NCBI GenBank assembly: GCA_025963465.1
Contig: JAOQAP010000268.1
Coordinates: 1 to 53,262 of the forward strand
Direction of reading: 5' to 3'
From: Flavipsychrobacter sp.
Lineage (GTDB): Bacteria > Bacteroidota > Bacteroidia > Chitinophagales > Chitinophagaceae
DNA: 53,262 nucleotides
Part shown: piece by piece, positions 1-53,262 of the stretch
How the letters are laid out: each line of letters starts with the position of its first letter
Numbering within the stretch: the first letter of the stretch is position 1
Notes under the pieces: model-generated
The model's database searches: none
What the model was told of the DNA's origin: nothing
What the model saw: the letters and a program-made list of their open reading frames with translations, nothing else
Made by a program: the position numbers and the translations under genes

Positions 1-346
1 GCTCTTTGGCTGGTATCTGATTGCAGTCAAAAAGGTGCAAAACAAGCTGGTAGCTCGTTTGGCAAAATAAACAACTTACAAAAAGCTTTGCAATAATTCC
101 GGCCAGCTGCTCTTCCAGTTTCTGTATCTTAGGGTGTATACCGTCTTCGTTTGTATCAAAGACCCATACACTGCCTTGCTTTACCATGGTGTAACAGAAT
201 ATCTCTGACCTGTTATAACCGTTTATCATGCCGGGGTATAGTATGGTTGCGCTGTAGGATAATATACCATTGTCTCTTTGCGGTTCCAGCCGACAATCTA
301 TGGTTCCATCCGGCGAGTCGAGGCCTATTTCTAATATCTCATCCAT
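1..346 (-). CDS. Hypothetical protein, translationally coupled to the pseudouridine synthase, runs off the window
   Basis: An ATG at 346 overlaps the TAA stop of the upstream pseudouridine synthase gene (TAATG), a common arrangement for translational coupling. The frame stays open to the window edge (at least 115 codons). The first 90 or so residues look like a genuine soluble alpha/beta protein (start MDEILEIGLDSPDG, then an acidic and aromatic segment WVFDTNEDG, then a helix KIQKLEEQLAGIIAKLF). The last 20 are Cys-rich and may be read-through past the real end. I do not recognise the family. Support is the coupling and the long open frame. Confidence 0.45.
   Translation of the reverse strand, partial: MDEILEIGLDSPDGTIDCRLEPQRDNGILSYSATILYPGMINGYNRSEIFCYTMVKQGSVWVFDTNEDGIHPKIQKLEEQLAGIIAKLFVSCLFCQTSYQLVLHLFDCNQIPAKE
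2..70 (+). CDS. C-terminal end of an unknown protein (partial)
   Basis: The second frame is open from the window edge to a TAA at 68-70 and encodes about 22 residues ending in a hydrophobic stretch followed by a basic tail (VKKVQNKLVARLAK). That pattern fits the cytoplasmic end of a membrane protein, but too little is present to name a family. It overlaps the open minus-strand frame of the next entry, so one of the two readings may be spurious. Confidence 0.3.
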   Translation, partial: LFGWYLIAVKKVQNKLVARLAK

Positions 347-954
347 TATTGGTAGTTATCGATCTTCAGAAGTTCAAAAAATTCTTTCTCTTCAAACTCT
401 CTTACTGCACCTGCAGGCAGGCTACCGAGTTTCATGTCTTCTATTGATACCCTGATGAGCCGCTGGCAGCGGTGGCGTACTGCTTTTACCATTTTGCGCA
501 CCTGGTGATACTTGCCCTCTGTAAGTGTAATAAGCAGCCAGGTATGCGGTATATCAGGCCGGTATTCAAAAGCACCGTCTATCAATCCTGATGGCTTATC
601 TACGATCTCCACATCGCAGGCAGGAGTAGTATAATCTATACCACCTGCTATACGGATAGTAACACCCGTTTGCAACTTATGCAGGCTTTCCTCGTTTACC
701 ACGTCTTTCACCTGGACAAGGTAGGTACGTTTATGCGGCACCGCACCCTCAAATAAGAGCCGTGTTACTTTCTTATTCGTAGTAAGCAGCAGCAGGCCTT
801 CGGAATGATTATCGAGCCGACCTATAGCATGCGTACCTTCCGGAAAGACATAATCAAGATCTCCCAGCAAGCCAACGTCGTGCGAGCTCACAAACTGGGA
901 CACCATGTTGTGTGGTTTATTAATGCAAAAGTATCTGTATGCCTGGTCGCTCAT
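346..954 (-). CDS. rRNA pseudouridine synthase, RsuA/RluB/E/F family, RluE-like
   Basis: This enzyme isomerises a uridine in ribosomal RNA to pseudouridine. The family signature GRLDNHSEGLLLLT is present with the catalytic Asp in GRLD, and the downstream motif GKYHQVRKM is typical of the same family. There is no N-terminal S4 RNA-binding domain and the length is about 202 residues, which matches the short RluE subtype (23S rRNA modification) better than RsuA or RluB. The frame can be extended to a GTG at 975, but the ATG at 954 gives the usual N-terminus (MSDQAYRYFCINKPHNMVSQ). The stop overlaps the next start by one base. Target position is inferred from family only. Confidence 0.85.
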   Translation of the reverse strand: MSDQAYRYFCINKPHNMVSQFVSSHDVGLLGDLDYVFPEGTHAIGRLDNHSEGLLLLTTNKKVTRLLFEGAVPHKRTYLVQVKDVVNEESLHKLQTGVTIRIAGGIDYTTPACDVEIVDKPSGLIDGAFEYRPDIPHTWLLITLTEGKYHQVRKMVKAVRHRCQRLIRVSIEDMKLGSLPAGAVREFEEKEFFELLKIDNYQ

Positions 955-1053
955 TAATGGCGCAAGATACGCCACTCCTGTTTAATGGAATGCAAGCCCA
1001 CTGATCACAGTACAAACGGGGATAATTTATAAAAAGGATTACTTTTCAATGAC

Positions 1054-1061
1054 TACTTTTG
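1054..1061 (+). promoter_or_regulatory. Bacteroidota-type -7 promoter element TACTTTTG
   Basis: TACTTTTG fits the Bacteroidota -7 consensus TAnnTTTG. It lies 22 bases upstream of the ATG at 1084 and overlaps the alternative TTG at 1063, which argues that translation starts at 1084 and not at the TTG. No clear -33 TTTG is seen. Confidence 0.45.
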
Positions 1062-1083
1062 TTTGAGCGTAAATTCCCAAAAC

Positions 1084-1542
1084 ATGACCACTAAGGCAAA
1101 GATAAAAAGGCTGTTGCAATTTGAAGGCAAGAAGAACTGGCATGATGAACATGCTGAAACCTTAGGCTTTGGCCAAAGGCTTGCCGATGGGGTAGCTAAC
1201 GGCATGGGCTCATGGGCGTTCATCATTATACAATCTATACTGGTTGTGCTATGGATGGGGCTGAATATAGCGGGCTTTTGTTACCACTGGGATGTATACC
1301 CGTTCATATTACTTAACCTGCTTTTTTCCACACAGGCAGCATACGCAGCACCCATTATTATGATGGCGCAGAACAGGCAAAGCGAACGCGACCGTATGCA
1401 GGCGCAAGCTGACTACCAGACCAACCTGGATGCAAAACTGGAAATAGAAGCACTGCAGAAAAAACTGAATACCATAGAAACGGAGAAACTGGCCAAAATA
1501 ATAAGGATGCTGGAAGAGATGAAACAATCAATTCATAAATAG
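1084..1542 (+). CDS. DUF1003 family membrane protein
   Basis: About 152 residues. The central region has two transmembrane segments separated by a short loop (WAFIIIQSILVVLWMGLN, then YPFILLNLLFSTQAAYAAPI), followed by the conserved MMAQNRQSERDR and a charged coiled coil. This order is the hallmark of DUF1003 proteins, which are of unknown function and sit in the inner membrane. An ATG start at 1084 is preferred over a TTG at 1063 because a promoter -7 element ends at 1061. The next gene follows immediately and may be co-transcribed. Confidence 0.8.
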   Translation: MTTKAKIKRLLQFEGKKNWHDEHAETLGFGQRLADGVANGMGSWAFIIIQSILVVLWMGLNIAGFCYHWDVYPFILLNLLFSTQAAYAAPIIMMAQNRQSERDRMQAQADYQTNLDAKLEIEALQKKLNTIETEKLAKIIRMLEEMKQSIHK

Positions 1543-1591
1543 AATAGACATTCAAATCTTTGCAACAAAAAATGACCTGCGCAAATGGTTC

Positions 1592-2128
1592 ATGAAGCCG
1601 TATAAAAAAGCTGATGAGCTCTTTCTGGGATATTATAAAATAAGCAGCGGTAAAGCATCTGTGACATGGCCTGAATCTGTAGATGAGGCCCTTTGCTTTG
1701 GCTGGATAGATGGAGTGAGGAAGTCAATAGATGAAGCCAGTTATTTTATCCGTTTCACAAAAAGGCAACCATCCAGTATATGGAGTGCAGTGAACATAGC
1801 AAAAGTGGAAAAACTGCAAAAGCAGGGATTAATGAAACCTGAGGGCATTGCGGCATATGAAAAGAGAAAAGAACACAAATCAAAAATATACTCTTACGAG
1901 CGGGGTGAAGTAGCATTGGCTGCTGCTTATGAAAAGCTGTTCAAAGCCAACAAACCCACCTGGACGTTCTTCGCTGCCCAGGCACCATCATACCGAAAAG
2001 TCACCATTCACCAGGTAATGGGTGCCAAACAGGAAAAGACGCAACAATCACGACTGGAAAAACTGATACTTGCCAGTGCTGATAAGAAAAGACTTTCTGA
2101 TCTATCTCATTACATAAAACCATTTTAA
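1592..2128 (+). CDS. YdeI/OmpD-associated family protein
   Basis: The protein contains the family core VTWPESVDEALCFGWIDGVRKSID and the segment YFIRFTKRQPSSIWSAVN, both typical of the YdeI/OmdA (bacteriocin-protection) family. The C-terminal half holds the second conserved helical region with a TWTFFAAQAPSYRK segment. The biochemical role is not known; members have been linked to peptide or stress tolerance. The first ATG is at 1592, but in-frame codons upstream (1550-1591) encode IQIFATKNDLRKWF, which matches the usual family N-terminus. The true start may therefore be a non-standard ATT at 1550 or ATA at 1544, only a few bases after the DUF1003 stop. Confidence 0.8.
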   Translation: MKPYKKADELFLGYYKISSGKASVTWPESVDEALCFGWIDGVRKSIDEASYFIRFTKRQPSSIWSAVNIAKVEKLQKQGLMKPEGIAAYEKRKEHKSKIYSYERGEVALAAAYEKLFKANKPTWTFFAAQAPSYRKVTIHQVMGAKQEKTQQSRLEKLILASADKKRLSDLSHYIKPF

Positions 2129-2135
2129 CCCAGCC

Positions 2136-2189
2136 TTCGAAATACCCTCTTCACGGTATTTCGAAAAACATTTTATGCCGCTAGATTTG
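2136..2189 (+). promoter_or_regulatory. Palindromic element AATACCC-N6-CGGTATT plus -7 element TAGATTTG
   Basis: An 11-bp inverted repeat (TTCGAAATACC at 2136-2146, GGTATTTCGAA at 2155-2165) with an 8-base loop could terminate the YdeI gene. Its core AATACCC-N6-CGGTATT (2141-2160) is centred 35 bp upstream of TAGATTTG (2182-2189), a perfect TAnnTTTG -7 element for the gene at 2212. The same core with the same 35-bp spacing recurs at 5202-5221, so an operator role is likely. Confidence 0.55.
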
Positions 2190-2211
2190 TCATCAAATAA
2201 AAAGGCATAAG

Positions 2212-3288
2212 ATGATAAGAAAAATGATGCTAAATGCTGCAATACTGTCCTGCAGCCTGGCAAGCACAGCGCAAATGACTAGCTATACATTACTAAGTAG
2301 CGACCCGGATGATTATAAACGTTCTGTAGTGTATGTTGACCTGTTTACCGCCGATACCTACCTGAACCCGAACCTGGGGAGCGCCGTGAAAGCGGAAACA
2401 GTAATAGGAAACAGGATAATGCCATGGCTGCAAATGAAATATTCATGGGCTGATGCCAATACGCACCATGTGGTATCCGGCTTCCCTACTAATGCAAGCG
2501 GGTTAAAGAAACAATTCATCCTTGATGCAGGCGGCGCTTTGTTCCTGGTAAGTAAGAATAAGGACAAACGTGTTAAAGTCGTATTATCATCGCACTCTTT
2601 TGGTGGCTATACCCATACCAAATACCTGATGGTACCAAGCACTATCAAAAGAATGTTTGGTGTAGAGGGCGGGGTATACTACAATCGCCGCGCACTGGAG
2701 TTTGAAGATAAAAGCCACGCATTATATAGCTATAAAAGCACTACAGGTTCCTATGCAGGCCCTATAGAAGACGTAGGATCTACCAGCTCTGCTGCAGGGG
2801 CACCAACGGGAGAATCATACAAGCCGCTGTCTATGACCAACATTATGAGCATATATGGCGGTATACACTACCGCAAGATCACCAATACATCTATAAGAGC
2901 CAGTGGATACGGCAAGCGTACCAATGCGACTATAATGGACTGGTATGCAGACATCATGCTCGCACCATACGTGCCTATAGCAGATGTGGTAGACAATACA
3001 GGCCAGACATTTGAGCTCGTAGCTGCCAAAGGAGCTATCAACCACCTGGGGTGGAAGGCAGGCGCTACATACCATACCGCAAAGACATTCTCTTTTGAAT
3101 ACAACTTTGAATTTGGCAAAAAGCCTGGACCTTCATTGGGCAAAGGTTTCATGACCAATGGTGCTTATATCTCTATGGGCCTGGGATTCTCTTTAGGCTT
3201 TGATACCCAGTTCAAAAGGAAGCAGAAAACAGTAACAACAGAAAAAACCTCAACAGAAACTACAAACGACGATAGTTCCCGACACTAA
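2212..3288 (+). CDS. Secreted or outer-membrane hypothetical protein
   Basis: The protein has 358 residues with an N-terminal signal peptide (MIRKMMLNAAILSCSLASTAQ, cleavage near residue 21). The remainder is rich in alternating aromatic and polar residues and glycines, ending with a glycine-rich strand pair (SMGLGFSLGFDTQF) and then a charged tail with Lys/Thr/Glu runs. This fits an outer-membrane beta-barrel or periplasmic beta protein. I do not recognise a named family. It has its own promoter with the AATACCC-type element and a strong terminator downstream, so it is probably monocistronic and may share regulation with the kinase gene at 3362-5128. Confidence 0.7.
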   Translation: MIRKMMLNAAILSCSLASTAQMTSYTLLSSDPDDYKRSVVYVDLFTADTYLNPNLGSAVKAETVIGNRIMPWLQMKYSWADANTHHVVSGFPTNASGLKKQFILDAGGALFLVSKNKDKRVKVVLSSHSFGGYTHTKYLMVPSTIKRMFGVEGGVYYNRRALEFEDKSHALYSYKSTTGSYAGPIEDVGSTSSAAGAPTGESYKPLSMTNIMSIYGGIHYRKITNTSIRASGYGKRTNATIMDWYADIMLAPYVPIADVVDNTGQTFELVAAKGAINHLGWKAGATYHTAKTFSFEYNFEFGKKPGPSLGKGFMTNGAYISMGLGFSLGFDTQFKRKQKTVTTEKTSTETTNDDSSRH

Positions 3289-3310
3289 TACCATGTTAAC
3301 TGACGAATAA

Positions 3311-3341
3311 GGGCTGTCTTATTTATTAAGACAGCCCTTTT
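3311..3341. terminator. Rho-independent terminator between convergent genes
   Basis: GGGCTGTCTT at 3311-3320 pairs with AAGACAGCCC at 3328-3337 across a 7-base AT loop and is followed by TTTT. It ends the gene at 2212-3288 and can also serve the convergent kinase gene ending at 3362. Confidence 0.85.
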
Positions 3342-3361
3342 AATGTTCGGCATACTAGCTA

Positions 3362-5128
3362 TTAAGCCGGTATATGTATGGATACCAGTGTACCGTTGCC
3401 CTGTGTAGAGCTCCATTCTATAGTACCTTTCAGATAGCTGATCCTCTTCAGCATGTTACCTGTGCCGAGGCCATCATTATTACCAACACGAGAGGTATCA
3501 AATCCCCGGCCATTGTCTTCCACCATGATGTTGATGCCATCGTTATCTTTTATGAGTGATATGTCCAAAGTAGTTGCCTGTGCGTGCTTGATCACGTTTT
3601 GCACACATTCCTGCACTACGCGGTATAGCACAGTTTCTGTGCCCTTGTCCAGTTTTTCATCCAGTCCTTCCGCATGTAGCTGCACACGTAGCACTCGATC
3701 GGGGATCATGTTCACAAACTCACGGATGGCCGCTGCAAGACCAGCTTTCAACAACGCATTCGGCATCATATTGTGAGAAATAACACGCACCTCTTTACAG
3801 CCATCGTCAACCATTTTTATTGCAGATTCAAAAAACAGGCGTTGCTCTTCTGATGCAAAGCTTAGTTGGTTTTGAATGGCGGATAAGTTCATTTTAGCAG
3901 CACTCATCATTTGCCCTACCCCATCGTGCAGATCGCCTGCTATACGTTTACGCTCATTTTCTTCTGCCACCAGCACATCACGCGCTCTTAGCCGCTGTTC
4001 TTCCATTACGACCTCTTTCAACTTTGCCTGCTGCCCCAGCTTGTACCTGTTGTATAACAAGTAAAACACACCAGCTATAAGCAGGGAGATCATGATCAAT
4101 GCATATATGGCTATCTTATTCCTGTTGAGCCTGGCCTCCTGCGTCTTGTTTTGTTCGGTAAGCAATATATTCCGGGCCTCCTTTTTATTGGTCTCATACT
4201 TTGCCTCCAGCTCTTCGGTCTCTTTTATATGTTGTTGCTCTACAAGGCTGTCATTCATGTCCACATAGTTATGTAGCGCGGCATAGCCTTCTTTATAATT
4301 ACCCTGCATACCATAACACTCTGCAAGCTTATGCCGGCAGTATACCTCCAGCTCCAGGTAGTTAATACCATGCGCCAGCTCTATGGCTTCTTTCATATAT
4401 GGTATTGCTTCGGCCGGCATTTTCTTTCTCATATATATCTGCCCTATACCACTTATGGCAATAGCTGCCCCCGTTTTATCTCCCATGCCCATTCTCAGGT
4501 CTTTGCTTTCGTTCATGTAGGGCAATGCTTCATCGATCTTACCATTATCTACAAGTGCTGCTGCCAGGTAATCGAGACTATATGACATCCCTATCTTACT
4601 ATCGCTGGTCTTATAAAAGGCATAACCATATCTGAATGATGCGATCGCACTATCAGGCTTCTCCTCATCAAGAAATATGAGACCATTATTATTAAATGCA
4701 TTGGCCATCTTTCCTGTATCGCGTACCACTGTGGCGCAGGATATTGCTTTGGCGCTCACCTCATGTGCCTTAGAGAATTTCTTCAGCTTCAGATAGATAA
4801 TGACCATCTCTGAATACAGATCGGCAAGGCCTGTAGTATCTTTTATACCAGAGTATATTTTCTCCGATTCAAAGTACCAGCGCAATGCGTCATCATAATT
4901 AGCGTTGAGGTAGTTGTTTACGCCAAGTAGCAATGCACTCTCTCCAATCAACTTTGTTTCCTTATTGGCTATTGCCTGTTTGTATGCAGCATTGGAGAAC
5001 GCAAGCGCTTTTGCATGATCTTTTGTTTTATAAGAACGGGATGAATCTATCAGCTGGCTGGTTGTCTGTGCGCCAACTATTAAACTAAAAAACAGAACCA
5101 GTATTGCCGTAATGCTGCAAAATTTCAT
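3362..5128 (-). CDS. TPR sensor histidine kinase, NarL/DegS type (second copy)
   Basis: 588 residues. A signal peptide is followed by tetratricopeptide repeats (about 30-290), a charged coiled coil, one transmembrane helix (about 340-362), the HisKA_3 dimerisation domain with phospho-accepting His401 in the motif GDLHDGVGQ, and a HATPase_c domain (NGRGFD, GLGTGN). Periplasmic or extracytoplasmic TPRs would sense an unknown signal and the kinase would phosphorylate a LuxR-type regulator, presumably the one at 7596-8237. From the His motif to the C-terminus it is almost identical to the kinase at 5246-7558, while the sensor half differs in length and sequence. It has its own promoter element in the 117-bp gap upstream. 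Confidence 0.88.
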   Translation of the reverse strand: MKFCSITAILVLFFSLIVGAQTTSQLIDSSRSYKTKDHAKALAFSNAAYKQAIANKETKLIGESALLLGVNNYLNANYDDALRWYFESEKIYSGIKDTTGLADLYSEMVIIYLKLKKFSKAHEVSAKAISCATVVRDTGKMANAFNNNGLIFLDEEKPDSAIASFRYGYAFYKTSDSKIGMSYSLDYLAAALVDNGKIDEALPYMNESKDLRMGMGDKTGAAIAISGIGQIYMRKKMPAEAIPYMKEAIELAHGINYLELEVYCRHKLAECYGMQGNYKEGYAALHNYVDMNDSLVEQQHIKETEELEAKYETNKKEARNILLTEQNKTQEARLNRNKIAIYALIMISLLIAGVFYLLYNRYKLGQQAKLKEVVMEEQRLRARDVLVAEENERKRIAGDLHDGVGQMMSAAKMNLSAIQNQLSFASEEQRLFFESAIKMVDDGCKEVRVISHNMMPNALLKAGLAAAIREFVNMIPDRVLRVQLHAEGLDEKLDKGTETVLYRVVQECVQNVIKHAQATTLDISLIKDNDGINIMVEDNGRGFDTSRVGNNDGLGTGNMLKRISYLKGTIEWSSTQGNGTLVSIHIPA

Positions 5129-5172
5129 ATGCTGATTTTAGGTTACGTATTATAATTTTGACACCAAAGTCT

Positions 5173-5221
5173 CAAAGCAAAGGCATTTAACTACATGCCG
5201 CAATACCCTGTAGACGGTATT
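5173..5221 (-). promoter_or_regulatory. Second AATACCC-N6-CGGTATT element with -7 element for the kinase gene
   Basis: AATACCC/CGGTATT at 5202-5221 agrees with the 2141-2160 element at 16 of 20 positions. Reading the minus strand, TTGCTTTG (5173-5180, one mismatch to TAnnTTTG) is centred 35 bp downstream of it, exactly as in the promoter at 2141-2189. The start codon at 5128 follows 45 bases further on. Confidence 0.5.
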
Positions 5222-5245
5222 ATTGGGAATGGCATTACGAAAACG

Positions 5246-7558
5246 CTAACTGACAGGAATATGAATAGATACCAATGTTCCTTTTCCCGGAGTAGAGCTC
5301 CACTCGATGGTCCCTTTCAGATAACTGATCCTTTTCATCATATTGCCTGTACCAAGGCCATCATTATTGCCTACACGCGAGGTATCAAAGCCCCGTCCGT
5401 TATCTTCAACCATTATATCAATGCCGCTGTTATCTTTTATCAGGGATATATCCAGGGTAGTGGCCCCTGCATGTTTAATCACATTCTGCACACATTCCTG
5501 CACCACGCGGTACAATACCGTTTCTATACCATGGTCCAGTTTTTCGTCGAGGCCTTCAGCGTGTAGCTGCACACGAAGCACGCGATCCGGTATCATGTTC
5601 ACAAACTCACGGATAGCTGCCGCAAGCCCTGCCTTCAGCAGTGCATTGGGCATCATATTGTGCGAAATGACCCGCACCTCTTTACATCCATCGTCTACCA
5701 TTTTTATGGCCGACTCAAAGAATAACCGCTGTTCGTCTGACGTAAAAGTCAATTGGCTTTGTACTGCCGACAGGTTCATTTTAGCAGCACTCATTATTTG
5801 ACCCACTCCGTCATGCAGGTCCCCTGCTATGCGTTTGCGTTCATTTTCTTCTGCAGTTATTATTTCCCTGGCAGCGATCTCCTGCTGTTTCATAAGTAAT
5901 AACTGAGTGCGTGCCTGTTGTTTCAGGCGACTTCTGTTATAGGCACCGTATACCCACAGTAATACCAGTGCAAATATTATAGCAGAAACTACCAATATCA
6001 TATTCTTGCGGGCAAGCAGCAACTGTTGATTTTCAAGTGTAAGTGCCTGTAACCTGTTCTTCTGACCAAGCTGATACAGATCCTGCTGCGCTTTAGCTGA
6101 GTCAAGCTGGTTACTTAGAATTTTTTTCTGCTGGCTGTTCACCAGCAGTTCTCCCTTTGCCACTTTCAGGTTAGCATCAGATAATTGCAATGCTTTTTTA
6201 GCAAGCTCATAAAGTCGTTTATCAAGCGATAATTTCTGGTTTTGTATTGTAAGGTCCTTTATAGAGCTCTCCCGGTTCAAATTCACTATCTGAAGTTCTT
6301 TCTTCTCGGTCTCATACCGGGTGCTTATCTCAGAGATGTTCTTCGCATTTTGTTCATTGAGCAACGAGTCTTTTACGGATACGTATTCTTTATAGGCCTC
6401 AAGCGCTTCTTTATTTTTGCCTACGCCATAGTAATAATCAGATAAGATATTCAGGTACATTTTGGTGGTTTCCTTTTTGGGTGTCACCTTGAGCAACCTG
6501 TTAGCCGAATCAAGCATATCATGTGCCTCGTCATACTTATTCAGGCTGATAAGTGCTCCGGCAAGCCCAATGTAACTGTGCGGCAGTTCACGATTATTTC
6601 CCATTTTTCTGTTCAACTCTAAAGCAAGTCTGTAATTGCTAACAGCACTGTCGAACGATCTGCTTCTTGCGTACAATTCGGCAATATTGGCATAGCTTAC
6701 AGCCTCTTGTCTTATATCTTTAGCATTTCTGTGTATTGCCTGTGCCTCTTTAAAATAACTAACTGCCTCTTCGTTTTTCTGTTGTTCGCCGTATATAGAA
6801 CCTAACAAGCTGTAGCTGATCCCCAAGCCTACTCCCTGGTCATACTTTTTCTGTATTGGTATTGCCTTGAGACAATATTCAGCAGCTTTGCTATAATTCC
6901 CCTGCTTCATGTATACATAAGCCATGTTATTGTAGCACTGAGGATAATCGCTTTCCTTACCAAGCCGATCATATACTTTGAGCACATTTACATATCCTTC
7001 TATTGCTTCCTCAAACTTGCCCTGTTCCTTACATACATACGCTATATTATTGTAAGCCCTTGCCACGCCATATTCATCCTTATTATCTTCTGCCAGCTTT
7101 ACGCACTTATTATAATTTGCCAGCGCACGGGCGTACTGTCCTTTTTCTATATACACATTTGCTTCATTATTCAGGGCATACCCCATGCTCTTTACATCAT
7201 TCAAACTTTCTGCCACCTTATACATGTTGCTATAGGCCTGCAGGCTTGCTTCATAATTGCCTTTGATATAGTTTGTATAGCCTATAACAGTGTATGCCTC
7301 TGCACATAAAAATTTATTGTGCTTTGAAGCAGCATAGGACAGCAATAAGTCAGTATAGTGAATAGCAGAATCGAAAACTTTACCATTATATACCTTTGCT
7401 ATACCTAATAAAATACGCTGGTGGGCAGAATCGCTTAGCGGAGTTTGTAAAACGCTCTTCAGGCTATCTGTCTTTTGCTGGGCCTGAGTATTGGGGATAC
7501 TTATTAAAACAAACAGGAATAAAAAAAGGAACCTGGTAAATGCCGGGGGTAGTTTCAT
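5246..7558 (-). CDS. TPR sensor histidine kinase, NarL/DegS type (first copy)
   Basis: 770 residues. Signal peptide, a long array of tetratricopeptide repeats (about 60-400, repeated A..Y...G.Y..A pattern), a long coiled coil (about 400-520), a transmembrane helix (MILVVSAIIFALVLLWVYGA, about 527-546), HisKA_3 with phospho-accepting His582 (GDLHDGVGQ) and HATPase_c (NGRGFD, GLGTGN). Many Bacteroidota kinases share this design; the ligand is unknown. The gene lies 37 bp downstream of the response regulator and is likely co-transcribed with it. Its catalytic half is nearly the same as that of the kinase at 3362-5128, pointing to duplication with homogenisation. Confidence 0.9.
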   Translation of the reverse strand: MKLPPAFTRFLFLFLFVLISIPNTQAQQKTDSLKSVLQTPLSDSAHQRILLGIAKVYNGKVFDSAIHYTDLLLSYAASKHNKFLCAEAYTVIGYTNYIKGNYEASLQAYSNMYKVAESLNDVKSMGYALNNEANVYIEKGQYARALANYNKCVKLAEDNKDEYGVARAYNNIAYVCKEQGKFEEAIEGYVNVLKVYDRLGKESDYPQCYNNMAYVYMKQGNYSKAAEYCLKAIPIQKKYDQGVGLGISYSLLGSIYGEQQKNEEAVSYFKEAQAIHRNAKDIRQEAVSYANIAELYARSRSFDSAVSNYRLALELNRKMGNNRELPHSYIGLAGALISLNKYDEAHDMLDSANRLLKVTPKKETTKMYLNILSDYYYGVGKNKEALEAYKEYVSVKDSLLNEQNAKNISEISTRYETEKKELQIVNLNRESSIKDLTIQNQKLSLDKRLYELAKKALQLSDANLKVAKGELLVNSQQKKILSNQLDSAKAQQDLYQLGQKNRLQALTLENQQLLLARKNMILVVSAIIFALVLLWVYGAYNRSRLKQQARTQLLLMKQQEIAAREIITAEENERKRIAGDLHDGVGQIMSAAKMNLSAVQSQLTFTSDEQRLFFESAIKMVDDGCKEVRVISHNMMPNALLKAGLAAAIREFVNMIPDRVLRVQLHAEGLDEKLDHGIETVLYRVVQECVQNVIKHAGATTLDISLIKDNSGIDIMVEDNGRGFDTSRVGNNDGLGTGNMMKRISYLKGTIEWSSTPGKGTLVSIHIPVS

Positions 7559-7595
7559 GAAGTGTTTCTTTCTTTTAGTATGGAAAGACTATCGG

Positions 7596-8237
7596 TTATA
7601 CAAGTTTATGATCATAAGCATACTTGATCAGCCCAACAACCGAGTTTACCCCTGCCTTTCTGAAAATATTCTTACGATGTGTTTCTACCGTTCGTTCGCT
7701 GATAAATAGATGAGCCGCTATCTCTTTATTGCCCATATCTTTTTCTATCAGTTTTATGATCTCTATCTCACGTGCGGTGAGCGACTGTGCAGACTGTGTT
7801 TCCACAGGCTTGAATTTTGCCAGCTCCTGCAATACTTCCTCGCTAAAATAAATGCCTCCTGCAGCTATTTTCTGTATAGCTGCTACCAATTCTGCCTGGC
7901 TGATATTCTTGAGTGCATAGCCTGCTATATCAGCATGTTCTATCATCTCACTCACCAGGTCTGCCTGGCCACTCATACTCAGCGCCAGTATTTTTATACC
8001 GGGATATCGCTGCTTCACTATTTTTGCCAGCTCATTGCCGTTCATTTCAGGCATCATGATATCTGTCATCAATACATCTACCGGAATTGTTTCGAGTTGT
8101 TTCAGCAGATCAGCAGATGATGTTGTTGCGATATCTATTGAGATGTCCTTGTTACCATTCAGTAACGCCTTTATCCCATCTATTACGATGGGGTGGTCGT
8201 CAATTATTGCCAGTCGTGTGTGGTGCGGGGATTGCAT
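7596..8237 (-). CDS. LuxR/NarL-family response regulator
   Basis: 213 residues. The receiver domain has the acidic pair in IIDDHP (residues 11-16), phospho-acceptor Asp59 in MTDIMMPEMNG and the conserved Lys region. The C-terminal LuxR helix-turn-helix starts at SLTAREIEIIKLI and includes the signature NKEIAAHLFISERTVETHRK. It is the only response regulator in the window and precedes two HisKA_3 kinases, so one regulator probably serves both. DNA targets are unknown; the repeated AATACCC-N6-CGGTATT element in this neighbourhood is a candidate site. Confidence 0.92.
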   Translation of the reverse strand: MQSPHHTRLAIIDDHPIVIDGIKALLNGNKDISIDIATTSSADLLKQLETIPVDVLMTDIMMPEMNGNELAKIVKQRYPGIKILALSMSGQADLVSEMIEHADIAGYALKNISQAELVAAIQKIAAGGIYFSEEVLQELAKFKPVETQSAQSLTAREIEIIKLIEKDMGNKEIAAHLFISERTVETHRKNIFRKAGVNSVVGLIKYAYDHKLV

Positions 8238-8280
8238 TTAGTAAACAATATACAATAACATACTTGATTTTTCCTAAGTG

Positions 8281-9123
8281 TTAATACAAAAATCCCATTT
8301 TTCCCTGTTCATAGTCTCTCATCGCCTGCAGTATCTCTGTCTGGCTGTTCATAACAAATGGACCATGAGTTACCAAGGGTTCATCAATCGGCGCTCCTGA
8401 TAGCACCAATAGCTTTGCACTTTCTGTTGCTGTTATATTTATGTCCCCTTTTTCGTTCGCAAACGCTACCAGTGAGTTCTTATCTGCCTGTGAGCCATTG
8501 ATATTGACAGTACCCTCCAGAATGTATATACAGCTATTATTACTTTCGGGCATACTAAGTGTGTAATGACTGTCGGCAGCCATATGCATGGTCGCAGTGA
8601 TCACCTCTGAATCCGCAGGGCCTTTTTTGCCATCATACCGCCCGGATACCAGCCTGAACTCGACGCCGTCTTTTTCTGTCAGTATTATCTCCTCTTTGGT
8701 AATTGGCTGGTAGTATGGCGGTGTCATTTTCTTTGCAGCTGGTATATTGATCCATAACTGTATACCCTGGAAGCGGCCACCCGATTCTATAAAATCTTTT
8801 GGCAATTGCTCTCCATGAATAATGCCCCTGTTGGCATTGATCCATTGCACCTCGTTGCTGTAGATCACCTTATCATTGCCCAGTGAGTCTTTATGCTCTA
8901 TAGCGCCGTCGTATATATAAGTAATAGGACAAAAGCCCCTGTGTGGATGTGGTGGCACGCTGAATGCGTCTTCCCCGGGCTGCACCTGTACATCAAAATG
9001 ATGTAACAATATGAACGGGCTTATCTGCTGTACCTCATACAATGGAAGCGCCTGCATGATGGTCTGATGGCCAAGTTTAGTGGCTATTGCTTTATATACT
9101 GCCTTTATAGTTACGTTGCCCAT
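8281..9123 (-). CDS. Pirin family protein (bicupin)
   Basis: 280 residues, the usual pirin length. The N-terminal cupin has the metal-binding motif PPHPHRGFCPITYI and the second set of ligands INANRGIIHGEQ, followed by the C-terminal pirin domain with the segment RLVSGRYDGKKGP. Pirins bind iron and some act as quercetin 2,3-dioxygenases or redox-sensing co-regulators; the true substrate here is unknown. It ends 43 bp upstream of the response regulator gene on the same strand and might be read through into it. Confidence 0.9.
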   Translation of the reverse strand: MGNVTIKAVYKAIATKLGHQTIMQALPLYEVQQISPFILLHHFDVQVQPGEDAFSVPPHPHRGFCPITYIYDGAIEHKDSLGNDKVIYSNEVQWINANRGIIHGEQLPKDFIESGGRFQGIQLWINIPAAKKMTPPYYQPITKEEIILTEKDGVEFRLVSGRYDGKKGPADSEVITATMHMAADSHYTLSMPESNNSCIYILEGTVNINGSQADKNSLVAFANEKGDINITATESAKLLVLSGAPIDEPLVTHGPFVMNSQTEILQAMRDYEQGKMGFLY

Positions 9124-9291
9124 GATGCGATATGTAGAATTAAATGCCTGTTAAACAATGAATAGTGAACGGATGTTGTAAATTTACATAATCTGTTCTA
9201 TACCGTAACCACACACATTTTCCCATTTTTTTGATGGTACGAATTTTACAAACCATAGTTTATTATGTTAATGACTATCAAAAGAACTCTT

Positions 9292-10086
9292 ATGAAAAAA
9301 GTAATACTTGCCCTTTGCATGCTTCTCGTATGGGGCTCATTCAGTGAATGTAAGAAGAATGCCAACGGAAGAAGAACACTGAACCTGGTAGACGATGCAA
9401 CAGTTCTATCATTATCCAACAGCCAGTACAGCACATTCCTGGCAGCAAACCCACCCCTGCAGGGTACGGACGATGTAGCAAGAGTAAATAGGGTGGGTGC
9501 CAAACTTACTGCTGCAGTTGCTCAATATCTCTCAAGTGTCAACAAATCTGACCTGATCAACGGCTACCAGTGGGAATTCAACCTTGTGAACAACAGTGAA
9601 GTGAACGCATGGTGCCTGCCGGGAGGTAAAATAGTTGTGTACACCGGTATACTGCCACTGATGCAAAGTGATGCAGACCTGGCAGTAGTAATGGGACACG
9701 AGATAGCGCATGCTGTGCTGAAACATGGCAATGAGCGTATGAGTGACCAGCTACTGGTACAATACGGCGGCGAAGCGTTGTCTGTTATGCTGTCTTCAAA
9801 ACCTGCGGAAACACAGGCACTGTTCAATTCTGCATATGGGGTGAGCACCACGCTTGGGGTGTTAGCTTTTTCCCGTAAACAGGAAAGTGAGGCAGATGAA
9901 TTCGGGCTCTACTTTATGGCCATGGCTAATTATGACCCTAATAATGCGGTAACCTTCTGGCAGCGCATGGCGGCACAAAGTACTTCTTCTACACCGGTAT
10001 TCCTGAGCACGCACCCTAGCGATGAGACCCGCATCCAAAATATTAAAGACCTGTTACCCAAAGCATTAACTTACTACCATCCATAG
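9292..10086 (+). CDS. M48 family zinc metalloprotease, lipoprotein
   Basis: 264 residues from the preferred ATG at 9292 (an ATG at 9265 would place extra residues before the signal peptide). The signal peptide ends in a lipobox-like GSFSEC with Lys after the cysteine, so it is probably lipid-anchored. The zinc motif HEIAH lies in VVMGHEIAHAVLKHG, and the third ligand region is ESEADEFGLYFM, both diagnostic of peptidase family M48 in the BepA/LoiP group. Such periplasmic proteases handle outer-membrane protein quality control. It stands divergently from the pirin gene. Confidence 0.9.
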   Translation: MKKVILALCMLLVWGSFSECKKNANGRRTLNLVDDATVLSLSNSQYSTFLAANPPLQGTDDVARVNRVGAKLTAAVAQYLSSVNKSDLINGYQWEFNLVNNSEVNAWCLPGGKIVVYTGILPLMQSDADLAVVMGHEIAHAVLKHGNERMSDQLLVQYGGEALSVMLSSKPAETQALFNSAYGVSTTLGVLAFSRKQESEADEFGLYFMAMANYDPNNAVTFWQRMAAQSTSSTPVFLSTHPSDETRIQNIKDLLPKALTYYHP

Positions 10087-10157
10087 AAAATACCGAGTTG
10101 GCACGGTTTTACATGATAGTACCCACACAGCAGTCTGCTGACTAAAAAAATACTATT

Positions 10158-10658
10158 ATGACAAACAAGATCTTATTATTTATTGCGACAGCCGTTATTA
10201 TGGCATCATGCAACAATAGCGCTGAGCAGCAGGCTGCTGCACAAGCCAGGCAGGTAGATTCAATGAAAAATGAAATGGCGAAGAAACAGATCATTGACTC
10301 TATGAATGCTGCACAGGCCGCGCAAGCCGCAACGGTAAATAATGAACGCCCCGTAGTGCACAGTTCTACTGTTCACCACAGTTCTACTGTAAACCGTCCT
10401 AATGGTACGGCTACAACCACAGAAACAAACTACAGCACTACCAATGCTGCTACAGCTCCGGTAAAGAAACAAAGGAAAGGTATTGGGCCAGTTGCCGCAG
10501 GTGCCATTATAGGCGCAGGTGCAGGTGCTATAACAGGCGCTATGGTAGATAAAAAGAAAGGCGAAGGTGCTGTAGTAGGCGGCATACTTGGTGCAGGCGC
10601 AGGTGCAGGTGCAGGTGCTATCATTAAGAAACATCAGAAAAATAAAGACGAAGAATAA
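10158..10658 (+). CDS. Glycine-zipper lipoprotein
   Basis: 166 residues. The signal peptide ends in a lipobox (ATAVIMASC, then NN). Next is an Ala/Gln-rich helical part with a repeated DSMN motif, a Ser/Thr/His-rich linker, and a C-terminal glycine-zipper hairpin (AAGAIIGAGAGAITGAMV and VVGGILGAGAGAGAGAII) separated by DKKKGEGA. It resembles YMGG-like glycine-zipper envelope proteins, which insert in or brace the membrane. The DNA of the zipper is internally repetitive (GCAGGT/GCAGGC hexamers) and so could vary in length. Confidence 0.8.
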   Translation: MTNKILLFIATAVIMASCNNSAEQQAAAQARQVDSMKNEMAKKQIIDSMNAAQAAQAATVNNERPVVHSSTVHHSSTVNRPNGTATTTETNYSTTNAATAPVKKQRKGIGPVAAGAIIGAGAGAITGAMVDKKKGEGAVVGGILGAGAGAGAGAIIKKHQKNKDEE

Positions 10659-10680
10659 GCTGATTTAATAATCATTCAAA

Positions 10681-10710
10681 GCCGCTACATATATATGTAG
10701 CGGCTTTTTT
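10681..10710 (+). terminator. Rho-independent terminator
   Basis: GCCGCTACATAT (10681-10692) pairs with ATATGTAGCGGC (10693-10704) and runs into TTTTTT. It ends the glycine-zipper gene. Confidence 0.88.
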
Positions 10711-10734
10711 CGTACAGGCAATTCGTTTGTACAG

Positions 10735-10742
10735 TACTTTTG
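10735..10742 (+). promoter_or_regulatory. -7 promoter element TACTTTTG
   Basis: Perfect match to TAnnTTTG, 20 bases upstream of the ATG at 10763. It supports that start over the in-frame ATG at 10727, which would lie upstream of the transcription start. Confidence 0.45.
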
Positions 10743-10762
10743 ACTGGAGCCAAACAATACTT

Positions 10763-11776
10763 ATGAAATACCTGTTATTCTCTCTCCTCATCATTGCACA
10801 GCATGCTTCTGCACAGCAATTGTCTGTCAATACCATTGTTCCCAAAACAGACGCCTCATTCCGGGGACTTTGTGTGATAGATGAGAGCATAGCGTGGGTA
10901 AGTGGTAGTAAAGGATGGATAGGCAAAAGTATAAATGGCGGTAAAGAATGGGTATTTAACCAGGTAAAAGGTTATGAAAAATGTGACTTTCGCTCCCTTT
11001 ACGCTTTTGATGCAAACAGGGCTGTAATAGCGAATGCCGGTGCTCCTGCATATATTCTGTATACCAAAGATGGCGGCGCCAACTGGACAATTGTTTATCA
11101 GAATAACGATAGCGCTGCTTTCTTTGATGGTATAGGGTTCTGGAATGAAAAGAAAGGTATTATATATGGTGATCCAATAAAAGGCAAACTACTTTTACTA
11201 CAAACAACTGATGGAGGTGAGCACTGGCAGGAACTACCGGGTAAAAGCAGGCCTGCACTTACTGAAGGAGAAGCCTCTTTTGCTGCGAGCGGCACTAGTA
11301 TTAGACTTTCTGGTAAGAGCCATATAGTGATTGCCACAGGCGGCAAGGTTTCCCGCCTGCTGATCTCTGGTGATAAAGGCATCAGCTGGCAATTAGTACA
11401 AACACCGATACTACAAGGAGCAAGTACTACAGGTATATTCTCTGTTGCTTACCGCAATAATAAAACAGCGATCATAGCAGGTGGCGATTATAAACAGGAC
11501 ACACTAAAGGAGGACCATATTTTTTATACAAAAGATGGCGGCAAGACATGGACTGCACCTAAAAGCCCTACCCGGGGCTACAGGGAATGTGTAGAATACC
11601 TGGATGAAAAAACAGTAATTGCTACCGGGCCTGCAGGTACAGACATTTCCTTCGATGCAGGAGCCACATGGCAAGCGCTATCCGATGAAAAACAGTTTCA
11701 TACTGTGCGGAAAAGCAGGAAGGGCAATCTTATCATCATGACAGGTGGCGGAGGGAAAATAGCCGTTGTTAAATAA
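10763..11776 (+). CDS. Secreted Ycf48/BNR-like beta-propeller protein
   Basis: 337 residues with a signal peptide (MKYLLFSLLIIAQHASAQ). The body contains repeated Asp-box-like motifs (SINGGKEW, TKDGGANW, TTDGGEHW, SGDKGISW, TKDGGKTW, SFDAGATW) at about 40-60 residue intervals, as in sialidase-type and Ycf48-like propellers. Sialidase catalytic residues are not apparent, so it is more likely a binding or assembly propeller (annotated as oxidoreductase or photosystem assembly-like in relatives) than a sialidase. Periplasmic or surface location is expected. Confidence 0.8.
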   Translation: MKYLLFSLLIIAQHASAQQLSVNTIVPKTDASFRGLCVIDESIAWVSGSKGWIGKSINGGKEWVFNQVKGYEKCDFRSLYAFDANRAVIANAGAPAYILYTKDGGANWTIVYQNNDSAAFFDGIGFWNEKKGIIYGDPIKGKLLLLQTTDGGEHWQELPGKSRPALTEGEASFAASGTSIRLSGKSHIVIATGGKVSRLLISGDKGISWQLVQTPILQGASTTGIFSVAYRNNKTAIIAGGDYKQDTLKEDHIFYTKDGGKTWTAPKSPTRGYRECVEYLDEKTVIATGPAGTDISFDAGATWQALSDEKQFHTVRKSRKGNLIIMTGGGGKIAVVK

Positions 11777-11831
11777 TTGAGGTGCACATTACTGGCATAG
11801 TATTTACGTGTGATAAGCAGAAATGTAAATT

Positions 11832-11996
11832 ATGGAAACTCCCGAAATAAAACCTGAATTGCCCGGCATACCAAAGATACCGGAGATAGTGCCAACACCG
11901 GAACAACATCCTATGGATCCACCGAAAACACCAGACCTGCCAACCATAGATCCACCAACGCCAAAACCACCCATGGAAGTGCCACCTCAAAAGTAA
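11832..11996 (+). CDS. Small proline-rich protein (54 aa)
   Basis: ATG at 11832 to TAA at 11994-11996. Roughly a third of the residues are proline, in a repeating pattern of P.(I/L)P and PP.(T/P), with a start METPEIKPELPGIPK. No signal peptide or membrane segment is present. The Pro spacing, with acidic and lysine residues between, suggests an extended polyproline-like peptide. Low-complexity proline-rich frames like this occur in Bacteroidota genomes but I know no assigned function. A minus-strand frame over the same DNA is rich in Trp, as expected of the antisense of proline codons, and is rejected. Confidence 0.5.
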   Translation: METPEIKPELPGIPKIPEIVPTPEQHPMDPPKTPDLPTIDPPTPKPPMEVPPQK

Positions 11997-12044
11997 TGGC
12001 AACACCATTACAAGAAAGATGACGACAACAATTGAGTGGTGCTG

Positions 12045-12335
12045 TTAGTTATTTGCGAGGTTTAATCCCGTTTTAGAATCCGTTTCCTCTATAGCCGAAG
12101 ACATGATCTCTTCTGCTTTATTAGCCGAAATAGCTATCCCTTTATCTATTATCTGGTAGCGTATATAAAAAACGTACTTTTCTGTATTAACAAAACCGGC
12201 ACGCTGGCTCGGCTTTCCTATTGCAGTAAGATTAGTCTCTATGATATTAATATCCTTGTTAGCAGCCAGCCATTTATTCACTTTCCGTTCCAATGCGAGC
12301 AGATCATCATTATAAAAAAACTGAACCTTATTCAT
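12045..12335 (-). CDS. Hypothetical protein (96 aa)
   Basis: The preferred start is the ATG at 12335 (MNKVQFFYNDDLLALERKVN); the upstream extension to 12389 is rich in aromatic residues and unlike a coding N-terminus. The sequence predicts a small soluble alpha/beta domain with strand VQFFYN, helix LLALERKVNKWLAAN, strand INIIETNLTAIG and strand KYVFYIRYQI. There is no signal peptide. I do not recognise the family. Confidence 0.6.
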   Translation of the reverse strand: MNKVQFFYNDDLLALERKVNKWLAANKDINIIETNLTAIGKPSQRAGFVNTEKYVFYIRYQIIDKGIAISANKAEEIMSSAIEETDSKTGLNLANN

Positions 12336-12427
12336 AATATAAGTATTAGAGTGGTACTCAAATATTATATAGAATAAAAGCTGTGCCACAGCTGTAGTGG
12401 GCTATGTTAATTAACAATGGAAACAGC

Positions 12428-12937
12428 TTACGTATGCCCGTTGGTAATAAGCGATTTGGGATGGGCCGGAGCAAAATATTTCATGATAGACAAGCCAAAA
12501 AAGGTGGCCGTACTTGATGATATTTTTCCACTATAATAGTATTGCCCGAAATAGATATTCAGATGAATGAGATCATTGTAAGAATACTCTATTCCTGATG
12601 TCAGCTCTGTCATCAGGGTTTCTTTCGCATTAAATATACAGCCGATGCCCGGGGTTAAAGTATTGGTAAATTTTCCCTGCTGAAATATGTTGAGGTTAGG
12701 GCGGAGCTCAAGGTATGTAGTAGTATCTCTCCCTACGACTTTCCCAAGGCTCGTCTTGCCTATATCTATACCCATACTGAACACATCCCACTGGCGACCC
12801 ACCTCAAAAGAAAAGTTAGATTTCTCTGCTATAGTACCTGCAGTATTAGTGATACTCGGAACGAATGAAATATAGGTTTGCGCATCGCAAAAATTTGCGA
12901 TACCGGCAAAGAGCAGTGTAAGTAATAACGTTTTCAT
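12428..12937 (-). CDS. Secreted beta-barrel-like hypothetical protein (169 aa)
   Basis: The ATG at 12937 gives a clear signal peptide (MKTLLLTLLFAGIANFCDAQ); the longer frame to 13057 has no convincing N-terminus. The mature part has alternating hydrophobic and polar residues and repeated aromatic-ended strands (FSFEVGRQWDVFSMGIDIG, LELRPNLNIF, LTPGIGCIFN, TSGIEYSYND, LNIYFGQYYYSG), consistent with a small outer-membrane barrel. The usual terminal aromatic residue is missing, the last 10 residues being polar. No family name can be given. Confidence 0.65.
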   Translation of the reverse strand: MKTLLLTLLFAGIANFCDAQTYISFVPSITNTAGTIAEKSNFSFEVGRQWDVFSMGIDIGKTSLGKVVGRDTTTYLELRPNLNIFQQGKFTNTLTPGIGCIFNAKETLMTELTSGIEYSYNDLIHLNIYFGQYYYSGKISSSTATFFGLSIMKYFAPAHPKSLITNGHT

Positions 12938-13041
12938 CAGCATGCTTGAAATACAATAGTATACATTAACAGGCAAAGAAAAAAGTAAATGAGACAATGG
13001 CATGATTGTGTAAACCTTACAGCAACAACAAACTACTAACC

Positions 13042-13254
13042 ATGAAAAAGGTATCATTATTTTTGTTTTGTACCTGCGTATTGTTAACTACAAGCTGTAA
13101 GAAAAAGCAGGTGAATGTGTGTTACTGCTCTTACCTGAGCGGAGACAAAAAGGAATTCAATCTTACCGACCTGACAAGGAATCAGGCAGTAGACTCCTGC
13201 AATGTGCTTGACCATTATGCCAGTGCGTTTGCAGGCAGCTGTAAACTGAAGTAA
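13042..13254 (+). CDS. Small lipoprotein (70 aa)
   Basis: The ATG at 13042 gives a signal peptide and lipobox (VLLTTSC followed by KKK). The mature 50 residues carry four further cysteines (VCYCSYL, DSCNVLD, GSCKLK), enough for two disulfides or a metal site. The frame can be extended to an ATG at 13006, but this would spoil the signal peptide. Function unknown. Confidence 0.65.
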   Translation: MKKVSLFLFCTCVLLTTSCKKKQVNVCYCSYLSGDKKEFNLTDLTRNQAVDSCNVLDHYASAFAGSCKLK

Positions 13255-13304
13255 CCTCCTTTTCAAGACATAAATCACAAAATCAGTAAAAAGTACAAAT
13301 AAAT

Positions 13305-13348
13305 AAACCGATTGTACCATTGCAAAAGGTATTATACCAATATCTTTG
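13305..13348 (+). promoter_or_regulatory. Promoter of the AraC-type gene, with a possible autoregulatory site
   Basis: TATCTTTG (13341-13348) is a perfect -7 element and ATTG (13319-13322) sits 18 bases upstream as a -33 element. Transcription would begin about at the ATG (13356), giving a leaderless message. The segment 13305-13329 (AAACCGATTGTACC, then ATTGCAAAAGG) closely resembles the tandem repeat upstream of the operon at 41838, and TGCAAAAGGT is repeated just after the start codon. Confidence 0.45.
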
Positions 13349-13355
13349 CTATACA

Positions 13356-14255
13356 ATGCAAAAGGTAAAAAATACAATCCCTGTATATGACATATGCTCA
13401 CTGAACAGCGAGCATCATGCACATGGCAATCTTGTAGCAGAACCCTTCGGTGCATATTTAAAAATTCATCCCAACCTCCACTTACCTCACAGGCATTCCT
13501 TTTACCATGTCGTGTTCTTTACAAAAGGAAAAGGATTCCATACTATCGATTTTGAAAACTTTGATGTTCGGGCAGGTCACATCTATTTTATGATACCCGG
13601 CCAGGTACATAGCTGGTCATTTACAGGTGAAGTAGATGGTTACGTGATCAATTTTTCAGAAGATCTGTTCCGGTCATTTCTTGCAAGCGACACCTACCTT
13701 GAGCAATACAGTTTCTTCAGGGGGGTAGCACAGGAAAGTGTGCATCAACTGAAGGGAAGTACATATAATGAAGTAAACAGGCTGTTTGAAAATATTGTAA
13801 AAGAGGTGAGCAGCAAAGGCTTGTTTGCAGTAGATATTATCCGCACCACTCTGATACAGCTATTCATTGCCGTACAACGTAATGCTGTACCTGTTACCAC
13901 AACAAATACACCTCTTCAAAACCATCTTATCTTATCTAACTTCAGAAAGCTGGTTGATAAACACTACGCTGAGAAGAGATTGCCAAAGGAATACGCAGCA
14001 CTACTGTATATAACACCCAATCACCTGAATGCACTAAGCAAGGACCTGCTGGGCAAGCCGGCAGGCGAGCTTATTAGGGACAGGATACTACTGGAGGCAA
14101 AGAGGTGGCTCATCAACGTGGATAAAAGTATTGCTGAAATAGCCCTGCAACTGAATTTTTCAGATAACTCTCATTTTACCAAATTCTTTAAAAAGCATAC
14201 AGCGCAAACTCCTGAAGAATTCAGGAAAGCAGCTGTAAGCAATCGCAAAAACTAA
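13356..14255 (+). CDS. AraC-family transcriptional regulator
   Basis: 299 residues. The N-terminal half is a cupin-like ligand domain (HLPHRHSFYHVVFFTKG, HTIDFENFDVRAGHIYFMIPGQVHSW). The C-terminal half has two helix-turn-helix motifs ending with the AraC signature (KSIAEIALQLNFSDNSHFTKFFKKHTAQTPEEFR region). The ligand and targets are unknown. A TTG start at 13320 is possible in the frame but would lie upstream of the promoter -7 element, so the ATG at 13356 is chosen. The DUF983 gene starts 5 bp after its stop and is probably co-transcribed. Confidence 0.9.
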   Translation: MQKVKNTIPVYDICSLNSEHHAHGNLVAEPFGAYLKIHPNLHLPHRHSFYHVVFFTKGKGFHTIDFENFDVRAGHIYFMIPGQVHSWSFTGEVDGYVINFSEDLFRSFLASDTYLEQYSFFRGVAQESVHQLKGSTYNEVNRLFENIVKEVSSKGLFAVDIIRTTLIQLFIAVQRNAVPVTTTNTPLQNHLILSNFRKLVDKHYAEKRLPKEYAALLYITPNHLNALSKDLLGKPAGELIRDRILLEAKRWLINVDKSIAEIALQLNFSDNSHFTKFFKKHTAQTPEEFRKAAVSNRKN

Positions 14256-14260
14256 ACTAT

Positions 14261-14683
14261 ATGTGTGCAGAACGATCAAAACCCGGACTTATGTGGAGTG
14301 TAGCGGCAAACAAATGCCCTCATTGCAGGCAAGGCGACCTATTCATTAATCCTAACCCGTATGCATTAAAAACCACCATGAGAATGCCGGATGTATGCCC
14401 GGTATGCGGCCAGAAGTTTGAGTTACAGACCGGGTTCTACTTCGGTACCGGTTTTGTCAGTTATGCGCTCACCGTTTTTCTGAGCGGGCTTACATTTGTA
14501 TTGTGGTGGTTTACCATAGGCATGTCCATACGCGATAACAGGGTATGGTGGTGGCTGGGTGTTAATGCTGCCCTGCTTATATTACTACAGCCATTGTTGC
14601 AACGTTTGTCGCGGTCTATATGGATAGCCTTTTTCGTGCGGTATGATAAGAACTGGAGCAAAAGCACTCATGCAATGCAATAA
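14261..14683 (+). CDS. DUF983 membrane protein
   Basis: 140 residues. Two CxxC pairs (KCPHCRQGDLF and CPVCGQKF) form a zinc-ribbon-like head, followed by FYFGTGFVSYALTVFLSGL and a second membrane segment (NAALLILLQPLLQRL). This is the DUF983 layout. The function is unknown; members occur in many Alphaproteobacteria and Bacteroidota. An internal ATG at 14291 is an alternative start. The 5-bp gap to the AraC gene suggests an operon. Confidence 0.85.
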   Translation: MCAERSKPGLMWSVAANKCPHCRQGDLFINPNPYALKTTMRMPDVCPVCGQKFELQTGFYFGTGFVSYALTVFLSGLTFVLWWFTIGMSIRDNRVWWWLGVNAALLILLQPLLQRLSRSIWIAFFVRYDKNWSKSTHAMQ

Positions 14684-14763
14684 CCACGTTCAGGAAGTCA
14701 AAAAGAAATACAAGGATATAAATAACTTTCGCTTGCTTTGTGACCAGGTAAATAACGGATGAT

Positions 14764-15684
14764 ATGAATACTTGCTCAATAGCAATACACGGCGGTGCAG
14801 GAACTATACTTCGCAGCACGATGACGGCGGAACTTCAACAGCAATACGAACAAGCACTGCTGGAGGCATTGAATGCAGGCCATTCCATATTAGCCGCAGG
14901 CGGCAGAAGCCTTGATGCGGTGGCAGCGGCCGTTGTATCACTCGAAGATTTCCCTTTGTTCAATGCGGGTAAAGGATCGGTATTTAATAATACCGGAAAA
15001 CATGAAATGGATGCTGCCATTATGTATGGCGATGGCCTGCAGGCCGGTGCAGTATGTGGAGTAAGCAATATTAAAAACCCGGTGCTGCTGGCCAAAGCTG
15101 TGATGGAACATAGTGGCCATGTATTGCTTAGCGGTAAAGGGGCAGAAGATTTCGGCAGGGCGCAGCAATTACCATTTGAAGATGATTCCTACTTCTATTC
15201 AGAGCAACGATACGCACAGTGGCAGCAGGCGCTGAAAGAGGATGTGGTACAATTAGACCATACAGTAAAGAAATTCGGTACAGTAGGTGCCGTGGCCTTA
15301 GATAAGCAAGGGAACCTTTCCGCGGCAACAAGCACGGGCGGGCTTACCAATAAGAAGTTCGGCCGTGTAGGCGACAGCCCTATACCCGGTGCAGGCACCT
15401 ATGCCAACAATGATACCTGTGCTATATCCTGCACGGGTGTAGGAGAGCTGTTCATACGTTCTGTGGTGGCTTACGACATTTCCTGTCTTATGGAGTACAG
15501 GGGGCTGTCGCTCAAAGAAGCATGCGATATAGTAGTGCAGCACAAACTGGTAAAAATAGGCGGCGAAGGCGGCCTGGTTGCAGTAGACAAAGATGGCAAT
15601 ATCGCTATGCCATTCAACAGTGAGGGAATGTACAGGGCATGTAGGAATACTGCCGGATCTACAGAGATCAGTATATACCGTTGA
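14764..15684 (+). CDS. iaaA: Isoaspartyl peptidase / L-asparaginase (Ntn hydrolase)
   Basis: 306 residues. A type 2 asparaginase-family precursor that cleaves itself to expose an N-terminal threonine; the nucleophile is Thr173 in GTVGAVALD. The glycine-rich N-terminal motif IHGGAGTI and the substrate loop GRVGDSPIPGAGTYA are conserved. The enzyme hydrolyses beta-aspartyl dipeptides, and with the adjacent cyanophycinase and cyanophycin synthetase the expected substrate is beta-Asp-Arg, releasing aspartate and arginine in the cytoplasm. The stop is 20 bp from the end of the convergent cyanophycinase gene with no terminator between. Confidence 0.93.
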   Translation: MNTCSIAIHGGAGTILRSTMTAELQQQYEQALLEALNAGHSILAAGGRSLDAVAAAVVSLEDFPLFNAGKGSVFNNTGKHEMDAAIMYGDGLQAGAVCGVSNIKNPVLLAKAVMEHSGHVLLSGKGAEDFGRAQQLPFEDDSYFYSEQRYAQWQQALKEDVVQLDHTVKKFGTVGAVALDKQGNLSAATSTGGLTNKKFGRVGDSPIPGAGTYANNDTCAISCTGVGELFIRSVVAYDISCLMEYRGLSLKEACDIVVQHKLVKIGGEGGLVAVDKDGNIAMPFNSEGMYRACRNTAGSTEISIYR

Positions 15685-15704
15685 ACAACAAGGTTTGTAA
15701 CTGA

Positions 15705-16580
15705 TTAATCTTCGTCGGTTATTATGATCGCCGAACCTTCGAACTTCCTTGTTTCCATATCATACTTGTCTCCCTTAGACATGATATGAACAATGATGTT
15801 CTCTACAGAAATAGGCTTACCAAATCCAACATCGGCAATGTTGTTGTAATCTATGTTCTGACCATCTATGATGACCACGCTACCTGAGCCAATTGCTTCC
15901 AGCACATGTCCGTCGGTTAGTACCATACCGGTATCTTCACCCAGCCCTATTCCTATAGCACCCGGTTGCGCAGCTACTGCCTGTGCCAGCCTGTTGAAGC
16001 GGCCGCGCTTGTCAAAGTGCGTATCTATTATAGCATTGTCCACAAGGCCGAGACCGGTAGTTATTTTTACTTCTCCCTTCAGGTGTGCGAGGCCCGCATT
16101 ACCCTCATAGATCATGGTATTGCTCATGGCCATAGCGCCTGCGCTTGTGCCGGCTACCAGGAACTTTTCTTCCCTGTATCTGCGCTTCAGTATATCCAGG
16201 AACTTAGTGCCGCCGAAGATAGAGGAGAGCCTCAGCTGGTTGCCACCTGAGAACATGATACAATTGCATTTCTTTAGCCTTTCTATGTATTCCGGGTTAG
16301 CCGCGTCCTCACGGTTGCGTATCGCAAGATGTGCAACATTAGTGCATCCCAGTTTCCTGAATCCGTCTGTATAATTCTGAGCTACCTCATCAGGTATTGA
16401 TGAGGCTGTGGTCACTACCTCCACATGCGGCTCATTACCATCAATAAGGCTTACTATATTTCTAAGAATTCCTAACTCAAAAAAGTTAAGGCGGTTCCTC
16501 TGCAAAATACCTTTCTCAAGATCTGTGCCTTTGTCTTCTGCTCCACCTACCGCTACGATCGTTCCCTGGGGATATACCAC
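15705..16580 (-). CDS. cphB: Cyanophycinase (peptidase S51)
   Basis: 291 residues. The S51 nucleophile is Ser146 in the elbow GTSAGAMAMS, and the motif IDTHFDKRGRFNRL carries the catalytic His region. The enzyme cuts the cyanophycin polymer to beta-Asp-Arg dipeptides. No signal peptide is seen, so it is intracellular. The start is a GTG at 16580, preceded by a purine-rich AGCAGG and by a -7 element at 16612-16619; no ATG gives a plausible N-terminus, and the GTG places the strand TIVAVGGAEDK correctly. It is divergent from cphA and convergent with iaaA. Confidence 0.95.
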   Translation of the reverse strand: MVYPQGTIVAVGGAEDKGTDLEKGILQRNRLNFFELGILRNIVSLIDGNEPHVEVVTTASSIPDEVAQNYTDGFRKLGCTNVAHLAIRNREDAANPEYIERLKKCNCIMFSGGNQLRLSSIFGGTKFLDILKRRYREEKFLVAGTSAGAMAMSNTMIYEGNAGLAHLKGEVKITTGLGLVDNAIIDTHFDKRGRFNRLAQAVAAQPGAIGIGLGEDTGMVLTDGHVLEAIGSGSVVIIDGQNIDYNNIADVGFGKPISVENIIVHIMSKGDKYDMETRKFEGSAIIITDED

Positions 16581-16611
16581 CTGCTATATGTTTTGTAAGA
16601 AAATAAAACGG

Positions 16612-16619
16612 CAAAATTA
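16612..16619 (-). promoter_or_regulatory. -7 element TAATTTTG of the cyanophycinase promoter
   Basis: On the minus strand the bases read TAATTTTG, a perfect TAnnTTTG match, 32 bases upstream of the GTG start. Confidence 0.5.
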
Positions 16620-16624
16620 AAGAA

Positions 16625-16705
16625 ATTTAACGCATAAACGTCCCGTATCGGAATTTAAATGATGTTTAGCGCATAACATTATCAATACATCCATGCATAT
16701 TGCAT
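16625..16705. promoter_or_regulatory. Repeats in the cphB-cphA divergent intergenic region
   Basis: TTTAACGCATAAACG (16625-16639) and TTTAGCGCATAACAT (16667-16681) form an imperfect direct repeat 42 bp apart (four helical turns). A perfect 5-3-5 dyad ATGCA-TAT-TGCAT follows at 16693-16705. The first copy covers the -33 region expected for cphB. These are candidate binding sites for a regulator of cyanophycin metabolism; which one is unknown. Confidence 0.35.
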
Positions 16706-16846
16706 ATCCAAGTAATTATAATTCTGATTATCTTACAGTAGTTCTTTGCTTGTATGTGCGATCACGATCCGGCACTGCTCTGCGATATACCTATCCTCTG
16801 CGCTTCATGCACACAACGATCTTTAACAAGGTAAATTATCTTAGAA

Positions 16847-19468
16847 ATGAAAATACTTGACATAAAAGCGATGAGCGGCCCCAACTACTGGAGCGCAAAC
16901 CGTCATAAGCTTATAGTGATGCTTCTGGACCTTGAGGAGCTGGAGCAACGGCCTACAGATAAGATACCGGGCTTCCTGGAGCGATTGAAAGAACTGATGC
17001 CATCGCTTTACGAACATCGTTGCTCAGAAGGTGTACCGGGTGGATTCTTTACCCGGGTGGAAGAAGGTACCTGGATGGGGCATGTAATAGAGCATATAGC
17101 ACTGGAACTTCAAACACTCGCGGGTATGGATACCGGCTTTGGTCGCACCCGTGAAACCGCAGACCCGGGCGTATACCATGTAGTGTTCTCTTACATGGAA
17201 GCAAAGGCCGGCATATACACAGCAAAAGCTGCAGTAAAGATAGCACAGGCACTTATAGACAATGAGCCTTATGACCTGCACGACGACATACAAAACTTAC
17301 GCGAGATAAGAGAGAATGAACGCCTGGGGCCAAGTACGGGATCAATAGTAGAAGAGGCTATACGCAGAAAGATACCGTATATACGCCTTAACAGGCATTC
17401 ATTAGTGCAGCTGGGCTATGGCGCCAACCAATGCCGCATACAGGCCACTATAGCCAGCACTACCAGCAGCATAGCTGTAGAACTGGCATGCGATAAAGAA
17501 GAAACGAAAAACCTGCTGGAAGCATCCGAGATTCCGGTGCCAAGAGGCCGCATCATTTATGATGAGGAAGACCTGCAAAACTGTATAGACAAAATAGGCT
17601 ATCCGATAGTTACCAAGCCTGTAAATGGCAACCATGGTAAGGGCGCAACAACCAACATACGCACCTGGGAAGATGCAGTAGAAGGACTACGTGCAGCTAA
17701 GGTATACGGCAGGGCAGTGATCTGCGAAAAATTCATTACAGGCCGCGACTTCCGTATACTCGTTATCAATTACAAATTCGTAGCTGCTGCGTTGCGTACC
17801 CCTGCTGCTGTAACAGGCGATGGCATACACACCATCCAACAGCTGATAGACATTGTGAACAGCGACCCGCGCAGGGGCTATGGTCATGAGAAAGTGTTGA
17901 CCGCTATAAAGATCGATGACTTTACCATGGATATGCTCAGCAAGAAAGAGTATACCCTGGATACAGTATTGAAAGCAGGAGAGGAAATGTGGTTGAAGCC
18001 TACGGCCAACCTTAGCACTGGTGGCACAGCAACTGATGTTACTGACTTTGTTCACCCGACAAATGTATTTATCTGCGAGCGTATAGCACGTATCATCGGA
18101 TTGAATATCTGCGGTATAGATATAATGGCAGAAGATCTGTCGACTCCTATTACGGAGAATGGCGGATCTGTTCTTGAAGTAAATGCCGCACCTGGCTTCC
18201 GTATGCACCTGGATCCTACAGAGGGTCTGCCACGCAATGTTGCGGAACCGGTAATAGATATGTTATACCCGCCAGGAGCTACAGCGCGCATACCTATTAT
18301 AGCGGTATCCGGCACTAATGGTAAAACAACCACCACCAGGCTTATAGCGCATATAGTAAAACAAATGGGCTATAAGGTGGGCTATACTACTACCGATGGC
18401 GTATACATACAGAACCAGCTGATGATGCATGGCGACTGCACAGGGCCTGTGTCTGCAGAGTTTGTATTGAGAGACCCTACGGTGAACTACGCTGTGCTGG
18501 AGTGCGCACGCGGAGGCATACTGAGAGCGGGCCTGGGCTTCCATAATTGCGACGTGGCCGTCGTGACCAATGTAGCGGAAGACCATATGGGACTGGGAGG
18601 TATTGACACCCTTGAAAAACTGGCAAGAGTAAAAGCAGTAGCGGTGAATACGGTATTCCCTAAAGGATATGCCATACTCAATGCCGATGATGACCTTGTA
18701 TACAATATGCACAAAGACCTGCAATGCAAGGTTGCTTACTTCTCGCTTAGCGAGCACAGTGCAAGGGTGAAGAAGCATTGCGAAACAGGTGGCCTCGCTG
18801 CCATCTATGAGAATGGTTATGTGACCATATTGAAAGGGAGCTGGAAGATACGCGTAGAAAAAGTGACCAACATTCCACTTACATTCTCCGGCATGGCAGA
18901 GTTCAATATTGCCAATGTACTGGCAGCTACGCTCGCAGCTTATGTACAGGATTTTAAAACAGAAGATATACGCCAGGCGTTGCAAACGTTCGTACCATCA
19001 CCTGCACTCACTCCGGGCCGTATGAACATGTTCCACTTCCACGATTATTCTGTGATGCTGGACTACGCACATAATACACATGGCTTCCTGGCCATTGGCA
19101 AGTTCCTTTCTTCTGTAAACGCATCCGTTAAGGTGGGCATTATTGCAGGTGTAGGCGACCGCAGGGATGAGGATATCATCTCCCTGGGCGAAGTATCTGC
19201 CCGGATATTCGATGAGATCATCATTCGCCAGGACAAGAACCTTCGTGGCCGCACAGAACAGCAGATCATAGACCTGATGACGCAAGGCATACGCAACATA
19301 GACCCCGGAAAGAAAATAACCGTGATCCAGAAAGAAAGTGAAGCTATAGACTACGCCTTTAAAAATGCGAAGAAGGATAGCTTCATAGTCATTACCAGCG
19401 ATGTGGTGCCTGATGCACTGGAACAGGTAAAAAGATATAAAGCTAAAGAGGATGGCGCAATAGAATAA
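16847..19468 (+). CDS. cphA: Cyanophycin synthetase
   Basis: 873 residues, full length. The N-terminal domain (1-160) is followed by an ATP-grasp domain (about 200-480; motifs KPVNGNHGKG and ICGIDIMAED, LEVNAAPGFRMH) that adds aspartate to the growing chain, and a Mur-ligase domain (about 485-870) with P-loop SGTNGKTTTTRL that couples arginine to each aspartate side chain. The product is the nitrogen reserve cyanophycin, made in the cytoplasm. Start ATG 16847 matches the family N-terminus. A strong terminator follows, so it is a single-gene unit divergent from cphB. Confidence 0.97.
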   Translation: MKILDIKAMSGPNYWSANRHKLIVMLLDLEELEQRPTDKIPGFLERLKELMPSLYEHRCSEGVPGGFFTRVEEGTWMGHVIEHIALELQTLAGMDTGFGRTRETADPGVYHVVFSYMEAKAGIYTAKAAVKIAQALIDNEPYDLHDDIQNLREIRENERLGPSTGSIVEEAIRRKIPYIRLNRHSLVQLGYGANQCRIQATIASTTSSIAVELACDKEETKNLLEASEIPVPRGRIIYDEEDLQNCIDKIGYPIVTKPVNGNHGKGATTNIRTWEDAVEGLRAAKVYGRAVICEKFITGRDFRILVINYKFVAAALRTPAAVTGDGIHTIQQLIDIVNSDPRRGYGHEKVLTAIKIDDFTMDMLSKKEYTLDTVLKAGEEMWLKPTANLSTGGTATDVTDFVHPTNVFICERIARIIGLNICGIDIMAEDLSTPITENGGSVLEVNAAPGFRMHLDPTEGLPRNVAEPVIDMLYPPGATARIPIIAVSGTNGKTTTTRLIAHIVKQMGYKVGYTTTDGVYIQNQLMMHGDCTGPVSAEFVLRDPTVNYAVLECARGGILRAGLGFHNCDVAVVTNVAEDHMGLGGIDTLEKLARVKAVAVNTVFPKGYAILNADDDLVYNMHKDLQCKVAYFSLSEHSARVKKHCETGGLAAIYENGYVTILKGSWKIRVEKVTNIPLTFSGMAEFNIANVLAATLAAYVQDFKTEDIRQALQTFVPSPALTPGRMNMFHFHDYSVMLDYAHNTHGFLAIGKFLSSVNASVKVGIIAGVGDRRDEDIISLGEVSARIFDEIIIRQDKNLRGRTEQQIIDLMTQGIRNIDPGKKITVIQKESEAIDYAFKNAKKDSFIVITSDVVPDALEQVKRYKAKEDGAIE

Positions 19469-19488
19469 CTATACGATCACTCGCGTTG

Positions 19489-19530
19489 AAAAGGGTCCAA
19501 ACTAAATAGTTTGGACCCTTTTCCTTTTTT
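19489..19530 (+). terminator. Strong Rho-independent terminator after cphA
   Basis: A 15-bp perfect stem (19489-19503 with 19508-19522) with loop AAAT is followed by CC and TTTTTT. The A-rich left arm makes it also usable for the convergent phosphopantetheinyl transferase gene. Confidence 0.92.
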
Positions 19531-19548
19531 ATAGTTCATGAACAAGGC

Positions 19549-20214
19549 CTAAGCAGGCAATGCAAAGTAAGTAACCACTTCATCTTTATACCTGAACAGG
19601 CGGCTACTGAATAATCGGCCTTCTGTGAACATGCCTGCCACATGCCTGAGTAATTTGATATAGAACCTGTTACTGATCACAATAACTTCTACCTCCGGGA
19701 AATCGAGAAATGTATCGGTAAGCGGGTACTGCAGCTTATAAAATGCTTCCTTTAGTGAAAAGAAAGCAGTAGCTAAGAATTGTACCTGCTCTTCATTATG
19801 CCGCTCCAGGAAATCGATCTCCTTCTTTGTGAACAACAGGTACCACATATCCCGCTTTACCCTGCCACAGGTTTCAATATCTATGCCCAGCGATAAAAAT
19901 TTACTCTTATCCCCTGCTATTGCACCGCATATCTTTTTTGAATGGCTGAGCGATGCAGTTATATTGCCCGGCAATAGCGGCTTACCTCTCTCTCCTATAA
20001 GTATATCTCCGGAAAAGCCCAGAGGCGAAGTGCACTGCCGCATGCAGTAGCGGCCGGTACAAAAATCGGAGAACCTTTTCGCTCCATATTGTTGTGCTAT
20101 TTCCAGCTCATTCTTCAGCAAAGCATCCGCACCATACCGCTCTGCGGAAAAGTAATACGATATATCTCCCGGAAAAAATATGGGTGAGATCATGGCTGCA
20201 AAATTACTAAACAT
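19549..20214 (-). CDS. 4'-phosphopantetheinyl transferase superfamily protein
   Basis: 221 residues. The two family motifs are present: LGIDIE (residues about 102-107, metal-binding Asp and Glu) and the helix FFSLKEAFYKL (WxxKEA-type). It transfers phosphopantetheine from CoA to a carrier protein. The length and the N-terminal KRFSDFCTGRYCMRQ motif place it with the EntD/Sfp-like group used in secondary metabolism, not the short AcpS type. Its ATG overlaps the stop of the FAD gene (TAATG), so the two are coupled. No carrier protein gene is visible in the window. Confidence 0.88.
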   Translation of the reverse strand: MFSNFAAMISPIFFPGDISYYFSAERYGADALLKNELEIAQQYGAKRFSDFCTGRYCMRQCTSPLGFSGDILIGERGKPLLPGNITASLSHSKKICGAIAGDKSKFLSLGIDIETCGRVKRDMWYLLFTKKEIDFLERHNEEQVQFLATAFFSLKEAFYKLQYPLTDTFLDFPEVEVIVISNRFYIKLLRHVAGMFTEGRLFSSRLFRYKDEVVTYFALPA

Positions 20215-21743
20215 TATTTTGCCAGCAGTTCATCCGCCAGGTGAGGGGCCAGGTACATAAGCCTGGATGCGTTTTCCAGGTGCCAGAAATGGATGAGTTT
20301 GTTCATATTACCTCCTAATAGAGGCCCCATAATATACAGGTTTGGCGCAGCTTCAAACCGCTCATTTACTTCCAGCCCTTTTTTAGATATGTTCATCCGG
20401 CACAGCCCGCTGTTTACAAGGTTATACATTAACCGCGACGATGACTCATTCAGATTATCAGAACCACTGCAATTAATAATGGTTTTAAAACTAAGCGGAT
20501 AGGTGTGTTGCTCACCTGCAGCCGTGTCCTGGTAGTTGAGTAGTACGCCGTGTGCTGATGCGGTTGTATTAATATATCGCCCTTTCAATAGTGTCACTTC
20601 CTCCATGTCTATCAGCAATTGTGATGCATTTTTGTACTCAGGCCCTGAGCGCCTGAACATATCGCGGAGATAAACGCCATGAATACCAAAGAATTCCTTC
20701 TTGGCTTCTTCACCTAAGGGTTCCATAAGCTTAAGCGTGTTATTGATCACAGTAGCTATGTAATCTACATTAGCACCATTGTGTACAGCCAGCTTCAGGT
20801 CGCGGGAAGATGCGTCAACCAATGTTTTTAGCGTATAATCTCCAGCAGTTTTTAATGTTTCAAGGTTAGGTATCGGATGCTCAGGCAATACCTCTGTAGA
20901 GATATTGTAAGGCAGTATGCCGCTTGTAGAGATAACTACAGTTTTATTCACTGTATCTCTAAGCTCTGGTAAGCCCTCAAGCAGGTACAGCAGCTCAATG
21001 CTGCTTGCATTAGACCCGATAATTAAAACGTTCCTGTCTGCAGCATCTTTTGTTTCTGCCAACGCAGCTTGTACATGTTTTATATTATCACTTACAGATG
21101 GGTGGTAAATATCATTTACATAAACAACATCGGACCCATCATACATTTTTCTTACCGGCGATGAGCCAGCAGCTATTACGAGCTTGCGCGCAGTTCTGTG
21201 TGTTATTGTTTTATCAGGATTCTCCAGTGTAACATCATAAAGCCCACCGGGAACTTCCGTTACGTTAATAGCTTCAGCTTTTATAAATTCAACCTTAGCC
21301 AACCCCTGTCGTTCTGCGACTCTTAATAGGCAGGTTAGCTTGTGGTGCAGGTAATTACCAAACAAATAACGGGGTGTATAAATATTTTCCCAGTCTTCTG
21401 CTTCTATGAGTGGCAGGTTATTTTCCAGCCAGCGGGCAGCAGTGATCCCACCTCGCTCACGATAGTCAGCACTCCATTCACTCACCGTGTCTTTTAACCA
21501 CTTAAAAAATACCGGCTGTTCCTCCTCATAAATAAAATCATGAACGGAAGTAATAGTAAGTGCATTTACCGATGAGCGTGAGCCATACGGAATACCTTTG
21601 AACAGCTCGTCATGCTTTTCAATAACAGTGACGGTCAGCGGTTGCACCGCCGGTGCATTTTGCATCAGCTTGCTCATCACCTCTATCAATGTAACCGTAC
21701 TCGCTATGCCACTTCCTATCACGGTAATATCTGCAACATTCAT
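20214..21743 (-). CDS. FAD/NAD(P)-binding protein (FAD_NAD_binding_9-like)
   Basis: 509 residues. The N-terminus has a dinucleotide fold with ITVIGSGIASTVTLI and an acidic end of strand 2 (VTVIEKHDE). The following IPYGSRSSVNALTI segment is typical of the FAD-NAD(P)-binding HI0933/SidA-like group, and a second nucleotide-binding site appears at RNVLIIGSNASSIELLYLL (about residues 238-256). The C-terminal IMGPLLGGNMNKL is typical of the family. The reaction is unknown; related proteins hydroxylate or oxidise amino groups. It stands between the aminotransferase and the phosphopantetheinyl transferase in an operon with overlapping or nearly touching genes. Confidence 0.82.
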   Translation of the reverse strand: MNVADITVIGSGIASTVTLIEVMSKLMQNAPAVQPLTVTVIEKHDELFKGIPYGSRSSVNALTITSVHDFIYEEEQPVFFKWLKDTVSEWSADYRERGGITAARWLENNLPLIEAEDWENIYTPRYLFGNYLHHKLTCLLRVAERQGLAKVEFIKAEAINVTEVPGGLYDVTLENPDKTITHRTARKLVIAAGSSPVRKMYDGSDVVYVNDIYHPSVSDNIKHVQAALAETKDAADRNVLIIGSNASSIELLYLLEGLPELRDTVNKTVVISTSGILPYNISTEVLPEHPIPNLETLKTAGDYTLKTLVDASSRDLKLAVHNGANVDYIATVINNTLKLMEPLGEEAKKEFFGIHGVYLRDMFRRSGPEYKNASQLLIDMEEVTLLKGRYINTTASAHGVLLNYQDTAAGEQHTYPLSFKTIINCSGSDNLNESSSRLMYNLVNSGLCRMNISKKGLEVNERFEAAPNLYIMGPLLGGNMNKLIHFWHLENASRLMYLAPHLADELLAK

Positions 21744-21756
21744 TTATCGGGAGTAA

Positions 21757-22842
21757 TTAATAATTATTTAAGACATTGATCACTTCCATTATCTCACTTT
21801 CTGTATGGCAGAAGGAGCATGGAAGGCTCAGTGTTGTGTTATGTATCTCATCGGCAATCGGAAATTCCTGTCCTGCAAATATATCTGCCATTGCTTTCTG
21901 GCGATGCGGCGGTACAGGATAGTGTATCACGGTACCTATTCCTTTATCCTGCAGGTATTGCTGCAGGGCATCGCGCTGCGGGTAGCGGATATTAAAGATG
22001 TGGTATACATCATAATAGTCCTTATTTTTTGCAGGTAAGATATACTTAGATGGAAGATTCGCAAGGTAAAGGTCTGCAAGCTTGTTCCTCTGTGCATTCA
22101 TCCTGTTCAAATGCGGTAGTTTAACACTAAGGAAAGCCGCCTGCATTTCATCAAGCCTGTTATTATAACCCACTACATCGTTATAGTATTTCCTGCTGGA
22201 ACCATAGTTGCGCAATTGCATCAGGCTATCCCTGTGCGCTTCAGTGTTGCATATTACCCCCCCGGCATCACCCAGTGCGCCTAAGTTTTTGGTAGGATAG
22301 AAACTGAATGCGCCAAACTCACCAAATGTTCCCGCAAGCTTGCCTTTGTATGTAGCACCATGTGCCTGTGCGCAATCCTCAATAAGATACAGGCCATGCT
22401 TTTGTTTTAGCTGCATGATGGGATCCATATCACACATCTTACCATAGAGATGCACTACCAGCAACACTTTTGTCTTGGGCGTGATCGCCTGCTCTATCTT
22501 AGCAGGGTCTATGTTGTATGTATTAATATCCGGGTCTACCATTACCGGTGTCAGGTTGCAAGCTATAACCGCCAATACGGTAGCTATATAGGTATTAGCC
22601 GGCACTATTACCTCACTGCCGGCAGGCAAGTCCAGCGCCTTCAGAGCGAGGATGATCGCATCAAGTCCGTTAGAGATACCGACACAATACTTAGCTGAAT
22701 GATAAGCAGCGAACTCCTGTTCAAAAAGCTCCAGTTTATGCCCCAGTATATAATGTCCTTTTTCCAGTACTGCGTTAAAGGCAGTTTTATATTCCGCCTC
22801 AAAAGGCTCATTCAGCCTTTTCAGATTCTCGTATGGGATCAT
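21757..22842 (-). CDS. DegT/DnrJ/EryC1 family PLP aminotransferase (sugar aminotransferase)
   Basis: 361 residues. PLP-binding motifs include the glycine/serine start YCVGISNGLDAI, the aspartate region YLIEDCAQAHGATYKG and the Schiff-base lysine in FSFYPTKNLGALGDAG. These enzymes transaminate nucleotide-linked keto-sugars. Next to an FdtA-type 3,4-ketoisomerase, the best reading is an FdtB-like enzyme making dTDP-3-amino-3,6-dideoxyhexose. The start overlaps the isomerase gene by 35 bp. No acetyltransferase (FdtC) is adjacent. Confidence 0.88.
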   Translation of the reverse strand: MIPYENLKRLNEPFEAEYKTAFNAVLEKGHYILGHKLELFEQEFAAYHSAKYCVGISNGLDAIILALKALDLPAGSEVIVPANTYIATVLAVIACNLTPVMVDPDINTYNIDPAKIEQAITPKTKVLLVVHLYGKMCDMDPIMQLKQKHGLYLIEDCAQAHGATYKGKLAGTFGEFGAFSFYPTKNLGALGDAGGVICNTEAHRDSLMQLRNYGSSRKYYNDVVGYNNRLDEMQAAFLSVKLPHLNRMNAQRNKLADLYLANLPSKYILPAKNKDYYDVYHIFNIRYPQRDALQQYLQDKGIGTVIHYPVPPHRQKAMADIFAGQEFPIADEIHNTTLSLPCSFCHTESEIMEVINVLNNY

Positions 22843-23215
22843 GTTCTAGTTTAGGTTCTTCGTGAATATAATCTGAATGGTCGTAGTGAGTAGATGATAC
22901 ACCCATCAATATAGCACCGGGACTGAAGTTGTACATCATATGCCAGTCATATGGCTCAACGATAAGACACCGGGAAGGCCCCTCTAAAAAGAACTCTTCT
23001 CTTGTCTTGCCATTATTGATGACCACAGTAAAGCTGCCACTGACACAGAATACGGCCTCTATTGTGACATAGTGGGCATGACCGCCACGGTCTGCGGCAT
23101 CAGCAATATCTGTGATATAATAAAGCCGCTTAATGTCGAAAGGTAATACTCCGTCAATAGGAGTCAAGCGTCCACGTTCGTCCTTAAAGGACTTTAAGTC
23201 AAGTATATACGCCAT
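22808..23215 (-). CDS. FdtA/WxcM-like sugar 3,4-ketoisomerase (cupin)
   Basis: 135 residues, typical length of a single-domain FdtA/QdtA. Conserved features are LKSFKDERGRLTPID near the start, RRLYYI-like KRLYYITD, the catalytic RGGHAH motif and the exit motif VEPYDWHMMYNF. The enzyme moves the keto group of dTDP-4-keto-6-deoxyglucose from C4 to C3 ahead of transamination by the downstream aminotransferase. It overlaps both neighbours, so it is translated as part of the same message. Confidence 0.88.
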   Translation of the reverse strand: MAYILDLKSFKDERGRLTPIDGVLPFDIKRLYYITDIADAADRGGHAHYVTIEAVFCVSGSFTVVINNGKTREEFFLEGPSRCLIVEPYDWHMMYNFSPGAILMGVSSTHYDHSDYIHEEPKLEHDPIRESEKAE

Positions 23216-24074
23216 TGGTCGGTTTTGAACTTACACCATTTGCCTTATCCAGCAAATCAAAAATATTTTTATCTGCATTCATGTCAAACTTCCTGCCGAA
23301 AAGATTATCCGAGGCCATGAGCTTGTCGTAATCTTCCGTACCTAATACTCTCGGCCGGGCTCCACCCGGAGGCCAGTCTATATAGCGGTAGTTCCTGTTC
23401 ACCACATTTTCTTTGAATGGCGAATTCATGATAATGGTCTGGAAAATAAACTCATCAGCACCCCAGGTATATTTCAGAAAATTAGCAAGCTTAGGATTTG
23501 TATCTATGAAATTAGTTACATACTCAGCACAGTCCTGGCTTAGGGTCCAGAATGTTTCTTTGCCATAAAGCTTCATGTCCACCGGGAACTTACGCTTTGG
23601 CATAATAAGATTGAATATCTTCTCCAGCTTATGGCGACCCTTAAAAGTAAAATCAGTGAAATGGTATTTTTCTATTCTTTCATTCGCTTCCTGCCAGTCG
23701 GTATCAAACTCTTTATATAGCATGAATTCTTTACCAATATTCTGCCGCAGGAAGTTAGCAATATGGCTTGCTGATTTTATAGGATAATCCTGCCCGGTTA
23801 TCAGGTTTACAAAATCATATTTGATACCTGATGCTACTACTTCTCTCACGCCACTCAGGGCTGCTTTGGCAGTAGTGTAGCCGGCCCATTTTATATCAAT
23901 ACGATCCTTGATAAAAAATACGTTAGGCACATCAAACAGCTCGCTATGCGTATTTATATCAATCTTCTTATCCAGGTGGATATAGAAATCGAATTGCCCG
24001 TTATTAAGACTATCAATAAGCCTTTTTGTTTGCGCAGCAGAACTATAAGTAACTATTATTACAGCAAATCTCAA
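23199..24074 (-). CDS. Core-2/I-branching beta-1,6-N-acetylglucosaminyltransferase-like (GT14)
   Basis: 291 residues. The N-terminus FAVIIVTYSSAAQTKRLIDSL, the FYIHLDKKIDI strand, the IKWAGYTTAKAAL motif, and NLITGQDYPIKS together are the core of bacterial Core-2/I-branching enzymes. It would add a hexosamine-type sugar in surface polysaccharide or glycan assembly. The start is a TTG at 24074: the frame is closed by a stop two codons upstream and the next ATG would remove the first beta strand. It is the first gene of the five-gene operon. Confidence 0.85.
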   Translation of the reverse strand: MRFAVIIVTYSSAAQTKRLIDSLNNGQFDFYIHLDKKIDINTHSELFDVPNVFFIKDRIDIKWAGYTTAKAALSGVREVVASGIKYDFVNLITGQDYPIKSASHIANFLRQNIGKEFMLYKEFDTDWQEANERIEKYHFTDFTFKGRHKLEKIFNLIMPKRKFPVDMKLYGKETFWTLSQDCAEYVTNFIDTNPKLANFLKYTWGADEFIFQTIIMNSPFKENVVNRNYRYIDWPPGGARPRVLGTEDYDKLMASDNLFGRKFDMNADKNIFDLLDKANGVSSKPTNGVYT

Positions 24075-24305
24075 ATTTTTAATTTATTAAAGATGACAGT
24101 TTAATAATTTGAGTTGTAAAATAGAAAATTTTTAACAATCCGGTAAATTTTGCCAATAATTAATATCAGATAATCGTTTGACTACTAGCAAAATGTGATA
24201 ATAGATATCAATGCTACTTCATATGGCACAATAAAGATCATTTAGCCTTCTGTTATTTTCACCATTTATACATCCGTCTGTATATATCCTTATTTCTGTA
24301 CGGTT

Positions 24306-24337
24306 AAAAAAAGCGGAAGATCGATCTTCCGCTTTTT
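24306..24337 (-). terminator. Rho-independent terminator of the T9SS-sorted protein gene
   Basis: A perfect 15-bp palindromic stem (24308-24322 with 24323-24337, centre ATCGAT) has A-runs on one side and T-runs on the other, and lies directly downstream of the minus-strand gene ending at 24344. The 269-bp stretch 24075-24343 holds no gene; the rest is AT-rich. Confidence 0.85.
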
Positions 24338-24343
24338 ACTTCT

Positions 24344-25237
24344 TTATTCTATCACCACTTTCCCGACCTGGGTTTCAAGGCCATCAGAAATATGGACGAT
24401 GTACAATCCCTTTGAAAGCGTTGACGTATTTATTGATAATGCATTATCTCCCATTACTGCATTAATATCTTTGCTTATTATAACCTTACCGCTAATATCA
24501 GCTATGCTTACATTCATCTTACCAGGTGCTTTAGCCATGTACTTTACAGTAACCTCATTGATAGCCGGGTTAGGGAAAATAACCATAGAAGCTGAGGCAT
24601 TGCCTATATTTATAACACCTGCAGGTACTGTACCTGTAAATGAAAGATTATCTATATACAGGTAACTCATATTTTCCGGCGTAGTGCCACTTGCTGATAG
24701 TACAATAACTGCACTATCAGGTGTAGCTCCTGATTGATATGCAAGAGGGATACTAAAGGGAGCCCAACTCATGATCATAAATGGCAAAGAATAATGAGTA
24801 AAAGAGATCGTATCTCTTTTACTTAATGTTATATTCCATTTAGATAAAAGAACTGCAATATGGCCCTGGTCGCTACCGAAAGCCATATATTGCCAGCTAC
24901 CTGTCAGGTACATAGGCCGAGCAGTATAAGGGAAGCCTGACTTAGGTTGATATGTGGTCATATCCATTACTCCGCTAACCGCTACGCCAGGCATCACGCC
25001 CATACCTGTAACAGTTTTGGATTCCAGTTTCAGGTAGCTGCTACCTACATCGCCCGGGGTTCCTTTCGCACAAGTATATGTAGCCGTTGAGGTGGTTACC
25101 GCATTCAATTGGTCCCATCCTGCAGGTACATCATAACCGCTGGTATTTGTCCATGTTTCAAAACCTGCATTAGGTATCTGGGCAAATGCAGCGGCACTTA
25201 ACGTAAGCGCGGAAAAAAGTGTAAATAATTTTTTCAT
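24344..25237 (-). CDS. Secreted protein with T9SS type A sorting domain
   Basis: 297 residues from the ATG at 25237, which begins a signal peptide (MKKLFTLFSALTLSAAAFAQ); the longer frame to 25273 does not. The central part (IPNAGFETWTNTSGYDVPAGWDQ onward) resembles a carbohydrate-binding or PCMD-like beta-sandwich. The last 80 residues are a type IX secretion sorting domain (VIFPNPAINEVTVKY, ISGKVIISKDI, LSKGLYIVHISDG). It should be exported through the outer membrane and attached to the surface or released. Partner genes are not clear. Confidence 0.85.
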   Translation of the reverse strand: MKKLFTLFSALTLSAAAFAQIPNAGFETWTNTSGYDVPAGWDQLNAVTTSTATYTCAKGTPGDVGSSYLKLESKTVTGMGVMPGVAVSGVMDMTTYQPKSGFPYTARPMYLTGSWQYMAFGSDQGHIAVLLSKWNITLSKRDTISFTHYSLPFMIMSWAPFSIPLAYQSGATPDSAVIVLSASGTTPENMSYLYIDNLSFTGTVPAGVINIGNASASMVIFPNPAINEVTVKYMAKAPGKMNVSIADISGKVIISKDINAVMGDNALSINTSTLSKGLYIVHISDGLETQVGKVVIE

Positions 25238-25430
25238 ATACTTTAAATTGATGCAACAACAGGTCATGATCACTTAAGTAACACGATCAAACATCAAATT
25301 TAAAGGAAAACAGGTTATCAACCATTTTTAACGTCACACAGATCGCATATATCATCATTCAAACAAAATAAAATAAAAGCATGTGCGTTATAATATTAGA
25401 CATTACTATTAATAATGCTATAACTATACT

Positions 25431-26039
25431 ATGAACTGGGAAACATATATCGCTTTTGGAGACAGTATAACAATAGGCGCAAGAACATACCTCGGGTATC
25501 CTGAACTGGTAGGACATGAATTAAGTATTCATTTGTCAAAGCAATGGAACGTGATCAATCATTCAGTAAGCGGGTTCAGAGCCATTGATCTTGCACGCTA
25601 TATTGACAACCATTTTTTGTCACTCAAAGAGAGTAGGTCGAGCGTGTCCACCATCCTGATAGGGACAAATGACATCAAGGAACAAACAAATCTCCATGAT
25701 TTTAAAATAGTGCTGGATCAGGTTATCCTGAAGACCCGGCTGCTGACACTAAATAACAATGTGATCATTTTCGCGATACCTCAATTTCACAAAGGAATAG
25801 CATATCCGTATTCTATAGGGATGAATGAAACAATAGCCGCTTTCAATACAGTTATAAAGGAACTAGCAGCCCAACATAAGATCAGGATGCTCACATTGAT
25901 CCATACAAAAGAGGATTTCACAGATGGAGTGCATCTGAACGACCATGGTGTAATAACGTTCTCTGATCAGATAATAAATTATATCCTGAAAGATAAAGGA
26001 ATAGAACTACCCAATACTTCTGCGGCCTACACTACCTGA
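25431..26039 (+). CDS. SGNH/GDSL-type hydrolase
   Basis: 202 residues with no signal peptide. The nucleophile is Ser12 in AFGDSITIGA, the oxyanion Asn is in LIGTNDIKE (about 78-86), and the catalytic Asp/His are in FTDGVHLND near residue 165-172. It probably removes an ester group (acetyl or acyl) from a small molecule or sugar. The 3' end overlaps the convergent GNAT gene by 13 bp. Confidence 0.88.
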   Translation: MNWETYIAFGDSITIGARTYLGYPELVGHELSIHLSKQWNVINHSVSGFRAIDLARYIDNHFLSLKESRSSVSTILIGTNDIKEQTNLHDFKIVLDQVILKTRLLTLNNNVIIFAIPQFHKGIAYPYSIGMNETIAAFNTVIKELAAQHKIRMLTLIHTKEDFTDGVHLNDHGVITFSDQIINYILKDKGIELPNTSAAYTT

Positions 26040-26578
26040 GCATCGTTTGCCATTTCATACAACACACATTCTCTGAGTCGCTCATCATTGAGGAGTAACG
26101 GGTGTATAAACTCTTCAACTTTTCTCATCCCTGCTTTTTGCATCACCAGCTCCGATCGTACATTTATTTTTGGTGCAACTGCCAGCACCTTCTTTATTTT
26201 TAGATTGCTAAATGCATATTCCAGACATCTTACTGCACCTTCTGTCGCATAGCCTTTTCCCCAATATTTTTTACTCAGCCGCCAGCCAATATCTGTACAT
26301 GGTGTAAAACTGGCTTCATAGGCCTGTTCTGAAAGGCCAATAAAACCAATAAATGATCTGTCCTCAAGTTTATCAACTGCAAAATAGCAGTAGCCATTAT
26401 CAGCAAGCTGCAACTGCATCCTTTCTATGAACGCTGCTGTTTCCTCATGATTTTTAGTACCGGGGAAAAACTCCATCACATCAGGATCTGCATTGATCTC
26501 TGCCATTAATGGAATATCGGCCTGTTCCCAGTTTCTGAACCCGAGCCTTTCAGATGTAAATAGATATTGCCCGTTCAT
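26027..26578 (-). CDS. GNAT N-acetyltransferase, RimJ/RimL type
   Basis: 183 residues. LRFRNWE-type start (LGFRNWEQADIPLMAEIN), the FIGFIGL strand, and the acetyl-CoA loop region WRLSKKYWGKGYATEGAVRCLEYAF are characteristic of the RimJ/RimL group. It acetylates an amino group of a protein or small substrate. It lies 6 bp after the glycosyltransferase gene, so it may modify a sugar in the same pathway, but it may equally be unrelated to glycan synthesis. Confidence 0.88.
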   Translation of the reverse strand: MNGQYLFTSERLGFRNWEQADIPLMAEINADPDVMEFFPGTKNHEETAAFIERMQLQLADNGYCYFAVDKLEDRSFIGFIGLSEQAYEASFTPCTDIGWRLSKKYWGKGYATEGAVRCLEYAFSNLKIKKVLAVAPKINVRSELVMQKAGMRKVEEFIHPLLLNDERLRECVLYEMANDAQVV

Positions 26579-26584
26579 GGGGAA

Positions 26585-27376
26585 TTATTTTTTGTGAAAG
26601 AACAGCACAAGCCATGTGCCTTTCAGCCACTTGTACCTCAGGAAGAAGAACCTCATTATCCTGATAAAAACATTCCACTTTTGCCGCCAGTTGACACCTG
26701 AGCGTATCCGGCTTCCCTCTTCCGCATCATCGTGCGCAAAGAGCGACTGGTAATCATCGTAAAACAACCCCTTACCTTTATTGTGTAAAAAAGATATGGC
26801 CATGTAGTAGTCTGTCACATCGCCAAAAACACCTTCGCGATACCGACCGAATTTTTCAGCGAACGTATTCCTGCGGATATTTGGCGTATCACTGAATTGG
26901 TAGAATTTAAGATGATGCATGTTCCAGAACTTATAGATCATTTCTGAAAAACCCTTACCGTAGGGCTTCATATCAAAGTGCATATCTTCTATGGCCCAAA
27001 AGCGTATGTAATCAATGCTTTTGTCTTCATTCATGATCTGTAACGCATCCTTAAAGTGCTCCGGGAATGCATCAAAAGGCACAAAGTCTTCCTGCAGATA
27101 GATCGTATAGGGGGTATTAATAGCATCCATTCCTTTATTGATACAATTGCCGTAGCCTTTATTGATAGGGGTAGTAACCAGCCTGAAGTTGTGCGTCTTT
27201 TGCATTCTTAGTACTTCTGCCATTTGCTCCGGTCTGCTGGCATCGTCTGAAACTACGATTTCCTGAAAGGCACAGTTCAACGCAGCAAGTGACGATAATA
27301 ACCGCTCCAGCGATTTACTTCGGTTGTAGTGCGTGATCAGTAAGGTTACATCTTTGAAAAAGTAAACTTCTTTCAT
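26585..27376 (-). CDS. Glycosyltransferase family 2
   Basis: 263 residues. GT-A fold start VTLLITHYNRSKSLERLL, the nucleotide-binding IVVSDDAS strand, NKGYGNCINKGM, and the metal region IYLQEDFVPF. No transmembrane segment is evident, though the C-terminus is basic and aromatic and may associate with the membrane. It overlaps the flippase gene by 4 bp (ATGA) and is 6 bp from the GNAT gene. Confidence 0.88.
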   Translation of the reverse strand: MKEVYFFKDVTLLITHYNRSKSLERLLSSLAALNCAFQEIVVSDDASRPEQMAEVLRMQKTHNFRLVTTPINKGYGNCINKGMDAINTPYTIYLQEDFVPFDAFPEHFKDALQIMNEDKSIDYIRFWAIEDMHFDMKPYGKGFSEMIYKFWNMHHLKFYQFSDTPNIRRNTFAEKFGRYREGVFGDVTDYYMAISFLHNKGKGLFYDDYQSLFAHDDAEEGSRIRSGVNWRQKWNVFIRIMRFFFLRYKWLKGTWLVLFFHKK

Positions 27377-28725
27377 TTATCTTTTTTTATTTTTTTTGAA
27401 AACCTGATATTGTCTTTAAGAAACAATACCGACTCTTTATAGCCCACTCTAACTATACCGGTTATAGTATGCGGCACGTGTTTGCGCAATTGGTAATGCC
27501 CGTAAACGATGGCTACAATTACAGAGATATAGTTGGCGACAACTATTCCATACACACTCTTCAAAACTTCTGTAAATAGCAACCCGCATGTTATTTTTAT
27601 ACAAATCACTATAACCATTTTATAAAAATTGGTTTTTGAGTGATGTGTAACGTCCAGTGCCATGCCATTGAAGCGGTCTATCGGATAGGAGATGGCCAGT
27701 ATCATCACCAACCGGAAAGTATTAGTAGCAATTGCCCCGCTGGCGCCATCAAAATGATGTCCTCCTAAAAGCGTTATTGCATAGCCTGCAAAAACAATCG
27801 ATATAGGGACTACGGCAACAAAACCCATAGTGAGCATACCTGCATACTTTTTAAAGATATACCCTACCTGGTGCATGTTGCCGGCATTATATGCGATAGA
27901 CATTTGCGAAATACCTGTAGTGGCAAACGTTCGGAGCGGCAGCTCCACAAGCGCCATCAGGCGCATGGCCAGGTTATAAATAGCTACTGAAGCGGGGCCT
28001 AATACAAAGTTCAATATCCAGATATCAGAATTGCCCAGCAGGCTGGAGAACATGGTAGTGCCGAATGTATATTTCCCAAAATGGAATATCTCTGCAACAC
28101 ATTCTTTCGTCCTTTTTGTAATGAATTGTATTCCTGACTTGTACCAGATAATACCTATAAGACTGGAAGAGCAATTGGTCGCGAAATTCCAGATAATTAC
28201 ATTTTCCAATGTAAACTGGTGTATCCATGCAAGAATAACAAAGGACAGCACAGTGCTGCAGCTATTGATCATTCTGAACCAGAACATTTTTGTGTATTCC
28301 TCATCGGCCTGCAAACGCCAGAATACCACATCTGCCGGTAAGGAGCTAAGATAGCCCAGCCCCACCCATTTTATGCATAGTATGATCTCTTCGTTATTGG
28401 TAAACGGCAGGTAAAATAATGCTGCAGCATTGATGAGCAGCACAACACCAGACAGCCCCAATGCCAGGTACCAAATAGAACCAAGTACATTAGCGGCCCG
28501 CTCCTCATCTGTACCCGCATAAAACTTTACGGCCGCAGTTGCCAGGAATCCATACCTGCTTGCTTCGCACAATCCTACCAGGCTTTGCATAAAATACCAC
28601 ACCCCTGCCTGCGCTATTGGCAAATTATGAAATATGATATATGCCATAACAAACCCTATTACAGACGTAACTCCATTACCCATAAGCACTATCATATGCT
28701 TATTTATGTACTTTTTATATTTCAA
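27373..28725 (-). CDS. Wzx-like oligosaccharide flippase (polysaccharide biosynthesis protein)
   Basis: 450 residues with about 12 hydrophobic segments and the usual MOP-superfamily N-terminus (KHMIVLMGNGVTSVIGFVMAYIIF). Such proteins move lipid-linked oligosaccharides across the inner membrane. The first codon of the open frame is a TTG at 28725; ATG codons at 28695 and 28683 are alternatives that would shorten the cytoplasmic N-terminus. It heads a three-gene minus-strand operon with the GT2 and GNAT genes. Confidence 0.82.
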   Translation of the reverse strand: MKYKKYINKHMIVLMGNGVTSVIGFVMAYIIFHNLPIAQAGVWYFMQSLVGLCEASRYGFLATAAVKFYAGTDEERAANVLGSIWYLALGLSGVVLLINAAALFYLPFTNNEEIILCIKWVGLGYLSSLPADVVFWRLQADEEYTKMFWFRMINSCSTVLSFVILAWIHQFTLENVIIWNFATNCSSSLIGIIWYKSGIQFITKRTKECVAEIFHFGKYTFGTTMFSSLLGNSDIWILNFVLGPASVAIYNLAMRLMALVELPLRTFATTGISQMSIAYNAGNMHQVGYIFKKYAGMLTMGFVAVVPISIVFAGYAITLLGGHHFDGASGAIATNTFRLVMILAISYPIDRFNGMALDVTHHSKTNFYKMVIVICIKITCGLLFTEVLKSVYGIVVANYISVIVAIVYGHYQLRKHVPHTITGIVRVGYKESVLFLKDNIRFSKKIKKDK

Positions 28726-28812
28726 TGTTTGTTTTAAGAATCAAGGTGAAAAGTAGACAATTAATCTGAATACCTGTTTTGTACAAAGGTTGGTGATTTT
28801 TGCTTACGCTAC

Positions 28813-28844
28813 AAAAAAAAGGAGTTACATAAACGTAACTCCTT
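28813..28844 (-). terminator. Rho-independent terminator of the coiled-coil membrane protein gene
   Basis: AAGGAGTTAC (28819-28828) pairs with GTAACTCCTT (28835-28844) with loop ATAAAC; on the minus strand it is followed by a run of T. Confidence 0.88.
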
Positions 28845-28875
28845 ACTAAATGCTATTTATTATCAAATACTATCT

Positions 28876-29415
28876 CTATTTGACCTTTAATTGTTCTATT
28901 TCCCGCTGTAGATGCACTAGTGTAGCCTGGATGGCCAGTAGTATTTCGCCTTCTTTTTTGTCGTTGTTCTGATCTTCGGTTGTTTCTTCCTGTATTTCTA
29001 CTACATCTTCCTGTATCTCATCCACATCCTTCTGTATCTCCTCTATATCCTCACTCATTTCCACTATGTCTTCGCTTATTTCTTCTATATTCTCACCCAG
29101 CTCTTCTATATCCTCGCCCAGTTCTTCAATGTCCTCACCCAGTTCCTCTATATCTCCCTGTATGATCTCTATGTTCTGGTTATTCATATTCAGGGACATC
29201 TGTATGAATATAGATAAGTAGATGGCCTCGAGTGACACTACCGTGGTCAGAACAAGCAGCATTCTTTCAAAGCTCACGACACCAACAAGCGGAAGTGTGA
29301 ACGATATAATAAAAAAAACGGTATGCACCGATACTGACATCGCAGAGCCTATCCACCTGGTAGCGTTTGCCGCTCCCTTTTCCATAATTATCCGCTGCCG
29401 CTCCCTGATGCTCAT
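28876..29415 (-). CDS. DUF1003-like membrane protein with heptad-repeat coiled coil
   Basis: 179 residues. Two transmembrane helices (SVHTVFFIISFTLPLVGVV and MLLVLTTVVSLEAIYLSIFI) precede FIQMSLNMNNQNIE, an arrangement like that of the DUF1003 protein at 1084-1542. The C-terminal cytoplasmic part is a very acidic coiled coil built of near-perfect 7-residue units (EDIEELG, EDIEEI, KDVDEIQ) over about residues 85-145, ending with LQREIEQLKVK. The repeats probably drive oligomerisation. Function unknown. Its own terminator lies downstream. Confidence 0.7.
   Translation of the reverse strand: MSIRERQRIIMEKGAANATRWIGSAMSVSVHTVFFIISFTLPLVGVVSFERMLLVLTTVVSLEAIYLSIFIQMSLNMNNQNIEIIQGDIEELGEDIEELGEDIEELGENIEEISEDIVEMSEDIEEIQKDVDEIQEDVVEIQEETTEDQNNDKKEGEILLAIQATLVHLQREIEQLKVK
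29041..29160 (-). repeat. 21-bp tandem repeats encoding heptads
   Basis: About six imperfect 21-bp units of the form TCCTCGCCCAGTTCTTCTATA lie in tandem within the coding sequence. Each unit encodes one EDIEELG-type heptad. The DNA similarity is highest in the three units nearest 29160, suggesting recent expansion. Confidence 0.8.
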
Positions 29416-29510
29416 TACAAACCTTTTAAGGCCATAAAGCTAAAGAAAATATCCCTTAACGCCTGTGCTATCTGAAAGGAGGAATATGCGTATATATAAT
29501 CTGGAACAGG

Positions 29511-29540
29511 AAAGGGTTTGCAGCTAGCTGCAAACCCTTT
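29511..29540. terminator. Perfect palindromic hairpin downstream of the beta-barrel gene
   Basis: AAAGGGTTTGCAGC and GCTGCAAACCCTTT (29511-29540) form a 14-bp stem with almost no loop bases beyond TA. It lies just downstream of the minus-strand gene ending at 29562. The T-run is weak, so a processing or stalling role is also possible. Confidence 0.6.
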
Positions 29541-29561
29541 CTTTACGATCATACTTGTACT

Positions 29562-30260
29562 TTAATACCGTGGGTATCTCGGGCGCGTAGAATACTTGCC
29601 TTTGCTCAATCCCCTCCAGTGGTTATTCTTTTCGCGTACGAAGTTCGTACTCTCCCTTTTGCTCTTACAGCTACCAAAGAAATAACCAACATTAAGACCA
29701 AAAGAGGTTGGCTTTATTTTGTTCTTATCATCACCTACCGGTTTCAGGTTCGACATTCCCATCATAAAGTGGGCCCTGAAATAATAGTGCTTTTTAGGTA
29801 TGTATCCTATGTTTCCTCCCAATCCCAGGCCTCTCTTCTTCAGATCGTCAAACCTGTCCGGTCCTACTTTTATTGAGCCTGTCACCCACGAACCGCTGTT
29901 ATTAAATATTATCTGCGGCCCGAGACCAGCAAAAAACCGTGCACCGCATTTATTTCCGTTTTTATATTCAATGGTCAGGTGTAAATTGGTTGTATTAATA
30001 AAGATGTCTTTTTTGATGTCCGGCAGCTTTGTACCTGCCATCTCGTAGAAAATGCCGGGCTCAAAAAAAACTTTGTTATCAAGCCTGATATCACCCAGTA
30101 TACCAATATTCATTCCATGCACGCCAGCAGTTGTCACCGATTTTCCTTCGGTTTTAATGCTCATTTTGGCCATAGTGTAGCCAAACTCATATGCGAACTG
30201 CGCTCTGGCAGTAGTTGCCATCAAAACAATAACAAATAAAGATGCCGCAATCTTTCTCAT
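29562..30260 (-). CDS. Outer-membrane beta-barrel protein (PorT-like)
   Basis: 232 residues from the ATG at 30260, which begins a signal peptide (MRKIAASLFVIVLMATTARAQ). The mature part matches the outer-membrane beta-barrel pattern of Bacteroidota PorT-like proteins: GVHGMNIGILGDIRL, KVFFEPGIFYEMAG, LHLTIEYKN, RFFAGLGPQIIFN, GLGLGGNIGY and FGLNVGYFFG. The C-terminal 30 residues are basic and not barrel-like. No operon partner is close. Confidence 0.75.
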   Translation of the reverse strand: MRKIAASLFVIVLMATTARAQFAYEFGYTMAKMSIKTEGKSVTTAGVHGMNIGILGDIRLDNKVFFEPGIFYEMAGTKLPDIKKDIFINTTNLHLTIEYKNGNKCGARFFAGLGPQIIFNNSGSWVTGSIKVGPDRFDDLKKRGLGLGGNIGYIPKKHYYFRAHFMMGMSNLKPVGDDKNKIKPTSFGLNVGYFFGSCKSKRESTNFVREKNNHWRGLSKGKYSTRPRYPRY

Positions 30261-30559
30261 ATGAGCTGGTTTTTCCAAGATAAAGTGTAACAATGCGTAA
30301 AACTAATAAATATTGCAAATGTATTGTAACAAGTAAAAATAAAGTGTCTCTTAGAACTAAACTTACTTACTCCACTACATTGATATTAACATCAGTTCAG
30401 CAGACAATCAGAATAACAAATAGATAAGAAATTGAAAATAATTGCTATTTTTATTTTTTCCTGAAATGTATTTATAACTAAATGGACAGCATTATATAGT
30501 ACTAGTCAAAATGTTGAATTATATTGTTAGCTCATTCTGTTCTGAACAATTTAAACACC

Positions 30560-31585
30560 ATGAAAATGCCTAAACTGGAATTGAATAAAGAATACCTGGA
30601 AAAAGATGAAGCGAAAAATACGGAGCTGATAACACAGATACTTATAGAGCAGGAGAAGAAGAAATATGACCCTGACAAAGTATTAAGAATATTCCACCCG
30701 CAAACGCACGGAACTGTAAAAGGAGAATTCTATGTTCATGACGATATACCTGAACACCTGAAGGTGGGCCTGTTTAAGAAGGCAGGCACATACCAGGCAT
30801 ATATGCGTTTTTCAAATGGCAACGATAGGTTGCAGTCTGATGCAAAAAAAGGGTTTCGCGGAATAGCTATTAAATTATTAAATGTACCGGGAGAAAAGCT
30901 GATGGTCACTAAAGGGGACCAGGCACAAGACTTCCTGTTGTTCAGCACACCCACCATTACTCCTAAAAATGTGGAAGATAACCTGGGTGGCATAAGCTCT
31001 GTATATGGCGGCAAGCTAAAACTAATGGGATTTCTGATGAATCCGAAGCATTGGTATATTGTAAAGAACTCCATACTGAAACCAACACATTGTCCTAATA
31101 TACTGGAGATACCATTCTACAGCACCACACCATACCAGTATGGCACAGTAGGTACTGTAAAGTATGCTATGGTGCCGCGCGAACCTGCAGTATGCAAGAT
31201 GCCTGCAAAGCCATCAGAAACATTCATACGGGAAAGGCTTGCAGAAGATCTGAAAGTAAAAGAAGTATGGTACGATTTCAAGATACAGTTCCAGACAGAT
31301 GCCGATAAAATGCCTATGGAAGATACTTCTGTAGAATGGAAGTCACCGTTTACCACTATCGGATCGGTACGGATATTCCAACAAAGTGTTGGCGATCCGG
31401 CAACTTTTACATTTGAGGAGCAGCTGGTGTATAACATATGGCACAGCCTGCCTGAGCACAAGCCGATGGGTGGTGTGAACAGGTCGCGCAAGGCAGTGTA
31501 TGACCAGCTTGCCAAATACAGGCTGGAAAGAGACCGGGCAGCCACGCAAGCCAATACCGATGCTAAGTACATAAAGAAAAAGTGA
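30560..31585 (+). CDS. Catalase-fold hemoprotein 1 (catalase-related, allene-oxide-synthase-like distal site)
   Basis: 341 residues, much shorter than true catalase (about 480 or more). The distal site reads R43-I-F-H-P-Q-T49-H50, with His preceded by Thr, as in catalase-related coral allene oxide synthase (Thr66-His67), and not by Val as in catalase. FSNGN (about 75-79) lies where the catalase heme-pocket region is expected. The proximal heme ligand motif RxxxY is R310-KAV-Y314. From family knowledge it should bind heme and act on organic hydroperoxides more than on H2O2. The start is the ATG at 30560; a TTG at 30524 is unlikely. It opens a seven-gene cluster and has a paralogue six genes on. 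Confidence 0.82.
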   Translation: MKMPKLELNKEYLEKDEAKNTELITQILIEQEKKKYDPDKVLRIFHPQTHGTVKGEFYVHDDIPEHLKVGLFKKAGTYQAYMRFSNGNDRLQSDAKKGFRGIAIKLLNVPGEKLMVTKGDQAQDFLLFSTPTITPKNVEDNLGGISSVYGGKLKLMGFLMNPKHWYIVKNSILKPTHCPNILEIPFYSTTPYQYGTVGTVKYAMVPREPAVCKMPAKPSETFIRERLAEDLKVKEVWYDFKIQFQTDADKMPMEDTSVEWKSPFTTIGSVRIFQQSVGDPATFTFEEQLVYNIWHSLPEHKPMGGVNRSRKAVYDQLAKYRLERDRAATQANTDAKYIKKK

Positions 31586-31679
31586 TCCCTTTATAATAAG
31601 TTGTCTGTCAAAATCTTTCATTACAAAATATAATAATTGAGAAAAAAACCTTTTATTGTGTAAAATCACCTGAAACGTT

Positions 31680-33446
31680 ATGCCTGAAAACAATAACAAG
31701 CCCGGTTTTGATCGGCAGCCTATGGTCGGCTGGTTTGATGCAAAGCAATTGGCACATACCGGCTTGTATGCAGTCATCTCTTCGCTATTCGGTTCCTTTG
31801 CCGACAAGCGCGAAATGCTGGCAGCAGTAAATCCACCGAAATTCGATAATGACTACTCTGCAAATAAGGAAGTATGGATAGACTATATTTCTGATACAGG
31901 GGATGGCTTTGACTCCACTTATACCATGGCTACACTTGTGGCTAAAAAAAGCCTGAAAGTAGAAGGTGTCGACAAAGAACTGCCAAAACCCAAAGTGATC
32001 ATTTTTGGCGGTGACCAGGTATATCCTACCGCAAGCCGTGAGGAATATACAAACCGATTTACAGGGCCGTTCAGTGCAGCATCTCATGCAGAAGACCCGG
32101 ATGCTACAGAAGAGAATCATTTATATGCAGTGCCCGGCAACCATGACTGGTATGACGGGCTGACCAACTTTGGTAAGTTGTTCTTCCAGAGCAGGTCGAT
32201 AGGTAACTGGCGCACCAAACAGAACCGCAGCTACTTTGCGATAAAGGTTACGGCCAACACATGGATATGGGCGATAGACATACAGTTTGAAGCTGACATA
32301 GACTATCCGCAGCTGCAATATTTTGATGAGCTCATTATGAAAATGAACAAAGGCGACAAGGTCATTCTTTGTTCTGCAGAACCAAGCTGGATATATAGCG
32401 GATCAAGAAATGGCGATGTTAGCTATCATAATCTTTGCTTCTTTGAAACAAGATATTTCGGCGACCTGAAAAACCCCTCTTATAATGCATCTAAACAACT
32501 GGAACTTGTTGTTTCTCTTTCAGGCGACCTGCACCACTATAGCCGTTATGAACTAAAAGCCCCCAATGGCAAAAGCTACCATAAAATAACTGCAGGTGGT
32601 GGCGGTGCTTTTATGCACCCTACCCATAATCTGCCTGAAAAAATAGAAAAGGTTCGTGAAGGTGACTTTGATCTCAAGCAACGCTTTCCATCGCAGGCAG
32701 AATCGAAGAAAATGCTTTGGGGCAATATCATGTTCCCGATCAGCAATAAGCAGTTCGGTTCATTTATGGGCATGGTATATGCGCTGTTTGCATGGTTTGT
32801 GATCATATCAGGTGAAGTAGGTAACAATGATCTTGTAAAATTTATTGGCAACAATGGCATCAGTATGATCGGCAAGGTTGCAAAATTGTTCCTGCTTACG
32901 TTCTCGGTAAGTCCATCGTCTATTATTATCATAGTAGCGCTGATATTTGGTTTTGGTGCATTTTGTGATACTGCTTCAACCAAAAAGAAATGGGTAGGAA
33001 TAGTAGGTTATCTGCATGGTGCATGCCATGTGTTACTTTCCCTTAGTTTACTATGGCTATTTGTTTATGTAAATACCAACTGGCTTTTCCCCCTTATTCA
33101 TAATGCCGCTCCCTCATTCAAAGTAACAAGTCATAGCTGGATGCTGGCAGCAACATTATTGGAGATGGTAATAATTGGTGGCTACATGGGCGCGGTGCTG
33201 ATGGGTACCTACCTGATGATATGCAACCGCCTACTGAAGATACACGACAATGAAGCGTACTCGTCTCTGAAGATAGAAGGATGGAAAAATTTCATGCGCA
33301 TGCATTTCAAAGATGATGTGCTGACCATATACCCGGTTGGCCTTAAAAGATCGGCGCGCTGGAAATGGAACCAAACAAAATTCACAACCACAGATACGCT
33401 TGCTCCTGAACTCATAGAGCAACCGATAGTGATCAACTTAAAATAA
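31680..33446 (+). CDS. Membrane-anchored metallophosphoesterase
   Basis: 588 residues. The N-terminal two thirds hold calcineurin-type metal-binding motifs: FGGDQVYP (about 103-110), PGNHDWYDGL (about 150-159) and SGDLHHYSRY (about 283-292), while the usual DxH first motif is not apparent at the N-terminus, where YISDTGDGFDS may take its place. The last third has four or five transmembrane helices (about 355-555) and a basic C-terminal tail. There is no signal peptide, so the catalytic domain is probably cytoplasmic. The substrate is unknown. It is 94 bp after hemoprotein 1 and 7 bp before the GMC gene. Confidence 0.82.
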   Translation: MPENNNKPGFDRQPMVGWFDAKQLAHTGLYAVISSLFGSFADKREMLAAVNPPKFDNDYSANKEVWIDYISDTGDGFDSTYTMATLVAKKSLKVEGVDKELPKPKVIIFGGDQVYPTASREEYTNRFTGPFSAASHAEDPDATEENHLYAVPGNHDWYDGLTNFGKLFFQSRSIGNWRTKQNRSYFAIKVTANTWIWAIDIQFEADIDYPQLQYFDELIMKMNKGDKVILCSAEPSWIYSGSRNGDVSYHNLCFFETRYFGDLKNPSYNASKQLELVVSLSGDLHHYSRYELKAPNGKSYHKITAGGGGAFMHPTHNLPEKIEKVREGDFDLKQRFPSQAESKKMLWGNIMFPISNKQFGSFMGMVYALFAWFVIISGEVGNNDLVKFIGNNGISMIGKVAKLFLLTFSVSPSSIIIIVALIFGFGAFCDTASTKKKWVGIVGYLHGACHVLLSLSLLWLFVYVNTNWLFPLIHNAAPSFKVTSHSWMLAATLLEMVIIGGYMGAVLMGTYLMICNRLLKIHDNEAYSSLKIEGWKNFMRMHFKDDVLTIYPVGLKRSARWKWNQTKFTTTDTLAPELIEQPIVINLK

Positions 33447-33453
33447 AACGACC

Positions 33454-35808
33454 ATGGACTTCAAAAGATTATCATCACCCCTAGCCGACATGAAGAGCCA
33501 CTATGATGTAATAGTGATAGGCTCAGGCTACGGTGCAAGTATTGCTGCTTCCCGCTTATCAAGAGCAGGCAAGAAAGTATGTATGCTGGAAAGAGGTAAA
33601 GAATTCCTCCCAGGAGAATACCCCAATAAAACCGGGGAGGCAATGGCAGAAATGCAGGTAAATTCTGTAAAAGGACATGTTGGCTCTAAAACAGGATTAT
33701 ATGACTTTCATATAAATGACGAGATAAGCGTATTCCAGGGGTGCGGGCTTGGCGGCACATCACTCGTCAATGCCAATGTTTCTTTACCCCCGGAAGACCG
33801 TGTAATGCAGAGCCAGAGATGGCCTGCTGCCTTCAGAAGCGATATGCCGATATTCAAAAGGAACCTGGAGCGTGCATGGAATATGTTACAGCCCAATCCT
33901 TTTCCGGAAGGAAAGAACGGGTATGGCAAGTTGCCTAAAGCTGAGGCTATGAAAAAATCTGCTGCAGGTATGAATGTCCCTGTGCGCTATACAGATATTA
34001 ATGTACACTTTGAAGATAAAGTGAACGCTGCAGGTGTAAAACAACATAAGTGTGAACTATGTGGTGATTGTATGACGGGCTGTAACTACGGCGCGAAAAA
34101 TACCACACTGATGAACTATATACCCGATGCCCGGAATCATGGCGCGGAGATATTTACTATGGTATCTGTAAAATACGTGTCTAAAAATGCAGCGGGTAAA
34201 TGGGTAGCCCACTATAAAATACAAAATGCAGAGAGCGAAAAATTTCATGCACCTGAGCTATTTGTTTCAGCTGATATGCTGATAATAGGTGCAGGTTCAC
34301 TGGGCAGTACAGAAATACTCCTGCGCTCAAAAGCGAAGGGACTGAAGATATCAGAAAAGATAGGTGCAGGCTTCACCGGTAATGGCGATGTCCTAGGCTT
34401 TGGGTACAATGCAGATGTGCAGGTAAACACTGTAGGTTTTGGCAAGCACGCGCCGGGAGAAAAAACACCTGTAGGCCCATGTATCACATCTGTGATTGAT
34501 CTGCGAAATCAGCCCGTACTGGAAGACGGTATGGTGATAGAGGACGGTAATGTGCCAGGGCCTATGGCCAGCCTTATGACACCTACATTTCTTGCTATAT
34601 CCAAAATTTTCGGCAAGGATGAATCTGATAGCAATAAAATGGCGAAGAAGTGGCGTGAATGGGTGAGCTTTTTCCGCGGCCCGTATCATGGCGCTATAAA
34701 TAATACACAGGCCTTCCTCGTTATGACCCACGACGACGGCAAAGGACAAATGAAGCTGGAGAATGACCGCCTGAATATATCATGGCCCGGAGTGGGCAAG
34801 GAACCCATCTTTGAAAAAGTAGATGCCAACCTGAAGCGCGCAACAAAAGCAATAGGTGGCACCTACATACCTAACCCCAGCTGGACAAAAATGATGGACT
34901 ATGACCTTATGACTGTACACCCTCTTGGAGGTTGTATGATGGGTGATGATGCCGGAAAAGGTGTGGTGAACCACAAAGGAGAGGTATTCTCAGGCACCAG
35001 CGGAGAAGAAGTGCATAAAGGCCTTTATGTGTGCGATGGCGCCGTATTGCCACTGCCGCTTGGCGTTAATCCTCTTATCACTATATCTGCTGTGGCGGAA
35101 AGGACTTGTGAACTGATAGCTAAAGATTACGGCCTTACGATCGATTATGGCTACAGTGATTTCAAACAGGCTGATGCATCAGACAAAAAGCCCGGTGTAC
35201 AGTTTACTGAAACAATGAAAGGCTTCTGGAGCGTAAATGAAAAGGAAGATTTCGAGAAAGGACATGATGCAGGAAAGGACAGCGCTTCTGTACTGGAATT
35301 TACACTTACGGTAATATCTACCGATGTAGATGCTATGGTGCATGCAAAAGACCACCATGCCCAGCTGGCAGGTATCGTAAAGGCACCCGCACTTTCTTCT
35401 TTCCCGCTTACTGTAAGCGACGGTAAGTTCAATCTCTTTGTTGATGATACTGCACCGGTACCTACCAAGCTCATGAAGTATAGCATGGTAATGAATTCAG
35501 AAGAAGGCAAGCAATATTTCTTCTACGGTTATAAAGTAGTGCGTGACGATCCCGGTTTCGACCTTTGGAAAGATACCTGTACACTCTTCATCACCGTGCA
35601 TGAAGGCGCCAGCGAGCAATCTCCTGTGTTGGGCAAAGGTATACTGGTGATCGAAACCAAAGACTTTATTACCCAGATGGCAACAATGAAGGTATTGAAC
35701 GCATCATCCAAGCTACAGGAACTGAAAGTACTGACAGAATTCGGCACTTACTTTTCAGGTTCACTATTCCAAATTTATATAAAAGATAAACTGAAAGACC
35801 TGTTATGA
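33454..35808 (+). CDS. GMC oxidoreductase, cholesterol-oxidase-like, with extra C-terminal domain
   Basis: 784 residues. FAD-binding motif VIVIGSGYGASIAASRL, a cysteine cluster CELCGDCMTGCNYGAK typical of bacterial GMC proteins near cholesterol oxidase, GAGSLGSTEILLRS, and the C-terminal GMC signature VHPLGGCMMG with GAVLPLPLGVNPLITI. Residues about 590-784 form an additional beta-rich domain (LEFTLTVISTDVDAM, GKGILVIET) found in a subset of GMC proteins. The enzyme likely oxidises an alcohol, sterol or other lipid, with H2O2 as the by-product if oxygen is the acceptor. It is 7 bp after the phosphoesterase and overlaps the next gene by 4 bp (ATGA). Confidence 0.88.
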   Translation: MDFKRLSSPLADMKSHYDVIVIGSGYGASIAASRLSRAGKKVCMLERGKEFLPGEYPNKTGEAMAEMQVNSVKGHVGSKTGLYDFHINDEISVFQGCGLGGTSLVNANVSLPPEDRVMQSQRWPAAFRSDMPIFKRNLERAWNMLQPNPFPEGKNGYGKLPKAEAMKKSAAGMNVPVRYTDINVHFEDKVNAAGVKQHKCELCGDCMTGCNYGAKNTTLMNYIPDARNHGAEIFTMVSVKYVSKNAAGKWVAHYKIQNAESEKFHAPELFVSADMLIIGAGSLGSTEILLRSKAKGLKISEKIGAGFTGNGDVLGFGYNADVQVNTVGFGKHAPGEKTPVGPCITSVIDLRNQPVLEDGMVIEDGNVPGPMASLMTPTFLAISKIFGKDESDSNKMAKKWREWVSFFRGPYHGAINNTQAFLVMTHDDGKGQMKLENDRLNISWPGVGKEPIFEKVDANLKRATKAIGGTYIPNPSWTKMMDYDLMTVHPLGGCMMGDDAGKGVVNHKGEVFSGTSGEEVHKGLYVCDGAVLPLPLGVNPLITISAVAERTCELIAKDYGLTIDYGYSDFKQADASDKKPGVQFTETMKGFWSVNEKEDFEKGHDAGKDSASVLEFTLTVISTDVDAMVHAKDHHAQLAGIVKAPALSSFPLTVSDGKFNLFVDDTAPVPTKLMKYSMVMNSEEGKQYFFYGYKVVRDDPGFDLWKDTCTLFITVHEGASEQSPVLGKGILVIETKDFITQMATMKVLNASSKLQELKVLTEFGTYFSGSLFQIYIKDKLKDLL

Positions 35809-37079
35809 CATTACACGGAGCACTTTCCATCATCCTGAATATAAAACAGGGCATGAAGCCGCAGCTTATTAAAAAGCTGCAGGAAGTAGACAACGATGTC
35901 AACTTCAATTCCATTGTGCCTTTTAAAAAGATAAGCACAATACACTTTGCACGTTTCGTAGTTGCCGATTCAGATCCCAACCCACATGGTGCACCCATAC
36001 TGGACAGGCTTGTATTTACTACAAACTATGACCTTCCGGAAGAGAACCACATCAATGAGCTGGTAAAATACGCAGGCCCCGGCCTGTGGGATATATTCAG
36101 TATGTGTGATGGCTTTCTCACGGGCAGCTATGATTCAAAAAGGCTTGCAGACTTCCTGCATACCAATTCTAAGAAATCAGCTACGTTCTATGTAGGTGTA
36201 GGTAACAGATCGGTAACACAGATAACACAGGAGCATAAATTACGTAACGCCGTACAGGATTACCTGGACGAGCATTGCAGTGAACTCACTACTAAAGACG
36301 CTGCAACCATACGAAAATCGATAGTAAACCATGTAAATGGTATGCAGGAGTTTGCATGGGCGAGAACACCCGAGCCACCCGCATCATCTGCCTATAAGAT
36401 GACTCGCGGCCTGAAAATAGCAGGAGTACTGTTATTGCTCGTCATACTGTCTCCTATAATCATACCGTTCGTGCTTATCTGGTGGCTTATTATGCTGCTC
36501 ATTGAAATAAGCGAAAAAGATGTGCCTTGCAAATTAGATAAAGCACATGTACGCGCACTGGTAGAGCGGGAAAAAGCCATCGTGCAGACACAGTTCTCGG
36601 CTGTGGGCAACGTTAAGCCCGGCTGGTTCCGTTACCGGACCATGATGTTCCTGTTGACGCTAACTGATTTTCTTGCACCATACCTTTATACTAAGGGTAA
36701 GCTGTCTGGTATACCAACAGTGCACTTCGCACGCTGGCTCATTGTTAATGAAGGCAGGCAGATGATATTCCTCAGCAATTTTGACGGTAACTCAGAAGGT
36801 TACCTGCGCGACTTTATACATATCGCAGCAAAGCAGCTTACGCTTATGTTCACCCACACCATCGGCTATCCTAAAACAAGGTTGATGCTATTGGGCGGAG
36901 CAAAGGACGCAAAAGGATTTATGGAATGGGCCAGGGAAAAGCAGGTGATCACAAACGTATGGTATTCTGCATACCCTGATGTTTCAGTAAAAAATGTTTT
37001 TCACAATTCTCAGATACGCGATGGCTTTTACGGAGACATGACCGAAGAGCAGGCACGTAAATGGTTACAATTATTATAA
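35805..37079 (+). CDS. Duplicated alpha/beta protein with central transmembrane segment
   Basis: 424 residues. Two related domains flank a hydrophobic helix pair at about 205-232 (IAGVLLLLVILSPIIIPFVLIWWLIMLLIEI). Each domain has the motif (I/V)HFAR(F/W): residues 46-51 and 306-311, followed by a strand (LVFTTNYD, MIFLSNFDG) and a helix. The pattern resembles the ferredoxin-like alpha/beta barrel halves seen in DyP peroxidases and chlorite dismutases, but no heme-ligand His can be assigned with confidence. I do not recognise a named family. The gene overlaps the GMC gene (ATGA) and is 8 bp before the DyP gene, so an accessory role to these oxidoreductases is probable. Confidence 0.65.
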   Translation: MTLHGALSIILNIKQGMKPQLIKKLQEVDNDVNFNSIVPFKKISTIHFARFVVADSDPNPHGAPILDRLVFTTNYDLPEENHINELVKYAGPGLWDIFSMCDGFLTGSYDSKRLADFLHTNSKKSATFYVGVGNRSVTQITQEHKLRNAVQDYLDEHCSELTTKDAATIRKSIVNHVNGMQEFAWARTPEPPASSAYKMTRGLKIAGVLLLLVILSPIIIPFVLIWWLIMLLIEISEKDVPCKLDKAHVRALVEREKAIVQTQFSAVGNVKPGWFRYRTMMFLLTLTDFLAPYLYTKGKLSGIPTVHFARWLIVNEGRQMIFLSNFDGNSEGYLRDFIHIAAKQLTLMFTHTIGYPKTRLMLLGGAKDAKGFMEWAREKQVITNVWYSAYPDVSVKNVFHNSQIRDGFYGDMTEEQARKWLQLL

Positions 37080-37087
37080 GCAATATC

Positions 37088-38515
37088 ATGGAGCAAATAG
37101 AATTAAAAGATCTGCAGGGACTGATAGTAAGAGGCTACGCAGAACTACAGTCAGCCGCCTTTATGGTGCTTAAAGTAACTGATGCACCTGTATTTAAAAA
37201 ATGGTTGCAGCAGCATATAAATGAAGTAACTCCCGGTAATGTAAAGCCGACGGACACGGCTATGAATATCGCATTCACCTTTGCCGGCCTCAGGGCATTG
37301 GGACTCAACAAAGACAGCCTCGACAGCTTTCCGCTGGAATTTGAAGATGGCATGACGACAAGGCAAAAGCAGGCTTTGCTCGGCGACTTTGGGAACAGCG
37401 ATCCGGCTAACTGGCAATGGGGACAGAAAGGCAATGATGATACACACGTATTGCTAGCCTTATATGCCGCTAATATGCCCATGCTGGAAAGCTTATGCGC
37501 AACAGTAAAACAACAACTGGTGGGGCATTGCGCAGCAGAGGTAAAGATGCTGGACACGAGCAACCTTGTAAAACGTAAAGAACATTTCGGCTTTCATGAT
37601 GGTATAGCTCAGCCTACTATAGATGGGCTAAGCAGGAAAGACAGCCCGGAGAATACGGTAGCGGCAGGCGAGTTTATACTGGGCTACAAGAATGAGTATG
37701 GCCAATATGATTACAGCCCTGTAGTGCCTGGCGCAGCAGATAAAAACAATGTATTACCTGCATCTGACCAGGTAAGCGGCATGAAAGACCTGGGCAAAAA
37801 TGGTACTTACCTCGTATTCCGCCAGCTAGAACAGGATGTCCATAGCTTCTGGAACTACATGGACAAGAAGACCAAAAACGAGGACGGCAGCTGCAACCCT
37901 GAACAGATGGTAAAACTGGCCAGTAAAATGGTAGGCAGGTGGCCCAGCGGCGCTCCTTTAGCTTTGTCGCCAGACAAGGATAGTGAAACCATGGCCGATA
38001 TGGATAAGTTTGGCTACAGGCAAGGTGATGGCGATGGACTGAAATGTCCGTTCGCTTCCCACGTGCGCCGTACTAACCCGCGCGACTCTATAGACACAGA
38101 CAAAAAGACATCAATAAAGATCGCCAACAAACACCGCATCGTAAGACGTGGACGTTCCTACGGCTCACCTGTAGAGGAATCTATGGACCCTATGGACATT
38201 ATTAAATCGGATAACAAAGAAGGAACACGTGGCCTGCACTTTATCTGCTTCAATACCAATCTTACCCTGCAATTCGAATTCATACAAAATTTCTGGGTGA
38301 ATAATCCAAAATTCGGCGGGCTGTATGATGAGCGCGACCCGGTAATGGGCAACCATAGCCATCCTCTGGACTCAAGACAGAGTGGTACTTTCAGTGTAGA
38401 GAATCATCCTATCCGCAAACGTCATACAGACGTACCGGAGTTTGTTACAGTAAAGGGTGGCGCGTATTTCTTTTTACCGGGTATAAGGGCATTAACATTT
38501 TTAGCTTCAATATAA
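37088..38515 (+). CDS. DyP-type heme peroxidase
   Basis: 475 residues from the ATG at 37088 (an earlier ATG at 37061 lies inside the previous gene). The DyP signature GxxDG is seen as GFHDGIAQPTIDG (distal Asp near residue 169), and CPFASHVRRTNPRD contains the proximal heme-ligand His. RRGRSYG and FLPGI are further family marks. It oxidises organic substrates with H2O2 or organic peroxides. No Tat or other signal peptide is seen, so it is cytoplasmic or bound to its membrane-associated neighbours. Three bases separate it from hemoprotein 2. Confidence 0.92.
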   Translation: MEQIELKDLQGLIVRGYAELQSAAFMVLKVTDAPVFKKWLQQHINEVTPGNVKPTDTAMNIAFTFAGLRALGLNKDSLDSFPLEFEDGMTTRQKQALLGDFGNSDPANWQWGQKGNDDTHVLLALYAANMPMLESLCATVKQQLVGHCAAEVKMLDTSNLVKRKEHFGFHDGIAQPTIDGLSRKDSPENTVAAGEFILGYKNEYGQYDYSPVVPGAADKNNVLPASDQVSGMKDLGKNGTYLVFRQLEQDVHSFWNYMDKKTKNEDGSCNPEQMVKLASKMVGRWPSGAPLALSPDKDSETMADMDKFGYRQGDGDGLKCPFASHVRRTNPRDSIDTDKKTSIKIANKHRIVRRGRSYGSPVEESMDPMDIIKSDNKEGTRGLHFICFNTNLTLQFEFIQNFWVNNPKFGGLYDERDPVMGNHSHPLDSRQSGTFSVENHPIRKRHTDVPEFVTVKGGAYFFLPGIRALTFLASI

Positions 38516-38518
38516 ACG

Positions 38519-39511
38519 ATGGTCCAGGCAGAGATAGGCAGAGAGTACCCCGAAGAAGGCGAACAGGAAAGTATAAACGGCATTATAGAAAGTGTAAAAC
38601 GCAATCTGACGAGGGTATATAAAAAAGGGCATGAGAACAGGCAGTTCCATGCAAAGATGCATGCATGTATCAAAGGTACATTCCATATAGCCAATGATCT
38701 GCCTGCAGATATGCAGGTGGGCACCTTTGTAAGTGGAAAGAGCTATGATTGCTGGGTACGCCTGTCTAATGGCAATACAAGAGTAGTAGACGACAGGAAA
38801 GCCGACCTCAGGGGCTTTGCAATAAAAATAGCAGGTGTGCAGGGCGAACAGGTAGTAAAAGACATTTCCATGCCTGCTACGCATGATCTGTTACTGGTGA
38901 GCTATCCTACATTGTTGGCAGCAAGTATAAAAGATTTTAAGAAAAGTATAGATGCAATATGCAACGGTATTGGCGGGCTTATCCTGTTTACTATCAACCC
39001 GTTCAACTGGGGCATAGTAAAACGCACGCTTAACTCCATGAAAAAGCATGACAACCTGTTTGCCGTGCCTTACTGGAGCGTCACACCATATCGCTACGGC
39101 AATGGTAACAAAGCGATAAAATACAAGCTGGTACCTACAACTACTAATCTTACAAAACCTGCACATAAGCACGCTACCTTTTTACAGGATACCATAGTTG
39201 CAGACCTTGCCAAACAGGACATTACTTTCGACCTGATGGTGCAACTGCAACAGGACGCTGTCCTTGATCCCATGGAAGATCCTACAAAAGAATGGTCGGG
39301 CCCATTTACCAGGATCGGCACTTTAGTGTTACCAAAGCAACGGTTTGTACCCGCAGATACACAGGAATTTGGCGATAACCTCACCTACTCTCCATGGCAC
39401 TGCACAAAAGAGCATCAGCCATTGGGCGCTATCAACAGGGCGCGGAAAGCCACCTATGACGCAATAGCAAAATTTAGGATCGAACACAATAAAAAAACAA
39501 CTACATTATGA
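38519..39511 (+). CDS. Catalase-fold hemoprotein 2
   Basis: 330 residues, a paralogue of the protein at 30560-31585. The distal site aligns as R41-Q-F-H-A-K-M47-H48 with Met before the His in place of Thr, and C50 where the paralogue has Thr52. The heme pocket region WVRLSNGNTRV and the proximal motif R309-KAT-Y313 are conserved, as is the C-terminal pattern YSPWHCTKEHQPLGAINRAR. It should bind heme through Tyr313 and use hydroperoxides, perhaps with a different specificity from its paralogue. It is between the DyP gene (3-bp gap) and the small membrane protein (4-bp overlap). Confidence 0.82.
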   Translation: MVQAEIGREYPEEGEQESINGIIESVKRNLTRVYKKGHENRQFHAKMHACIKGTFHIANDLPADMQVGTFVSGKSYDCWVRLSNGNTRVVDDRKADLRGFAIKIAGVQGEQVVKDISMPATHDLLLVSYPTLLAASIKDFKKSIDAICNGIGGLILFTINPFNWGIVKRTLNSMKKHDNLFAVPYWSVTPYRYGNGNKAIKYKLVPTTTNLTKPAHKHATFLQDTIVADLAKQDITFDLMVQLQQDAVLDPMEDPTKEWSGPFTRIGTLVLPKQRFVPADTQEFGDNLTYSPWHCTKEHQPLGAINRARKATYDAIAKFRIEHNKKTTTL

Positions 39512-39894
39512 CATCAAAAAAATGGTTAACCGGATTTCTTGCGCTAAACTCCTTCATACAGATAGGCTTATTCTTTCTGCTTAAGCTGGACTTCCCGCTC
39601 GTAGAATCTTATCTGAAGATGGCAGGTTGTGATACAGCATATGTACTCAAGGAGTATTTCGCTTCAGCTATTATCATTATCGCACCTGCTGGCTTCCTGG
39701 CGAATATCTGGATCAATAGGGGACGGGCAGAAGGTGTCGTACTGGCAAAGTTCATAGGTGTCACCATGTTGCTGGCGGCTACAAATTTAGGCCTTAGCCT
39801 GCATCGTTTAGATCTTCCGGCCATGGACCTTGTGAGAAGCATACCTATCACGCTGCTGGCATTTATGCAGAAGAAACAACAACTTACCGCATAG
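39508..39894 (+). CDS. Small polytopic membrane protein
   Basis: 128 residues with about four hydrophobic segments (WLTGFLALNSFIQIGLFFLL, YFASAIIIIAPAGFLANIWI, AKFIGVTMLLAATNLGLSL, and a weak one at the end). Size and topology are like DoxX-type or DUF4345-like proteins but no signature is clear. It overlaps hemoprotein 2 by 4 bp and closes the cluster; it could tether the heme enzymes to the inner membrane. Confidence 0.6.
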   Translation: MTSKKWLTGFLALNSFIQIGLFFLLKLDFPLVESYLKMAGCDTAYVLKEYFASAIIIIAPAGFLANIWINRGRAEGVVLAKFIGVTMLLAATNLGLSLHRLDLPAMDLVRSIPITLLAFMQKKQQLTA

Positions 39895-39918
39895 CCTGTA
39901 GTGCATCAGATGTTTTAC

Positions 39919-39943
39919 TGGTGTTACAATTACTGTAGCACCA
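39919..39943. terminator. Hairpin between convergent genes
   Basis: TGGTGTTACA (39919-39928) pairs with TGTAGCACCA (39934-39943) with one G-U pair and loop ATTAC. It is followed within 6 bases by TTATTTT. It probably ends the redox cluster and the convergent gene ending at 39947. Confidence 0.55.
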
Positions 39944-39946
39944 AGG

Positions 39947-41476
39947 TTATTTTGCACCTGCATATTTATCAGTAACATCTGTCACCGTATCTTCACTTAC
40001 CCTCAGCACCTGGGCGGTGCCAGAAAAAACATCACTTATTGGTAGCCTGTCGCCATTATCATGCAGATACAGATCATTAAAAAATCTGACACGCTTTGTA
40101 GTTCCCTGGTAGTAGTTAAACAGGTATCCTTTTTGCATCACCCATTCTGTATACAGCCACCAATCCTCAATTAGTATGATATCTGTTGAATCCGCCTCTA
40201 TCGTTCCGTTCAGCATTGCTTTCCTCAGCGACCCTGCTGTTCTCCCGGCTTTATACATATAGATTTTGTGAGCACCTTTGTACAAATAATTATGATCTGA
40301 CAGAATAAATAAAAGTACGAATACGCTAAAGGATACGTTCCTGATCGTTGCAGAATATGTTCTGATATCGCAGAATGCTACAACTAACATAAGTATCAAT
40401 ACGCTAAACGGAGCCTGTAGCCACCGCTGTTCCAGTCTCACGGTAGCCACAGCAGGCAACATGTTCAGCAACATAAGTATAGCCAGGAACAGGATCATGT
40501 ATAAAAGTGAATACTGATCAGCACCCCTTCGTACATTCTTTCGTGCGGCTGCCGTATAGGCAATGAATACTACTGCCATATATAATACCAGTGCTATTGC
40601 AATGACCTGGAATATGCCTTCTGATATTGCAAAAGAGTTGCCCACCAGCATTTCGCCCCCTGTATTTACCTGGATCAATGACAACAGCCCATCAGATAAA
40701 AAATGTGATATTGTTGCCAATGAAAATTTCATATGCTGCCCTCCGGTACCTACAAAAAACTGGAACCCGTATATGTACTTCTTTATAAGAAAGTTCGCAG
40801 CCATAGACAATACAGATGCTGAACAAACAATAGTCTTCAGTTTTGTAGTAAGTTGATTTACGAAAGGATATAGCAATGCAACAAGCATAATGAACGGAAA
40901 CAATACAATGTATCGTTCATGAGTATACATAGCAAAATTGCCGATCATAGTGGCACACAACATTAATCGGGCGTTCTGTCCGTTGGTGTTACCGGTTCTT
41001 ACAAATGCTTTTGTCAGCAGGTATAGCATCCATAGAAAGAATATCATGGCCAATCCTTCCATCGGTCCACCCCAGTATATCTGGCTCACATTGTAAAAAG
41101 CAAACCTTGATGTGCCGATCAGCATACTGATGAAAAAAGCAAACAATGGCCAACTTAACAGCAGGTCAATAATCAGGGCAAATACAGTGGTAATAATGGC
41201 TTGTATGGCAATATTGAAGACATAATACTTATGCATGTCTTTATCAAACAAGGATATAAGTACTCTGTCCAGCAGACCTGTAACCGGCCGTAGCTTTTGG
41301 TCTGCTTTTATACAGTTCACCCAGTCGCTAATGCTGTTCAGTGTAAAATGTTCCCTGTAAAAGGCAAGGTCATCACCGTATATGGTTTTGGTCTCGAATG
41401 GCAGGAAATAAAAATACAGTATCGCAAACGCCACTACAGGCATTAGCAACCAATAAACTGACCTGTATTTTTTCAT
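39947..41476 (-). CDS. Polytopic membrane protein, possible GT-C glycosyltransferase
   Basis: 509 residues from the ATG at 41476 (the frame extends to 41518). About 10 to 12 transmembrane helices are followed by a soluble C-terminal domain of about 110 residues. Near the N-terminus a charged loop with an Asp (YGDDLAFYREHF) and DQKLRPVTGLLDR is reminiscent of GT-C enzymes such as PMT or ArnT, which use lipid-linked sugars. No sequence signature settles this. Monocistronic as far as can be seen. Confidence 0.55.
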   Translation of the reverse strand: MKKYRSVYWLLMPVVAFAILYFYFLPFETKTIYGDDLAFYREHFTLNSISDWVNCIKADQKLRPVTGLLDRVLISLFDKDMHKYYVFNIAIQAIITTVFALIIDLLLSWPLFAFFISMLIGTSRFAFYNVSQIYWGGPMEGLAMIFFLWMLYLLTKAFVRTGNTNGQNARLMLCATMIGNFAMYTHERYIVLFPFIMLVALLYPFVNQLTTKLKTIVCSASVLSMAANFLIKKYIYGFQFFVGTGGQHMKFSLATISHFLSDGLLSLIQVNTGGEMLVGNSFAISEGIFQVIAIALVLYMAVVFIAYTAAARKNVRRGADQYSLLYMILFLAILMLLNMLPAVATVRLEQRWLQAPFSVLILMLVVAFCDIRTYSATIRNVSFSVFVLLFILSDHNYLYKGAHKIYMYKAGRTAGSLRKAMLNGTIEADSTDIILIEDWWLYTEWVMQKGYLFNYYQGTTKRVRFFNDLYLHDNGDRLPISDVFSGTAQVLRVSEDTVTDVTDKYAGAK

Positions 41477-41749
41477 CGGGGATATTATGCGCCGAATAAA
41501 GATAGAAGAAAATTGCAAGCTGCTTACCTATCGCGCTCGCTACTTTACCTGCAAGGCACCGCATCACGGTAAGGAACTAAACCCTTATGGAGCAAACAAA
41601 AAAATAAATGGTGGATAAAGCTGTTCCTATTATCATTATTAAAAGAAATGCTACTACAACTATTCTTATTGCATAACATTTACATGTAAATAAAAAATGT
41701 GAACCAATATGATATGAACACCGAAATACCATGCACAATACAAAAAAAC

Positions 41750-41819
41750 GATTTTCCCAATTGTACAAACCGATTTTACCGATTGTGAAAGCCGGCGGAG
41801 TGCCATTTACCTTCTTTTG
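41750..41819 (+). promoter_or_regulatory. 22-bp tandem repeat and -7 element upstream of the DUF4856-imelysin operon
   Basis: Two adjacent 22-bp units (41750-41771, 41772-41793) agree at 17 of 22 positions and share GATTTT-N-CC-N-ATTGT. TTCTTTTG (41812-41819) is one mismatch from TAnnTTTG, leaving a short leader before the ATG at 41838. The second unit with its left flank (AAACCGATTTTACC, ATTGTGAAAG) resembles 13305-13329 in the AraC promoter. Apart from this, the 361-bp stretch 41477-41837 contains no gene. Confidence 0.5.
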
Positions 41820-41837
41820 CATAAAAATAACTAACTA

Positions 41838-42956
41838 ATGAGTATTAATAGAACATATGTCGGCGTTGCAATGCTGATCCTTGGTGCCGGAATGACTGTC
41901 ACCTCTTGTAAGAAAAAGAAAGATGTTGTGACTATCCCTGAATACACAGTACCGGCTACTTATAGCTTCGAAAATGTGGAATACACTGAAGCCTCTGGCA
42001 GGGTAAGCATGTGGGCAGGTCTCACAAGCTACCTGGGCAAATCGAGCAGTCGCAAGATAAGCCAGGATACAACTAACAACCTGTGGAACAATACCAACAG
42101 CTCGTTTACTGCAGAAATTAGTACTAATCTTCCTCATTCGACCAGTGCACTTAATGGATTTTCATTTAATATTTCAGGTAAAGTAAGCGATGCAGGCACA
42201 ATTAAGCAATACATCGACTCTATGGTTGCCATCAGCCAATTCTATACCGCAACTGCTTCACAGGGTGTTCCCGGCAAGATTGGAACCCGTATTGTTAACT
42301 ATTCGGGACTGGAATTTAACCAGCTGGTAGCTAAAGGACTTATGGGTGCATTACAAATGAACCAGGTGATCACTTACCTGGATAAAGCAGCAAAAGACGA
42401 CAATAGCACAGTTACTGCAGGTAGCGGTACTGCTATGCAACATGACTGGGACCTTGCATTTGGTTACGTTGGTCTTCCTACTGACTATGATAGCTCTAAG
42501 ACTTATGCATCCACAGAGGCTAACAGGCCGCTTGCAATTGGTGGCTATTTCAGGGAAAGGGGCCAATACATTAAGTCCGGTGGGATCGTTTTCGAAGCAT
42601 TCCGTAAAGGCCGTGCAGCAATAAATAATAAAGATTACACTAAACGTGATTCTGCAATTGCTACTATCAAGCTGAATATGGAGAAGATACTTGCAGCAGC
42701 AGCATATGCTTATATGGGCCTTTCACAGGGCAGTTCTGACCTGGCTACAAGGTTTCATGCCTTGTCTGAAGGAGCCGGTTTTGTGCTTGCATTGAAATTC
42801 CGTCCGTCAAACAGCCAATTAACAGCTGCTAACTACCTGACACTGCAGGAGATAGCTCAAACAAATTTCTATGTGTTAATAGCTGATGCTTCAAATACAA
42901 AAGTAAAACAGGCACAAACTATACTGTCAACAGCTTACGGACAATTGCAGCCCTGA
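41838..42956 (+). CDS. DUF4856 domain lipoprotein
   Basis: 372 residues. The signal peptide ends in a lipobox (MTVTSC, then KKKKD). The mature domain (YSFENVEYTEASGRVSMW, MQHDWDLAFGYVGLP, IKLNMEKILAAAAYAYMG, FHALSEGAGFVLALKF) fits DUF4856, an imelysin-like all-helical family common in Bacteroidota. DUF4856 genes are regularly found next to imelysin genes and are presumed to take part in iron or other metal handling at the outer membrane. A hairpin separates it from the imelysin gene. Confidence 0.85.
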   Translation: MSINRTYVGVAMLILGAGMTVTSCKKKKDVVTIPEYTVPATYSFENVEYTEASGRVSMWAGLTSYLGKSSSRKISQDTTNNLWNNTNSSFTAEISTNLPHSTSALNGFSFNISGKVSDAGTIKQYIDSMVAISQFYTATASQGVPGKIGTRIVNYSGLEFNQLVAKGLMGALQMNQVITYLDKAAKDDNSTVTAGSGTAMQHDWDLAFGYVGLPTDYDSSKTYASTEANRPLAIGGYFRERGQYIKSGGIVFEAFRKGRAAINNKDYTKRDSAIATIKLNMEKILAAAAYAYMGLSQGSSDLATRFHALSEGAGFVLALKFRPSNSQLTAANYLTLQEIAQTNFYVLIADASNTKVKQAQTILSTAYGQLQP

Positions 42957-42990
42957 TCTTAAATAAATAGACGTAATTTTGAAAAAAATT

Positions 42991-43027
42991 AAAGCAAGTG
43001 TCTAGATCAATTTTAGGCACTTGCTTT
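42991..43027 (+). terminator. Intra-operon hairpin
   Basis: A 14-bp stem (AAAGCAAGTGTCTA at 42991-43004 with TAGGCACTTGCTTT at 43014-43027, one G-U pair) lies between the DUF4856 and imelysin genes. There is no good T-run after it, so it may act as a partial terminator or as a 3' stabiliser that makes the first gene product more abundant. Confidence 0.6.
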
Positions 43028-43067
43028 CAATAATTTAGGCCGATACTCTATCAATAATAAATCAGTT

Positions 43068-44141
43068 ATGAATAAATATAAATTATTGACATTTTCGGTG
43101 CTGGCCGGTGTCTTTTTGTACGCCTGCAACAAGGACAAGGGGAATAGTACTCCTGCCTCAAATGACACCTTTAAGAAAAATATGCTTGTCAATTATGCAG
43201 ACACGCTTATTATGCCTGCATATGCAGATATGCAGTCTAAGCTGACCCTTCTTGAACAGTCGGCTGATAACTTTATTGCCGGTCCGTCATTGAGCACGCA
43301 ATCTGCATTAAGAGTGCAATTCAAAGATGCTTATATTTCTTTTGAAGGCATTTCTGCACTTTATTTCGGTCCCGGCTCTGCACTTCAACTCAACAATAAC
43401 CTCAACACATTCCCCACAAGCGCATCAAAAATTGAATCCGGTATACAAAGCGGCATTTATGATCTTACGCTCATCGGCGTGTCCGACAGTATCCAGGGAT
43501 TCCCTGCCTTAGATTATTTATTCTTTTCTTCCGATGCAGTTCAGAAGTTCACTGATGCTACTGCCACAAACAGGAAAAAATATGCTAAAGATATTATTAC
43601 CCGTATGAAGTTGCTTGTCACTAATACAGTTGCACAATGGAATAATGGCTATCGTGAAAGTTTCACTACCAATCTGCAAACCAATGTGGGCAGTTCTATT
43701 GGTAGTCTCATCAACCAGTTTTCTTTTGAAATGGACCTCCTTAAAGGTGCCCGCATCGGGTGGCCTCTAGGCAAACAATCAAACGGGATCATATTTGCCG
43801 ATAAATGTGAAGCATATTATTCCGGTATCACAAAAGATGTAGCTGTAGCTAATCTCACCAGTTTGAAAAAATATTATACAGGTGGAACAGGTAAGGGTAT
43901 TGACGACTATCTTGACCTGCTGGGTAAACAACAGCTCAATAGTGATGTACTTACCCAGTTCAATACTGCTCTTGCAGCGCTGCAGGCTATTCCTGACCCC
44001 ATGTCTGCAGCCTTTTCGGGTAGCACTGCCACTGTAGAAACCGCGTACCGCGAGGTACAGAAACTACTTACACTTATCAAAACTGATGTGGCATCAGCTA
44101 CTGCTGTACAGATAACCTATATGGACAATGACGGTGACTAA
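43068..44141 (+). CDS. Imelysin family lipoprotein (M75-like)
   Basis: 357 residues. Lipobox FLYAC followed by NKDKG. The helical imelysin fold is indicated by FKDAYISFEGISALYFGPGSAL, IQGFPALDYLFFSSD and SFEMDLLKGARIGWPLGK. Imelysin proteins (EfeO, ICMP and relatives) bind or process iron; the GxHxxE motif of the classic form is not clear here, so the metal site may differ. The next gene starts 14 bp before its stop. Confidence 0.85.
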   Translation: MNKYKLLTFSVLAGVFLYACNKDKGNSTPASNDTFKKNMLVNYADTLIMPAYADMQSKLTLLEQSADNFIAGPSLSTQSALRVQFKDAYISFEGISALYFGPGSALQLNNNLNTFPTSASKIESGIQSGIYDLTLIGVSDSIQGFPALDYLFFSSDAVQKFTDATATNRKKYAKDIITRMKLLVTNTVAQWNNGYRESFTTNLQTNVGSSIGSLINQFSFEMDLLKGARIGWPLGKQSNGIIFADKCEAYYSGITKDVAVANLTSLKKYYTGGTGKGIDDYLDLLGKQQLNSDVLTQFNTALAALQAIPDPMSAAFSGSTATVETAYREVQKLLTLIKTDVASATAVQITYMDNDGD

Positions 44142-45477
44142 GGAAACTGCCTGTCATAGACCGGTGCTTATTGCGCCGCTTATCACGTTCAGGATTGTTT
44201 TCGGTCTGCTGATGTTCATTAGCCTGCTTCGCTTTTGGTGGCGCGGATGGGTAGACACAGTATATATCAAGCCTCCTTTTCATTTTACCTACATGGGGTT
44301 TGAATGGGTACAGCCATTCGGTGCCACAGGCATGTATGTTCTTTTCGGCGTTATTATACTTAGTACATTGCTCATTACTGTCGGGCTATTTTATCGTCTT
44401 GCCGCTATTGTGTTCTTCCTTGGATTCACTTATGTGGAGCTTATTGATGTAACTACTTACCTCAATCATTATTATTTCATCAGCCTTGTTGCCTTTATTA
44501 TGATCTGGTTGCCCGCAGGTAGTGACTATTCCATTGATACATGGTTAAATCCAGGTAAAAGAAGAGAATTCGTGCCTGCATGGACGATCTGGATATTGCA
44601 GTTCCAGCTTGCCATAGTATATGTGTTTGCAGGGCTCGCCAAACTAAATACCGATTGGCTTATCCTCGCACAGCCTATGAAAACATGGTTGCCGGCGCGC
44701 AGCTACCTGCCGCTGGTAGGGCCATATATGTATCATGAGTGGGTTGCTTACCTGTTTTCCTGGTTTGGTGCGGTTTACGATTGTTTTATCGTCTTCTTTT
44801 TGCTGCAGAAGCGCACCCGGCCTTATGCATACCTGGCTGTACTCATATTTCATATTGCCACGGCTATTTTTTTCCCGGGCATTGGCCTGTTTCCATATGT
44901 AATGATCATAGCCACCACTATCTTTTTTTCAGGATCGTTTCATAAGCGGGTACTCGGCTTTATGCCTTTTTACAACCGCCAGGCACCTTATTTTCAAACA
45001 GGGGCATATGTATTCCGCCACAAAAAAATGATCACTATTGCCCTTTCCGTTTATATTTTTTTTCAACTGGTGGTACCGCTACGTTTTCTTCTATATCCCG
45101 GCCACTTGTTTTGGGGAGAGGAAGGATACCGGTTCTCATGGCGGGTAATGTTGATGGAAAAAGCAGGAACAGCTTATTTCACAGTAAAAGATAGCACCCA
45201 CACAAGGTTTACGCACATTAGCAATGCAGACTATCTGACAGAGCTCCAGGAAAAAATGATGAGCACACAACCTGATATGATTCTGAAATATGCTCACTAC
45301 CTTCGCACTCAGTTCGAACAAAAAGGATGGCAAAAGCCGGAAGTATATGCAGAGATATATGTAGCGCTCAACGGTAACCGATCACGTTTATTTATTGATT
45401 CCACAGTAAACCTGGCAGCACAACCTCTTAGCTGGCAACATTACAAATGGATACTTCCGTACAAACAGCAACAATGA
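44128..45477 (+). CDS. HTTM-domain membrane protein (vitamin K-dependent carboxylase-like)
   Basis: 449 residues. The N-terminal four-TM HTTM domain is shown by FRIVFGLLMFISLLRFWWRG, FHFTYMGFEWV, VELIDVTTYLNHYYFISL and the QLAIVYVFAGLAKLNTDWL motif, as in vitamin K-dependent gamma-carboxylase relatives. More helices (to residue about 330) and a soluble C-terminal domain follow. In Bacteroidota such proteins recur with DUF4856, imelysin and TonB receptor genes; the reaction is unknown. It overlaps both neighbours (14 bp and 4 bp). Confidence 0.85.
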   Translation: MTVTKETACHRPVLIAPLITFRIVFGLLMFISLLRFWWRGWVDTVYIKPPFHFTYMGFEWVQPFGATGMYVLFGVIILSTLLITVGLFYRLAAIVFFLGFTYVELIDVTTYLNHYYFISLVAFIMIWLPAGSDYSIDTWLNPGKRREFVPAWTIWILQFQLAIVYVFAGLAKLNTDWLILAQPMKTWLPARSYLPLVGPYMYHEWVAYLFSWFGAVYDCFIVFFLLQKRTRPYAYLAVLIFHIATAIFFPGIGLFPYVMIIATTIFFSGSFHKRVLGFMPFYNRQAPYFQTGAYVFRHKKMITIALSVYIFFQLVVPLRFLLYPGHLFWGEEGYRFSWRVMLMEKAGTAYFTVKDSTHTRFTHISNADYLTELQEKMMSTQPDMILKYAHYLRTQFEQKGWQKPEVYAEIYVALNGNRSRLFIDSTVNLAAQPLSWQHYKWILPYKQQQ

Positions 45478-47873
45478 GATTTTTAATACCATTTTTTGTA
45501 ACGATTCTTTTTCTAGGCATGAGCGCATCGGCCCAGCAATATGCTGTGGAGGGTTCTGTAAGGATAGGCAATGAGCCGGCAAGTGGCGCTACTGTTACCC
45601 TTGTGCCGGGAACTGTGCAAATGACCAACGAGAATGGTTTTTTCCGCTTCACTAAGCTCGCAAAGGGCAGCTATAAGCTTACCATCAGCTTTGCTGACTA
45701 CATCACATCTGAGTCCACTATCGAGGTTCCTTTACAGGCTGGCAGGCTGGATATAAAACTGAAACCAAAAGCCGTTGCCCTGAATGAAGTCATAGTGAAG
45801 AATGCAAGGTCAGAATCGGTATCGGGCAAATTGAGAGACGTAGAGGGTACTTCCATTTACGCAGGAAAGAAAACAGAGGTAATCAATCTGCGCAATCTCA
45901 ATGCCAACCTGGCCACTAATAATACAAGGCAGATCTATGCGCGTATTCCCGGGCTGAATATCTGGGAATATGATAACGGGGGACTACAACTCGGCATTGG
46001 TGGGCGTGGTCTTAGTCCCAACCGCTCTTCAAACTTCAATATCCGCCAGAACGGTTATGATATCAGTGCAGATGCACTTGGTTATCCGGAAAGCTATTAT
46101 ACCCCTTCATCTGAAGCGCTCGATCGTATCGAGATCATACGTGGCGCAGCCAGCCTGCAGTACGGCCCCCAGTTTGGCGGGTTGATCAATTTTATCATGA
46201 AAGACGGCCCTGCAGACAAACGATGTGAATTTACCACGCGGCAGACAGGCGGATCATTCGGATTCTTTAACTCGTTCAATAGCGTGGGTGGAACTATCGC
46301 AAAGAACAAATTGAATTACTACGCCTTCTATCAATTTAAACGTGGCGATAGCTGGCGGCCCAATAGCCACTACGACCAGCATAACGGATACGCACATCTT
46401 GCATACCAGGTAAATGATAAGATGAAGATCACAGGTGAATATACGCTGATGAGATACCTGGCGCAGCAGCCGGGAGGACTAACCGATGATTCATTTAAAG
46501 TAAACCCGTCGGGATCGACAAGGGCAAGGAACTGGTTTAAGGTAAACTGGAACCTGATCAGCCTGAACCTGGACTACAAATTCTCTGATTACAGCAAGTT
46601 GAATTGGCGCAGCTTTACCCTGCAGGGCGGCAGGGAGGCATTAGGTATATTGAACTATATCAACCGTCCTGATATTGGCGGCAATAGGGACCTTATGCAG
46701 GACCGCTACAGTAATTTTGGTTCAGAACTCCGATATATTCACCGCTATCATTTAATAAAGGACCAGTATAGCACTTTCCTTATAGGCACCCGTTGGTACC
46801 AGGGGCTTACCGATCGCAAACAAGGTGACGGCCCTGATGGGAACAAACCTGATTTTACATTTATCGGGCCAGAGCCAAATAAATCTAATTATCACTTCCC
46901 GGGTACTAACTTAGCTGCATTTGCAGAAAACATATTTCAGATCAACACACACTGGAGCATTACTCCCGGCATCCGTTTGGAGTATATCAATACAAAAGCC
47001 GACGGTTACTACTATAAGCAAAACGTATTTATAGCTAACGATAAAATATTCGAAACACTTAATAATCCACGTTCTTTTGCATTGCTGGGCATTGGTACTT
47101 CCTGGAAATTTAAAAACGGTGCTGAGCTGTACAGCAATATTTCTCAGAACTACCGTTCCATTAACTTTAATGACGTGCGTATTGTGAACACCAATGCCCG
47201 AGTAGATCCTGCCTTGCGCGATGAAACCGGATATAATATTGACCTGGGACTGCGGGGCTCTTACAAAGGATGGCTGTATGCGGACCTCAGCGCCTTCTAC
47301 CTGAAATATAATGACCGTATCGGATCGATCTTTACACGGGACAGCAACTTTATGACATACAGGCTCCGTACAAATGTTGCAGACAGCAGAAACGTAGGAC
47401 TTGAGGTATTGCTGGAAGGAGACATACTGAAAGCTATGACCCAGGGCAAGTCGAAGTACAAGCTGAATTTATACACCAATCTTTCTCTTATTGATGCACG
47501 CTATATCAATACAAAAAATACTGCCTTTGCTAATAAACTAGTAGAGAATGTACCACCTGTATTGTTCCGCACGGGTATCAGTTTTGGTAATCCCCGTTTC
47601 AATATAACATACCAGTTCTCCTACCAGGCAAAACAATATTCTGACGCCACTAATACCGAAATAACAGCTACCGCTGTAGACGGAGCAATATATGCATTCA
47701 GTGTTATGGACCTCAGTCTGAGCTATAACTGGAGAAAATTTACTTTTTACACGGGGGTCAACAATCTGTCAGATACCAAATATTTCACCCGTAGGGCCGA
47801 CGGCTACCCGGGCCCGGGCATCTTACCCGCTGACAAGCGGAATTTCTATGTCACAGTGCAGTTTAAGTTATAA
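45474..47873 (+). CDS. TonB-dependent receptor (FecA-like)
   Basis: 799 residues from the ATG at 45474, which overlaps the HTTM stop (ATGA); a longer frame to 45447 lacks a signal peptide at its start. Signal peptide (to about residue 22), a carboxypeptidase-regulatory-like beta domain (VEGSVRIGNEPASGATVTL), a plug domain (LRNLNANLATNNTRQIYARIPG, DRIEIIRGAASLQYGPQFGG), then a 22-strand barrel ending FYVTVQFKL. It imports a metal chelate or similar ligand using TonB energy. The operon partners point to iron. Confidence 0.92.
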   Translation: MRFLIPFFVTILFLGMSASAQQYAVEGSVRIGNEPASGATVTLVPGTVQMTNENGFFRFTKLAKGSYKLTISFADYITSESTIEVPLQAGRLDIKLKPKAVALNEVIVKNARSESVSGKLRDVEGTSIYAGKKTEVINLRNLNANLATNNTRQIYARIPGLNIWEYDNGGLQLGIGGRGLSPNRSSNFNIRQNGYDISADALGYPESYYTPSSEALDRIEIIRGAASLQYGPQFGGLINFIMKDGPADKRCEFTTRQTGGSFGFFNSFNSVGGTIAKNKLNYYAFYQFKRGDSWRPNSHYDQHNGYAHLAYQVNDKMKITGEYTLMRYLAQQPGGLTDDSFKVNPSGSTRARNWFKVNWNLISLNLDYKFSDYSKLNWRSFTLQGGREALGILNYINRPDIGGNRDLMQDRYSNFGSELRYIHRYHLIKDQYSTFLIGTRWYQGLTDRKQGDGPDGNKPDFTFIGPEPNKSNYHFPGTNLAAFAENIFQINTHWSITPGIRLEYINTKADGYYYKQNVFIANDKIFETLNNPRSFALLGIGTSWKFKNGAELYSNISQNYRSINFNDVRIVNTNARVDPALRDETGYNIDLGLRGSYKGWLYADLSAFYLKYNDRIGSIFTRDSNFMTYRLRTNVADSRNVGLEVLLEGDILKAMTQGKSKYKLNLYTNLSLIDARYINTKNTAFANKLVENVPPVLFRTGISFGNPRFNITYQFSYQAKQYSDATNTEITATAVDGAIYAFSVMDLSLSYNWRKFTFYTGVNNLSDTKYFTRRADGYPGPGILPADKRNFYVTVQFKL

Positions 47874-47942
47874 CGGACTTTAAATAACGCTACGAAAACA
47901 ATTGAACGTAACATTTTTTCTGCGCATGTTCCTTGCATAGAA

Positions 47943-47968
47943 GAAAGGAGTTGCACGTATACAACTCC
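47943..47968. terminator. Hairpin after the TonB receptor gene
   Basis: AAGGAGTTG (47943-47951) pairs with CAACTCCTT (47960-47968). It lies between convergent genes and lacks a long T-run on either side. The arms resemble those of the terminator at 28813-28844. Confidence 0.6.
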
Positions 47969-47993
47969 TTAACTGGCATATAATTAATATTCC

Positions 47994-48299
47994 TTAGTCC
48001 TCCTTAATAGTTGTGGTCGTGGTAGTCGTTCTTGACACTTCGGAATTTGACACCTTACCTTTACCGCTTCTTGCCGCAAAAATGATAATAAGGAGCAATA
48101 CGGCTACCCCTGCCACCCATACTATAGGATTGGTGTACCACATAGCGGCATCGGCAGGCGCTACCGTTGTTGAAGAATGACTGGATGTAGAACTCGTTTG
48201 TGAGGTTCCTTCTTCCTGCGCCAGGCTGTAAAAGCCTGATAACAAACAAACAAACAGGAATAACAATTTTGTTCCGGCGAATTGAATGGTGGTTTTCAT
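47994..48299 (-). CDS. Small single-span membrane protein (101 aa)
   Basis: Signal peptide (KLLFLFVCLLSGFYSLAQ), a Ser/Thr-rich extracytoplasmic segment, one transmembrane helix (PIVWVAGVAVLLLIIIFAARS) and a short tail with a Thr run. No family is recognised. It is alone on its strand between a convergent hairpin and the T9SS gene. Confidence 0.65.
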   Translation of the reverse strand: MKTTIQFAGTKLLFLFVCLLSGFYSLAQEEGTSQTSSTSSHSSTTVAPADAAMWYTNPIVWVAGVAVLLLIIIFAARSGKGKVSNSEVSRTTTTTTTIKED

Positions 48300-48394
48300 G
48301 ATAATTATTTTATGATTTCCACTATCAATGGTAAAATGATGCCACTGGACATTTTCTTGAACCTTGAACCTAATTACTAAAAATTTATGGAGGT

Positions 48395-49621
48395 CTACCG
48401 CTTCACTAACTTCCTGACGTCAGATCCGTTTATGCGAATAATATATGCTCCGGACGGCAGGTCATTTACGTTCATCTGCACTTTGTCCGAGTTGAATTCA
48501 TAGTTGTGGATAGTCCGGCCGAGCAGGTTACTGACAGAAACAGAAGAGATAAGATATGGGGCTGCAATATTTAATTGTGAACTGCACGGGTTTGGGTAAA
48601 TTTCAGGCGAAGCCGAAGTGTTGCTTATTTCAGTAACACCTGATGCATACAACTCATAATAGAAGTGCGCCTGTGTGCCGTATTCCCATATATTACTGGC
48701 GTTGGCGTTCATTTCGGACATATACACAGGAAGATTGCTGCTATTGCATGAAAAAGAGTCTTTATGGCTGTTTTTGAAGGTGCTGCTAGTTGCGTCCCAG
48801 TTCTGTTGAATAATGATCCGGGGCATGTCGGGAGCGAGATAACTGCTGTACGATATTTTATAGCCGGTATCCCACGTATTAGCTGAGGTATGGTAATTGT
48901 AACTGAGCTCGTAGCTGAGATTATTTGAAAGATCATAGACCATCGTATCTTTCGAAGACAACATAAATATTGATGTAGACAGATCCCACTTTTTTTCAAT
49001 GCTGAGGATTGGATCGTGCAGACTATTGTAGATATAATTATAATAAGTACTGTTACCCCAACTGCCTCCGAACCACCACAATAAGGCCTCGGTTGCGACC
49101 TCATTGGCGGCAGTAAAAGTTCTTACATATTTGTTGTATTTTTCCCAGGCGGTAGCATTCCAAATCTCAGTGGTCTCGGTCAGCGGGTTGTTCATAGCAT
49201 CGTATGTGTATGTGGTCCTCCGGGAATTAACAAAAACACCGGATATAAGGTCGAGATCTTGCTCAGTACATACAAGTATATTGTTATGGCTATCGAAAGT
49301 CTGAGTCAGCATCATCTGCTTAACGCCGGTCATCAGCGAGTATCCACTGCCATTGTCATATTTCATCTGGCCCAAAGGCGATCCTACCCTTCCTGCTGAG
49401 TAGGAGTATGTTGTTGAATCGAAAGCATCGTAAGACGAACCATTGTACGATGACTGCACCATCGCTATGCACCGGGATGCATTAAGAGCTGTGGTTTTGC
49501 CGGCATTATGGTGTGTTTGCATTGTGGGGAAGTGATTCTTTAATGTTTTGGGGTCTGGCTGTGCGAATAAATTAGCTGTAACGCAAATAACTAAAATAGA
49601 AAGTATTGATCGTTTTTTCAT
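48395..49621 (-). CDS. Secreted protein with T9SS type A sorting domain
   Basis: 408 residues. Signal peptide (MKKRSILSILVICVTANLFAQ), a repetitive central part with recurring (T/S)YxYD/YNSxxDP motifs (TYTYDAMNNPLTET, IYNSLHDPILSIEKKW, MVYDLSNNLSYELSYNY) resembling YD/RHS-like or WG repeats, and a C-terminal sorting domain (EIYPNPCSSQLNIA, LLGRTIHNYEF, LPSGAYIIRING). It should be exported to the cell surface by type IX secretion. Two FNR-type palindromes lie upstream. Confidence 0.82.
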   Translation of the reverse strand: MKKRSILSILVICVTANLFAQPDPKTLKNHFPTMQTHHNAGKTTALNASRCIAMVQSSYNGSSYDAFDSTTYSYSAGRVGSPLGQMKYDNGSGYSLMTGVKQMMLTQTFDSHNNILVCTEQDLDLISGVFVNSRRTTYTYDAMNNPLTETTEIWNATAWEKYNKYVRTFTAANEVATEALLWWFGGSWGNSTYYNYIYNSLHDPILSIEKKWDLSTSIFMLSSKDTMVYDLSNNLSYELSYNYHTSANTWDTGYKISYSSYLAPDMPRIIIQQNWDATSSTFKNSHKDSFSCNSSNLPVYMSEMNANASNIWEYGTQAHFYYELYASGVTEISNTSASPEIYPNPCSSQLNIAAPYLISSVSVSNLLGRTIHNYEFNSDKVQMNVNDLPSGAYIIRINGSDVRKLVKR

Positions 49622-49661
49622 TTTGCTCGGTTTTTGTTTTGGAATTCATTTTCCAACGATG

Positions 49662-49743
49662 TAAAGGTGTAGTGTAATAACCGCGGGTTATTTGACATTT
49701 ATCAAATAGTGTTGAAAGCCGGAATTATTTGACAATTATCAAA
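49662..49743 (-). promoter_or_regulatory. Two FNR-type palindromes in the promoter of the T9SS-sorted protein
   Basis: TTTGACATTTATCAAA (49691-49706) and TTTGACAATTATCAAA (49728-49743) are centred 37 bp apart. On the minus strand a -7-like CACCTTTA (49662-49669) is centred 33 bp from the nearer box. Both boxes match TTGAY-N4-ATCAA. The intergenic region 49622-50033 (412 bp) otherwise holds only the box of the next entry and no gene. Confidence 0.6.
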
Positions 49744-49953
49744 TTGTTGGCTGCGGCAGTGATCGGTCAAACAGTGCCTAAAAAAATCCGCACCGGTTTT
49801 CCTGGGGTCGTCAAACTATTGCGAGTCAGAGGGAGACTACATGCGTTGAAACTTGCAATAAGAACATCAACAGAAATATTCGCACGACAATATTGACATC
49901 GCAATAACCTCCACCTCATGTCTTATTTTATATTTTTTAAAACGGCTGGATAA

Positions 49954-49998
49954 TTTGATAAATATCAAATTATTAGCAATGGCCGGAATATACTTTTA
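49954..49998 (+). promoter_or_regulatory. FNR-type palindrome and -7-like element for the gene at 50034
   Basis: TTTGATAAATATCAAA (49954-49969) lies inside a dyad with 10-bp perfect arms (49950-49973). TACTTTTA (49991-49998) is centred 33 bp downstream, so the box would be near -41 relative to the expected transcription start, the class II activator position. Confidence 0.65.
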
Positions 49999-50006
49999 CA
50001 AATTAT

Positions 50007-50021
50007 CAACCACTTTTAAAA
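50007..50021 (+). repeat. 15-bp leader repeat CAACCACTTTTAAAA
   Basis: The identical 15 bases recur at 52554-52568, in each case 2 to 12 bases before the start of a small membrane-protein reading frame (50034 and the broken gene at 52571). This suggests that the two leaders share origin or control. Confidence 0.55.
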
Positions 50022-50033
50022 CAAAACAACAAA

Positions 50034-50507
50034 ATGAAAAGTAGAATAACACTCTTCGCAATAATGCTGATTATGGTAGCATTCAGCAAATCGTTTGGCG
50101 CGTTTCCGGTGAAATATATTTCGGGCGTTAACACAGGTCAACCTGTGGACAATATTGCCGCTAACTACGAATCAGAAAAAGCAGCCTTATTTCCTTATAC
50201 ACAGAAATATAAATTTTCCAATCCTCAAAAATGTTTGGTCTCAAAAATAGGTAGGGGAACAATGATAGCTGGTGGAGGAGTTTTTGTTATAGGTTCTCTA
50301 ATTGGCTTCACCAAAACTGATGAGGATAGTGATTGGGGCCTTTCGACTAGAGCAACTTGGATTGGGTTGTCTTTTTTATTAGGGGCATTTATTGTTGTTA
50401 TCGGTTGTCTTCTGGCAATAGGTGGTGGTATCTATAACATGACCAACTCACGATATTCATTAGTTACCGATAAGAAAAATGAGACGGGAATAGCATACAA
50501 TTTTTAA
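50034..50507 (+). CDS. Small membrane protein with signal peptide (157 aa)
   Basis: Signal peptide (MKSRITLFAIMLIMVAFSKSFG), an extracytoplasmic segment of about 50 residues, then two hydrophobic helices (GTMIAGGGVFVIGSLIGF and WIGLSFLLGAFIVVIGCLLAIGGGIY) separated by an acidic loop (TDEDSDWGLS). No named family recognised. An FNR-type box sits 65-80 bp upstream. A weak hairpin at 50546-50568 follows. Confidence 0.7.
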   Translation: MKSRITLFAIMLIMVAFSKSFGAFPVKYISGVNTGQPVDNIAANYESEKAALFPYTQKYKFSNPQKCLVSKIGRGTMIAGGGVFVIGSLIGFTKTDEDSDWGLSTRATWIGLSFLLGAFIVVIGCLLAIGGGIYNMTNSRYSLVTDKKNETGIAYNF

Positions 50508-50634
50508 TGCGCTTTTACCGAACGAAAAATTGCAGATACCTGTTTACCGGCACATTGATTTGTGCGGTAGGCAGATTGTCTGTAGAGCAAAAAGAGACGC
50601 AGACATTTAGATGAGCCTCGCGGGTTCCATTCAT

Positions 50635-51207
50635 TTAGCTTCTTATTTTATTCCTTATCCTGCTCAATGTTTCCAGTGTTAAACCTAAGTAAGACGCTAT
50701 ATACTTTAAGGGTACTCTTTGCAGTAATGTAGGATAGCGTTCTCTGAAATACAGATACCGTTCCTCTGCAGTATGCTTGCGTAACAGATATAGCCGCTCT
50801 TCGCTTTTCACAAAATAATTTTCGGTTATCACACGTCCTATAAAATTCAACTCGGGGTAAGACTTATATAGTTCCTGCAATGTATCGTAATGAATACGAG
50901 CCAATACAGACGGCTCCAGCGTTTCAATATATTCATATGCCCGTTTCCTTTTATAGAAGCTATGAGGGGAGTGGAACAAATATTTTTCTTCTATGAACAG
51001 GGAACATATCTCCTCATCATCTTTTATGTAGTACATGCGCGCAAGGCCACTCAGGACTACATAAAGATAATTGCAGACATCCCCATCTTTCAAAAGTAGT
51101 TGACGTTTTGGAACATTGATTATTTCAAAACTGCTGCTGAGCTTTTCTGCTACTTCATCAGTAAGAGGATGAATGTTGCTTAGGTAGCTGAATAAAGTCT
51201 TAAGCAT
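50635..51207 (-). CDS. Crp/Fnr-family transcriptional regulator
   Basis: 190 residues. N-terminal cyclic-nucleotide-binding-like beta roll (LLLKDGDVCNYLYVVLSGLARMYY), a dimerisation helix, and a short C-terminal helix-turn-helix (LKYIASYLGLTLETLSRIRNKIR). The recognition helix carries Glu179, Ser182 and Arg183 in the same spacing as E. coli FNR (E, S, R), which reads TTGAT half-sites. Only Cys45 and Cys68 are present, so an FNR-type iron-sulfur cluster is unlikely. FNR-like boxes nearby are candidate targets. Confidence 0.88.
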   Translation of the reverse strand: MLKTLFSYLSNIHPLTDEVAEKLSSSFEIINVPKRQLLLKDGDVCNYLYVVLSGLARMYYIKDDEEICSLFIEEKYLFHSPHSFYKRKRAYEYIETLEPSVLARIHYDTLQELYKSYPELNFIGRVITENYFVKSEERLYLLRKHTAEERYLYFRERYPTLLQRVPLKYIASYLGLTLETLSRIRNKIRS

Positions 51208-51360
51208 AGAAATAATATATAATTTATATGTAAACGTTAATTTTTTATTTATTGATTTTTACAATATACAAATAATAATTCGGATATAGTTATTGTAGTA
51301 ATGTGGTATTGATGTTCCGTACATATTGGGGTTTCAGATCGGGTAAATTTGAAGGGAAAT

Positions 51361-51393
51361 AAAAAAAGCAGTTACAAATTAATGCAACTGCTT
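51361..51393 (-). terminator. Rho-independent terminator behind a tRNA remnant
   Basis: AAGCAGTT (51366-51373) pairs with AACTGCTT (51386-51393). On the minus strand it is followed by seven T. It lies 20 bases downstream of the tRNA 3' fragment at 51414-51458. Confidence 0.75.
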
Positions 51394-51413
51394 AATTATT
51401 ATTAGTTTGTAAG

Positions 51414-51458
51414 TGTGGACCCACCAAGACTTGAATCTGGGACCCACCTGATGATGAG
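51414..51458 (-). pseudogene. 3' fragment of a tRNA, tRNA-Met(CAT)-like
   Basis: The minus strand reads a T-arm (CCAGATTCAAGTCTTGG), an acceptor strand TGGGTCC followed by ACA, and upstream CTCATCATCAGG that fits the 3' part of an anticodon arm with CAT. The T-stem has a mismatch and the D-arm and 5' acceptor are absent, so it is a remnant and not a functional tRNA. The rest of 51208-51615 has no gene that I can support. Confidence 0.6.
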
Positions 51459-51615
51459 GGGTCTTATAGTTGCTTCTTTTCGATGCGTAAGTGCGATGTT
51501 AGATTTTATCAAACGCTTGTCTGGCTTGCAATGTAGCTCACTTTTTCGATAGAAGTTGCTCCATAAAAATATAAAAGCAATGTTTCTTTGAAGCTCCGAT
51601 GCAGCCGGTATTATT

Positions 51616-52284
51616 TCAAAATCCCATGTCCACCAAATCATTCAGCACAATAGTATCGGCGAAAGGAACTGATATGGTCTTAGTCTTAGTGGATGTAAGG
51701 CTGTCTGGGTTATTGTTGGAATAAGTTATCGTGAATGGCGTGGCAAAGTATGTGCTATGCACGGTATTGAAATTGCCATTCATCTGTCCCAGTACCTTTT
51801 CATTGTTTGAAAGGGTAATTCTATTCACTGATATGGACATGGGTGGATACTTATTATTATGGAAATCGACGCTGAGGTTAACAGTTACCATGTCTTCCAC
51901 CTCTATATGCACATCCGTCCCTATATTGATTGGCACCTCCCCACCTGTAAATAAATAGGTGGAAGGCTGTAATGTTGCTACATGCTTAGCACTTTTGTCA
52001 CGATAATAGAGATCATAACTGAATTCACCATTATCATCAGTATATGCTACACCTACCTGCTCATATACATTTGAAAGAGTACCCCAATCAAATGTTTTCT
52101 TCTTTATGCAAACACCGGCATTTTTTGCTGGTCTGTGCGAGTATTTTCCGGTAAGATACCCCTTGATTTTTGCGTGAAGCTGATCAGTAGATGTGGCCGT
52201 CCCATTGACTGTACTGTTTTTTGTGCATGCTACAAACACGAGTGGTATCAAGGCCATTATCTTGATAAATGTCAACTTTTTCAT
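51616..52284 (-). CDS. Secreted lipoprotein (222 aa)
   Basis: Signal peptide with lipobox (MALIPLVFVAC then TKN). The mature part contains a carboxypeptidase-regulatory-like beta-sandwich: IKGYLTGKYSHRPAKNAGVCI, then VAYTDDNGEFSYDLYYR, a typical VxTDxxGxFxxxL pattern, followed by a second beta-rich half. The function is unknown; such domains bind partners on the cell surface. An FNR-type box with a perfect -7 element lies upstream. Confidence 0.78.
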   Translation of the reverse strand: MKKLTFIKIMALIPLVFVACTKNSTVNGTATSTDQLHAKIKGYLTGKYSHRPAKNAGVCIKKKTFDWGTLSNVYEQVGVAYTDDNGEFSYDLYYRDKSAKHVATLQPSTYLFTGGEVPINIGTDVHIEVEDMVTVNLSVDFHNNKYPPMSISVNRITLSNNEKVLGQMNGNFNTVHSTYFATPFTITYSNNNPDSLTSTKTKTISVPFADTIVLNDLVDMGF

Positions 52285-52416
52285 TGTTTTACAACGTTAT
52301 CTTGGTGAATTAATTGATCTTGTTCATTGATGGTGTTTCGAAGTAGATAGAACTTGTGCAAATGAATGGTACTGTTTATTGTCCTGTTCTATAAAGTCAC
52401 ACTGCTAATAGTCGCA

Positions 52417-52461
52417 CAAAATTATTTCGTGTGAAGTAGGAAACCTTTGATAAAAATCAAA
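52417..52461 (-). promoter_or_regulatory. FNR-type palindrome and -7 element of the lipoprotein gene
   Basis: TTTGATAAAAATCAAA (52446-52461) is centred exactly 33 bp upstream, on the minus strand, of TAATTTTG (52417-52424), a perfect TAnnTTTG. This repeats the geometry at 49954-49998. The leader to the ATG at 52284 would be about 125 bases. Confidence 0.65.
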
Positions 52462-52553
52462 TAATTGACTTTGCTGTTCATCTTTTATCATATTAATATA
52501 TGAATCAAAACTGGGCAATACAGTTATTCATAGTTATGCCTATATAACATATC

Positions 52554-52568
52554 CAACCACTTTTAAAA
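52554..52568 (+). repeat. 15-bp leader repeat CAACCACTTTTAAAA (second copy)
   Basis: Identical to 50007-50021. It precedes the start codon of the broken gene at 52571 by 2 bases. Confidence 0.55.
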
Positions 52569-52570
52569 GT

Positions 52571-53067
52571 ATGGCTTTGAAATTCGAGCCAGGCCAAGAT
52601 TGCTATGTTAGAATTAAAATTACAAAGCATGTTTTACTTTCAGAAGAGTATGATATTTCCTATCCTAACAAGCACTTTTCGGATACAATACGATATAGGC
52701 AAAGTTAATGGTCGGGAGAATATATGGATGACTCTTATTTCAGAGGTACTTTAGCAGATGAAATAAATATTGGAATAGGAACGCCGAGGATGACAAAAAT
52801 ACTTACCAAAAGTATCACCTATAGAATAATTGGCGCTATTGTAGGTTATTTTGCGGGGCTAATTCTAGGTAGAATTCTTATTTTATCGGAGGAATTCTAA
52901 GCGCTATTTTCTCTTTATTCAGCAGTAGTGGACATTCGCAGCCCATTGAAAACCTAAATTTCTATATTGCAGTTTCTGTATTAATTCTGGGTTCGCTTTT
53001 GGTGTTTTTATCGGTTATCAGTCAGGGAAAAAAGAATAGTCTTGGGCCTATAGCTCAGTTGGTTTGA
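52571..53067 (+). pseudogene. Broken small membrane-protein gene
   Basis: One frame reads from ATG 52571 to an in-frame TAA at 52706-52708, continues in the same frame (MDDSYFRGTLADEIN, then SITYRIIGAIVGYFAGLILG) to 52900, and after a frameshift near 52880 continues in another frame (FIGGILSAIFSLFSSSG, FYIAVSVLILGSLLVFLSVI) to a TGA at 53065-53067. Together about 165 residues with two or three membrane helices, close in size to the gene at 50034. One nonsense codon and one frameshift indicate decay, or sequencing error. Confidence 0.5.
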
Positions 53068-53071
53068 GCGC
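53044..53071 (+). pseudogene. 5' fragment of tRNA-Ile
   Basis: GGGCCTATAGCTCAGTTGG with the following TTTGAGCGC matches the acceptor, D-arm and start of the anticodon arm of bacterial tRNA-Ile(GAT), with one change (TTT for TTA). The sequence then diverges, and no anticodon loop, T-arm or 3' acceptor follows. It overlaps the end of the broken gene at 52571-53067. Confidence 0.65.
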
Positions 53072-53189
53072 CATGTCTGTCCCGTTTTCAAGTTATTTAT
53101 TGGCAAAAAGAAATAAGTGACATCCGATGGATTGCAGTATTAGCGCGAGTTTAAAGCGAATTTATTGCAACAAAACATGAAAGTTCTAT

Positions 53190-53223
53190 AAAAAAAAGAC
53201 ATTGAATACTCAAAGTCATGTCT
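53190..53223 (-). terminator. Rho-independent terminator behind a second tRNA remnant
   Basis: AGACAT (53198-53203) pairs with ATGTCT (53218-53223), with inner pairing TTGA/TCAA, and a run of eight T on the minus strand follows. It stands 8 bases downstream of the tRNA-like 3' end at the window edge. Confidence 0.65.
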
Positions 53224-53231
53224 GTATTGAA

Positions 53232-53262
53232 GTGGGAACACCAGGACTAGAACCTTGGAACA
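53232..53262 (-). pseudogene. tRNA 3' end, degenerate, cut by the window edge
   Basis: The minus strand reads a T-arm-like segment (CAAGG TTCTAGT CCTGG) with a mismatched stem, then TGTTCCCAC. It aligns with the remnant at 51414-51458 in sequence, in orientation and in having a terminator behind it. Whether a full tRNA lies beyond the edge cannot be seen; the T-loop (TTCTAGT) deviates from the usual TTCRANY at the fourth position. Confidence 0.45.

What the first reader, a model, noticed from the sequence alone, without database searches (positions are those of the whole stretch)
30560..39894. Seven-gene redox cluster: two catalase-fold hemoproteins, DyP peroxidase, GMC oxidoreductase and membrane partners
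Seen: seven genes on one strand with gaps of 94, 7, -4, 8, 3 and -4 bp, so one message is likely from the second gene on, and the first may join. Known: GMC oxidases release H2O2 or transfer electrons, DyP and catalase-related hemoproteins consume H2O2 or organic peroxides. Inferred: a self-contained system in which the GMC enzyme oxidises a hydrophobic substrate at the inner membrane and the three heme proteins use or remove the peroxides, with the phosphoesterase and two membrane proteins acting on lipid substrate supply or localisation. I know of no described pathway with this set of genes; it could make an oxylipin-like or oxidised-lipid product, or be a defence against peroxides.
Basis: partly seen in the sequence, partly recalled or inferred. 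Interest (0 to 1): 0.85.

Follow-up and report, generated by a model that had tools for sequence, protein, structure and literature searches.

The report
Conserved heme-enzyme trio in bacterial operon
A run of seven bacterial genes joins two separately conserved sets, one of which pairs a dye-decolorizing peroxidase and an unnamed partner protein with a second heme enzyme that is a catalase-like protein in some bacteria and a cytochrome P450 in others; what it makes is unknown, but the pairing looks real and testable.

Summary
The seven genes exist as described. They are two modules joined.

Module 1, metallophosphoesterase-GMC: the pair is adjacent in 6 of 18 chosen loci with a related GMC. 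The GMC carries a ferredoxin-like CX2CX2CX3C motif, so it may not be a plain H2O2-making oxidase.

Module 2: gene 4 ("DUF4", no Pfam or NCBIfam match), DyP and the catalase-like gene. In 32 of 32 DUF4-type loci read in DNA (five phylum- or class-level groups, partly inferred) DyP is on the same strand, fused or within 1.5 kb, 27 of them within 450 nt. A further heme partner within 3 kb was found in 22: catalase-fold 9, cytochrome P450 13, both 0. On three alphaproteobacterial plasmids P450, DUF4 and DyP are one polypeptide (1423-1620 residues). The DyP tree needs at least three partner changes.

Both modules together: 2 of 32 loci, the window and one Bacteroidetes MAG, which share no other gene. 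Best reading: a membrane-tethered pair of peroxide-using heme enzymes acting on a hydrophobic substrate, possibly hydroperoxides, with GMC processing an alcohol or aldehyde. The association is well supported; the chemistry is inference.

The parts
30560..31585 (+). gene 1, catA: catalase-related hemoprotein (341 aa), paralogue of gene 6
   Evidence: heme-site R, H, R, Y, R kept; distal Asn position is Ser by alignment
31680..33446 (+). gene 2: metallophosphoesterase with C-terminal hydrophobic (membrane-like) region
   Evidence: PF00149 33.1 bits; hydropathy; adjacent to GMC in 6 of 18 loci
33454..35808 (+). gene 3: GMC flavoprotein, cholesterol-oxidase-like, with a CX2CX2CX3C motif
34051..34083 (+). 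codons of C200-C210 of the GMC: CELCGDCMTGC, ferredoxin-like four-cysteine motif
   Evidence: invariant among the 3 rows; present in 18 of 18 loci
35805..37079 (+). gene 4, here called DUF4: two homologous domains round a hydrophobic segment; constant neighbour or fusion partner of DyP
   Evidence: (no family)
36423..36479 (+). codons of the strongest hydrophobic segment of DUF4 (residues 207-225)
   Evidence: Kyte-Doolittle mean 2.96
37088..38515 (+). gene 5: DyP peroxidase (likely start 37088; longer ORF starts 37061)
   Evidence: D180 of GxxDG and H334 kept; numbering from 37061
38519..39511 (+). gene 6, catB: catalase-related hemoprotein (330 aa)
39508..39894 (+). gene 7: small membrane-like protein, no family match
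   Evidence: no match in L014 by tblastn
39919..39943 (+). terminator-like hairpin after gene 7
   Evidence: consensus scan; 12 found in region, 9.1 expected

Best explanation
The locus is two co-inherited modules joined in one operon-like run. Module 2 (genes 4-6, with gene 1 as extra copy): DUF4 is an inner-membrane tether or docking protein that holds a DyP peroxidase next to a second peroxide-activating heme enzyme, here a catalase-related hemoprotein and in other bacteria a cytochrome P450. Together they act on a hydrophobic substrate at the membrane: the catalase-related enzyme rearranges or cleaves an organic hydroperoxide, or oxygenates with H2O2, and DyP does the coupled one-electron oxidation or disposes of leftover peroxide. 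Module 1 (genes 2-3): the membrane phosphoesterase frees or localises the substrate and the flavin/iron-sulfur GMC protein oxidises an alcohol or aldehyde, passing electrons on through its cluster. Shown: gene content, adjacency, fusions, partner exchange, heme-ligand conservation, Cys motif. Inferred: tether role, substrate class, order of steps, iron-sulfur cluster.
For: DyP is on the same strand, fused or within 1.5 kb, in 32 of 32 DUF4-type loci, 27 of them within 450 nt. The 32 are: the window; one locus from each of the 20 genomes that hit (none left out); L014, found through GMC; and 10 of the 25 plasmid records. By coordinates plus L094 and L155, 19 of those 25 records were checked and all 19 agree; the other six are Sulfitobacter. 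P450-DUF4-DyP in one polypeptide: L091, L092, L094 and L175. Third heme partner within 3 kb: catalase-fold 9, P450 13, both 0, neither 10; at least 3 changes on the DyP tree. DyP catalytic Asp in 31 of 32 (one row gapped), proximal His in 32 of 32. catB: best Foldseek matches are M. avium 3e4y/3e4w and coral allene oxide synthase 1u5u (TM-scores 0.40-0.47, model pLDDT 53.5, low). Catalase-related and P450 enzymes both convert fatty-acid hydroperoxides in other organisms (PMC5617202, passages). Lipid-type companions: patatin (Pfam) and an alpha/beta hydrolase near phosphoesterase-GMC in L012 and their homologues in L018; an alpha/beta hydrolase fused to GMC in 12 of 18 loci (Pfam on L015); patatin beside the genome's third catalase-related gene.
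Against: No substrate or activity is shown. No known hydroperoxide-making dioxygenase lies in the cluster; genome searches for lipoxygenase and animal peroxidase found none, but their controls found none either. Ten of 32 loci show no third heme partner within 3 kb; some stretches are cut by contig ends. Five of 32 have DUF4-DyP match spacings of 693-1453 nt (L094, a fusion; L096, broken; L150; L176; L179). The small DUF4-like proteins of L153 and L154 have no hydrophobic segment, so membrane tethering cannot be general. The catalase of L154 is another subfamily, nearer true catalases (weak catalase HPII match), which fits peroxide removal. Some DyP-linked catalase-related proteins have odd sites: Asn for the distal His in L174 and L185, Glu for the proximal Tyr in L177. 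The P450s of L183 and L184 keep the usual D-T pair of the I helix (motif recalled). The position I took by eye for the DyP distal Arg is Arg in only 15 of 32. The DUF4 model failed (pLDDT 44.9). GMC and phosphoesterase accompany DUF4-DyP in only 2 of 32 loci.
Confidence: 0.4

Rival explanations
1. Peroxide-defence operon: the GMC enzyme makes H2O2 as a by-product and the DyP and the two catalase-like proteins simply remove it.
For: Catalase-fold and DyP proteins both consume peroxides (established knowledge); L154 carries a catalase nearer to true catalases in the same place; other catalase-family genes lie next to FdhF/YdeP genes on plasmids, perhaps a stress context; catalase-related domains are fused to LodA-type oxidases, which make H2O2 (fusion already noted in PMC4417212, passages).
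Against: P450 takes the catalase place in 13 of 22 loci that have a third heme partner, and P450s are not known as H2O2 scavengers. Window catA and catB have Ser at the distal Asn position and Phe where coral AOS should have Thr66 (the coral protein was not in the alignment, correspondence by spacing from Arg and His). The DUF4-DyP set occurs without GMC within 6 kb in 30 of 32 loci. The LodA fusions have Phe at the distal His position in 3 of 3, so even these may not be catalases.
Confidence: 0.25
2. Peroxide-driven tailoring or degradation pathway for a non-lipid hydrophobic compound (carotenoid, polyprenoid, aromatic), with DyP as the main catalyst and the other heme enzyme as a second step.
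For: A class V DyP has been reported to act on beta-carotene (PMC8197335, passages); RoxA-like di-heme proteins, a rubber-oxygenase type (role recalled), sit beside the GMC-hydrolase fusion in 6 of 6 Pseudomonas loci (Pfam RoxA-like in the one tested); P450 as exchangeable partner fits tailoring chemistry.
Against: Among 12 flanking ORFs of the window scanned with Pfam (2, 10) none belongs to a carotenoid, terpenoid or aromatic pathway; other window ORFs were not scanned. Lipid-type hydrolases are the commoner companions of the GMC.
Confidence: 0.25
3. The genes lie together by chance or by hitch-hiking and do not cooperate.
For: Catalase-related genes also occur without DyP: 13 of 296 Bacteroidota genomes hold one, and 8 such loci fetched show no DyP match in their stretch (L137-L141, L145, L146, L151). 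L014 has only one catalase-related gene and no match to gene 7.
Against: DyP with DUF4 in 32 of 32 loci, four single-polypeptide fusions of P450, DUF4 and DyP, genes 2-6 in the same order without other shared genes in L014.
Confidence: 0.03

Closest known systems
Catalase-related hemoproteins: coral allene oxide synthase / hydroperoxide lyase, M. avium 33-kDa protein (3e4w), y4iL-like family (cd08152, named in PMC4417212)
   Same: Catalase core by sequence profile and fold search; in catA and catB the heme-binding Arg residues, proximal Tyr and distal His are kept
   Different: Not fused to lipoxygenase; distal Asn position Ser and Phe at the T66 position; neighbours are DyP and DUF4
Dioxygenase/peroxidase-P450 fusions of fungi (linoleate diol synthase type; PMC4420034, passages)
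   Same: A heme peroxidase-type domain in one polypeptide with a P450 (relatives L091, L092, L094, L175)
   Different: The peroxidase is a DyP, not of the cyclooxygenase superfamily; DUF4 stands between; P450 comes first; the window has catalase-like instead of P450
DyP-type peroxidases, class V / D type
   Same: TIGR01413 and both Pfam DyP domains over cut-off, GxxDG Asp and proximal His kept; PDB matches include D-type and other long DyPs
   Different: Genetically coupled to DUF4; none of the seven genes gave an EfeU/EfeO or encapsulin match
Cholesterol oxidase / GMC oxidoreductases
   Same: GMC N and C domains over cut-off; best solved relatives are cholesterol oxidases (E 1e-32)
   Different: Score 159 against a cut-off of 850 for the cholesterol oxidase equivalog; about 230 residues beyond the GMC C domain; CX2CX2CX3C motif; hydrolase fusions in relatives
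Pseudomonas oleate 10S-dioxygenase / diol synthase di-heme proteins (PMC4496055, abstract start in search listing)
   Same: Di-heme proteins acting on fatty acids; a RoxA-like cytochrome c protein lies beside the GMC relatives in Pseudomonas
   Different: Not present in the window cluster; homology to the P. aeruginosa enzymes was not tested

Membership tests
Monofunctional heme catalase | Pfam PF00199 over its gathering score | tested here: not met
   catB 20.8 bits against 25; catA no match
Monofunctional heme catalase | Distal His and Asn with proximal Tyr | tested here: not met
   H44 and Y313 kept; the position two before the conserved Pro is Ser in catA and catB (alignment-based; which residue is the catalase Asn is recalled)
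Catalase-related hemoprotein (AOS/HPL type) | Catalase core fold with heme-binding Arg, proximal Tyr, distal His | tested here: met
   fold model of low confidence
Catalase-related hemoprotein (AOS/HPL type) | Distal residues T66 and N137 of coral AOS | tested here: not met
   Phe and Ser in catA and catB (coral residues from PMC5617202; coral protein itself not aligned)
Catalase-related hemoprotein (AOS/HPL type) | Turns over fatty-acid hydroperoxides | not testable with these tools
   needs purified protein
DyP-type peroxidase | GxxDG Asp, proximal His, family models over cut-off | tested here: met
Cholesterol oxidase | NF058674 equivalog cut-off | tested here: not met
   159.3 bits against 850
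GMC oxidoreductase superfamily | PF00732 and PF05199 over gathering score | tested here: met
   50.1 against 23 and 45.9 against 24.6
[4Fe-4S] flavoprotein | Cluster-binding cysteines | tested here: inconclusive
   CX2CX2CX3C in 18 of 18 loci; the Pfam Fer4_6 match (16.3 bits) is below its cut-off of 25; no spectroscopy
EfeUOB iron uptake | EfeB-type DyP with EfeU and EfeO | tested here: not met
   tat_substr_1 21.7 bits against 428; none of the seven gives an EfeU/EfeO match
Anti-phage defence system | PADLOC model match | tested here: not met
   0 matches for genes 2-7; gene 1 was not given to the call

The most novel reading that the evidence does not exclude
DUF4-DyP plus an exchangeable second heme enzyme (catalase-related or P450) is an undescribed, widely scattered bacterial heme-enzyme relay in which two peroxide-activating hemes are held together by a dedicated partner protein, carrying out a coupled two-step peroxygenation or hydroperoxide rearrangement: a bacterial analogue, assembled from other protein families, of eukaryotic dioxygenase-P450 and lipoxygenase-catalase fusions. 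Evolution has exchanged P450 and catalase fold in the same slot at least three times.
Probability: 0.35. Interest if true: 0.85.

Novelty: new variant of a known kind. Interest (0 to 1): 0.68.

Why it matters
The physiological roles of many bacterial DyPs and of the y4iL-type catalase-related proteins are open. A constant partner protein, natural P450-DUF4-DyP polypeptides and a repeated catalase/P450 exchange give a concrete handle: the product of one enzyme should be readable in the fusion. It would also be a bacterial case of the exchange known from oxylipin synthesis, where P450 (CYP74, plants) and catalase-related enzymes (corals) do the same job (PMC5617202, passages). For the GMC family it suggests an iron-sulfur-containing branch often fused to hydrolases, so enzymes annotated as oxidases may be dehydrogenases.

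Tried and rejected
AlphaFold2 model of DUF4 from a two-row alignment: pLDDT 44.9, unusable, so its fold stays unknown; profile comparison of DUF4 with DyP gave nothing (probability 0.9%). A catalytic role for the TxH of the second DUF4 domain was dropped: L014 has Gln there. Gene 7 was compared with small membrane proteins of L012 and L018 and the N-terminus of the L015 RoxA-like protein: no match. Bacteroidota-type promoter pattern: one match, outside the cluster, 1.5 expected. PHROGs, three proteins: one weak hit, E 0.044. Literature: in the rows listed (20 of 90 listed), 83, 94, 104, 105, 117 and 118 I saw no paper on DUF4-DyP-catalase/P450 sets or a DyP-P450 fusion; four papers were searched for passages, none read whole; the library lacks most subscription journals. 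Chance co-location and EfeUOB were rejected (see rivals and membership).

Caveats on counts. L096, L099 and L155 are near copies; L096 holds a broken DyP gene and L014 a phosphoesterase in two frames. The 18 GMC loci are a choice: the 12 strong hits of the 76 loci, two genome loci, and 4 of the 16 plasmid records; the distant GMC hits (L024, L026 and weaker) were left out. In L097 the GMC checked for the motif is the second, more distant one of that locus. In the P450 alignment (8 sequences) 6 lack the acidic residue of the I-helix pair and 2 keep it. R98 of catB, one of the heme-Arg positions, is Arg in only 13 of the 27 proteins; L182 lacks the full GxxDG string although its Asp aligns.
Full report
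Observation. The seven ORFs, strand and gaps are as reported. The DyP start is more likely 37088 than 37061, judged from L014. Family scans name the phosphoesterase, GMC and DyP; genes 1, 4 and 7 match nothing and gene 6 reaches catalase only below the gathering score. Genes 1 and 6 are paralogues (34% identity); a profile of both and the L014 homologue matches the solved M. avium catalase-related protein. A Foldseek search with a low-confidence model of gene 6 gives that protein and coral allene oxide synthase as best hits. The genome holds a third such gene on another contig, beside a divergent patatin gene.

The cluster as a whole. A GMC search of genome contigs brought L014, a Bacteroidetes MAG, in which phosphoesterase (split over two frames), GMC, DUF4, DyP and one catalase-related gene stand in the same order at 49-74% identity. 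No other ORF of 100 aa or more of the 18.4 kb L014 stretch matches the window, apart from a shadow ORF inside the GMC, so the set seems to travel as a unit. L014 has one catalase-related gene, closest to gene 6, and no match to gene 7. In samples of the phylum the GMC had close kin in 3 of 148 genomes, counting the window's own, and DUF4 in 1 of 296, the window's own, so the full set is rare. Of 12 genomes holding a related GMC, only that of L014 has DUF4.

Module 1. Of 18 chosen loci with a related GMC, 6 (L012, L013, L014, L018, L021, L098) have a phosphoesterase of the window's family next to it on the same strand; in 12 the GMC is fused to an alpha/beta hydrolase; all 6 Pseudomonas loci have a RoxA-like protein and a different metallophosphoesterase after it; L012 and L018 add patatin, an acetoacetate-decarboxylase-family protein and a separate alpha/beta hydrolase (Pfam on L012 and L015). 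A CX2CX2CX3C motif occurs in a GMC of each of the 18 loci. The motif resembles ferredoxin ligands (recalled); the Pfam match is below threshold.

Module 2. tblastn of DUF4 against plasmids found 25 records. Three fetched examples (Novosphingobium, Pararhizobium, Sulfitobacter) are single proteins with P450, DUF4 and DyP in that order. In Skermanella DUF4, DyP and P450 are three successive genes. In Acinetobacter lwoffii, Rhodococcus koreensis and Rhizobium rosettiformans a small DUF4-like protein, DyP and a catalase-family gene are neighbours. Profiles of DUF4 (A5, A6) were then used on genome samples: 7 of 289 genomes (class of the Hyphomicrobiales MAG), 3 of 185 (class of a Pseudomonas), 4 of 246 (phylum of Lentzea) and 6 of 149 (phylum of an Acidobacteria MAG) had a match; group names are inferred from the centre's title. 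A locus of each of these 20 genomes was fetched. With the window, L014 and 10 plasmid loci this makes 32; DyP was on the same strand, fused or within 1.5 kb, in 32 of 32, and within 450 nt in 27. A third heme partner within 3 kb: catalase-fold in 9 (window, L014, L152, L153, L154, L174, L177, L178, and L185 on the opposite strand), P450 in 13 (L091, L092, L094, L100, L142, L147, L148, L150, L175, L181, L183, L184, and L144 on the opposite strand), none found in 10, both in none; in L180, among the 10, a P450 lies 4.4 kb away on the other strand. GMC and phosphoesterase were found within 6 kb only in the window and L014.

Evolution. A DyP tree of the 32 needs at least three catalase/P450 changes among the 22 labelled rows; 16 of its 29 inner branches are well supported. 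The window and L014 fall with L174, L185 and L144 (93/86) inside a well-supported group of 15 (100/99) that includes the P450 fusions. In the catalase-related tree the DyP-linked proteins are not one clade, and long branches (L154, L177, L146, L103) are unsure. The DyP active-site Asp (31 of 32, one gapped) and His (32 of 32) are kept; the position I took for the distal Arg is Arg in 15 of 32. In 27 catalase-related proteins the positions of R41, R309 and R320 are Arg in all, Y313 is Tyr in 26, H44 is His in 22 and R98 is Arg in 13; catA and catB keep all six. The distal Asn position is Ser in catA, catB and the third copy and Thr in L014.

Interpretation. Fusions and exchange make a physical and functional link between DUF4, DyP and a second heme enzyme likely. 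Catalase-related proteins and P450s share one known metabolic role, conversion of fatty-acid hydroperoxides (PMC5617202, passages); this, the hydrophobic segments of genes 2, 4 and 7 and the lipid-type hydrolases near the GMC relatives point to a hydrophobic substrate at the membrane. Substrate and product are unknown, and no source of hydroperoxide was recognised in the cluster. If the peroxide is H2O2, catB or P450 would act as a peroxygenase; if it is a lipid hydroperoxide, as an isomerase or lyase. A peroxide-defence role stays a main rival.

Literature. In ten searches I saw no description of this set among the rows listed. LodA-catalase fusions seen here are already published (PMC4417212, passages).

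Verdict. The stronger finding is the DUF4-DyP-second-heme module.

Noticed in passing
window 41838-47873: DUF4856 protein, imelysin, HTTM/vitamin-K-gamma-carboxylase-like protein and TonB receptor in a row on the + strand, an iron-uptake-like set (role recalled) about 2 kb after the heme cluster.
   Followed up: partly
L137 (G000:C101) 1-6748: Third catalase-related gene of the same genome, with a divergent patatin gene, a SnoaL-like ORF and a large protein-kinase/AAA/GAF protein.
   Followed up: partly
L138:5060-8275, L139:5193-8375, L140:7073-10318: Catalase-related domain in proteins of 1061-1082 residues followed by a flavoprotein; LodA domains and a tryptophan-halogenase-type (LodB-like) partner by Pfam in L138; the distal His position is Phe in 3 of 3.
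   Followed up: partly
L102:7929-10513, L103:7001-9829, L105:5434-8002: Catalase-related proteins beside or fused to animal-type heme peroxidases on alphaproteobacterial plasmids, a possible dioxygenase-plus-catalase pair.
   Followed up: partly
L101:7956-14009: NGR234 catalase-family gene followed by a hypothetical gene, a gene annotated di-heme cytochrome c peroxidase and patatin.
   Followed up: no
L099:14107-15303, L143:12560-13999, L155:9663-10793: An endonuclease/exonuclease/phosphatase-family gene follows DUF4-DyP in Rhizobium, Sinorhizobium and another, probably alphaproteobacterial, genome, perhaps in place of the metallophosphoesterase.
   Followed up: no
L185:4625-7129: An 835-residue protein with a weak cytochrome c match (below cut-off) lies beside DyP-DUF4 in a probably acidobacterial genome.
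   Followed up: no
L014:12638-13925: Two DUF2589 proteins follow the catalase-related gene in the MAG.
   Followed up: no
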